Shown here one piece after another: positions 1-35,460 of a stretch of 35,460 bases of DNA. The stretch comes from Lysobacterales bacterium. Its GTDB lineage: Bacteria; Pseudomonadota; Gammaproteobacteria; Xanthomonadales; Rhodanobacteraceae. The notes below the pieces were generated by a model. That model worked only from the letters and a program-made list of their open reading frames with translations, was not told the DNA's origin and made no database searches. A program made the translations under genes and the position numbers. How positions within the stretch are numbered: the first letter of the stretch is position 1; each line of letters begins with the position of its first letter. Where the stretch lies: assembly GCA_017305055.1 (NCBI GenBank), contig JAFKMZ010000069.1, forward strand, positions 1-35,460. Reading direction: 5' to 3'.

Positions 1-756
1 TTCATCAGCGACATCATCGATCAGGTAGGCCGGCGTTCCCTGGCGCTGCGCAAGCTCGCACAGGCGGTTCGAGTTGGAGCTGTTGACCGAGCCGATGATC
101 AACATGAGGTCCACCTCGGCGGCGAGGCGGCGCACCGCGTCCTGGCGGTTCTGCGTGGCATAGCAGATGTCATCCTTGCGCGGGCCCTCGATGTTCGGAA
201 AGCGTTCGCGCAGCGCGGCGATGATGGCCCTGGTGTCATCGACGGACAAGGTGGTCTGCGTGACGTAGGCCAGGCGCTGCGGCTGGCTTGGCGCCAGGCG
301 CGCGACGTCGGCCAGCGACTGGACGAGAAGAATCTCCCCGCCGTGGTCGGGCTTCCACTGGCCGAGCGTACCCTCGACCTCCGGATGCCGGGCATGGCCG
401 ATCAGCACCACGCTGTAACCGTCGCGCCCCAGCCTCGACACTTCCATATGCACCTTGGTCACCAGCGGGCAGGTCGCATCCAGCACGCGCAGGCTGCGCC
501 GCTCGGCTTCCGCACGCACCTGCTGCGACACGCCGTGGGCGCTGAACACCACCAGTGCACCGTCCGGCACGTCGTGCAGCTCGTCGACAAACACCGCACC
601 GGCGGCGCGCAGCCGCTCGACCACGTGCCGGTTGTGCACCACTTCGTGGCGGACGTAGACGGGAGAGCCGTAGGCCTCCAGCGCGCGGTCGACGATGGCG
701 ACGGCGCGGTCCACTCCGGCACAAAAACCGCGTGGATTGGCGAGCAGAATGTCCAG
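1..756 (-). CDS. ispH: 4-hydroxy-3-methylbut-2-enyl diphosphate reductase (IspH/LytB), 3' end outside window
   Basis: Last enzyme of the MEP isoprenoid pathway: a cytoplasmic [4Fe-4S] enzyme that reduces HMBPP to IPP and DMAPP. The 252 visible codons contain [21 protein letters not shown] and [11 protein letters not shown], which supply the three cluster cysteines C12, C96 and C198, plus H41, H124 and E126. These positions match the E. coli numbering almost exactly if codon 1 is the CTG at 756-754. A TGA lies in frame four codons upstream, and no ATG, GTG or TTG lies between it and C12, so CTG is the only start that keeps C12. A GAGG Shine-Dalgarno stands 7-8 nt before it. About 60 C-terminal residues lie beyond the window. 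It follows lspA by 78 bp, as the last gene of the murJ-ribF-ileS-lspA-ispH series. Confidence 0.95.
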
Positions 757-834
757 ACGGCTACCTCACAAGTCGACTTGGCATGCGATGCCGCGCAGTA
801 TCGGGGGCGGCCAACATGCCGGCGATGTGGCGAA

Positions 835-1335
835 TTATCGCACGGGCCCGTCTTGCCTGCCGGCAAACAGGCCAAAGGCAATGAGCAGCACCGCGCCCAC
901 GCTGATGGCGCTGTCAGCCAGGTTGAACACCGGATAGTTCCATTGCCGGAAATAGACGTGGATGAAATCGGTGACCTGCGCCGCGTGCAGACGGTCGATC
1001 ACGTTGCCCAGCGCGCCACCGATGATCAGGGCCAGGGGCAGCGCCGTGCGCCAGTCGCGTCGTGGCGTACGGGCGAGCCACACCGCCATCGCGGCACAGA
1101 TCACCACCGCCAACGCCACGAACAGCCAGCGCTGCCAGCCGTCGCTGCCGGCCAGGAAACTGAAGGCCGCGCCGCGGTTGAAGGCCAGCGTCCAGTTGAG
1201 CAGGCCGGGGATCACCGGATGTGGCACGCCGGCCGGTTGCAGGCTGCTCAGCGCCCACCATTTGCTCAGCTGGTCGAGCACGATGACCAGGGCGGAAAGC
1301 AGCAACCAGGGCAGCGCGTTGGATTTGGCGGTCAT
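835..1335 (-). CDS. lspA: Lipoprotein signal peptidase (signal peptidase II)
   Basis: Inner-membrane aspartyl protease that removes signal peptides from diacylglyceryl-modified prolipoproteins. The 166-residue protein has four hydrophobic segments (about 10-22, 66-86, 97-110 and 138-158). The family motifs are present: VLDQLSKWW near residue 20, FNRGAAFSF at 52-60, GNVIDRL with catalytic D114, and FNLADSAI with catalytic D141. I chose the ATG at 1335 because GGGAG lies 8 nt upstream. A GTG 24 nt earlier is also in frame but has no ribosome site. The ileS stop is 27 bp upstream, so the two genes are very likely co-transcribed. Confidence 0.96.
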   Translation of the reverse strand: MTAKSNALPWLLLSALVIVLDQLSKWWALSSLQPAGVPHPVIPGLLNWTLAFNRGAAFSFLAGSDGWQRWLFVALAVVICAAMAVWLARTPRRDWRTALPLALIIGGALGNVIDRLHAAQVTDFIHVYFRQWNYPVFNLADSAISVGAVLLIAFGLFAGRQDGPVR

Positions 1336-1362
1336 GCAGAAACTCCCGAGCGTTGCCACCCA

Positions 1363-4300
1363 TCAGAACCAGCGGCGGTCCTCGCCCGGGCCCTCGACGT
1401 TGCCCACGCAACGCCCGCACAGCTCGGGATGCCCGGGATGGGTGCCGACATCGTCGCGTCGATGCCAGCAACGGATGCACTTGGCCGCCGTGCTGACGCT
1501 CGCCACCAGCCACGCTTCGGCGCCATCAAGCTCCACGCGCACCGCATCGGCGGGCCGCGCAGACAGCGGCGCCAGATCGAATCCGGAGACAATGAAGAAG
1601 AAACGCAGCTCCTCCGCCATGTCGGCATAGCGTGCCAGCAGGGCGTCGTCGGCGTACACCACCAGGTTGGCTTCCAGCGCGGCGCCCAGCAGCCCGGCAT
1701 TGCGCATGCCCTCGAGCACACGGGCGGCGGCCTCGCGCATGCGCAGCAGGTCCGCCCAGTAGCGCCGCTGCTCAGGTCCGGCCTGGGTGGCCTGCAGGCC
1801 CTGGTACCAGGTCTCGAACAACACGCTGTCGCCGCGTTTCTCCGACGCGCTGGTATCCGGCATGGCGTGCCAGATCTCCTCGGCGGTGAAGGCCAGGATC
1901 GGCGCCAGCCAGCGCACCAGGGCCTCGGTGATGCGGAACATGGCACTCTGCGCACTGCGCCGGCCGCGGCTGTCGGTCGGCATCGTGTAGAGCCGGTCCT
2001 TGGTGATGTCCAGGTACAGCGCGCCGAGCTCGTTGGCGCAGAAGTTCTGGATACGGGCGACGATCTCGGCGAAATCGTAGCGTTCGTAGGCGGCCAGCAC
2101 GGCCGTCTGCACGTCATGCGCCTGCTGCACTGCCCATTGGTCCAGCAGCAGGGTATCCGCCACCGGCAACAGATGCCTGGCCGGATCGAAGCCATCCAGA
2201 TTGCCAAGCAGGAACTTGGCCGTGTTGCGCAGGCGCCGATAGACGTCCGAAATCCGCTTCAGGATCTCGTCGGAAACCGTCATCTCGTTGCGGTAGTCGG
2301 CCGCCGCCACCCACAGCCGCAGCACGTCGGCACCCAGCACATCCATCACCTTCTGCGGGGCCACCACGTTGCCCAGCGACTTGGACATCTTGCGGCCGTT
2401 CGCGTCGACCGCGAAGCCATGCGTGAGCACGTTCTGGTAGGGCGCGCGGCCAGACATCGCCGACGAGGTCAACAACGAGGACTGGAACCAGCCGCGATGC
2501 TGGTCCGAACCCTCCAGGTACATCACCTCGTAGTGCGCGGCCGCGCCCTGCTGCAGCTCCGGGCGTCGCCCGAGCACGGCAAAATGGGTGACCCCGGAAT
2601 CGAACCAGACGTCCAGCACGTCGGTGACCTTTTCGTAGGCCGCAGCCTCCTCGCCCAGCAGTTCGGCAGGATCGAGCGCAAACCAGGCGTCGATGCCGCC
2701 CTGCTCGACCTTCTGCGCCACCTGCTCCAGCAAGGCCACCGAGTCGGGGTGCGGCTCCTGGGTCTGCCGGTGCACGAACAGCGCGATCGGCACACCCCAG
2801 GTGCGCTGCCGCGAGATGCACCAGTCCGGACGGCTGGCCACCATGCCGGCGATGCGCTCCTCGCCCCAAGTCGGCACCCAGCGCACAGCCTTGATTGCGG
2901 TCAACGCGGTCGCGCGCAGGTCCTGCTGCTCCATGGAGATGAACCACTGCGGCGTGGTGCGGTAGATCACCGGGGTCTTGTGCCGCCAGCAGCAGGGATA
3001 GCTGTGCTCGATCCTGGCGTGGGCAAGCAGCACGCCACGACGGCGCAGCAACTCGACGATGGCGTCATTGGCCTTCCAGATGTGCTGGCCGGCGAGCTGC
3101 AGGTCGTCCGCATCCGGCACGTCGGCGTGATAGGCACCATGTGCGCCGATGTAGTTCAGCAGGCCAATGCCGTAGTTGCGCGCGGCGACGAAATCCTCGA
3201 CGCCATGGTCGGGCGAGGTGTGCACCGCGCCGGTGCCGTCCTCGGCGCTGACATGGTCACCGAGGATCACCGGCACCTGGCGCGGATAGAACGGGTGCCG
3301 CAGCAGCACGCCTTCCAGCGCCCTGCCGGTGGCGTGCCCCAGCACCCTGCTCCCCTCCCCCTCCGGGAGAGGGGTTGGGGGTGAGGGTTCGGCGGAGTCA
3401 AGCAGTCGCGCTTCGGCCGCACCCTCTCCTGCCCTGCGGGCACCCTCTCTCCCGCAAGGGGACTCCTTATCAGTCGCCGGAGGGAGAGGGGAAGCAGGCT
3501 CTGTCGGCACGGCGGACGCGGCCTGGGCGTAACGCGCCAACACCTGATCCACCAGCGCGCTGGCCACCACCAGCAGCAGGCGCCGACCATCGCGTGCCGG
3601 CCCTTCGACCAGCGCGTACTCCAATTCCGGCCCCAGGGCGACGGCCTGGCTTTCCGGCAGGGTCCACGGCGTCGTGGTCCAGATCGGAATGGCCACCACG
3701 GCATCTCCGGCGTCGACCCCGAAGCGTGCCGCCAGGTTCCGGGCGTCGATGGCGTCATAGGCCACGTCCACCGCCGGCGAGGACTTGTCCGCATATTCGA
3801 TTTCAGCCTCGGCCAGCGCCGAGGCGCAATCGAAGCACCAATACACCGGCTTGGCGCCGCGCAGGACATGGCCGTTGGCGACGATCCGCGCCAGGGCACG
3901 CAGCATGTCCGCCTCGTAGTGGGCATCCATCGTGCGGTACGGATGCGCCCAGTCGCCAAGCACGCCGAGACGCTTGAAGCCATCGCGCTGGGTGTCGATC
4001 TGCTCGGCCGCGTACTCGCGGCATTTCTGCCGGAAGGCCGCGGCATCGAGCCTGTCACCGGCCTTGCCGTACTTCTTCTCCACCGCAATCTCGATCGGCA
4101 GGCCGTGGCAGTCCCAGCCAGGGACATAGGGCGAGCGGTATCCCGCCAGCAGCTTGGACTTGACCACGATGTCCTTGAGCACCTTGTTGACCGCATGGCC
4201 GATATGGATCGGCCCATTGGCGTAGGGCGGCCCGTCGTGCAGGACGAAGACCTTGTCGCGCCCCGAGGCATGGCGCTGGATCTGACCATACAGGTCCTCA

Positions 4301-4404
4301 CGCTCCCATTGCGCGCGCCACAACGGCTCGCGGCGTGGCAGGTCGGCACGCATGGGGAACGCGGTCTGCGGCAGGTTGATGGTGCTCTTGTAGTCCTTGC
4401 TCAT
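1363..4404 (-). CDS. ileS: Isoleucyl-tRNA synthetase with an in-frame repeat insertion
   Basis: Class I aminoacyl-tRNA synthetase that charges tRNA-Ile with isoleucine and edits mischarged valine. The 1013-residue protein contains HIGH at 67-70, the CP1 editing domain, [10 protein letters not shown] near residue 673, and a C-terminal zinc module with CIRCWH and CGRCVG. The start is the ATG before [19 protein letters not shown], the family's normal N-terminus; in-frame upstream codons look non-coding. The protein is longer than usual (about 940 residues) because about 50 low-complexity residues rich in P, E, G and R (roughly 303-351, including [12 protein letters not shown]) interrupt the editing-domain region between VLARYAQAA and VLGHATG. 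They are encoded by a repeat element, listed separately. Both catalytic motifs and the zinc module are intact, so the enzyme is probably functional. Confidence 0.97.
3349..3495. repeat. Short repeat element with terminal inverted repeats, inserted in ileS
   Basis: About 147 bp bounded by imperfect inverted repeats: left end GCTCCCCTCCCCCTCCGG (3349-3366) and right end CCGGAGGGAGAGGGGAAGC (3477-3495). The interior has more G/C-strand-biased blocks (GGTTGGGGGTGAGGG at about 3373-3387, and CCCTCTCTCCCGCAAGGGG). This style of sequence is familiar as a dispersed intergenic repeat of many proteobacterial genomes. Here it lies inside ileS, keeps the reading frame and contains no stop in that frame. 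No transposase is present. I see no second copy in the window. Confidence 0.75.
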
Positions 4405-4489
4405 TGCCTGATTGCCATCGCTGTGATTCGTTGCTTCCCCATGGTGCGCACACCCGGGTGATATCGGGCCGCCAACGCGGCCGTGCACC

Positions 4490-5443
4490 TCATGCCCCAG
4501 CCAAGCTTGGGTTCATGCCCAGCACTTCGCGCGCCATCCGGGCGTCCAGCGCCATTTGTTCGCGCATGGGCTCGACGCCATCGAACCTGATCTCGTCGCG
4601 CAGCTTGGCGACAAACTCCACGCACATGCGCCGGCCGTACAGATCGCCGTCGAAATCGAACAAGTGCACCTCCAGCAGCGGTTCGCTCAGCGCATTGACG
4701 GTGGGGCGCAGGCCCAGGCTGGCGACGCCAGGCCAAAGGCAGTCATTCTCATCCAAGCCCACGCGCACAGCAAAGATGCCCTGCACCGGGCTGACCCGTC
4801 CGTGGAGTGGGATGTTTGCCGTGGGATAGCCCAGCTCGCGCCCAAGGCGACGCCCACGGCCCACGCGGCCCTCGATGCTGAAGGGATGGCCAAGCAAAGG
4901 TTCCACGCCGGCGAACTCACCAGCAGCAAGCAAGGCGCGCACCCGGCTGGCCGACACCCGCGTGCCGCCGACCAGCACCGTCGGCATGACCCAGGTGGCA
5001 AACGCCAAAGATGGACCCATGCGCTCGAGCAGCGCCACATCGCCCTGGCGCTTGTGCCCGTAGCGGAAGTCGCTGCCCACCCAGATCTCGCGCGCGCCCA
5101 CCCGCTCATGCAGCACGCGCTGCACGAAATCCTGCGCCGGCATGTGCGAGAGCTCGGCATTGAAGCGCAACAGCAGCACTTGTGCCATGCGCGCTGCCGC
5201 AAAGCCCCGCAGCTTCTCGCGCACGCTGGACAAACGGGGCATTGGCGTCGGGGAAAAAAACGCGCGCGGCAAGGGTTCGAAGCTGACCACCAGTGGGGTG
5301 CAGCCCAGCGCCTCGGCACGCAGACCGACCTGGGCCAGCAGCGCCTGGTGGCCGCGGTGCAGGCCGTCGAATGCCCCCACCGCCACCACGCTGCCGCGCG
5401 GGGCCAGGCAAGGGCCCGCGACATCCCTGGATAGCTTCATCAT
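4490..5443 (-). CDS. ribF: Bifunctional riboflavin kinase / FAD synthetase
   Basis: Converts riboflavin to FMN and then FMN to FAD. The 317-residue protein has an N-terminal nucleotidyltransferase domain with [15 protein letters not shown] (about residues 22-36) and a second conserved block, [15 protein letters not shown], near 141-155. The C-terminal riboflavin kinase domain has [15 protein letters not shown] near residue 200. Two adjacent ATG codons open the frame and neither has a clear Shine-Dalgarno sequence; I used the first. It lies 30 bp after murJ and 85 bp before ileS, all on the minus strand, in the gene order usual for gammaproteobacteria. Confidence 0.95.
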
Positions 5444-5473
5444 CGCGGCAGTATAACGATCATGTGCACCGCC

Positions 5474-7111
5474 TTACGGTGCTTTCGACAGGCTTGGCGC
5501 CGGCAATGGGCGCAGGTCGCGTGGACGCATGCCCAGCGCCAGCAACACGCCGACGTATACCCCGCCGCCAGCCGCCACCAGGATCGCCAGATGCCACAAC
5601 CGGGTGAGCACGGGTACACCGTGGGTCCACAACGGCCACCACCAGCGCCCGAGCAGCAGCACCGCCGCCATGGCCAGGCAGGCCAGGCCCAGGCGGGCCA
5701 GGTGCCGAGCCCATCCAGCCTGGAGCTGGTACACGCCGGCCTGCCGCAGCCAGCGCCACAGCAGCCACAGGTTGACGTAGGCCGCCACTGCGCTGGCCAT
5801 GCCCAGGGCCATGTGCAGACCCGGCAGGCGGCTGATCGCGTCGAACCAACCCAGGTTGCGCAGCGCCGGCGGCGCCCACAGCTCGAACAGCAACGCCACG
5901 AAGGCCACGTTCAGGACCATGTTGGTGAGCAGCGAGGCCACCGCCGCACGCACCGGCGTGCGCGTGTCCTGCCGCGCATAGAACGCCGGCAGCAGCACCT
6001 TGACCAGGGCGAATGCCGGCAGGCCGAAGCTCAGCGCGGTGATCGACAAGGTGGCCATGTCGGTGTCGTGCGCCAGCCAGCGCCCGTGCTGGAAGATCGT
6101 GGCCACCAGCGGCTTGGCCAGCAGCATCAGGCCGAACATCGCCGGCAACGCAATCAGGGTGGCCAGGCGCAGGCCCCAGTCCAGCGCGCGGGAAAACCCG
6201 TCGGTATCAGTGGCCACGAAATGCCGCGACAGCGAGGGCAGGATGACCGTGCCCAGGGCCACGCCAAACACGCCCAGCGGCAACTCCAGGAAACGGTCGG
6301 CCTGCGACAGCCAGGTCTGCGAACCAAGCACCAGGTACGATGCGATGACGGTGTCGAACAGCAGGTTGATCTGCGCCACCGAGGAGCCGAACAGGGTAGG
6401 CACCATCAAGTGCATGATCCGCCGCACGTGCGGGTGGTTCCAGCCCCAGCGCGGCAGGGTCAGCAGGTTCAATCCGCGCAGCGCCGGCAGCAGGAACAGC
6501 AGCTGCAGGATGCCGGCCAGCAGGATCGCCCAGCCCATGGCCATGATCGGCGGCTGCATGTGCCGCGAGAGCACCAGTGCACCGCCGATCATGCACAGGT
6601 TCAGGATCACCGGGGTCAGCGCCGGCAGACCGAAGCGGTGGAAGCTGTTCAGCGCGCCGCCGGACAGCGCCGTCAGCGACACGAACAGCAGGAACGGAAA
6701 GGTCAGGCGCAGCAGATCGACGGTGAGTGCGAACTTCTCCGGCTCGGCCAGAGCGCCCGGCGAGAACAGCATGGTCACCTGCGGCGCGAAGAAGATGCCG
6801 AGCGCGGTGACCACCAGCAGCACGCCGCCCAGCGTGCCCGAGACCTGCGCCATCAACTGCTTGAGCTCGGCGTGGCTGCGTGTCTCCTTGACCTGGGTGA
6901 ACACCGGCACGAAGGCGGTGGAGAACGAACCCTCGGCAAACAGGCGACGCATGAAATTGGGAATGCGGAATGCGACCCAGAACGCGTCGGTCGCACCGCT
7001 GGCACCAAACGCGGCGTTGATCGACATGTCGCGAACCAGGCCGAGCACGCGCGACACCAACGTCATCGCGCTGAACGACAACAACCCGCGGAACATGCTC
7101 GGAGACTTCAT
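5474..7111 (-). CDS. murJ: Lipid II flippase MurJ (MviN)
   Basis: Inner-membrane MOP-superfamily flippase that moves the peptidoglycan precursor lipid II to the periplasmic face. The 545-residue protein is almost entirely hydrophobic helices, consistent with the family's 14 segments. It has the family N-terminus FSAMTLVSRVLGLVRD followed by FGASGATDAFWVAFRIPN, with the conserved arginines in the first helix and loop. I chose the ATG at 7111 (KSPSMFRGLLSF) because in-frame sequence upstream is arginine/cysteine-rich and not protein-like; the ATG at 7096 is an alternative. It heads the minus-strand murJ-ribF-ileS-lspA-ispH series and is divergent from rpsT, the usual Xanthomonadales arrangement. 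Confidence 0.94.
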   Translation of the reverse strand: MKSPSMFRGLLSFSAMTLVSRVLGLVRDMSINAAFGASGATDAFWVAFRIPNFMRRLFAEGSFSTAFVPVFTQVKETRSHAELKQLMAQVSGTLGGVLLVVTALGIFFAPQVTMLFSPGALAEPEKFALTVDLLRLTFPFLLFVSLTALSGGALNSFHRFGLPALTPVILNLCMIGGALVLSRHMQPPIMAMGWAILLAGILQLLFLLPALRGLNLLTLPRWGWNHPHVRRIMHLMVPTLFGSSVAQINLLFDTVIASYLVLGSQTWLSQADRFLELPLGVFGVALGTVILPSLSRHFVATDTDGFSRALDWGLRLATLIALPAMFGLMLLAKPLVATIFQHGRWLAHDTDMATLSITALSFGLPAFALVKVLLPAFYARQDTRTPVRAAVASLLTNMVLNVAFVALLFELWAPPALRNLGWFDAISRLPGLHMALGMASAVAAYVNLWLLWRWLRQAGVYQLQAGWARHLARLGLACLAMAAVLLLGRWWWPLWTHGVPVLTRLWHLAILVAAGGGVYVGVLLALGMRPRDLRPLPAPSLSKAP

Positions 7112-7325
7112 GCGCGTGTGTGTGACCTTGCGGCGTTGGGTGCAGGTGGCGCCGAGGCTCCGGCGGCCGGCTGCGCACCGCCTCGTCCACAAGCCTGCCC
7201 TGATCGGCATGACGGCACGCTTCCGGCGTCGTAGTGTGCCAGCGAATGCGGTCCGGAGCCCAGCCGTGCCGGCCAGCGGACAGGTGGCCGGCACGTCCGG
7301 CCGGGCCAGACGGCATGGCGCAGCG

Positions 7326-7355
7326 TTGACGCACTTGCCTGTTAGGCCGCATAAT
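7326..7355 (+). promoter_or_regulatory. Sigma70-type promoter for rpsT
   Basis: TTGACG (7326-7331), an 18-bp spacer and CATAAT (7350-7355) resemble -35 and -10 boxes. Transcription would begin near 7362 and leave a leader of about 37 nt before rpsT. The rest of the 287-bp gap between murJ and rpsT shows nothing else I recognise. Confidence 0.6.
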
Positions 7356-7398
7356 TGCGCTCTTTTCCCGGCCCAACAACGCATTCCGGAGTTCTACC

Positions 7399-7662
7399 TT
7401 GGCCAATATCAAGTCCGCAAAGAAGCGCGTGCGGCAGTCCGAACGCAATCGCCTGCGCAACATCAGCGCGCGCTCCATGGTCCGTAGCGCCCTGCGCAAG
7501 GTTGTCAAAGCCATCGAGGCGAAGGACAAGGCCGCAGCCGTCGCCGCCTTTGCCACCGCCCAGCCGCTGATGGACCGCTACGCCTCGCGCGGCCTGATCC
7601 ACAAGAACAAGGCTGCCCGCCACAAGAGCCGCCTCAACGCGAAGATCCGCGAGCTGGCCTGA
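7399..7662 (+). CDS. rpsT: 30S ribosomal protein S20
   Basis: Primary 16S rRNA-binding protein of the small subunit. The 87-residue basic protein begins [17 protein letters not shown] and has the family ending in [19 protein letters not shown]. The start codon is TTG at 7399, with GGAG about 8 nt upstream. E. coli rpsT also starts with UUG, where the weak start is part of autogenous control, so this is probably genuine rather than an annotation problem. It is monocistronic, with its own promoter and a terminator 29 bp after the stop. Confidence 0.97.
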
Positions 7663-7690
7663 CCGCCAGCCGCAATTCCACGCAACATCG

Positions 7691-7715
7691 AAAGCCGGCG
7701 CCAGCCGGCTTTTTC
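7691..7715 (+). terminator. Rho-independent terminator of rpsT
   Basis: An AAAGCCGGC / GCCGGCTTTTT hairpin with a short CCA loop runs into a T tract, directly after rpsT. Confidence 0.85.
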
Positions 7716-7814
7716 GTGGCCGTGATCCGACCGGTGCCACGCAGGCCTGACTGGCCGTCCGGCACCCGCCCACACGAGCGCTTATCATGGATGTTCTTTG
7801 CGGAGCATCCATCC

Positions 7815-8609
7815 ATGGCCGATTCGATCCTCTCCGAACGCCGCGGCACGGTACTGTGGCTTACCCTCAATCGGCCGCAGGTGCACAACGCCTTCGACGA
7901 CGGCTTGATCGCGGCATTGACCGCCGCGCTCGAGGCGGCGGATGCCGAACCACAGGTGCGCGCGGTCGTGCTGGCGGCCAACGGCAGCTGCTTCTCGGCC
8001 GGCGCGGACCTGAACTGGATGCGCTCGATGGCCGGCGCCACGGAGGAGCAGAACCGCGACGACTCGCTGCGCCTGGCCAGGCTGATGTGCACGCTGCAGT
8101 TCCTCTCCAAGCCGACCATCGCCCGGGTCCACGGCTCGGCCTACGGTGGCGGCGTGGGCCTGGTGGCGTGCTGCGACATTGCCGTCGGCGTGACCACGGC
8201 CAAGTTCGCGCTGTCCGAGGTGAAGCTCGGCCTCGTCCCGGCGGTGATCTCGCCGTACGTGATCGACGCCATTGGCGTGCGCCAGGCGCGCCGCCTGTTC
8301 CTCACCGGCGAGGTCTTCAGCGGCGAGCACGCCGCGCGCATCGGGCTGCTGCACGCGGCGGTAGCCCCGGAGGCGCTGGACGAGGAGATCGACCGCGTGC
8401 TGCACCTGGTGACCAAGGTGGCACCACAGGCCCAGCGTGAGGCCAAGCAGCTGGCGTTCCGTGTCGGCGGCATCGACCAGGCGCAGACGGAGGCCGTGGA
8501 CACCGCCAACGCCGCGCTGATCGCGCGCCTGCGCGTGGCCGAGGAAGGCCAGCACGGACTGGCCGCGTTCCTGGAAAAGCGCGCGCCGCGCTGGGTGGCC
8601 GGGAATTGA
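7815..8609 (+). CDS. liuC: Enoyl-CoA hydratase, probable 3-methylglutaconyl-CoA hydratase
   Basis: Crotonase-fold enzyme, 264 residues. The oxyanion-hole motifs are SAGADL (61-66) and YGGGVGL (110-116). E135 in SEVKLGLVPA matches the conserved catalytic glutamate. The family alone is broad; the assignment to leucine degradation (3-methylglutaconyl-CoA to HMG-CoA) comes from its neighbours, the methylcrotonyl-CoA carboxylase biotin subunit and HMG-CoA lyase. The start is the ATG at 7815, since upstream in-frame codons overlap the rpsT terminator zone. A small stem (ATGGATG / CATCCAT) lies at about 7787-7813, just before the start. liuD follows after 88 bp. Confidence 0.88.
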   Translation: MADSILSERRGTVLWLTLNRPQVHNAFDDGLIAALTAALEAADAEPQVRAVVLAANGSCFSAGADLNWMRSMAGATEEQNRDDSLRLARLMCTLQFLSKPTIARVHGSAYGGGVGLVACCDIAVGVTTAKFALSEVKLGLVPAVISPYVIDAIGVRQARRLFLTGEVFSGEHAARIGLLHAAVAPEALDEEIDRVLHLVTKVAPQAQREAKQLAFRVGGIDQAQTEAVDTANAALIARLRVAEEGQHGLAAFLEKRAPRWVAGN

Positions 8610-8697
8610 GCGCAGCCGGCCTGCCGGCAGCGCCGGCGACAGCCAATCTGCTAAGTTTGAGCAACCTACCGGATGCTCCAGCCAACGAAGGCACCGC

Positions 8698-10686
8698 ATG
8701 TTTGAGCGTGTACTGATTGCCAACCGCGGGGAAATCGCCTGCCGCGTCATCCGCACCTGTCGGCGCATGGGCATCCACACCATCGCGGTGTATTCCACGG
8801 CGGATGCGGACGCGCAGCATGTGCGCCTGGCCGACGAGGCCTGGCCAATCGGCGGCGCCCCGCCGGCGGAATCCTACCTGCGTGGTGACGCCATCCTCGA
8901 TGTCGCGCGCAGGACCGGCGCGCAGGCGGTGCATCCCGGCTACGGCTTCCTGTCCGAAAACACGACATTCGCGCGTACCTGTGTGGACGCCGGCATCGTC
9001 TTCATCGGTCCGGATCCCGAGAGCATCGAGGCGATGGGCTCCAAGGCGGCGGCCAAGCACCTCATGGCGAAGCATGACGTGCCCCTGGTACCGGGCTATG
9101 ACGGTGACAACCAGGACAATGCGTTCCTGGCGCGGCAGGCGCACGAGGTGGGTTACCCGCTCATCATCAAGCCCTCCGCCGGCGGTGGTGGCAAGGGCAT
9201 GCAGATCGTGCGCTCCGACGACGAGTTTCCCCAGGCTCTGGAAACCGCGCAGCGCGTCGCCAAGGCGGCATTCGGCGATGCCTCGATGTTGCTGGAACGC
9301 TATGTCGAGCACCCGCGCCACATCGAGTTCCAGATCTTCGGCGACCGCCATGGCCACGTGATCCACCTGGGCGAACGCGAGTGCTCCTCGCAGCGCCGCT
9401 ACCAGAAGGTCCTGGAGGAGACGCCCTCGCCGTTCCTCAACCCCGAACGCCGCGCGGCCATGGGTGCCGCCGCGGTTGCCGCCGCGCGCGCGGTGAATTA
9501 TGTCGGCGCCGGCACGGTCGAGTTCATCGTGGGCCAGGAAGGCGATTTCCATTTCATGGAGATGAATACGCGGCTGCAGGTCGAACACCCGGTCACCGAA
9601 CTCACCCACGACATCGACCTGGTCGAATGGCAGCTGCGCATCGCCGACGGCGAACCGCTGCCGCTGACGCAGGAGCAGGTGGTCTCCCGTGGCCATGCCA
9701 TCGAAGTGCGCATCTACGCCGAGGATCCGGAGCAGAACTTCCTGCCCGGCTCGGGCAAACTGCAGACCTTGCGCCTGCCGCCGACATCCGCGCACCTGCG
9801 CCTGGACGGTGGCGTGGTCGAGGGCGACACGGTAACCATCTTCTACGATCCCATGATCGCGAAATTGATCGTGTGGGATGCGAACCGGGTGCAGGCGCTG
9901 CAACGCATGCGCAACGCGCTCGCGCAATGCGAAATCGAAGGGCCGAAATCCAACATCGCGTTCCTGGAACGCCTGGTGCGCCACCCCGCCGTCGTCGAGG
10001 CACGTATCGACAGCGGCTACCTCGACCGCCACCTGGATGAATTCGTCACCGGCACCCACGAGCCCGACGCGCGCACCTTGTTCGCCGCGGCCACGGCGGC
10101 CCTGCTCCACGACGAAACGTGCCCGCACGTGTCCGCCGCCGATCCGCACTCGCCATGGGCAGCGAGCGACGCCTGGCGCATCGGCCGCAACGGCAAGCGC
10201 GTGCTCGCGCTGGCACGCGGTGAGGCGCGATTCGAGATCGAGGCATGGGGGCATGCCGGGCACTACACCATGAGACTGGGCGACACGGACTGCGATGTCC
10301 AGGGTGCGCTGCTGGGCGAGGACGTGCTCAACGCGCGTTTTGACGGCGAGGGCGAACGCCTCACCCTGCGCGTGGACGACAAGCGGGTATTGCTGCACGA
10401 TGCCGAAGGTCAGCGGTGGCGTCTCAACCGTGTCCCGGCGTATGCCTGGCACGCCGAGGACGAGACCGGCGGCAACCAGGTGCTGGCGCCGATGCCTGGC
10501 CGCATCGTGGTGGTGAAAGCCAAGCCCGGCGACATCGTTGAACGGGGTCAGGACCTGCTGGTGATGGAGGCGATGAAGATGGAACTGGCACTGAAGGCAC
10601 CGCGAGCCGGCACGCTTGCCGACATCACCGCCGCCCAAGGCGACTTCGTCGAGGCCGATACGATACTGGTACGGTTCGTCGAGTAA
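8698..10686 (+). CDS. liuD: Methylcrotonyl-CoA carboxylase, biotin-containing alpha subunit
   Basis: The 662-residue protein has a biotin carboxylase domain (ANRGEIACRVIRTCRRMGI at 8-26, then an ATP-grasp region with IIKPSAGGGGKGMQIV near 158-173 and MEMNTRLQVEHPVTE near 288-302). A linker follows, then a C-terminal biotinyl domain with EAMKMEL, where the lysine at about residue 627 carries biotin. Acetyl- or propionyl-CoA carboxylase alpha subunits share this layout; the liuC and liuE neighbours make 3-methylcrotonyl-CoA the likely substrate. The partner beta subunit (liuB) and isovaleryl-CoA dehydrogenase (liuA) are not in this window. Shine-Dalgarno GAAGG lies before the ATG. Confidence 0.9.
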   Translation: MFERVLIANRGEIACRVIRTCRRMGIHTIAVYSTADADAQHVRLADEAWPIGGAPPAESYLRGDAILDVARRTGAQAVHPGYGFLSENTTFARTCVDAGIVFIGPDPESIEAMGSKAAAKHLMAKHDVPLVPGYDGDNQDNAFLARQAHEVGYPLIIKPSAGGGGKGMQIVRSDDEFPQALETAQRVAKAAFGDASMLLERYVEHPRHIEFQIFGDRHGHVIHLGERECSSQRRYQKVLEETPSPFLNPERRAAMGAAAVAAARAVNYVGAGTVEFIVGQEGDFHFMEMNTRLQVEHPVTELTHDIDLVEWQLRIADGEPLPLTQEQVVSRGHAIEVRIYAEDPEQNFLPGSGKLQTLRLPPTSAHLRLDGGVVEGDTVTIFYDPMIAKLIVWDANRVQALQRMRNALAQCEIEGPKSNIAFLERLVRHPAVVEARIDSGYLDRHLDEFVTGTHEPDARTLFAAATAALLHDETCPHVSAADPHSPWAASDAWRIGRNGKRVLALARGEARFEIEAWGHAGHYTMRLGDTDCDVQGALLGEDVLNARFDGEGERLTLRVDDKRVLLHDAEGQRWRLNRVPAYAWHAEDETGGNQVLAPMPGRIVVVKAKPGDIVERGQDLLVMEAMKMELALKAPRAGTLADITAAQGDFVEADTILVRFVE

Positions 10687-10798
10687 CGGGCGGGCCAGCA
10701 TCCTCCAATTGCCGGTACCGGGAATGGACCTGCGTGGATCATGGTTGCCGCCGCAGCGTATCCTGCCCGCTCGGCCCGGCGCCGCTGAGTTGCCGCCA

Positions 10799-10987
10799 AT
10801 GCTTGCATTCAAGATCCTCGGCATCATCTTGTTCATGTACATCGGCTGGGCCGCGTGGCGCGGTACGGTGTTCGCCAAATGCGGCATCGGCTGGACCTGG
10901 GTCGAACGCGGCGCGCGGCCACGCATGTTCTGGGCGGTCCTCACCTGCTACGGCTTGCTGGGCGCCGCGCTGCTCACGGTCTTTTGA
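10799..10987 (+). CDS. Small membrane protein within the leucine-degradation cluster
   Basis: A 62-residue protein with two predicted transmembrane helices, about residues 2-18 (FKILGIILFMYIGWAAW) and 42-60 (MFWAVLTCYGLLGAALLTV), separated by a short basic loop containing KCGIGWTW. It lies between liuD and liuE on the same strand, 112 bp after the first and 27 bp before the second, so it is probably co-transcribed. I do not recognise a family and no function can be assigned. An in-frame ATG at 10724 would add 25 residues of less protein-like sequence. Confidence 0.6.
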   Translation: MLAFKILGIILFMYIGWAAWRGTVFAKCGIGWTWVERGARPRMFWAVLTCYGLLGAALLTVF

Positions 10988-11014
10988 AACGCCGTCATCC
11001 TGACTGGAGTTGCC

Positions 11015-11920
11015 ATGACCTCTTCCGCCTCGTTCGTCCGCATCGTCGAAGTCGGCGCCCGCGACGGGTTGCAGAACGAGAAGACATTGCTGCCGACGGC
11101 AACCAAGATCGAGCTGATCGACCGCTTGTCCGCAACCGGCTTGAAGACGATCGAGGCGACAAGCTTCGTCAGTCCCAAGTGGATACCGCAACTGGCCGAT
11201 GCGGCCGAGGTGTTTGCCGGCATCCATCAGGCGCCCGGCGTCAGCTATCCCGTGTTGGTGCCGAACCTGGAGGGCTACGCACGGGCACGCGCCGCCGGTG
11301 CAGGCGAGGTCGCCGTGTTCACCGCGGCGAGCGAGGCATTCAACCGCCGGAACATCAACGCCTCGATCGACGAGTCGATCGAGCGCTTCGCGCCGGTGGT
11401 GGCGCAGGCCAGAGCCGATGGCGTCGCCGTGCGCAGCTACGTGTCGACCGTCCTCGGCTGCCCCTACCAGGGCGAAGTGCCGGTGCGTGATGTGGTGCGC
11501 GTGGCGCGGCGGCTGCACGAGCTTGGCTGCTACGAGGTGTCGCTCGGCGACACGATCGGCATCGGCACGCCGGCAAAGGCACGCGCCATGCTGCATGCGG
11601 TCGCACAGGAGGTGCCGATGACCGCCCTGGCGGTGCATTTCCACAACACCTACGGCCAGGCGCTGGCCAATATCCTGGCCTGCCTGGAGGAAGGCGTGCG
11701 CGTGGTCGACAGCGCCGTCTCCGGCACCGGCGGCTGCCCCTACGCCAAGGGCGCCACCGGCAACGTGGCCAGCGAGGACGTGGTGTATATGCTGCAAGGC
11801 ATGGGCGTGCCCACCGGGATCGACCTGGACCGCCTGGTGGCGGTCGGCGCCTGGCTGGCCGGGCAGCTGCACAAACCAACCTCCAGCCGCGTCACCCAGG
11901 CACGGATCAACATGGCGTGA
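11015..11920 (+). CDS. liuE: Hydroxymethylglutaryl-CoA lyase
   Basis: TIM-barrel enzyme that cleaves HMG-CoA to acetyl-CoA and acetoacetate, the final step of leucine degradation. The 301-residue protein has VEVGARDGLQNEK near residues 11-23 (catalytic Arg and metal-binding Asp). Its VHFHNTYG stretch carries metal-binding histidines, and SGTGGCPYAKGATGN carries the active-site cysteine, C241. The Shine-Dalgarno is GGAGTTGCC before the ATG. It is the last clear gene of the liuC-liuD-small protein-liuE series. Confidence 0.94.
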   Translation: MTSSASFVRIVEVGARDGLQNEKTLLPTATKIELIDRLSATGLKTIEATSFVSPKWIPQLADAAEVFAGIHQAPGVSYPVLVPNLEGYARARAAGAGEVAVFTAASEAFNRRNINASIDESIERFAPVVAQARADGVAVRSYVSTVLGCPYQGEVPVRDVVRVARRLHELGCYEVSLGDTIGIGTPAKARAMLHAVAQEVPMTALAVHFHNTYGQALANILACLEEGVRVVDSAVSGTGGCPYAKGATGNVASEDVVYMLQGMGVPTGIDLDRLVAVGAWLAGQLHKPTSSRVTQARINMA

Positions 11921-11960
11921 GCAGCCCGGCACGTCCCCACTACATATACCCAAACCAGAC

Positions 11961-12449
11961 ATGTCCAGAGAATTTTCCATTCGGCCCATCGAGGCCAGGG
12001 ACGACCAGGCCGTGGCCGCCATCATCCGCAGCGTGATGCCGGAGTTCGGCGCCGGAGGTCCCGGATTCGCAGTCCACGACCCAGAGGTTGACCACATGTA
12101 CGCTGCCTACACCCAGCCGCGTAGCGCCTATTTCGTGGTCGAGCGCGATGGTGCGGTGAGCGGTGGCGGCGGCGTGGCACCGTTGGAAAACGGACCACAG
12201 GATGTCTGCGAGCTGCGCAAGATGTACTTCCTGCCCGCCGCGCGCGGAATTGGCGCCGGCAGCGCGATGATGCACCGCTGCCTTGACGCCGCGCGCGCGG
12301 CAGGCTTCCGCCGCTGCTACCTGGAGACGGTGGACCGCATGGAAGGAGCCCGGCGTCTGTACCGGCGTACCGGTTTCAGGCCCATTGATGCGCGCATGGG
12401 TGGCACGGGCCATTTCGGCTGCGACCGCTACTACATCCTCGACCTGTAG
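11961..12449 (+). CDS. GNAT family N-acetyltransferase
   Basis: A 162-residue Gcn5-related acetyltransferase. It has beta-strand blocks YFVVERDGAVSGGGGVAPL (about 56-74) and ELRKMYFLPAARGIGAGSAMM (about 89-109), with an acetyl-CoA-binding RGIGAG pattern. The C-terminal half has ARRLYRRTGFRPI. The acceptor substrate cannot be predicted. It starts 40 bp after liuE and may be read through from that operon. A diverged relic of a similar gene lies about 1.2 kb downstream. Confidence 0.85.
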   Translation: MSREFSIRPIEARDDQAVAAIIRSVMPEFGAGGPGFAVHDPEVDHMYAAYTQPRSAYFVVERDGAVSGGGGVAPLENGPQDVCELRKMYFLPAARGIGAGSAMMHRCLDAARAAGFRRCYLETVDRMEGARRLYRRTGFRPIDARMGGTGHFGCDRYYILDL

Positions 12450-12493
12450 GAATGTCCAAACGATTGCCCAGAGCGCTTGTTCGGACCTTCGCC

Positions 12494-12527
12494 GGGAGCC
12501 CGGGTGGCTTCTGCCACCCCGGCTCCC
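12494..12527. other. Strong GC-rich hairpin between convergent genes
   Basis: GGGAGCC-C-GGGTGGC, loop TTCT, GCCACCC-C-GGCTCCC: a 14-pair stem with one C/C mismatch. It lies between the GNAT gene and the convergent rcnB-like gene. No U tract follows on either strand, so it may be a non-canonical terminator or a palindromic repeat unit. Confidence 0.6.
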
Positions 12528-12587
12528 ACGCGACCCGATCCGCAGACATGCGCCCGCCATCCCCTGGACCGGCAGCAGCCGATTGCA

Positions 12588-13007
12588 TCAATTGGACAGG
12601 ACGATGTCCGTGATGATGCCGGAGGCGATGGCGATGAGGAGGAAATCGCTGTTGTCGCTGCGCACCCATCGGTAGCCGCGGGGTGGTGGACGCAGGTCGT
12701 ACGCGCTCCAGTTGGTCACGTAGTAGCGGTCGGCACGATAGTGTCTGGGCAGGTGGCCACCACGCTTGTACCAACCGAGGTGCCGGCCATTGTCGTGCGC
12801 CACGTAATAGCGGCCGCGGTCATCGTGGATGCCGCGTCTGTCGCGCCGGTACTTCACCTTGCCATGGTGCCGGCCGTGCCAGCCGTTTCCCTGCTGCCCT
12901 TGCTGTCCCTGATGATCCTGACGGCCGTGATGCTGCGGTGGACTCGCCGTCACCGCGGTGGCAGCAAACAGCAGGCTGCTTGCCAAGGTAACCAGAAGTT
13001 TTTTCAT
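12588..13007 (-). CDS. RcnB-like periplasmic protein
   Basis: A 139-residue protein with a cleavable signal peptide (MKKLLVTLASSLLFAATAVTA) and a His/Gln/Gly-rich linker. The C-terminal domain has the RcnB pattern: GGHLPRHYRADRYYVTNW, then PPRGYRWVR and a final hydrophobic strand LLIAIASGIITDIVL. E. coli RcnB is a periplasmic factor in nickel/cobalt homeostasis; metal specificity here is not shown. The start is the ATG at 13007 with AAGGA 8-9 nt upstream. Confidence 0.85.
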   Translation of the reverse strand: MKKLLVTLASSLLFAATAVTASPPQHHGRQDHQGQQGQQGNGWHGRHHGKVKYRRDRRGIHDDRGRYYVAHDNGRHLGWYKRGGHLPRHYRADRYYVTNWSAYDLRPPPRGYRWVRSDNSDFLLIAIASGIITDIVLSN

Positions 13008-13141
13008 GACGTGGTTCCTTGAGGGGAAGAAGCGCCGACGGCCATCCGGGTGACGGGTACCGACGCAAGCCAAAGCCTAACGATCATCCCTGAACACCAG
13101 CGGTCCACCGGCATACCAGGCTGAATCGGCATTCACCCAGC

Positions 13142-13242
13142 CACGTCGCGGTAGCCCGCATGAGCGCGACGTATATGCAGCCATGCTGCACCTACTTTGT
13201 CCTGGGGCGGAACGGCGTAGTCCGTGGCCGAAGCGGAGCTGC
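13142..13242 (+). pseudogene. Relic of a GNAT acetyltransferase gene
   Basis: In one frame this stretch reads RMSATYMQP...TYFVLGRNGVVRGRSG. That aligns with HMYAAYTQP...AYFVVERDGAVSGGGG of the intact GNAT at 11961-12449, with about 11 identities in 25 core positions and no gap. The match fades on both sides, and there is no complete domain or plausible start. The 256-bp gap around it otherwise holds only the rcnB upstream region. The similarity is by eye and moderate. Confidence 0.45.
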
Positions 13243-13263
13243 GAACACCATGGACCATGCGCC

Positions 13264-13602
13264 TCAGGCCGGTTGGCGGGCACCATCCCTGATGTCGGGC
13301 GACACGGCGCGCAGGAAGGTGAGCCGCGACTGCGGCTCGATGATCAGGGGACCGAGCTTCGCGTTGAACAGCTTCCCGGATGACGTAGCCAGATGTGTCT
13401 GGAAGGCCGCTTCGTCCACATATTCTTCGTACACGAAAAACGATCCAGGCTCGTCCAGCCGGTGTGAGGCCTGGAAGAGTACGTTGCCGGGCTCCCGGCG
13501 CACGCTCGCGGCGTAGGCACAAAGCAGATCGGCTACCACGGCCTCATTGCCAGACCTGGCGGTAAACGTCGCATACAGAATGACGGGCACCGCAGCGCTC
13601 AT
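13264..13602 (-). CDS. Antibiotic biosynthesis monooxygenase (ABM) domain protein
   Basis: A 112-residue protein of the dimeric alpha/beta-barrel (YgiN-like) type. It has VILYATFTARSGNEAVVADLL at 7-27, then REPGNVLFQASHRLDEPGSF, VYEEYVDEAAFQTHLAT and a strand near the end. Such proteins include cofactor-free monooxygenases, but the fold is also used by sugar mutarotases, so the reaction is open. A GGAGCAGGA ribosome site precedes the ATG. It is the last gene of the LacI-linked sugar operon, 40 bp after the fructokinase gene. Confidence 0.82.
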   Translation of the reverse strand: MSAAVPVILYATFTARSGNEAVVADLLCAYAASVRREPGNVLFQASHRLDEPGSFFVYEEYVDEAAFQTHLATSSGKLFNAKLGPLIIEPQSRLTFLRAVSPDIRDGARQPA

Positions 13603-13642
13603 GTCCTGCTCCAGATCCAGGGGCCGCGCGTCTTGCTGCTGG

Positions 13643-14635
13643 TCATGCTTGCTCCTCCATCAGAAGATTCACCTCGGCCAGAGCCGGCATCGCGGCAAAT
13701 GAGCCGCGCCGGGTCACTGCCAGCGCACCGGCGGCCGCGGCAAAGCGCAGGCTCTCCTCGATCTGCGCACGGTCGCCGCAGAACGCGTCCAAATCCGACC
13801 CGCAGGCGAGCCGGCAGCCGAGCTGGTACAGGAAGCCACCGACGAAGGCGTCCCCAGCGGCGGTCGAATCCTGCATCGTGACCCGAAACGCCGGCACCTC
13901 TCCCGTATCCCCCCGCGTCCGCCAACGCAGTGGACGGCCGCCGTCGGTGATCAGCAGCAGCCGGGGTCGCCCGCGCCACAGCCGCGCGAAGACCTTCACA
14001 TCATCTCCGCCAGACGCCCGGCACAGCCAATCGAACTCCTCGCGCGAAACCTTGACCACATCGGCAAGCGCCAATGCCTGCCACAGGCGTGGCGCCGGAT
14101 CGGAATCACGCGGCCACAGCATCGGCCGCAGGTTCATGTCGAAACTGACGATCGCGCCGGCGGCGGCAGCCCGACGCATGCCTTCAAAAGTGACCTGCGC
14201 AATCTCCTCTTCGGTCATGCTGACCGAGCACACATGAAGCATGCTGATGTCGCCGAACGTCACCCGGTCGAAATGCGGAATGCGGAACAGCATGTCGGCG
14301 CCCGGCGAGCGATAGAAGCTGAAGCTGCGCTCGCCGTACGTATCCAGCGCCACGAAGGCCAAGGCCGTGCCCGCTGCATCGGTACGCACGACACCGCCGG
14401 TGGCCACCCCGGCATCCTGCAGGCTCTGCAGCAGGAAATCACCGAACATGTCCTGGCCGAGCATGCCGATGAAATTGCTTCGACCTCCAAGCCGCGCCAC
14501 TGCCACTGAAACATTCGCCGGAGCCCCGCCTGCGAACTGCCGGAAGCTGCGCGTTGCGCCTGGCCTGTGCGGTGGCTCAGCCAGCATGTCGATCAAGGCC
14601 TCACCGAAGCAGGCGATCCCTCGCTGCGTACCCAT
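13643..14635 (-). CDS. PfkB-family carbohydrate kinase, probable fructokinase
   Basis: A 330-residue ribokinase-fold sugar kinase. It has FGEALIDM at the N-terminus, PfkB signature 1 as FAGGAPANVSVAVARLGG (about 34-51), and signature 2 as DSTAAGDAFVGGFL, whose last Asp is the catalytic base. The usual GAGD tetrad reads AAGD here. The overall pattern is that of fructokinases acting on free fructose, and the neighbouring sugar symporter and reductase fit. The gene starts 8 bp after the aldo/keto reductase stop, which suggests translational coupling. Confidence 0.88.
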   Translation of the reverse strand: MGTQRGIACFGEALIDMLAEPPHRPGATRSFRQFAGGAPANVSVAVARLGGRSNFIGMLGQDMFGDFLLQSLQDAGVATGGVVRTDAAGTALAFVALDTYGERSFSFYRSPGADMLFRIPHFDRVTFGDISMLHVCSVSMTEEEIAQVTFEGMRRAAAAGAIVSFDMNLRPMLWPRDSDPAPRLWQALALADVVKVSREEFDWLCRASGGDDVKVFARLWRGRPRLLLITDGGRPLRWRTRGDTGEVPAFRVTMQDSTAAGDAFVGGFLYQLGCRLACGSDLDAFCGDRAQIEESLRFAAAAGALAVTRRGSFAAMPALAEVNLLMEEQA

Positions 14636-14643
14636 GCCGCAGC

Positions 14644-15480
14644 TCAGCTCATGTCTTCAAAATCTGCCGGGTCGGGGCCCAGCCGGGTCCCGGCATCGAG
14701 TCGGGCCATGTATCCCATGTCGCTGTCGTCGAGCGCGAAATCGAAGATCGCCATGTTTTCCGCAATCCGCGCTGGAGTGACCGACTTCGGAAACGCCACC
14801 AGGCCGAGTTGCATGTGCCAGCGCAGGATGACCTGGGCAACGCTCTTGCCGTGCCTGCGGCCAATCGCCTTGAGGCCGGAGTCAACCAGCAGCTCCCCTC
14901 CATGTGCCAGCGCACTCCACGACTCGGTGACGATCTGGTGCGCTGCTCCATAAGCCCTGAGCTGGGCCTGCTGCAGCAAGGGATGCAACTCGATCTGATT
15001 GACCGCGGGCAGTACCCCCGTCGCGTCGATGATGCGGTCGATGTCCTCCGCGCGGAAGTTCGACACGCCGATCGAGCGTACTTTGCCGGCGCCGCGTGCT
15101 TCGATGAGCGCCTTCCAGCTGTCGACGAAGCGGCCATGCCGCGGGCACGGCCAATGGATCAGGAAGAGGTCGATGTAATCCAGGCCGAGCCTGGCCAGGC
15201 TGGCATCGACCGCCTGAAGCGACTCGTGGAAGCCCTGGTCCGGATTGCGCAACTTGGTGGTGATGAACAGCTCGGAGCGCGGTAGGCCGGAGGCACGGAT
15301 CGCGCGTCCGAGGCCTTCTTCATTGCCGTACCCCGCCGCGCCGTCGACATGGCGGTAGCCAAGGTCGAACGCGGTGCCCACGACACGGGCAGTGTCGGCA
15401 TCGGGTACCTGCCAGATACCCAGTCCGAGCTGCGGGATCCGGTGACCGTCATTGAGCAGGATTGATGGAATATCAGACAT
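14644..15480 (-). CDS. Aldo/keto reductase
   Basis: A 278-residue NADPH-dependent (alpha/beta)8-barrel reductase. The catalytic tetrad is visible as D46 and Y51 (HVDGAAGYGNEEGLG), K76 (ITTKLRNP) and H109 (FLIHWP). GVSNF and AFPKSVTPARIAEN supply the cofactor-binding region. The start is the ATG at 15480 with GGAG 6-7 nt upstream; the in-frame codons before it are not family-like. In this operon it probably reduces a carbonyl compound made from the imported substrate. The exact substrate is not shown. Confidence 0.92.
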   Translation of the reverse strand: MSDIPSILLNDGHRIPQLGLGIWQVPDADTARVVGTAFDLGYRHVDGAAGYGNEEGLGRAIRASGLPRSELFITTKLRNPDQGFHESLQAVDASLARLGLDYIDLFLIHWPCPRHGRFVDSWKALIEARGAGKVRSIGVSNFRAEDIDRIIDATGVLPAVNQIELHPLLQQAQLRAYGAAHQIVTESWSALAHGGELLVDSGLKAIGRRHGKSVAQVILRWHMQLGLVAFPKSVTPARIAENMAIFDFALDDSDMGYMARLDAGTRLGPDPADFEDMS

Positions 15481-15543
15481 TGGATCTCCGTAAGCAAAAG
15501 GGCCCATGGCGCGCCAGCACGGGCAGCGGGTTCGATCACGCCA

Positions 15544-16827
15544 TCACTGGAGCGCGCGCGGCGCGCGCAAGGCGTATCCCAGGACCACCAGGAAGCCCAC
15601 CGCCGGCACCGCCATGGCCCAGTGGATGCCGGCCAGGTCGGACACGCCGCCCATCAGTACCGGCAACAGCGCGCCGCCGATGATGGCCATCACCAGCATG
15701 GAAGAGCCCAGCTTGCGATGGTCATCATCCAGTCCGCTCAGGCCGAGCACGAAAATGGTCGGAAACATGATCGACATGAACAGGCTGACCCCGACCAGGG
15801 CATACAGCCCGACATGGCCTGGCAAGGCGATGGCTACCGCGCAAAGCAGCACATCGACCAACGCGAAGGCGGCCAGGAGGTACGCCGGAGCCACCTTGCG
15901 CAGCATCACGGTGCCGAGAAAGCGACCACACATGAACAGGACCAGCGACAAGGTGAGATAGCTGGCGGCAGTCTTCTCGGGTGTCCCGGGGATGACATCC
16001 TGGAAATAGCGGATCAGGTAGCTCCAGACCCCGACTTGCGCACCGACATAGAACAACTGGGCGATCACCGCGAAGACATAGTTCCCGTTGCGCAGCAACT
16101 CGCGGAGTTGCGCACCGGTGCCGGTTTCCTTTTGCGCCGTGCGTGGGATCACCGGGAACTTTACCGACGCGATCAGGACCGCCCACATCACCACCAGCAC
16201 GCCGATGATCAGGTACGGCATCTGCACTGCCATGGACTCGGTCGCGAGATACGCGTCCCGCGCGGCCGGAGCCATGGCGGCCAGTTCCTGCTCCTTGTAT
16301 TCGATACCGGAAAAAATAAAGTGTGAGCCGATCGCCACACCGGTGATGGCGCCGAGCGGGTTGAACGCCTGCGCCAGGTTGAGCCGACGCGCCGCACCCT
16401 CGGCCGGGCCAAGCATGATCACCAGCGAATTTCCGGAGGTTTCCAGAAAGGCCAGCCCGCTGGCAATCACGAACAGGGCAAGCAGGAACAGGCCGTAGGT
16501 ATGAATCTCCGCAGCTGGGTAGAACAGGAACGCGCCGGCGCCGAAGAGCAGCAAGCCCAGCACCACGGCCGCCTTGTAGCTGTAGCGGTGCATGAACATC
16601 GCCGCCGGCATCGCAAACAGGAAATAGCCGAGATAGAACGCACTCTGCACCAGCCCGGCCTGCAAATCGGAAAGCTCAAACGCCTTCTTGAACTGCTTGA
16701 TCAGGATGTCGTTCAGGCTCGCCGCCGCGCCCCAGAAGAAGAACAGGCTGACCACCAGCACCAGCGGCACGACCGCAGTACGCGCCAGGTTGGCGGCAGA
16801 TAGCACGTCGCTGTTATTACCTTGCAT
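15544..16827 (-). CDS. FucP-type sugar:H+ symporter (MFS)
   Basis: A 427-residue inner-membrane transporter with 12 hydrophobic segments. Features typical of the FucP/GluP branch are SLFFFWGAAASLNDILIKQFKKAF near the N-terminus (Asn-Asp in helix 1), AMPAAMFMHRYSYKAAVVLGL, FLETSGNSLVIMLGP and NLAQAFNPLG. Members carry fucose, glucose, galactose or fructose with protons. A GGGCGG-like ribosome site precedes the ATG. It lies 46 bp after the oxidoreductase gene and 63 bp before the aldo/keto reductase gene. Confidence 0.92.
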   Translation of the reverse strand: MQGNNSDVLSAANLARTAVVPLVLVVSLFFFWGAAASLNDILIKQFKKAFELSDLQAGLVQSAFYLGYFLFAMPAAMFMHRYSYKAAVVLGLLLFGAGAFLFYPAAEIHTYGLFLLALFVIASGLAFLETSGNSLVIMLGPAEGAARRLNLAQAFNPLGAITGVAIGSHFIFSGIEYKEQELAAMAPAARDAYLATESMAVQMPYLIIGVLVVMWAVLIASVKFPVIPRTAQKETGTGAQLRELLRNGNYVFAVIAQLFYVGAQVGVWSYLIRYFQDVIPGTPEKTAASYLTLSLVLFMCGRFLGTVMLRKVAPAYLLAAFALVDVLLCAVAIALPGHVGLYALVGVSLFMSIMFPTIFVLGLSGLDDDHRKLGSSMLVMAIIGGALLPVLMGGVSDLAGIHWAMAVPAVGFLVVLGYALRAPRALQ

Positions 16828-16873
16828 GGCGCACCGCCCTTTGGGCCAAATCGGGTATCCGGAAACGATACGA

Positions 16874-18889
16874 TCAGTAGCTCACGCTGTTGCGCATGTT
16901 GAGGCGCAGTTCGCTCACCGCACGGCGGGCCTGATCGATGGCGTCGGGTGTCGAATCGCGGGCCGCAGCATCGCAATTGGCGATGGTGACGTTGCCAAAG
17001 GGAAGACGCGCCCGTTCGTGAGGGGGTTGCTCGCCCCGGTCGAGGAATTCGTCAAAGACCGACGAGTACATATAGGAATAACCGTGTCCCCACCGGTTGA
17101 GGGTGATGCCGGCGATATCGCGATCAGCGTCGAACCCGTACGGACCAAGCATGCGCGTGAGCTGGTCGCGCAGCTTGGACTCATAGGTCGCAAAGTCGGT
17201 GGCGTACATCTCCGCGCGGGCAGCGCGGTACTGGTCCTTGACCGACAGGCCCGGCGTCTCAAAGACGCGCAGCATGGTCAGCACCGTCGGTTCGTCGGGC
17301 GAGGTCGAACGCTTGTAGCCGCCGATATCGACCGGGCATTCGAGCAGGATCTGCGAGTAATAGCCGTTGGGCGCATTGATGAAGCAGGCGCCAGCCTTCT
17401 TGAAGGCACGCCAGTTGCGCAGCCAGACGTTCACCCACAGGTTCACCGCGTGCACCTGGTAGCGCAGCGCTTCCTTCTGCCAATCAGGCAGTTCGGGGCA
17501 GATGTAGGGAATGACATGGTGCCAGCAGGCCAGCACGCAATGCCGCGCGCGGACCCGGTACAGCTTGCCGTCGCGGGAATAGATGACTTCCACCCCACCC
17601 GGCTTGTTGGCAACGTGGACCGCCGTGCTGCTCAGCCGGATCCGGTTCTGGTTGCCGGCCAGGTCCAGGCGGGCATAGTCGGCCCGCTGCAGCATCGAGT
17701 CGGCGAGCGTCTTTCCGGGCAAGGCCTCGGGAATGAGCTGGCGGACGATCAGGCGGGCGATGGTCGCGTTGCCATCGGGGAAGTGGTATTTCGGCAGGGG
17801 TTTGCGTGTTGCTGGTGACGGCTGGTTCGGGATGGTGCGCAGCGGATACTCCGGCCCCAGATCCATGCCGATGAAACCGGGCATCCCCCGCCGCATGGCG
17901 GCAATCGCCGACATGCCTGAGAGGCCGCGGGCACTACCGAACGTGCGGTCGCGCAGGTAGCTGACCACCATCGGGTCGACCTTGGCGACCTTCAGCAGAT
18001 AGTCGCGGTAAGTCATCTTGCGCAGCCTCGCCACGCGCTCGGCTGGCGTCATGCCTGGCAGGAAGTCCGCCTTGGCCGTGTACAGCCGATAGACGTCCTT
18101 GCGTGCCTGCTCGTTCATTGGCGCACGGGCGAGAAAGTCAGCCCAGCGCTTGGCCTGGTCCGGCGGCACGTTCGGATCGTGCAGGGCAATGAACTCGATC
18201 CACGGCGCCGGGTCATCCATCAGCAGATCCTGACCAAACGTGGCCTGGTCGTAATAGACCCGCTGTCCCATGCCAAGGCGCTGGTAGAAATAGGTGTCCT
18301 GGTTCTCGCGATTGAGCTGGGCTATGTCCTCGATGCCGATCGACTGCATGAAGCTGCGTGCGTTCTCGCTGCCTGGAGAGATGTCGAACGTGCCCGCGTT
18401 GGATATGACGGTACGGTTGCCAAAGTCGAACTCGTTGCGCTTGGCGTGGCCGCCGAAATCATCGTGATTGTCGAGAACAAGGGTACGTGCCTTGCCACCA
18501 CTGTCACGGACGTAGAACAGTGCGGCGGACAGGCCGCTGATGCCGCCCCCCACGACGATCAGGTCGTACTGCTCGCCCGTGTCCTCGATCGGCTCCTTGT
18601 CGATGTGCAGCGTATGGTCACGCATGGCGTGGCCGGCCACATAGGCCGGAAAGCTGCTGCCACGCATGCCGGTAAGGACCGGTGGATACGTGCCCTGGGT
18701 CGCCGCCGTCGCCGCGGCTCCCGCGCCCCTGGTTGCAGCTGGGGCCGACATCCCGGCAGCGGATGCCAGCACCCCCGGCGCGAGCCCGGAGGCCGCCAGC
18801 GCCACCGAGCCCTTGAGCACGCCGTTGATGAAGTCACGACGCTCGATGTTGTCGACGACGCCCAGCCGTTCGTCGTTCTTCTTGCTCAT
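16874..18889 (-). CDS. Twin-arginine FAD-dependent oxidoreductase, spermidine-dehydrogenase-like
   Basis: A 671-residue flavoprotein. The N-terminus has a Tat-type signal, ERRDFINGVLKGSVALAASG (twin Arg 17-18), so export to the periplasm is likely. An Ala-rich linker and PPVLTGMRGSSFPAYVAGHA follow, then a Rossmann FAD site with VVGGGISGLSAALF near residues 112-125, and LVLDNHDDFGGHAKRNEFDFG. The MRGS-F--AHA-RD block and the NHDDFGGHAKRNEF motif recall the spermidine dehydrogenase (SpdH) group of the amine-oxidase superfamily. The substrate here is unknown. Its place between a TonB-dependent receptor and a sugar symporter suggests a sugar or amino-sugar compound rather than a polyamine; that is inference. 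Confidence 0.82.
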   Translation of the reverse strand: MSKKNDERLGVVDNIERRDFINGVLKGSVALAASGLAPGVLASAAGMSAPAATRGAGAAATAATQGTYPPVLTGMRGSSFPAYVAGHAMRDHTLHIDKEPIEDTGEQYDLIVVGGGISGLSAALFYVRDSGGKARTLVLDNHDDFGGHAKRNEFDFGNRTVISNAGTFDISPGSENARSFMQSIGIEDIAQLNRENQDTYFYQRLGMGQRVYYDQATFGQDLLMDDPAPWIEFIALHDPNVPPDQAKRWADFLARAPMNEQARKDVYRLYTAKADFLPGMTPAERVARLRKMTYRDYLLKVAKVDPMVVSYLRDRTFGSARGLSGMSAIAAMRRGMPGFIGMDLGPEYPLRTIPNQPSPATRKPLPKYHFPDGNATIARLIVRQLIPEALPGKTLADSMLQRADYARLDLAGNQNRIRLSSTAVHVANKPGGVEVIYSRDGKLYRVRARHCVLACWHHVIPYICPELPDWQKEALRYQVHAVNLWVNVWLRNWRAFKKAGACFINAPNGYYSQILLECPVDIGGYKRSTSPDEPTVLTMLRVFETPGLSVKDQYRAARAEMYATDFATYESKLRDQLTRMLGPYGFDADRDIAGITLNRWGHGYSYMYSSVFDEFLDRGEQPPHERARLPFGNVTIANCDAAARDSTPDAIDQARRAVSELRLNMRNSVSY

Positions 18890-18904
18890 GCTGCCACCAC
18901 GAAA

Positions 18905-21445
18905 TCAGAAGTGATAATCGAGACGAACGAAATAGTAGCCACCCATGGCATTGATGGAGTCGCCGGAGTCGTACATCCAGGCATAGGTGGCCCGGTTGCT
19001 CGCGCTCATCGCCTGGGCCGGCAACTTGCTCGGCTTTTCGTTGAAGACGTTGTCCACCCCGGCGGTCAGGCCCAAGCCATTTGCAAAGTCATAACCACCG
19101 TAAAGCGATGTGATCAACTTTGGGCTGATCGAGTACTTGTAGTTGTTGGCCAGACGCTTGACCGGACCGTAATGGGTAAGATTCACGCCCACATTGAATC
19201 CACGCAACTTCCAGTCGAGGCCTGCGATCTGCGTGTAACGCGGCGACCGGTAACGCATGTTGTAGATGGTCGATTGGTTGAGCAGTGCCACATACGGCAG
19301 GTCCGCCAGCAGAGGTGAAATTCCTTCCTCGCGGGTGACCTGGGTGCGCACCGTATTGAGTGCGTAGTTCCAGGTCCAGACCCCGACGTCAGTGGAAAAG
19401 CTGCCATCCGCGGTGAACTCCACTCCGCGGGTGCGCGTGGCACCCACCGTGCGCAAGTAGCTCACGAACAGGCCCTTGCTCGGAGTGATCACGTAACCCG
19501 CAGGAGCCAGCAGCCCGTCAATGACGCCCATCTGGTGTGCATTCAGCACGTTGCCGTAGTAGTCGACAACCCGGTTCGGATCCGTGGCGTCATAGCCCAC
19601 GTAGGTCGACATGCCCAACTGGTCGCGGACATCGATCTGGTAGGCGTCCACGGCGAGGTGCACGCTGTCGACCGGGGAATAGGTAAAGCCCAGACTGTAG
19701 TTCTTCGACTTCTCCGGCTTGAGGGGGACCGCACCCAATGCCGTGGCCACCGGGGACGATACGCGTGCATTGATCCAGCGCTGGGTCGGTGTATCCGAAG
19801 TGAGCTGGAAATTTTGCGCGGCCAGTGACGGGGCGTGAAAGCCGTTGCTGACGGTGCCGCGTATGCCGAAGCGCGGGGTGAAATCGAAGCGGGTGGAAAG
19901 CCGCCCAGTGGACACGTTGCCGAAGTCGGAGTGATCCTCGAAGCGCCCGGCAATATCCAGATACCAGCGCTTCGTGACATTCGTCGCCGCGCCCAGGTAG
20001 GCAGCCGTGCTGTGCCTGGTGCCGTGAACGGCGTCGGCCGCCGGATAGCCGGTGTAGGCGGTGATCCCCTTCCCGGTCCAAGACGCCAACTCACCCGCGC
20101 CACGGGTGTAGCCCTCCTGCTGGTACTCCACCCCGGCGCTCAGCCCCAATGGCTCTGCGAATGCCGGGACATCGAAGCTGCGATGCAGGTCCACGTTGCC
20201 TACGTTCTGGGTGTAGGCCAGCTTTCCCGAATACACGTCGGTCGGGCCGCCAGGATAATCGTAGGAATAGTTGGCCGAATGCTGCGTGTAGACCTTGTAA
20301 TCGTCGCTGTTGCGCGTGAAGCTGACATCCCAGTCCCACTCCGCCACCGTGCCTTTCAGGCCCAGCACACCGGTGTAATCCTGCTCCTTGCCGACCGCGC
20401 GTGGCGTGAATCCGTTTGGATAAATGCTCTGGTACAGGCCCAGGTTGCTTTGCCACGTGGTATACGGCGTTCGGGTGGCTTGGCGCGTACTCATGCGGCG
20501 ATCACTGAAGGTCGCAAATGAATACAGGGTCATCGCACTCGTGAGGTCATATTCGAGGTTATAGGCACCCGACTTCAAGGTGTACGCTGGCGTGCTGTAC
20601 GAATAGTCCTTGACCTCGTTGCGCTTGCTTTCATCCGGATTGGCGGTTGTCCCGGGGCACAGGCTGTTGTAGGTACAAAGCTTGGTCAGGCCGCCACCGG
20701 CTGCAATGGCCGGATACACCAGGTAGGTGTCGCGATAGGGGCGGTTGCGGGACGCTTCCTGCTGGTCCGTATAGCCGAGTGTGGCGTTGAAGAACCCGCC
20801 TTCACCTAGCGGCAGGCCGAAGTTCACCCCGTATTTGCCCCGCGTGCCGCCGCCGTCAAAACTGCTGCCACCCTCGACCGAGGCAACGCCGCCGCTGGTG
20901 TTCGACTTGAGGATGATGTTGATCACGCCAGCGACCGCATCCGAGCCATAGATCGCCGAGGCACCATCACGCAGCACTTCGATATGGTCGACGGCCGCCA
21001 TCGGGATCAAGGCAAGGTCGGTGTAGTTCTGTCCGGGAAAGCTGGTGTCACTGGTATAGGCGCTGACATTGCGACGCTTGCCGTTGACCAGGACCAGGGT
21101 GTACCCGGGCGACAGGTTGCGCAGCATCGCACCGCGAACCTGACCGTCCAGGCCGCTGCCATAGGTCTGCAGGCTCAGCGACGGAAGCTTGGTCAGCAAC
21201 GCCTGCACCAGGTCACCCTTGCCGGTGGCCACCAGATCATCCGCGCTGACCACGTCAATCGGGGCGGGGCTGTTCTCCACCGTGCGGATGCTGCTCCGCG
21301 AGCCGGTAACCACGACCGTGTTCAGGTTCTGGGCCTGCACATCCTGCTGCGCAAAAACGTCCACCGGAACCGTCGACGCGGCCAAGGCAACGGCAATGGC
21401 GGCAAACAACGAGTGGTGGGCGCGCGTACGTGATGCCTCTTTCAT
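18905..21445 (-). CDS. TonB-dependent outer-membrane receptor
   Basis: An 846-residue outer-membrane transporter for TonB-driven uptake. The signal peptide spans about 1-32 (LFAAIAVALAASTVPVDVFA). NLNTVVVTGSRSSIRTVENS resembles a TonB-box region. The plug domain has PGYTLVLVNGKRRNVSAYTS and MAAVDHIEVLRDGASAIYGS. The beta-barrel ends in YYFVRLDYHF with a terminal aromatic. The start is the ATG at 21445 with AGGGAGA upstream. It heads the sugar operon, 15 bp before the flavoenzyme gene, and two LacI-type palindromes lie 40 and 143 bp upstream. Substrate identity is not evident; the neighbours suggest a carbohydrate. Confidence 0.95.
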   Translation of the reverse strand: MKEASRTRAHHSLFAAIAVALAASTVPVDVFAQQDVQAQNLNTVVVTGSRSSIRTVENSPAPIDVVSADDLVATGKGDLVQALLTKLPSLSLQTYGSGLDGQVRGAMLRNLSPGYTLVLVNGKRRNVSAYTSDTSFPGQNYTDLALIPMAAVDHIEVLRDGASAIYGSDAVAGVINIILKSNTSGGVASVEGGSSFDGGGTRGKYGVNFGLPLGEGGFFNATLGYTDQQEASRNRPYRDTYLVYPAIAAGGGLTKLCTYNSLCPGTTANPDESKRNEVKDYSYSTPAYTLKSGAYNLEYDLTSAMTLYSFATFSDRRMSTRQATRTPYTTWQSNLGLYQSIYPNGFTPRAVGKEQDYTGVLGLKGTVAEWDWDVSFTRNSDDYKVYTQHSANYSYDYPGGPTDVYSGKLAYTQNVGNVDLHRSFDVPAFAEPLGLSAGVEYQQEGYTRGAGELASWTGKGITAYTGYPAADAVHGTRHSTAAYLGAATNVTKRWYLDIAGRFEDHSDFGNVSTGRLSTRFDFTPRFGIRGTVSNGFHAPSLAAQNFQLTSDTPTQRWINARVSSPVATALGAVPLKPEKSKNYSLGFTYSPVDSVHLAVDAYQIDVRDQLGMSTYVGYDATDPNRVVDYYGNVLNAHQMGVIDGLLAPAGYVITPSKGLFVSYLRTVGATRTRGVEFTADGSFSTDVGVWTWNYALNTVRTQVTREEGISPLLADLPYVALLNQSTIYNMRYRSPRYTQIAGLDWKLRGFNVGVNLTHYGPVKRLANNYKYSISPKLITSLYGGYDFANGLGLTAGVDNVFNEKPSKLPAQAMSASNRATYAWMYDSGDSINAMGGYYFVRLDYHF

Positions 21446-21484
21446 TTCGGTCTCCCTCTGACCACGAATGGTGGGCGATTCGGT

Positions 21485-21498
21485 TTGGATCGATCCAA
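21485..21498. promoter_or_regulatory. LacI-family operator O1 upstream of the receptor operon
   Basis: The perfect 14-bp palindrome TTGGATCGATCCAA lies 40 bp before the receptor start codon. Its central CG step is typical of LacI-family sites. Identical copies lie at 21589-21602 and 22768-22781. Confidence 0.85.
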
Positions 21499-21587
21499 TT
21501 CCCATTGCAAAAAAAAACCCAGCTCACCCAGCATCCACGCGCCTGATACGGTATGGACGAGGTCGCTTCCTGCGCCGAGCCTTATGT

Positions 21588-21603
21588 TTTGGATCGATCC
21601 AAA
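21588..21603. promoter_or_regulatory. LacI-family operator O2 upstream of the receptor operon
   Basis: The 16-bp perfect palindrome TTTGGATCGATCCAAA. Its centre is 104 bp from O1, close to ten helical turns, which would allow a repression loop. It lies in the gap between the regulator gene and the receptor gene. Confidence 0.85.
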
Positions 21604-21676
21604 TTCCCGTTGTCTTTTTAGCATGAGTCTTCTGCAAACCACACGCTGCGCCGCAACATCATGGCGACCCAGCGCG

Positions 21677-22762
21677 TCAGCCTGGTGGTGATGCGGCCAT
21701 CTCGGCGGGAGCGGCCACAAGGGGCGAAGTGCTCTCGCGTTCAATCAGCTGCACGTCGACGATCACCGAGCGGCGTTCCATCTGCAACGGATCGCTGACC
21801 CGTTGCAGCAGCAGTTCCGCGGCCTGGCGGCCACGTGCACGCGGGTCGGCGTTCATGGTCGACAGCGGCGGAATGCCAACTGCCGCCTCAGGGATGTCGT
21901 CGAAACCAATCACGGCAAAATCATTGCCGGGATGACGACCCAACTGGGTCAGGCCAAGCATCAGCCCCAACGCCACGGCATCGTTGTAACAGACGGCCGC
22001 CGTCGCTGCAGGCTCGAGGGCCAGGAGCGCGTCCGCCTGCGCGCGGGCGTCGAGCCGGGTTGGCGTTGTCTCGATCAGCCACTCCGCTTTCACCTCGATG
22101 CCGGACGCACGCAGCGCATCCTGGTAGCCGGCCCGACGCTCCCGGCACGAACTGGAATCCGCGTGGCCGCCGTAGAAGGCGATGTGCCGATGGCCGATGG
22201 ACAACAGGTATTCAGTCGCGGCCCGCACGCCAGCGCGATTGCCCAGGCCCAGGAAGTCATAGCTGAAGCCGGACGGCTGGGTTTCCACCAGTTGGCGATT
22301 GAACACCAGCAGCGGCGTTTCCTTGCCGATCACCAGCTCGATTTCATCGACACTGCTGGTCTCGGCGGGCGAGAGGATAATCCCAACCGGGTTGTGCTCC
22401 ATCAACGACCCGAGCACCTGGCGTTGCTTCGTGCGCGATTCGTTGCTGCTGCCGAGCAAGGTAACGTAGCCCTTGGCGCCCAGAACCTCGTCCACGCCAG
22501 CCGCAAAATCGGCAAAGAACGGGTTGGACAGATCGTTGATGACCAAGGCCACTGCCGTGGACACCCGCTGGCGCAAGGTGGCTGCCGCGCGGTTGTAGAC
22601 ATAGCCCTGACGACGCATTTCCGCTTCGACCTGCTGACGCGTGTTGGCATGCACCAACGGACTGCCGCGGAGCACCAGGGAGACCGTCGAACGCGACACG
22701 CCGCACGCCCGGGCAATGTCGTTGAGGGTAATTCGATGCGGGCGATTCAAGTGGGTTCCCAA
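21677..22762 (-). CDS. LacI-family transcriptional regulator
   Basis: A 361-residue repressor-type protein. The N-terminal helix-turn-helix is ITLNDIARACGVSRSTVSLVL, followed by a hinge helix and a periplasmic-binding-protein-like ligand domain (VALVINDLSNPFFADFAAG, GFDDIPEAAVGIPPLSTM). The frame opens at TTG 22762, without a good ribosome site. A second TTG at 22750 has GGGA about 6 nt upstream and may be the true start (357 residues). A palindrome identical to those before the receptor operon lies 5 bp upstream of the first TTG, so the protein probably represses itself and the downstream operon. The effector is likely a sugar from the pathway. Confidence 0.93.
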   Translation of the reverse strand: MGTHLNRPHRITLNDIARACGVSRSTVSLVLRGSPLVHANTRQQVEAEMRRQGYVYNRAAATLRQRVSTAVALVINDLSNPFFADFAAGVDEVLGAKGYVTLLGSSNESRTKQRQVLGSLMEHNPVGIILSPAETSSVDEIELVIGKETPLLVFNRQLVETQPSGFSYDFLGLGNRAGVRAATEYLLSIGHRHIAFYGGHADSSSCRERRAGYQDALRASGIEVKAEWLIETTPTRLDARAQADALLALEPAATAAVCYNDAVALGLMLGLTQLGRHPGNDFAVIGFDDIPEAAVGIPPLSTMNADPRARGRQAAELLLQRVSDPLQMERRSVIVDVQLIERESTSPLVAAPAEMAASPPG

Positions 22763-22767
22763 TTGGC

Positions 22768-22781
22768 TTGGATCGATCCAA
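22768..22781. promoter_or_regulatory. LacI-family operator O3 at the regulator gene
   Basis: TTGGATCGATCCAA, identical to O1. It lies just before the lacI-type start and 97 bp upstream of the divergent short-chain dehydrogenase gene. Autoregulation is the likely role; an effect on the divergent gene is possible. Confidence 0.83.
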
Positions 22782-22878
22782 CGCAGCTATCGTGTGATAA
22801 GACCGCAAGGACTGCAAGCTGCACCAGCGCCAGCTCCGCTAAGATGACGGGCTTCAGGCGATTCTCAAGGACAGCTGC

Positions 22879-23646
22879 ATGCAACTCGATCAGGTCAAGG
22901 CCATCATCACCGGCGGCGCCTCCGGACTTGGCCACGCCGTGGCGCAGCACCTGGTGGCCCACGGCGGCCAGGTCGCGCTGTTCGACGTCAATGGGGAAAA
23001 GGGCGCGGCGGCCGCCAGCGCCCTGGGCGACGCCGCCCGCTTCTACCGCACCGACGTCACCTCCGAGGAGAACGTCGCCACCAACGCCGCCGCCGCGCAC
23101 GCGGCCATGGGTGGCTTGAACGTGGTGATGAACTGTGCCGGCATCCTCGGCGCCGGCCGCGTCCTCGGCAAGCAGGGCGCGATGCCATTGACCACCTTCG
23201 CGGGCACCATCGGGGTCAACCTGATTGGCAGCTTCAACGTCGCCAAGGCCGGTGCCGCGCTGATGCAGGCAAACGAACCGGGCGAGGACGGCGAGCGCGG
23301 GGTCATCGTCAACACCGCCAGCGTCGCCGCCTACGAGGGCCAGATCGGCCAGGCTGCGTATTCCGCATCCAAGGGCGGCGTGGTCGGCATGACCCTGCCC
23401 ATGGCGCGCGAGCTGGCCCGCTTCGGCATCCGCGTGCTGACCATCGCCCCAGGCATCTTCTGGACACCGATGGTCGACGGCATGACCCCGGAACTGCAGG
23501 CTTCCCTCGGCGCCTCCATCCCCTTCCCTTCCCGCCTCGGCAAGCCGGAGGAGTTTGCCGCCACCGTGGCCTTCATCCTCGGCAACCGCTATCTCAACGG
23601 CGAAACCATCCGCCTGGACGGCGCGGTACGCCTGCAACCGAAGTAA
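22879..23646 (+). CDS. Short-chain dehydrogenase, probable 3-hydroxy-2-methylbutyryl-CoA / 3-hydroxyacyl-CoA dehydrogenase
   Basis: A 255-residue classical SDR. The cofactor motif TGGASGLG is at 11-18, the structural motif NCAG near 85-88, and the catalytic residues are S148, Y161 and K165 (YSASK). The N-terminal pattern, the long insertion with LGKQGAMPL, and the C-terminus resemble the HSD17B10 / type II 3-hydroxyacyl-CoA dehydrogenase group, which acts in isoleucine and fatty-acid degradation. AAGGACAGCTGC precedes the ATG. It is divergent from the LacI-type gene, and efpL follows after 61 bp. Confidence 0.88.
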
Positions 23647-23707
23647 GTCCGTCACCGGCCGCACCTGGCCGTGTTCGCAGCCCAGCCACCTTCCCAAGAC
23701 CCGAACC

Positions 23708-24271
23708 ATGAAAGCCGCCGAGACCAAAAAAGGCCACGTCATCGAGCACGAAGGCACCGTGTACCAGGTGCACAACATCGAACGCAGCTCGCCGACCGCA
23801 CGTGGCGGCAACGTCACCTTCCGCTTTACCCTGTATTCCATCCCCGGCGGGCGCAAGTTCGACCTCAGCCTGCGCGCCGATGACGACCTCAAGGAAATGG
23901 AACTGTTGCGCCGTGCCGCCGATTTCTCCTACAAGGACGGCGACGCGTTCGTGTTCATGGACAGCGAGGACTACACCCAGTACGTGCTCACTCCCGAGCT
24001 GGTGGGCGACAACGCCGGCTACATCGTCGAGGGCGTCGAAGGCTATTACGTGCAGCTGATCGACGACGCCCCGGTGGCCTTGCAGGTGCCCAGCAGCGTC
24101 CTGCTGCGTGTGGTCGAGACCGCCCCGGCGCTCAAGGGCTCCAGCGCCACCAAGCGCAACAAGCCGGCGCGGCTCGAGACCGGCATCGAAGTCGCGGTGC
24201 CCGAGTACATCGGCGTCGACGAGCAGGTGTGGGTGAGCACGCTCACTGGCGAGTTTGCCGGGCGCGCCTGA
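23708..24271 (+). CDS. efpL: Elongation factor P-like protein EfpL (YeiP)
   Basis: A 187-residue EF-P paralogue with the three-domain EF-P architecture. The tip of domain I reads [12 protein letters not shown], with an arginine (about R32) where EF-P has its modified lysine; this marks the EfpL/YeiP subgroup. [20 protein letters not shown] and [18 protein letters not shown] are conserved family blocks. EfpL relieves ribosome stalling at proline-containing motifs and works without the usual EF-P modification. The start is the ATG at 23708, since upstream codons in this frame are shadow sequence over the preceding gene. Confidence 0.93.
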
Positions 24272-24397
24272 GCCCGCCGGCGACATGCCAACGCGCATCA
24301 CCTGGCCACGCGCATGGCAGGCGCACCGGCCATGGTCCAGAATGGGCGATGCCAGAAAAGGCGCGCAACCTCCGGCGCGAACACCTGTCCATGAGTC

Positions 24398-26464
24398 ATG
24401 TCTGAAGTAACAGCCGACGGCGCGAGCAAGGCCGAACCGGCCGCCACCGGCCTGTTCCTCAACCGCGAGCTCGCCGCGCTGGAATTCAACTTCCGCGTGC
24501 TGGCCATGGCCCACGACCGTGGCGTGCCGCTGCTGGAGCGGGTGCGCTACCTCAGCATCGTGGCCAGCAACCTGGATGAATTCTTCGAGGTCCGGGTGGC
24601 CATGCTGCAGTACTACCTGGCCTGCGGGCAGGCCCTGCCCGGGCCAGACGGCATTCCGCCGGCCGAGCTGGCGCGGCGTATCCGCGCCCGCGTGCTGGAG
24701 CTGATCGCCGATGCCTACGCGGTATGGCGCGACGAACTGCAGCCGGAGCTCGCGGCCAGCCAGGTGCATTTCTCCACCCGCCAGCAATGGAGTCCGGCAC
24801 AGCGCCGCTGGCTGGAGGGCTACGTCGAAGACAGCGCGCTGCCCATGCTCTCGCCGCTGGAGATGGATGCGGCGCACCGCTTCCCACGGATCCTCAGCAA
24901 GACCTTGAACATCGCCATCGTCATGCGAGCTGCCGACGCGCCCGGGGATGCCACGCGCACGATGCTGCTGGGCGTACCGCGCAGCCTGCCGCGGCTGCTG
25001 CGCCTGCCCGATGAAATTGGCGGACCCGGTGACCACTTCGTGCTGCTGGCCGAGGTGCTGTGCGCCTACGCCGGGCGGCTTTGCCCGGATGCCGTGGTGC
25101 TTGGCGCCTGGCCGTTCCGGGTCACCCGCAACAGCGAACTGCTGGTCGACGAGGGCGAGGTGGAGAACCTGGCGCAGGCGCTCAAGCAGGAATTGCCGGC
25201 GCGCGGCTACGGCCATGCCGCACGACTGGAGATCGGCATCGACTGCCCTGACGACGTGGCCACGATGCTCGCCGCCAACCTGCAGCTCGACGCTGGCAAC
25301 GTCTACCGCTGCGACGGACCGGTCAACCTGGTACGCATCGGCCAGATCCATGCCTGGCTGGACCGGCCGGAGCTGAAATTCGCCCCGTTCACGCCGCGCC
25401 TGCCCGAGCCGATGCGCAGCAGGAAGAGCCTGTTCGAGCAGATCGCGCAACACGACATCCTGCTGCACCATCCCTACGAAAGCTTCAACCCGGTCATCGA
25501 CCTGCTGCGCCAGGCTGCGCTCGACCCCGACGTCCTGGGCATCAAGCAGACCCTGTACCGCGCCGGCGAGGAGACCCCGCTGCTCGAGCCGCTGGTGGAT
25601 GCCGCGCGGCACGGCAAGGACGTCACCGTGGTGATCGAATTGCGCGCGCGCTTCGACGAGGCGGCCAACATCCATCTGGCCGCACGCCTGCACGAAAACG
25701 GCGTGCAGGTGGTGCATGGCGTGGTGGGCTTCAAGACCCACGCCAAGATGCTGCTCATCATCCGCCGCGAGCGCAGCGGGCTGCGCCGCTACGTCCATCT
25801 GTCGACCGGCAACTATCACCAGCTCAACAGCCGGATGTACACCGACATCGGCTTGATGACCGCCGATCCGGAAATCACCGAGGACGTACACAAGGTATTC
25901 CAGCAACTCTCCGGGCTGGGCCCGATCATCCGGCTGAAACGGCTGCTGCACTCGCCGTTCACCCTGTACCCGGGAGTGATCGAGCGTATCGAGCGCGAAA
26001 CCGCCAACGCCCATGCGGGGCGGCCGGCGCGGATCATGGCGCGACTGAACGCCCTGAACGAGGCCTCGCAGGCCGGAGTGGAGATCGACCTGGTGGTGCG
26101 CGGGGCGTGCACCTTGCGCCCCGGCCTGCACGGCATCAGCGAGCGCATCCGGGTGCGCTCGATCGTCGGCCGCTTCCTCGAGCACAGCCGCGTGTACTGG
26201 TTCGCCAACGATGGCAACCCGGAGTTGTTTTGCGCCAGTGCGGACTGGATGGAACGCAACCTGCTGCGTCGCATCGAGATTGCCTTCCCGATCTCCGACC
26301 CTGCGCTCGCCGCGCGCACCTTCGAGGAAACCCTGGCCAATGCGCTGGCCGACAACACCCAGGCCTGGCTGCTGGACAGCCAGGGCCGCTACACCCGGGC
26401 GCAACCAGGCCAGGCTACGCCCTACAGCGCCCAACAAGGCTTGCTGCGTCGCTTTGGTGCCTAG
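24398..26464 (+). CDS. ppk1: Polyphosphate kinase 1
   Basis: Reversibly polymerises the gamma-phosphate of ATP into polyphosphate. The 688-residue protein begins with the N-terminal domain FLNRELAALEFNFRVL. HPYESFNPVIDLLRQAA lies near residue 357. The catalytic region has GFKTHAKMLLIIRRE, where H448 is the likely phosphorylated histidine, followed by YVHLSTGNYHQLNSRMYTDI and TADPEITEDV. Length and motifs are normal. It precedes ppx by about 70 bp, a common kinase/phosphatase pairing. Confidence 0.97.
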   Translation: MSEVTADGASKAEPAATGLFLNRELAALEFNFRVLAMAHDRGVPLLERVRYLSIVASNLDEFFEVRVAMLQYYLACGQALPGPDGIPPAELARRIRARVLELIADAYAVWRDELQPELAASQVHFSTRQQWSPAQRRWLEGYVEDSALPMLSPLEMDAAHRFPRILSKTLNIAIVMRAADAPGDATRTMLLGVPRSLPRLLRLPDEIGGPGDHFVLLAEVLCAYAGRLCPDAVVLGAWPFRVTRNSELLVDEGEVENLAQALKQELPARGYGHAARLEIGIDCPDDVATMLAANLQLDAGNVYRCDGPVNLVRIGQIHAWLDRPELKFAPFTPRLPEPMRSRKSLFEQIAQHDILLHHPYESFNPVIDLLRQAALDPDVLGIKQTLYRAGEETPLLEPLVDAARHGKDVTVVIELRARFDEAANIHLAARLHENGVQVVHGVVGFKTHAKMLLIIRRERSGLRRYVHLSTGNYHQLNSRMYTDIGLMTADPEITEDVHKVFQQLSGLGPIIRLKRLLHSPFTLYPGVIERIERETANAHAGRPARIMARLNALNEASQAGVEIDLVVRGACTLRPGLHGISERIRVRSIVGRFLEHSRVYWFANDGNPELFCASADWMERNLLRRIEIAFPISDPALAARTFEETLANALADNTQAWLLDSQGRYTRAQPGQATPYSAQQGLLRRFGA

Positions 26465-26536
26465 GACGGGGCCGAAACAGGCATTGGGCATCGCAGGCGT
26501 GGCAGAATCAGGGCCTTGCCCGCCCCGGATATTGCC

Positions 26537-28090
26537 GTGCGTTCACTCGAGCAGAACCCCATCCGCAACGGCGAACTGATTGCAGCGGTGGACCTGGGCT
26601 CGAACAGCTTCCAGATGCTGGTGGCGCGCGTGGAACATGGGCAGCCGCGGGTCATCGACCGGCTGCGCGACAGCGTGCGCCTGGCCGCGGGCCTGCGTGC
26701 CGACGGCAGCCTGGCCGCCGCCGAGCGCAACCGCGCCACAGCCTGCCTGGCACGCTTCGGCCAGCGCCTGGCCGGGCTGCCGACGCAGCACGTGCGCGCG
26801 GTGGCCACCAATACGGTGCGCAAATTGGCGCACCCGGCGTCGTTCCTGATGGGTGCCGAGGCGGCGCTGGGCGCGCCCATCGAGATCGTCTCCGGGCGCG
26901 AGGAAGGACGCCTGATCTTTCTCGGCGCCGCGCACGACCTGCCTGCCTCGCGCGAGGCACGCCTGGTGATCGACATTGGCGGGGGCAGCACGGAGTTCAT
27001 CATCGGTCGCGGCCTGGCGCCACTGCACACCGAAAGCGTGCAGGCCGGCTGCGTCGCCACCACCCTGCGTTTTTTTCCGCACGGCAAACTCACTCGCCCC
27101 TTGTGGGAACGGGCAACCACCGAGATCGGCGTGCTGCTGCAACAATTTGCCGGCGACTATCACGCCTCCGGCTGGCAGGAAGCCTATGGCTCATCGGGAA
27201 CCGCCAAGTCCATCGGCGCCATCGTGCACAGGCTCGGACTGAGCGAGGAGGGCATCACCGGCGCCGCGATCGCCGCCCTGCGGGAGGAGCTGCTGCGCCA
27301 GGGCGACATTGGCAAGCTCAAGCTGCCCGGCTTGGTCAAGGAGCGCACGCCGATCCTTGCCGGCGGCGTGGTGATACTCGAGGCGGCGTTTGCCGCACTC
27401 GGCATCGAGCGCATGGAGGTGTGCGAGAGCTCCATGCGCGAAGGCCTGCTCTGGGACCTGCTCGGCCGCGCCGGTGGCAACGATCCGCGCACGGCAAGCG
27501 TCGATGCGCTGGCCAGCCGCTACGGAGTGGACCTGGCCCAGGCCAGGCGAGTGGAAGCCACCGCGCTGCAGCTGTTTGACCAGGTCGCCCCCGCCTGGCA
27601 GCTTGGCGCCGACGCCCGCGAATGGCTGTCCTGGGCCTCGCGGGTGCACGAGATCGGCCTGGCCATCGCCCACAGCCAGCACCAGCACCACGGCGCCTAT
27701 ATCCTGCGCAACGCGGACCTGGCCGGCTTCTCGCGCCAGGAACAGCAACTGCTTGCCGCCGTGGTCGAGGCGCACCGGCGCAAGCCGGACAAGGCCCTGG
27801 TGCGGGCGCTGCCGCAACGCCACCGGCAGCTGGCCCGCTATGTGACCGCGTTGCTGCGGCTGGCCGTACTGTTCCGCCGTGCACGCCGCGCCGAATCCCT
27901 GCCGCCGATGCAGCTGCACGCCACCCGTCATCGCCTGCAGCTCGAGCTGCCGCACGACTGGCTGGATCAACACCCGCTGACCCAGGCCGACCTGCTGCAG
28001 GAACGCCAGCCCCTGGCCGAACTGGGACTGAAGCTGGAGCTGTCCACCCGCGCGGGCGGACTGCCGTCCAGGCGCGAGCAGCGCGCATGA
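26537..28090 (+). CDS. ppx: Exopolyphosphatase (Ppx/GppA family)
   Basis: Removes terminal phosphates from polyphosphate, opposing Ppk1. The ASKHA-fold N-terminal domain has AAVDLGSNSFQMLVARV, EIVSGREEGRLIFLGAAHD and VIDIGGGSTEFIIGRG. The C-terminal half contains an HD-like region, HEIGLAIAHSQHQHHGAYIL. The GTG at 26537 gives 517 residues and has GGA 7-8 nt upstream. A TTG at 26516 is also in frame and would add seven residues; the choice is uncertain. It is almost certainly in one operon with ppk1. Confidence 0.94.
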   Translation: MRSLEQNPIRNGELIAAVDLGSNSFQMLVARVEHGQPRVIDRLRDSVRLAAGLRADGSLAAAERNRATACLARFGQRLAGLPTQHVRAVATNTVRKLAHPASFLMGAEAALGAPIEIVSGREEGRLIFLGAAHDLPASREARLVIDIGGGSTEFIIGRGLAPLHTESVQAGCVATTLRFFPHGKLTRPLWERATTEIGVLLQQFAGDYHASGWQEAYGSSGTAKSIGAIVHRLGLSEEGITGAAIAALREELLRQGDIGKLKLPGLVKERTPILAGGVVILEAAFAALGIERMEVCESSMREGLLWDLLGRAGGNDPRTASVDALASRYGVDLAQARRVEATALQLFDQVAPAWQLGADAREWLSWASRVHEIGLAIAHSQHQHHGAYILRNADLAGFSRQEQQLLAAVVEAHRRKPDKALVRALPQRHRQLARYVTALLRLAVLFRRARRAESLPPMQLHATRHRLQLELPHDWLDQHPLTQADLLQERQPLAELGLKLELSTRAGGLPSRREQRA

Positions 28091-28182
28091 CCACCTGACC
28101 TCCCTGTCTCCAGTGGCGAACGCCAGGCGATCAGTCAGTCGATCGCCGCTATCATGGGACGCATTCCACTGGCCCGGTCGCC

Positions 28183-28914
28183 ATGTTCAAGATCCTGCTC
28201 GTCCTTTTCCTGCTCGGCCTGCCATACCAGCTTGCGGCCCAGGCGGCCAAGCCGGACAAGACCGCTGCCGCGGCCTTGCCGCAGGTGGTGCTCGAAACCT
28301 CCCAGGGCGCCATCACCATCGAGCTGTATCCGGAGAAGTCGCCAAAAAGCGTCGCCAACTTCCTGCAGTACGTGCGCGACGGCTTCTATGCGGGCACGGT
28401 CCTGCACCGCGTGATACCGGGCTACCTGGTGCAGGGCGGTCTGTACACCCGCGACCTGCGCCCCAAGCGCACGCGGCCAGCCATCCCCGACGAAGCTGAC
28501 AACGGCTTGAGCAACCTGCGCGGCACCATCGCGGTGGCGCGCGGCACCGACCCCAACAGCGGCACCGCGCAGTTCTTCTTCAACCTGGTGGACAACCTGC
28601 GCCTGGATTTTGTCGGCAACCAGAGCAGTCTCACCTGGGGTTTCGCGGTGTTCGGCAAGATCACCAAGGGCATGGACGTACTGGACAAGATCGCCGCCCT
28701 GCCGACCAGGGCCCTGGGGCCATTCTCCGGCGACGTGCCCAACCCGCTGGTGATCATCGAGAGCGCGCACGTCGTCGGTGAAGAAGGCGATGCGCAGGAA
28801 GCCGGCGGCACGCCAGCCAAGGCGGCGACTGTCACGGCCCGACCCGCGGCGGCCAAATCCGCCGCCACGCACAGCGGCGCGGCCAAGCCCACCAGCGGCC
28901 ACCAGGGACAGTGA
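28183..28914 (+). CDS. Periplasmic cyclophilin-type peptidyl-prolyl isomerase
   Basis: A 243-residue protein with a signal peptide (FKILLVLFLLGLPYQLAAQA), so probably periplasmic. The cyclophilin domain spans about 34-190: VVLETSQGAITIELYPEKSP, VLHRVIPGYLVQGG, GTAQFFFNLVDN and WGFAVFGKITKGMDVLDKI. An Ala/Lys/Pro-rich tail of about 45 residues follows, which is not part of the standard domain. It overlaps the start of lpxH by 4 nt (GTGA), implying translational coupling, though the two functions are not obviously linked. Confidence 0.92.
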   Translation: MFKILLVLFLLGLPYQLAAQAAKPDKTAAAALPQVVLETSQGAITIELYPEKSPKSVANFLQYVRDGFYAGTVLHRVIPGYLVQGGLYTRDLRPKRTRPAIPDEADNGLSNLRGTIAVARGTDPNSGTAQFFFNLVDNLRLDFVGNQSSLTWGFAVFGKITKGMDVLDKIAALPTRALGPFSGDVPNPLVIIESAHVVGEEGDAQEAGGTPAKAATVTARPAAAKSAATHSGAAKPTSGHQGQ

Positions 28915-29645
28915 CGGCCCCGACCATGGCCAGCCTGTTCGTCGCCGACCTGCATCTGGACCTGGCGCGTCCTCACCTCGTCACGCTGTTCGAGCGCTAT
29001 CTCGCCAGCGACGAGGTGCGCAGTGCGCAGGCCCTGTACATCCTTGGCGACCTGGTGGAGGCCTGGATCGGCGACGACGACGACGCGGAATTGCCTGGGC
29101 GCATCGCCGCCGCCACCCGCGCAGTGCGTGATGCCGGGGTACCGGTGTATTTCATGGTGGGCAACCGCGACTTCCTGCTCGGCGAGGAATTCGCCGAGCG
29201 CGCCGGCTTCACCCTGCTCGATGACGCCGTGGTGCACGACATCGGCGGCACGCCGACCCTGCTCATGCATGGTGACTCGTTGTGTACCGACGACCTCGCC
29301 TACCAGGCCTGGCGCAACGAGGTACGCCAGGCGTCATGGCAGGCGCAGTTCCTGGCCATACCCCTGGCAGCGCGCCGCGCGTTTGCGGCCAAGGCCCGCG
29401 ATGCCAGTCGCAGCCATACCGGCAGCACCAGCGAAAGCATCATGGACGTCAACGCCGGGGCCGTGGCCGGCGCCCTGCGCGGGCACGGCGTCACCCGTCT
29501 GATCCACGGCCATACCCACCGTCCGGCGGTCCATACGCTCGATCTCGATGGACGCCAGGCGCAGCGCATCGTGCTGGGCGACTGGTACCAGCATGGGTCG
29601 GTGTTACGCGTGGACCGGGAAGGGATCGAGCTGCGCGGACTGTAG
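28911..29645 (+). CDS. lpxH: UDP-2,3-diacylglucosamine hydrolase
   Basis: Lipid A pathway enzyme that releases UMP to give lipid X, acting at the inner face of the cytoplasmic membrane. The 244-residue calcineurin-like metallophosphoesterase has the metal motifs FVADLHLD, LGDLVEAWIGDD, VGNRDFL, MHGDSL and HGHTHRP. The GTG at 28911 has AGGG upstream and overlaps the preceding stop. The ATG at 28926 (ASLFVADLHLD) matches the usual family N-terminus better but lacks a ribosome site. The protein is complete, with normal length. Confidence 0.95.
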   Translation: MTAPTMASLFVADLHLDLARPHLVTLFERYLASDEVRSAQALYILGDLVEAWIGDDDDAELPGRIAAATRAVRDAGVPVYFMVGNRDFLLGEEFAERAGFTLLDDAVVHDIGGTPTLLMHGDSLCTDDLAYQAWRNEVRQASWQAQFLAIPLAARRAFAAKARDASRSHTGSTSESIMDVNAGAVAGALRGHGVTRLIHGHTHRPAVHTLDLDGRQAQRIVLGDWYQHGSVLRVDREGIELRGL

Positions 29646-29690
29646 AGCCCTGCCCGGTCGTGTGCCCGCCATGGGGCGAGCCCGAAGATG

Positions 29691-29802
29691 GAGGCGGCCC
29701 CGCCAGCCACACCCCGGCACCCGAATCATTCGCTGCCGTTGCTTCCTTCCGGACCTGGCGGAGTTCACGAACTATCGTCGCGGGGGGACCGACGGGGCCA
29801 CC
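29691..29802 (-). ncRNA. ffs: 4.5S RNA of the signal recognition particle
   Basis: Read on the minus strand, the sequence holds the apical SRP signature CCAGGTCCGGAAGGAAGCA (Ffh-binding internal loops and GGAA tetraloop). A later GGGTGCCGGGGTGTGGCTGG block closes the hairpin. The 5' end GGTGGCCCCGTC pairs with GGCGGGGCCGCC near the 3' end to form the long terminal stem. The length of about 112 nt matches bacterial small SRP RNAs. It is convergent with lpxH, whose stop is 46 bp away. The exact ends are estimated from the pairing. Confidence 0.93.
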
Positions 29803-30067
29803 GTGAACGTCATGGCGTAGCCGCCTGGATACGACACCAGCCTGTCTGCCGGCAAGACATCGGCAAACGACGGAAAGAGCGTCCGCCAGCTGGCTATTCT
29901 CTGTTGTTCGCCCTCATTCCGCAAGCCGACGGGAGGTGCGTGCGTGTCCCCGGATTGCGTGCCCCTGGCCATCCGCGCTGGCCCATGTCGAACCTTGGCG
30001 CCAGTGTGCGAACCCGCGGTCCCGCCCCCACGCCAAGCCATGTGAGGCTTTGAAGGCAAAGGCGCTC

Positions 30068-30994
30068 ATGAGTCCCGTTCCAGGTGGCACAATGGCACCG
30101 AGCCGTGGTATCCGCGCTATCGACAAACTGCCTGGTGTGTCTATGGGCACTGTTCGACTCCTGTGGATCGACCTGTGCGGGCAATCGTCCGTTCGCGGGC
30201 TCTTGCAGTCAGTACCCGCAGCTTATGAAGTAGCACGGGTCGACCGGTTCGAAAGCGTCCCTGGAACGATTCGGCAGTTCCGCCCCCAAATCGCATGCAT
30301 CGAGTTCGATTACCCGGATCAAGCCCGTTTGCGGGCGGTTCCGATGCTCATACGAACATTCCCGGCGCTTCCTGTATTGATGTTCACCGAGTACCACTCC
30401 GAGGCACTTGCCGTCTGGGCATTCCGCTCAGGTGTCTGGGATTATCGCGTCAAGCCGCTCGGTGAGCGGATACTGACCCGCAGCATCGAGTTATTGGCTG
30501 CAAGCATGCAAGCCGAACGTCAAACCCCGATTCGTGGCAAAGGCTTGCCGGCGGACCTGATCGAGCCGGCTGGCCACCTGCAAAGGCCGCCCTCGGTTGC
30601 GCGCAAAACGGGGCTTGCAGTGACCTACATCGCCGGACACTTCGACGAGGACCTCTGTCGTGACGCTCTCGCAGAGCTTTGCCATCTGAGCCCATCCGAA
30701 TTCAGTCGGGCGTTCAGGCTCGAGCAGGGCTGCACCTTTGCGCATTTCCTTTTGGAATTCCGCATTGCCAAGGCCCGGGCGTTTCTTGCGGAACCGCACA
30801 TGGCGATCTCGCAGGTCGCCTATTCCTCGGGTTTCAACGACACGTCGTACTTCTCGCGGGCGTTCCGACGGCTGGGTGGTGTCACTGCGTCCGAATATCA
30901 GCGACGCGTTCGACTGGCAGCGCCCCGCTCCACACCTGCCGACACGTGCTGGATTTCCGGAGATTTGTCCAACGATCAAGCAGAATTGTCCTAG
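30068..30994 (+). CDS. AraC-type regulator with a receiver-like N-terminal domain
   Basis: A 308-residue DNA-binding protein. The N-terminal part resembles a response-regulator receiver: VRLLWIDL, then CIEFDYPD with a candidate phospho-acceptor Asp, VLMFTEYHSE with the conserved Thr, and YRVKPL with the conserved Lys. The acidic pair near the N-terminus is incomplete (one Asp), so phosphorylation is uncertain. The C-terminal part is a double helix-turn-helix of the AraC family (ALAELCHLSPSEFSRAF and AISQVAYSSGFNDTSYFSRA). The ATG at 30068 has AAAGG about 7 nt upstream; the ATG at 30143 begins exactly at the receiver-like domain and is an alternative. No sensor kinase lies nearby. The 265 bp upstream show no clear promoter. 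It probably controls the next two genes. Confidence 0.85.
   Translation: MSPVPGGTMAPSRGIRAIDKLPGVSMGTVRLLWIDLCGQSSVRGLLQSVPAAYEVARVDRFESVPGTIRQFRPQIACIEFDYPDQARLRAVPMLIRTFPALPVLMFTEYHSEALAVWAFRSGVWDYRVKPLGERILTRSIELLAASMQAERQTPIRGKGLPADLIEPAGHLQRPPSVARKTGLAVTYIAGHFDEDLCRDALAELCHLSPSEFSRAFRLEQGCTFAHFLLEFRIAKARAFLAEPHMAISQVAYSSGFNDTSYFSRAFRRLGGVTASEYQRRVRLAAPRSTPADTCWISGDLSNDQAELS
30962..30994 (+). repeat. TTGTCC-N15-TTGTCC box, copy A
   Basis: TTGTCC at 30965-30970 and again at 30986-30991, exactly 21 bp apart, with a spacer shared with a second copy at 33775-33806. It covers the last codons and stop of the AraC-type gene. Two same-direction half-sites two helical turns apart is the classic layout of an AraC-family operator. 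The boxes are also in-frame Leu-Ser codons (DLS...LS), so conservation could be protein-level. Confidence 0.5.
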
Positions 30995-31282
30995 TTGGTC
31001 ACGTTCGTCAGGCACAAAATGCGGCTTCCGCGGCCAAAAACCTCCGATCGTTGAACCGACGTATCCATTCGCAGCCGCAAGTGCGGATTTCCCCGGCAAT
31101 CCATTCCCCGACCAGCGCAACGAACGGCTCCAGGCAAGCCGTGCATGTTCAGGGGAACCGAACGCCGGATGCCGTATCGGCAATCCTGGTTGAGCCTGCG
31201 CGACTTGAATGAGGCCTGCGGGTCCGCTCATTCGGCGGCTCGAGGGTTGCTTGGTTGCATTCAGGCAGAGGGGGCAAAAGTC

Positions 31283-31600
31283 ATGACCGATGAAAGCCAA
31301 GACCTGTTGCAGGTTGAGATGCGACCGCCGGCCGCGGCCATTGGGAAGTCCGGGGCTTTGACGTCACGCTTCTGGATCGAAATGGCCCTCGGTGTGCTGA
31401 GCGCTATCGTCCTTGTGCTGACGCTTACAACACCCGATTGGATCGAGCACGTCCTCGACCTCGCGCCGGACGGCGGCAACGGATCAACCGAGTGGGGCCT
31501 GGCCATTTCCCTTGCCTTTGCAATGCTCGCCCCGTTTCTCGATGCGGCTCGGCTTCGACTGCGGCTGCGCATGGGGCAAGCATCCGCTTCGACGAAGTGA
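31283..31600 (+). CDS. Small two-helix membrane protein of unknown function
   Basis: A 105-residue protein with a hydrophilic N-terminus, one helix at about 32-51 (FWIEMALGVLSAIVLVLTLT), a short acidic loop with DGGNGSTEWG, and a second helix at about 73-92 running into a basic tail. AGAGGGGG lies 8 nt before the ATG, a strong ribosome site. I do not recognise a family. It stands between the AraC-type regulator and the beta-propeller gene on the same strand, 81 bp before the latter. The 288 bp upstream hold the TTGTCC box at their edge and a GAATGAG/CTCATTC stem at 31207-31233. Confidence 0.72.
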   Translation: MTDESQDLLQVEMRPPAAAIGKSGALTSRFWIEMALGVLSAIVLVLTLTTPDWIEHVLDLAPDGGNGSTEWGLAISLAFAMLAPFLDAARLRLRLRMGQASASTK

Positions 31601-31681
31601 GTGAAACCTCGACCCCGGTTCGCCGGGCGGCACTGTCCTGACGGCGTGCACTTATGACCCGCTTCCTTGCAGGGAAACGTC

Positions 31682-33664
31682 ATGAATCCATCCGATAACG
31701 ATCCGCACCACAAGCCCATGCCATCGACGCCACAGGAACCCGCAAGCGGCGACCAAGGCCCGCCCGACAGTCCGTACCGTCCGCCGATCCAGCCGACGAG
31801 CCATTGCGATTGCGACCAGATCACTTGTTTGCTCGACAGGATCGCACGGACGACGTGCGTCACCGCAAACGAAGTGCATCGAAACGGTGCCGCACTGAAA
31901 TCGATTGCCGCATCTCTGGCAGGGCTCTTCGAGATGTATCGCACAGTGAACCCTGCGGCTGCGCTGGAATACGACCGCCACGCGAAGCTGCTTGCGCAGT
32001 TGGATGAATGCTGTCCGCCCGCGGAACATGACGACGACATATGCAAGTACGTCCCATGCCCGCCGGGCGGTGGAGCAAGGAGGGGGGACGGCTGGTCAGC
32101 CAAGTCGCGCGGCTACGTTCCGCTGGTGCGGACTTCGGAAAAGCACCATCCCTGGATCTTCGTCGAAAGACCCCGACACGACGAAGATGCCGGACGCGGG
32201 GGTGTCCCGTTGGGGTCGTTCACAGGACTGATCGATCCGCGCCAGCCCACGCCGAAGCCCTTGGACTTCCGCAGCGGTCCCGGGCCAACGCCGCCTGGCG
32301 CGGCGGGCCCGGTCGGCTTCCGTACGTTCACCGCGACCGAGCTCGCAAAGAATTGGCCGCCGGACATGAGTGGTGCGCGCGGCGGAGACGTTGTGGTGAT
32401 GTCGGGCAACTTGTGGTTGAAGCTGTCGGTCGACGGAGGCAGGACATTCACCGACCTCGACTTCACCAAGATCTTCGCCGCAGACATCGTGTACGGTGGC
32501 TGGGCCGGTGATCAGGTCATCCACTACATTCCAGCCATCGACTGTTTTGTGCTGTACGTCCAGTCGTTCAAAGGCTCGGGCACGCAGGCCAACCGCAATG
32601 TCGTGAAGATCGCAATCGCGAGCCAGGCCGATCTCAAGAAGTTCTCCGGAGGCAAGCAGGCGTGGACGCGGCAATGGGACTTCACGCCGGATACCTTTGG
32701 GCTCGGCACGTCGTGGATGGATTTCCCCGACCTGACCTATGGCAGGGATTTTCTTCACGTCAACACCAACGTGTTCGTCGGCAGGACGGGGAAATTGTTC
32801 TACGAGCTGCCGCTTGGTGACATGGTCGCGGGGAAGGGCTTGAGCTTCCTGTTCGGGTTCATCGACGACGCAAATACCCTCACGGGCTCGCCGGCACAGA
32901 ACGTGACCAACAATGAGTTCTACTGGGCACAGCACGTCGACAATTCGCATATGCGGATCTACTCGTCGGTGGGCGGCGATCCAAACTACGCCTGGCGCGA
33001 GCGTGAAGTGCTGAACTGGCCTCGACTCGGTGACGGCAACGTCGTCGCAAAAGCTCCGGACAATCCTGATTGGGTCAGCGAGGACCATCGAATCATCGGA
33101 GCCACTCGTCGCGGCAACGAGCTGTGGTTCGCCTGGACCGCGGCGGCGAGTGACGGCGGATATGGTGGGCCACGGTTTGCGTTTGCCCACGTGCAAGTCG
33201 TGCGGTTCGACATCGGTGCGGATTACAAGCGCGTCGATCAGTTCGCCATCTGGAACGGCGATCACGCGTACTGTTATCCGAGCCTCGCGACCAACTCGGA
33301 CGGCGAAGTCGGCATCTCGCTGGCTTGGGGCGGTGGTACAACGTTGTTCGGCAGCCACGCCGTCGGCATCCTCGGCGACTGGGTCGTCTGGTATGGCGAG
33401 GCGAGCGACGTAACCGTGCTTCGCGAGCAGATCGGCGACGATGGGAAGGTTGTAAAGGACGCGTCGGGCAATCCCGTGATTGCGCCGACGCGCTTCGGCG
33501 ACTATCTCCACGTCCGGCTCGCACAGCCGGACACGCGGTGGTTTGGTGCCTTTGGCTACGCAGTCAAGAAAGACGCGGGCGTCGCGTCCCCTGAAGCCGG
33601 AAAGTTCGTCTACTACTACGTGGAGTTCGGCCGCGAGGTTCCACTCCCCTCACCGATCAGATAG
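31682..33664 (+). CDS. Large BNR/Asp-box beta-propeller-like protein with a Cys-rich head
   Basis: A 660-residue protein of no family I can name. Residues 1-40 are Pro-rich and hydrophilic. Residues 41-126 carry eight cysteines (42, 44, 49, 59, 110, 111, 121, 126) around a helical stretch (ALKSIAASLAGLFEMY). From about 230 onward the sequence is beta-rich, with an Asp-box, LSVDGGRTF, and more degenerate cases such as YSSVGGDPNYAW, as in sialidase/BNR propellers. I see no sialidase catalytic pattern. There is no signal peptide or membrane segment. The ATG at 31682 has AGGGA 8 nt upstream. It follows the AraC-type regulator and the small membrane protein, which suggests one module. Confidence 0.75.
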   Translation: MNPSDNDPHHKPMPSTPQEPASGDQGPPDSPYRPPIQPTSHCDCDQITCLLDRIARTTCVTANEVHRNGAALKSIAASLAGLFEMYRTVNPAAALEYDRHAKLLAQLDECCPPAEHDDDICKYVPCPPGGGARRGDGWSAKSRGYVPLVRTSEKHHPWIFVERPRHDEDAGRGGVPLGSFTGLIDPRQPTPKPLDFRSGPGPTPPGAAGPVGFRTFTATELAKNWPPDMSGARGGDVVVMSGNLWLKLSVDGGRTFTDLDFTKIFAADIVYGGWAGDQVIHYIPAIDCFVLYVQSFKGSGTQANRNVVKIAIASQADLKKFSGGKQAWTRQWDFTPDTFGLGTSWMDFPDLTYGRDFLHVNTNVFVGRTGKLFYELPLGDMVAGKGLSFLFGFIDDANTLTGSPAQNVTNNEFYWAQHVDNSHMRIYSSVGGDPNYAWREREVLNWPRLGDGNVVAKAPDNPDWVSEDHRIIGATRRGNELWFAWTAAASDGGYGGPRFAFAHVQVVRFDIGADYKRVDQFAIWNGDHAYCYPSLATNSDGEVGISLAWGGGTTLFGSHAVGILGDWVVWYGEASDVTVLREQIGDDGKVVKDASGNPVIAPTRFGDYLHVRLAQPDTRWFGAFGYAVKKDAGVASPEAGKFVYYYVEFGREVPLPSPIR

Positions 33665-33774
33665 CGCAAGCGCAAGGCGGCAATGCGTTACCCGGCCGAG
33701 GCCGCCGACCGGGCCGTGTTTGGCCACGTGGAGGGGGACCGGGTAGATCCTCCGACGACTTCTGGACCTCTGCA

Positions 33775-33806
33775 GATTTGTCCAGCGGTAGAGCAGGATT
33801 GTCCTG
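33775..33806 (+). repeat. TTGTCC-N15-TTGTCC box, copy B
   Basis: TTGTCC at 33778-33783 and 33799-33804, again 21 bp apart. About 26 of 32 positions are identical to copy A, and weaker similarity extends about 35 bp upstream. Read in the matching frame it gives DFWTSADLSSGRAGLS, resembling DTCWISGDLSNDQAELS at the end of the AraC-type protein. It could be a second operator or the tail of a lost second regulator gene. Confidence 0.5.
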
Positions 33807-33812
33807 GCGAGG

Positions 33813-34196
33813 GTGGCATTCGCCATCGACGCGTTCAATGACAGCGAAACCCTCACCGCGGCCGGGAACGGTTCCGGGAATCTGGAGTTGATCGCGTGGC
33901 GTTGCGCCCAGACCGATGCCGAGGTCACGCGCATTTGCGACAGCGACCCACAGGCCCGCACGATCGGTGAAGTCGCGCTGTCGGTGATCGGGCGCACGGT
34001 GATCACGACAGTGCACAACGGCAGCGGCAATCTCCGCATGATCGTGTGGGATGTGCCCCCGGGCCAGGCTCGATCACGCGGACCTGGAACAGCGGAACAA
34101 CCGCGGGCGATGCAAGTCGCATCGGCGTGCCGCGTACGCACGAGCGGTTGGCGTTCGAAGGCGAATGCACCAGCCGCAACCGGGTGGCACGCCTGA
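33813..34196 (+). pseudogene. Frameshifted fragment of a 50-residue-repeat protein
   Basis: From GTG 33813 the frame reads two units of a repeat. AAGNGSGNLELIAW is followed 50 residues later by TVHNGSGNLRMIVW, and each is followed by an ITR/VTR-type segment. After VWDVPPG the open frame turns Arg/Ser-rich and shadow-like, while the next frame continues the pattern as GSITRTWNSGTTAGDASRIGV; this indicates a frameshift near 34065. No signal peptide or proper start is visible, so the gene is broken at both ends. The repeat looks like a beta-propeller blade, but I cannot name the family. The 657 bp between the propeller gene and tRNA-Ser hold nothing else except the TTGTCC box and a terminator. 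Confidence 0.6.
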
Positions 34197-34284
34197 TGGC
34201 CGTTGCCGACCTGTATGGGGCACCACAGCGGCGTTGCTGGCAACGCAAGCGAACGGGTGTACGACAGTTGATTGGCTCGGGCAA

Positions 34285-34316
34285 TAAAAGCCCTGCAAAA
34301 GCAGGGATTTTTATCA
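34285..34316 (-). terminator. Terminator downstream of tRNA-Ser
   Basis: A CCCTGC (34291-34296) / GCAGGG (34301-34306) stem with a four-base loop. T-rich runs flank it on both strands, so it could work in either direction. It lies just past the 3' end of the minus-strand tRNA-Ser gene. Confidence 0.75.
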
Positions 34317-34321
34317 AGTAA

Positions 34322-34414
34322 TGGCGGAGAGGGCGGGATTCGAACCCGCGATACGGGGATAAGCCGTATACACACTTTCCAGGCGTGCTCCTTCAACCAC
34401 TCGGACACCTCTCC
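34322..34414 (-). tRNA. tRNA-Ser (anticodon GGA)
   Basis: Minus strand, 93 nt including an encoded CCA. The acceptor GGAGAGG pairs with CCTCTCC. The anticodon loop CTGGAAA (anticodon GGA) sits on the stem CACGC/GTGTG. A long variable arm (ATACGG...CCGTAT) and T arm GCGGGTTCGAATCCCGC complete a class II serine tRNA. Confidence 0.97.
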
Positions 34415-34517
34415 ACACGCACAAAACCTTTATCGCAACTTGCAGCACCGGGCGGGATTGTTCGGCCCCTCCTGGGCCTCACCCCTCGCTGTCGCTCGGG
34501 GCCAACCTGCGGTTGTC

Positions 34518-34542
34518 CGAATTCGTTCCCGACGAATTCGTC
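34518..34542. repeat. Overlapping palindromes at the breakpoint of the tRNA duplication
   Basis: CGAATTCGT (34518-34526), TCCCG, ACGAATTCG (34532-34540) form a 9-bp stem. GACGAATTCGTC (34531-34542) is a second perfect palindrome overlapping it. They sit exactly where the truncated tRNA copy loses similarity to the intact tRNA. Confidence 0.6.
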
Positions 34543-34654
34543 GAACCCGCGATACGGGGATAAGCCGTATACACAACTCCAGTGGTGCCCATACTTCAAC
34601 CACTCGGACACCTCTCCACACGCACAAAACCTTTATCGCAACTTGCAGCACCGG
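34541..34654 (-). pseudogene. Truncated, altered duplicate of tRNA-Ser and its 5' flank
   Basis: Nearly the same sequence as 34340-34451, shifted by about 201-203 bp. It includes the tRNA 5' half, the variable arm, and about 40 bp upstream (ACACGCACAAAACC... to CACCGG). It lacks the 3' side of the T arm and the acceptor 3' strand, so it cannot fold as a tRNA. The anticodon-arm region is changed: the stem reads CACCA/TTGTG with a mismatch, although the loop still contains CTGGAG. The 355-bp gap to the next gene otherwise shows nothing recognisable. Confidence 0.85.
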
Positions 34655-34769
34655 ACCAGACCACAGCACGGCCGCTGGAAACGCTGGCTGCCCGATCGAG
34701 CGAATGGGCCGACGCGAACCGGGAAGGATAGCGGGAGGCCGAAGTACGGGCAAGCGAAACCGGGCCGCT

Positions 34770-35460
34770 TCAACCGGCATCCGCGCGCGGTGGAGCAGGA
34801 GCCGGCAAGGTGATCTGCTGCCCAGCGAGTGCTACCCGATAGCCCCGCTCGGCCATCGCGGCTCCAGCCCCGGCGTTCGCGTAGTGGTACAGCAGCAGGC
34901 GCGAGCGCAGCTCCGGCGGGTACTCGCGCACCAGGTCGTCCACACCCGTATGCGACGGGTTCGCCAGCAAGCCGCAATCATGCGCCACCAGCTCGCCATG
35001 CGCCGCGCGCAGCCTGAGTATCTCCGGAATCGGCCGCGTGTCCCCGGTATAGGCCAGACAACCCTGCAGCGCCAACCCGTATGAGGTGCCGGGCACGTGG
35101 TGGCGGGTGGCAAACAAGTCGAACCAGTATCCGTCCAGCCAGAAGCCGCGGGTGCACGGCACGAGCTGGAACGCCTCCCAGAAGTTCACCCCGCCCTCGG
35201 CGACAGCACCCGGGTAGTCCGCAACCCGCGCATGCAGCCAGGACAACACGCCGGCATGCACGAACACCTTGAGGCCTGCGTGCGGTTTGTCGGCAAACCA
35301 CAAGCGCGAAAACAGCTGCTCCATGTCGCCGACATGGTCGAGATGGGTGTGGGTGATGAACAACGCCTGCGGCAGGACATCGTAGGCGGCCAGATAGCGT
35401 GCCACGGTGCCCGGCCCGCAATCGATCAGCAGGATCGGCTGCGCATCCCGCTCCAGCACG
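34770..35460 (-). CDS. Metallo-beta-lactamase-fold hydrolase, N-terminus outside window
   Basis: About 230 C-terminal residues of an MBL-fold protein. The metal motif ITHTHLDHVGD lies near the start of the visible part, with LIDCGPG before it. A second region, YTGDTRPIPE, and VAHDCGLLANPSHTG carry further metal ligands, and a late histidine occurs in LLYHYANAG. The pattern is near the RNase Z/arylsulfatase-like branch, but the substrate cannot be stated. A GTG at 35459 is the first possible start, yet similar proteins have about 25 more residues, including the first strands, so the gene probably begins beyond the window edge. Confidence 0.88.
   Translation of the reverse strand, partial: VLERDAQPILLIDCGPGTVARYLAAYDVLPQALFITHTHLDHVGDMEQLFSRLWFADKPHAGLKVFVHAGVLSWLHARVADYPGAVAEGGVNFWEAFQLVPCTRGFWLDGYWFDLFATRHHVPGTSYGLALQGCLAYTGDTRPIPEILRLRAAHGELVAHDCGLLANPSHTGVDDLVREYPPELRSRLLLYHYANAGAGAAMAERGYRVALAGQQITLPAPAPPRADAG

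Follow-up and report, generated by a model that had tools for sequence, protein, structure and literature searches.

Introduction

The general logic of sugar oxidation outside the inner membrane, followed by import and by the action of a cytoplasmic kinase and reductase, is already known from 2-ketogluconate use in Pseudomonas, where the kgu operon consists of KguE/KguK/KguT/KguD and the kinase acts before the reductase. The soc genes of Agrobacterium, as treated by Baek et al. in 2003, reportedly pair an FAD amadoriase with a sugar oxidoreductase, and the whole compound is said to be taken up first and then oxidised in the cytoplasm. The soc genes have been described in terms of Amadori/opine catabolism (PMC4231840), and for a soil strain of Pseudomonas a membrane-bound enzyme is reported, in a description that gives no gene, to split the alkylamine bond and thereby yield fructosamine (PMC8116256). 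SpdH of Pseudomonas aeruginosa is presented as a C-N dehydrogenase with His54 and His562 as heme b ligands, and the substrates of two distant SpdH homologues are stated to be not known (PMC12564564).

In the present study, an operon is described that combines an SpdH-type enzyme with genes for the probable import, reduction and phosphorylation of a sugar. No earlier description of such an operon was found in the open-licence literature, although this does not prove its absence from print.

Results

The window, i.e. the whole stretch of 35,460 nucleotides from a Lysobacterales bacterium that was analysed here, carries six genes on the minus strand at 13264–21445, separated by gaps of 8–46 bases. 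The six genes lie where the original prediction had placed them and belong to the families named there; the prediction had, however, omitted the lacI gene located directly upstream (21677–22762, minus strand) that extends the operon to a seven-gene unit. The earlier remark that no glycoside hydrolase is present likewise holds for the operon proteins, as no such Pfam family match was found in these six or in the LacI, SDR, GNAT and RcnB-like neighbour proteins. Scans for promoter-like and terminator-like signals stayed close to chance (1 vs. 1.9 expected and 8 vs. 6.2 expected, respectively). Conservation of the gene set elsewhere had been named beforehand as a check, and a scan of genome contigs found all seven families together in each of the three other genomes in which it had picked up an at least 76% identical flavoenzyme (loci L021, L022 and L023; flavoenzyme identity across the three clusters 76–81%).

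The gene at 16874–18889 (minus strand) encodes a flavocytochrome b of the SpdH family, which carries a Tat-like motif and is a probable substrate dehydrogenase. Like P. aeruginosa SpdH, to which it is homologous over residues 61–661 of 671 (phmmer, E=2.7e-136; E=2.1e-136 for the structure 7d9i), it has the FAD fold and both heme b histidines, here H87 and H602, and each of these columns is His in 41 of the 42 alignment rows, with L151 as the exception at both. It differs from SpdH in its gene context, an operon with LacI, TonB receptor, FucP and kinase genes, and in belonging to a clade of its own (6 of the 42 rows; support 99/96), all six members of which have Gly at the position of SpdH Asp282 and Trp at that of Tyr443 (Gly318 and Trp485 in the window enzyme). 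These two positions were mutated by the depositors in 7d9i and 7d9j, which belong to the SpdH structures 7d9f–7d9j. Trp at the Tyr443 column is confined to the clade. Asp282 is present in just 13 of the 42 rows and Gly is found there also in 11 rows outside the clade, so that the loss of Asp282 alone says little; both residues are kept in 13 rows.

Given its SpdH-type flavocytochrome character and the two retained heme ligands, a dehydrogenase is likelier than an oxidase, and the enzyme would be linked to electron transport and probably feed the respiratory chain. No electron acceptor gene is present within the operon. The amine-oxidase-type enzyme of the original prediction is better described as a probable dehydrogenase, and the catabolic unit of a co-inherited exported FAD enzyme, sugar symporter, reductase and fructokinase-like kinase is supported. 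The objection that the enzyme might act on polyamines only is weakened by the Gly/Trp pair of the clade together with the LacI and TonB receptor neighbours; judged from these features, the flavoenzyme is probably not a polyamine enzyme. It also stays below the cut-off of the Pfam DAO family, which we take as the mark of an amadoriase or fructosyl amino acid oxidase (24.2 vs. 27.9 bits, residues 109–151 only). A structure prediction from a four-row alignment was of low confidence (mean pLDDT 34.1, pTM 0.32).

The TonB-dependent outer-membrane receptor (18905–21445, minus strand) shows the Pfam Plug and barrel families, and its counterparts in the three other loci are 72% identical. Its mechanical reading frame opens at 21505; position 21445 marks the second Met, just before a signal-peptide-like stretch. 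More distant receptor kin (45–51%) adjoin non-sugar genes in three of four loci read, namely flavin monooxygenases and an M20 peptidase, or a DOPA-dioxygenase-like protein and a GMC gene.

For the FucP-type sugar:H+ symporter (15544–16827, minus strand), the TIGR00885 (FucP) score of 419.7 bits exceeds the cut-off of 280.4, but that of the stricter model PRK10133 is not reached (381.9 vs. 427 bits). D46, E135 and N162 of E. coli FucP, presumably functional positions of that protein, are all aligned and identical. Its 60–72% identical kin are accompanied by an L-fucose-type catabolic set in four of five such loci read (L183, L185, L186 and L187). Since the MFS protein of a mannose-type module in the same genome (L064) passes TIGR00885 as well (289.8 bits), the match to this model does not fix the sugar.

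The aldo/keto reductase (14644–15507, minus strand) is of the 2,5-diketogluconate reductase type and has the Asp, Tyr, Lys and His that we take to be the catalytic tetrad (alignment to 1a80 and 1mzr). The PfkB sugar kinase (13643–14635, minus strand) comes close to Xanthomonad fructokinases by profile and homologue comparison. Because both miss the cut-offs of their equivalogs (reductase: DkgA PRK11565, 346.8 vs. 425 bits; kinase: fructokinase PRK09434, 214.5 vs. 450 bits, and 219.9 bits for the S. nitritireducens orthologue), the two names are meant at family level. All four cluster kinases keep 106 of the 131 columns that are invariant in eight Xanthomonad fructokinases, a reference made up of the paralogue of the same genome and seven of the 29 other genus loci and itself named by homology. 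Four positions are uniformly changed (H18L, P33Q, A53S and A172M), which could point to another sugar. The 58% identical paralogue lies in the mannose-type module L064 with a GluP/FucP-type MFS, a mannose-isomerase-like AGE protein and GH47. This module resembles the operon in its paralogous symporter (34%) and kinase and would likewise lead from a sugar to fructose 6-phosphate, but it uses an isomerase and works without oxidation and reduction; its route would end in fructose. As the paralogue adjoins the mannose-isomerase-like gene, fructose is a plausible kinase substrate. The fructoselysine 6-kinase model gave a weak kinase match (46 bits vs. a cut-off of 247).

The small ABM-fold protein (13264–13602, minus strand) has an orthologue in L022 and a weak likeness to the LsrG isomerase (PRK10486, 30.3 vs. 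135 bits). Since a rhaM-type protein adjoins FucP in L-fucose loci, and rhaM-type mutarotases presumably share its fold class, a sugar mutarotase standing in for the rhaM-type protein was considered and set aside, as the likeness is one of fold class alone.

The LacI-family regulator combines PF00356 with the sugar-binding-type PF13377/PF00532, and its 58–79% identical orthologues lie upstream of the receptor gene in all three other loci. Two operator-like palindromes precede the receptor gene, one at 21588–21603 (TTTGGATCGATCCAAA) and a second 104 bases away at 21484–21499, and another lies upstream of lacI (22767–22782, core TTGGATCGATCCAA at 22768–22781). With at most one mismatch allowed, the 14-bp palindrome was matched three times in the 3.5 Mb assembly, each time within this locus, and the reversed-pattern control gave 0. 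Pairs of the TTTAGATCGATCTAAA type are found in the matching receptor-upstream interval of L021 and L022, whereas no counterpart was found upstream of lacI in these two loci. The palindrome is hence very probably a private LacI operator, and its copy upstream of lacI is possibly a candidate for autoregulation. As the seven-family set recurs in all three genomes and the operator-like palindromes are common to two of these loci, the neighbourhood goes beyond chance.

The seven genes form an islet of about 9.7 kb that is missing from all 29 same-genus loci inspected; the cassette is best read as a catabolic unit that was acquired horizontally and is under its own regulation. Its edges (12901–13270 vs. 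22601–22950) have no common word of 10 bases in direct or 11 in inverted orientation. No further close clade members were found in draws from the order, class and phylum (299, 369 and 398 genomes), where the best flavoenzyme scores outside the own genome were 470, 374 and 512 bits, respectively, compared to 1489 for the own copy; each of these samples is an even selection from a larger group, and G274 and G276 do not appear among the matches from the order. A phage collection gave one flavoenzyme match (41.8% identical, record unverified) and a plasmid collection 14 records, with Kozakia as the best. The Kozakia plasmid flavoenzyme is 54% identical and is preceded by a LacI gene, the product of which is just 26% identical to the window LacI, and by a broken TonB receptor; a multicopper oxidase, quinol-oxidase pieces and an OprB carbohydrate porin follow downstream. 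No FucP, aldo/keto reductase, kinase or ABM match was found in the 14 kb examined.

Discussion

From our point of view, the locus is best read, if tentatively and at somewhat less than even confidence, as a pathway of periplasmic oxidation, import, reduction and phosphorylation of the sugar part of a substrate under private LacI control. A sugar-linked substrate would enter via the TonB receptor and would be oxidised by the periplasmic flavocytochrome, most likely by attack on a C-N bond in a sugar amine, for instance an Amadori compound, with electrons passing via FAD and a heme b at the surface into the respiratory chain. For this step, family and heme ligands are read from the sequence, and location, acceptor and substrate are what we infer. 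The freed D-arabino-configured carbonyl sugar, e.g. glucosone, would be imported by the symporter, a role suggested by its kin in L-fucose loci, and may then be reduced to fructose by the aldo/keto reductase and converted to fructose 6-phosphate by the kinase, as its fructokinase kinship suggests. LacI would bind the observed TTGGATCGATCCAA sites and repress the operon until a pathway sugar serving as its ligand is present. Glucosone and the fructosamine-like substrate of the original prediction, like any other named compound, are hypothetical here, and the starting compound is a guess. In favour of this reading are the recurrence of the gene set, the private palindromes, the clade features of the flavoenzyme, the Kozakia neighbourhood, the L-fucose-type company of the FucP kin, the catalytic residues of the reductase and the fructokinase likeness of the kinase and its paralogue. 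Against it stand the missed equivalog cut-offs of kinase and reductase, the four uniform kinase changes, the Asp282 column that varies across the family, the non-sugar company of the receptor kin, the lack of an acceptor gene in the operon and, at the Kozakia locus, the distant LacI and the want of matches to the other cluster proteins.

Compared to the kgu operon, the order of oxidation, import and cytoplasmic conversion is alike, but the enzyme families differ, and the wiring looks new. With the soc system, the locus has the pairing of an FAD enzyme with a sugar oxidoreductase in common; however, the window flavoenzyme falls below the DAO cut-off and the proposed oxidation precedes uptake. 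One could further speculate, although we regard this as unlikely on the whole, that enzymes of the SpdH-type clade have been co-opted as deglycating dehydrogenases which are linked to the respiratory chain and strip an Amadori compound or amino sugar in the periplasm; the FucP-type symporter would then take in the released glucosone for reduction to fructose and phosphorylation. Such a route would be distinct from the Frl/Gfr kinase-deglycase and FAD-oxidase systems, which are cytoplasmic.

The strongest, though still unlikely, alternative is that the flavoenzyme turns a free sugar or sugar alcohol into a keto-sugar by oxidation of a C-OH group, after which the product is imported, reduced and phosphorylated, similar to 2-ketogluconate or 5-ketofructose use. 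LacI control, symporter, kinase and reductase would all fit a plain carbohydrate, and Kozakia is an acetic acid bacterium with its flavoenzyme copy near an OprB porin gene. However, C-OH oxidation in the periplasm is usually carried out by GMC or PQQ enzymes, and those SpdH/amine-oxidase-fold enzymes of which the activity is known oxidise, to our knowledge, C-N or C-C bonds. It is quite unlikely that the enzyme cleaves a glycated amino acid on its amine side to give free fructosamine and an aldehyde: SpdH is a C-N dehydrogenase (PMC12564564) and alkylamine-bond cleavage giving fructosamine has a precedent in the Pseudomonas soil strain (PMC8116256), but the operon proteins include no deglycase or deaminase family and the match to fructoselysine 6-kinase is weak.

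Improbable, too, is a sugar of the L-fucose/L-galactose or D-arabinose type that is no fructose precursor, with kinase and reductase shifted in specificity. The nearest FucP kin in L-fucose loci, the four uniform kinase substitutions and an alpha-L-fucosidase-type match (39%) about 3.5 kb from lacI in L021 would agree with it. Those loci, however, run a dehydrogenase/amidohydrolase/enolase-family route and hold no match to the window kinase or flavoenzyme. Moreover, eight L-fucose-locus queries gave one weak SDR match in the window (28%, core SDR gene), the fucosidase-type gene alone in L021 and none in L022 and L023, and the kinase keeps most fructokinase-invariant columns. A polyamine dehydrogenase that merely adjoins a sugar operon would suit the full-length SpdH homology and the kept heme ligands, but is very improbable given the Gly/Trp exchange throughout the clade, the company of sugar-type genes in four of four genomes and the fact that polyamine/GABA genes adjoin a Deinococcus homologue of another clade with Glu and Tyr at these columns.

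Overall, the present study connects a flavocytochrome family familiar from the use of polyamines with a sugar-type operon that carries its own regulator. For one SpdH-type clade, the substrate search is narrowed to sugar-linked compounds. The proteins of the operon make up a closed set that is easy to assay, and a growth phenotype is available for screening. Should the substrate be an Amadori compound, the flavoenzyme would be a peroxide-free deglycating enzyme, possibly capable of direct electron transfer and useful for glycation sensors; and if the deglycating role of the clade is true, the cassette would provide bacteria with a mobile and peroxide-free way to use Maillard products.

Operon organization and regulation

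All six genes that the original prediction had placed at 13264–21445 are present there, on the minus strand, by ORF and family matching. They encode a TonB receptor, a flavoenzyme, a FucP-type symporter, an aldo/keto reductase (AKR), a PfkB kinase and a small ABM-fold protein, and are spaced by 8–46 bases. A LacI regulator gene (21677–22762) lies directly upstream and is part of the same unit. Two TTGGATCGATCCAA palindromes are found between lacI and the receptor gene (21589–21602 and 21485–21498), and a third palindrome of this type is located at 22768–22781, five bases ahead of the mechanical lacI ORF start. A search of the 3,496,265-base assembly for the 14-mer, allowing at most one mismatch, gave three sites, all at the operon locus, and none for a reversed control pattern.

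In two related loci from MAGs, the lacI-receptor interval carries two perfect TTTAGATCGATCTAAA palindromes (L022) or two of TTTAGATCGATCTAAA form with one mismatched pair in each (L021); no such palindrome is found upstream of lacI in either. At equal stringency, the intervals of Stenotrophomonas nitritireducens DSM 12575 (L023) and of the Kozakia baliensis plasmid contain no palindrome of TTTAGATCGATCTAAA form. Since the palindromes are locus-specific and have counterparts in the lacI-receptor interval of L021 and L022, the LacI protein is very probably dedicated to the operon, with the palindromes as putative operators.

Conservation and acquisition

The three relatives L021, L022 and L023 were identified by a flavoenzyme scan of genome contigs (76–81% identity). 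As to whether the gene set is kept together elsewhere, a check put forward in the original prediction, all seven families (the six genes and LacI) occur together in each of the three, so that the unit is found in four genomes. L021 and L022, which belong to the family genomes G274 and G276 or to copies of these (kinase at identical places), show the operon's gene order; in L023 the kinase gene has been relocated to the interval separating lacI from the receptor gene. Besides the cluster kinase, these three genomes have no close one (next ones ≤37%). A region between the kinase and receptor genes of L023 (5857–7374) has matches to the domains of sigma-70 regions 2 and 4 and could represent an extra regulator. 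About 3.5 kb from lacI, L021 carries a gene (1679–2710) matching an alpha-L-fucosidase-type protein (39% identity).

The operon was acquired by this genome. Among 233 family genomes, 11 match the flavoenzyme at E≤0.001, and a close orthologue is confined to the genome itself, G274 and G276; G274 holds a second copy (56%), G193 a single copy (33%), and the remaining seven show short FAD-fold matches only. No other genome of the genus appears in the flavoenzyme match lists. Of 45 genomes from the genus, 43 carry the neighbouring SDR gene (22879–23646), and 30 of these 43 loci, our own included, were compared. Within 1.5 kb on the operon side of this gene, 27 of the 29 other loci have an rcnB-like gene (36–62% identity to that of the window), two have GNAT and HMG-lyase-like genes, and the operon is missing from all 29. 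A search for repeats at the two ends of the operon islet gave none. The G+C content of 13264–22762 is 63.0%, compared to 67.2% in the left flank and 68.1% in the right flank up to position 30000, which alone is no proof of transfer because the rcnB-like gene (63%) and the window beyond 30000 (62.4%) are similarly low. The latter stretch (30001–35460), near a tRNA-Ser gene (34322–34414), is possibly another acquired one.

The flavoenzyme and its relatives

The only strong solved relative of the flavoenzyme is the spermidine dehydrogenase (SpdH) of P. aeruginosa (7d9f, E=2.7e-136), followed by a monoamine oxidase at E=0.005. SpdH is described as a flavocytochrome in which FAD hands electrons to a surface heme b with the ligands His54 and His562 (PMC12564564). 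Both ligands are retained in the window enzyme (H87, H602). The "amine-oxidase type" originally assigned holds for the fold; judged by its SpdH kinship and heme ligands, however, the protein most likely acts as a dehydrogenase that delivers electrons to a transport chain. A Tat-like ERRDF motif lies close to the N-terminus in all four close orthologues, and the Pfam Tat model gave no match in the flavoenzyme.

Comparison of the PDB chains reveals that the depositors mutated Asp282 (7d9i) and Tyr443 (7d9j), positions at which the window enzyme has Gly318 and Trp485. A maximum-likelihood tree was built from 42 homologues with genomic context, further matches from the order, class and phylum samples being set aside. 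In the alignment the P. aeruginosa enzyme was represented by L152, whose motifs agree with the PDB chains. This unverified record of Pseudomonas phage Y1 (OQ572403.1) carries an SpdH-like gene that is possibly host DNA in the assembly. One clade (support 99/96) unites the window enzyme, L021–L023, the copy on the Kozakia baliensis plasmid and the second copy of G274, and all six members have both Gly and Trp. The Trp occurs in none of the other rows; Gly is found in 11 further rows outside the clade. Asp and Tyr are both kept in 13 of the 42 rows, and Asp282 is absent from most of the family.

On the Kozakia plasmid (NZ_CP014684.1) the flavoenzyme gene spans the record start and is consequently absent from the PLSDB table. 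Upstream lie a LacI gene in divergent orientation, 26% identical, and a TonB receptor gene that is broken up into several ORFs, which suggests that this operon relative may be in decay. Downstream of the flavoenzyme gene come a multicopper oxidase, the C-terminal piece of a CyoB, further annotations of cyo type and a carbohydrate porin (OprB). A multicopper oxidase gene is also located downstream of the second G274 copy, on a 3.5 kb contig. Homologues of other clades have different neighbours, for example polyamine/GABA-type genes (Deinococcus plasmid) or a cytochrome c gene (Duffyella). One order member, G144, has eight separate SpdH-family genes over several clades (L065, L066, L068, L070, L071, L074, L076, L077), which suggests that the family is substrate-diversified. 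Four of six scanned neighbours of SpdH-family genes code for small proteins of the cupin or SnoaL-like type, of which two score under the Pfam cut-off (L066:7002–7424, L068:5271–5717, L073:2128–2664, L104:8350–8772), and such proteins may be partners of the family.

Transport and intracellular enzymes

The symporter scores above the TIGR00885 cut-off and retains D46, E135 and N162, which we take to be functional positions of FucP. From a search of 149 relatives, five loci of its nearest kin (60–72%) were examined. Four of them (L183, L185, L186, L187) contain an L-fucose-type set of rhaM mutarotase, enolase-family, FAH-like, SDR, amidohydrolase and AKR genes, and L184 has rhaM and regulator genes only; the rhaM, enolase-family, amidohydrolase and fucosidase genes of L185 were identified by Pfam, the other set members by similarity to L185. 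L-fucose, D-arabinose and the pyranose form of fructose have a D-arabino ring pattern in common. Because of this shared pattern, a fructose-like or glucosone-like sugar is a reasonable cargo. The nearest kin of the receptor (45–51%) do not point to sugars: in the three loci examined, out of four such loci, the neighbours are an FMN reductase, luciferase-type monooxygenases and an M20 peptidase (L180, by Pfam; L181 similar by ORFs) or a DOPA-dioxygenase-like and a GMC gene (L182).

The cluster kinases retain 106 of 131 fructokinase-invariant columns, and four positions are uniformly altered, from which the sugar may be one other than fructose. A kinase paralogue in the same genome (58%) adjoins a GluP/FucP-type MFS, a GH47 and an AGE protein, the latter being nearest to D-mannose isomerase (240 bits vs a cut-off of 600). 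The AKR is DkgA-like, below cut-off, and possesses the residues of the AKR catalytic tetrad. The ABM protein is weakly LsrG-like.

Possible pathway and substrate

In the scheme that we consider, the flavoenzyme would oxidize its substrate in the periplasm, the product would be imported, and reduction followed by phosphorylation would yield fructose 6-phosphate. The conversion of glucosone to fructose is one chemistry in which an aldehyde reductase yields a fructokinase substrate. Oxidation of fructosyl-amines at the C-N bond gives rise to glucosone (PMC12735817, PMC8116256); by chemical reasoning, that of glucosamine would do so as well. The substrate could also be a plain sugar, or one of the L-fucose type as in the gene sets around the symporter kin. 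From our point of view, a sugar amine is preferred, since its C-N oxidation gives glucosone, which is reducible to a fructokinase substrate.

In 2-ketogluconate use, oxidation takes place outside the inner membrane and is followed by import and finishing steps inside. The operon would resemble it in this oxidize-outside, import and finish-inside logic; as far as our literature searches reach, the kind of enzyme and the set of genes look new.
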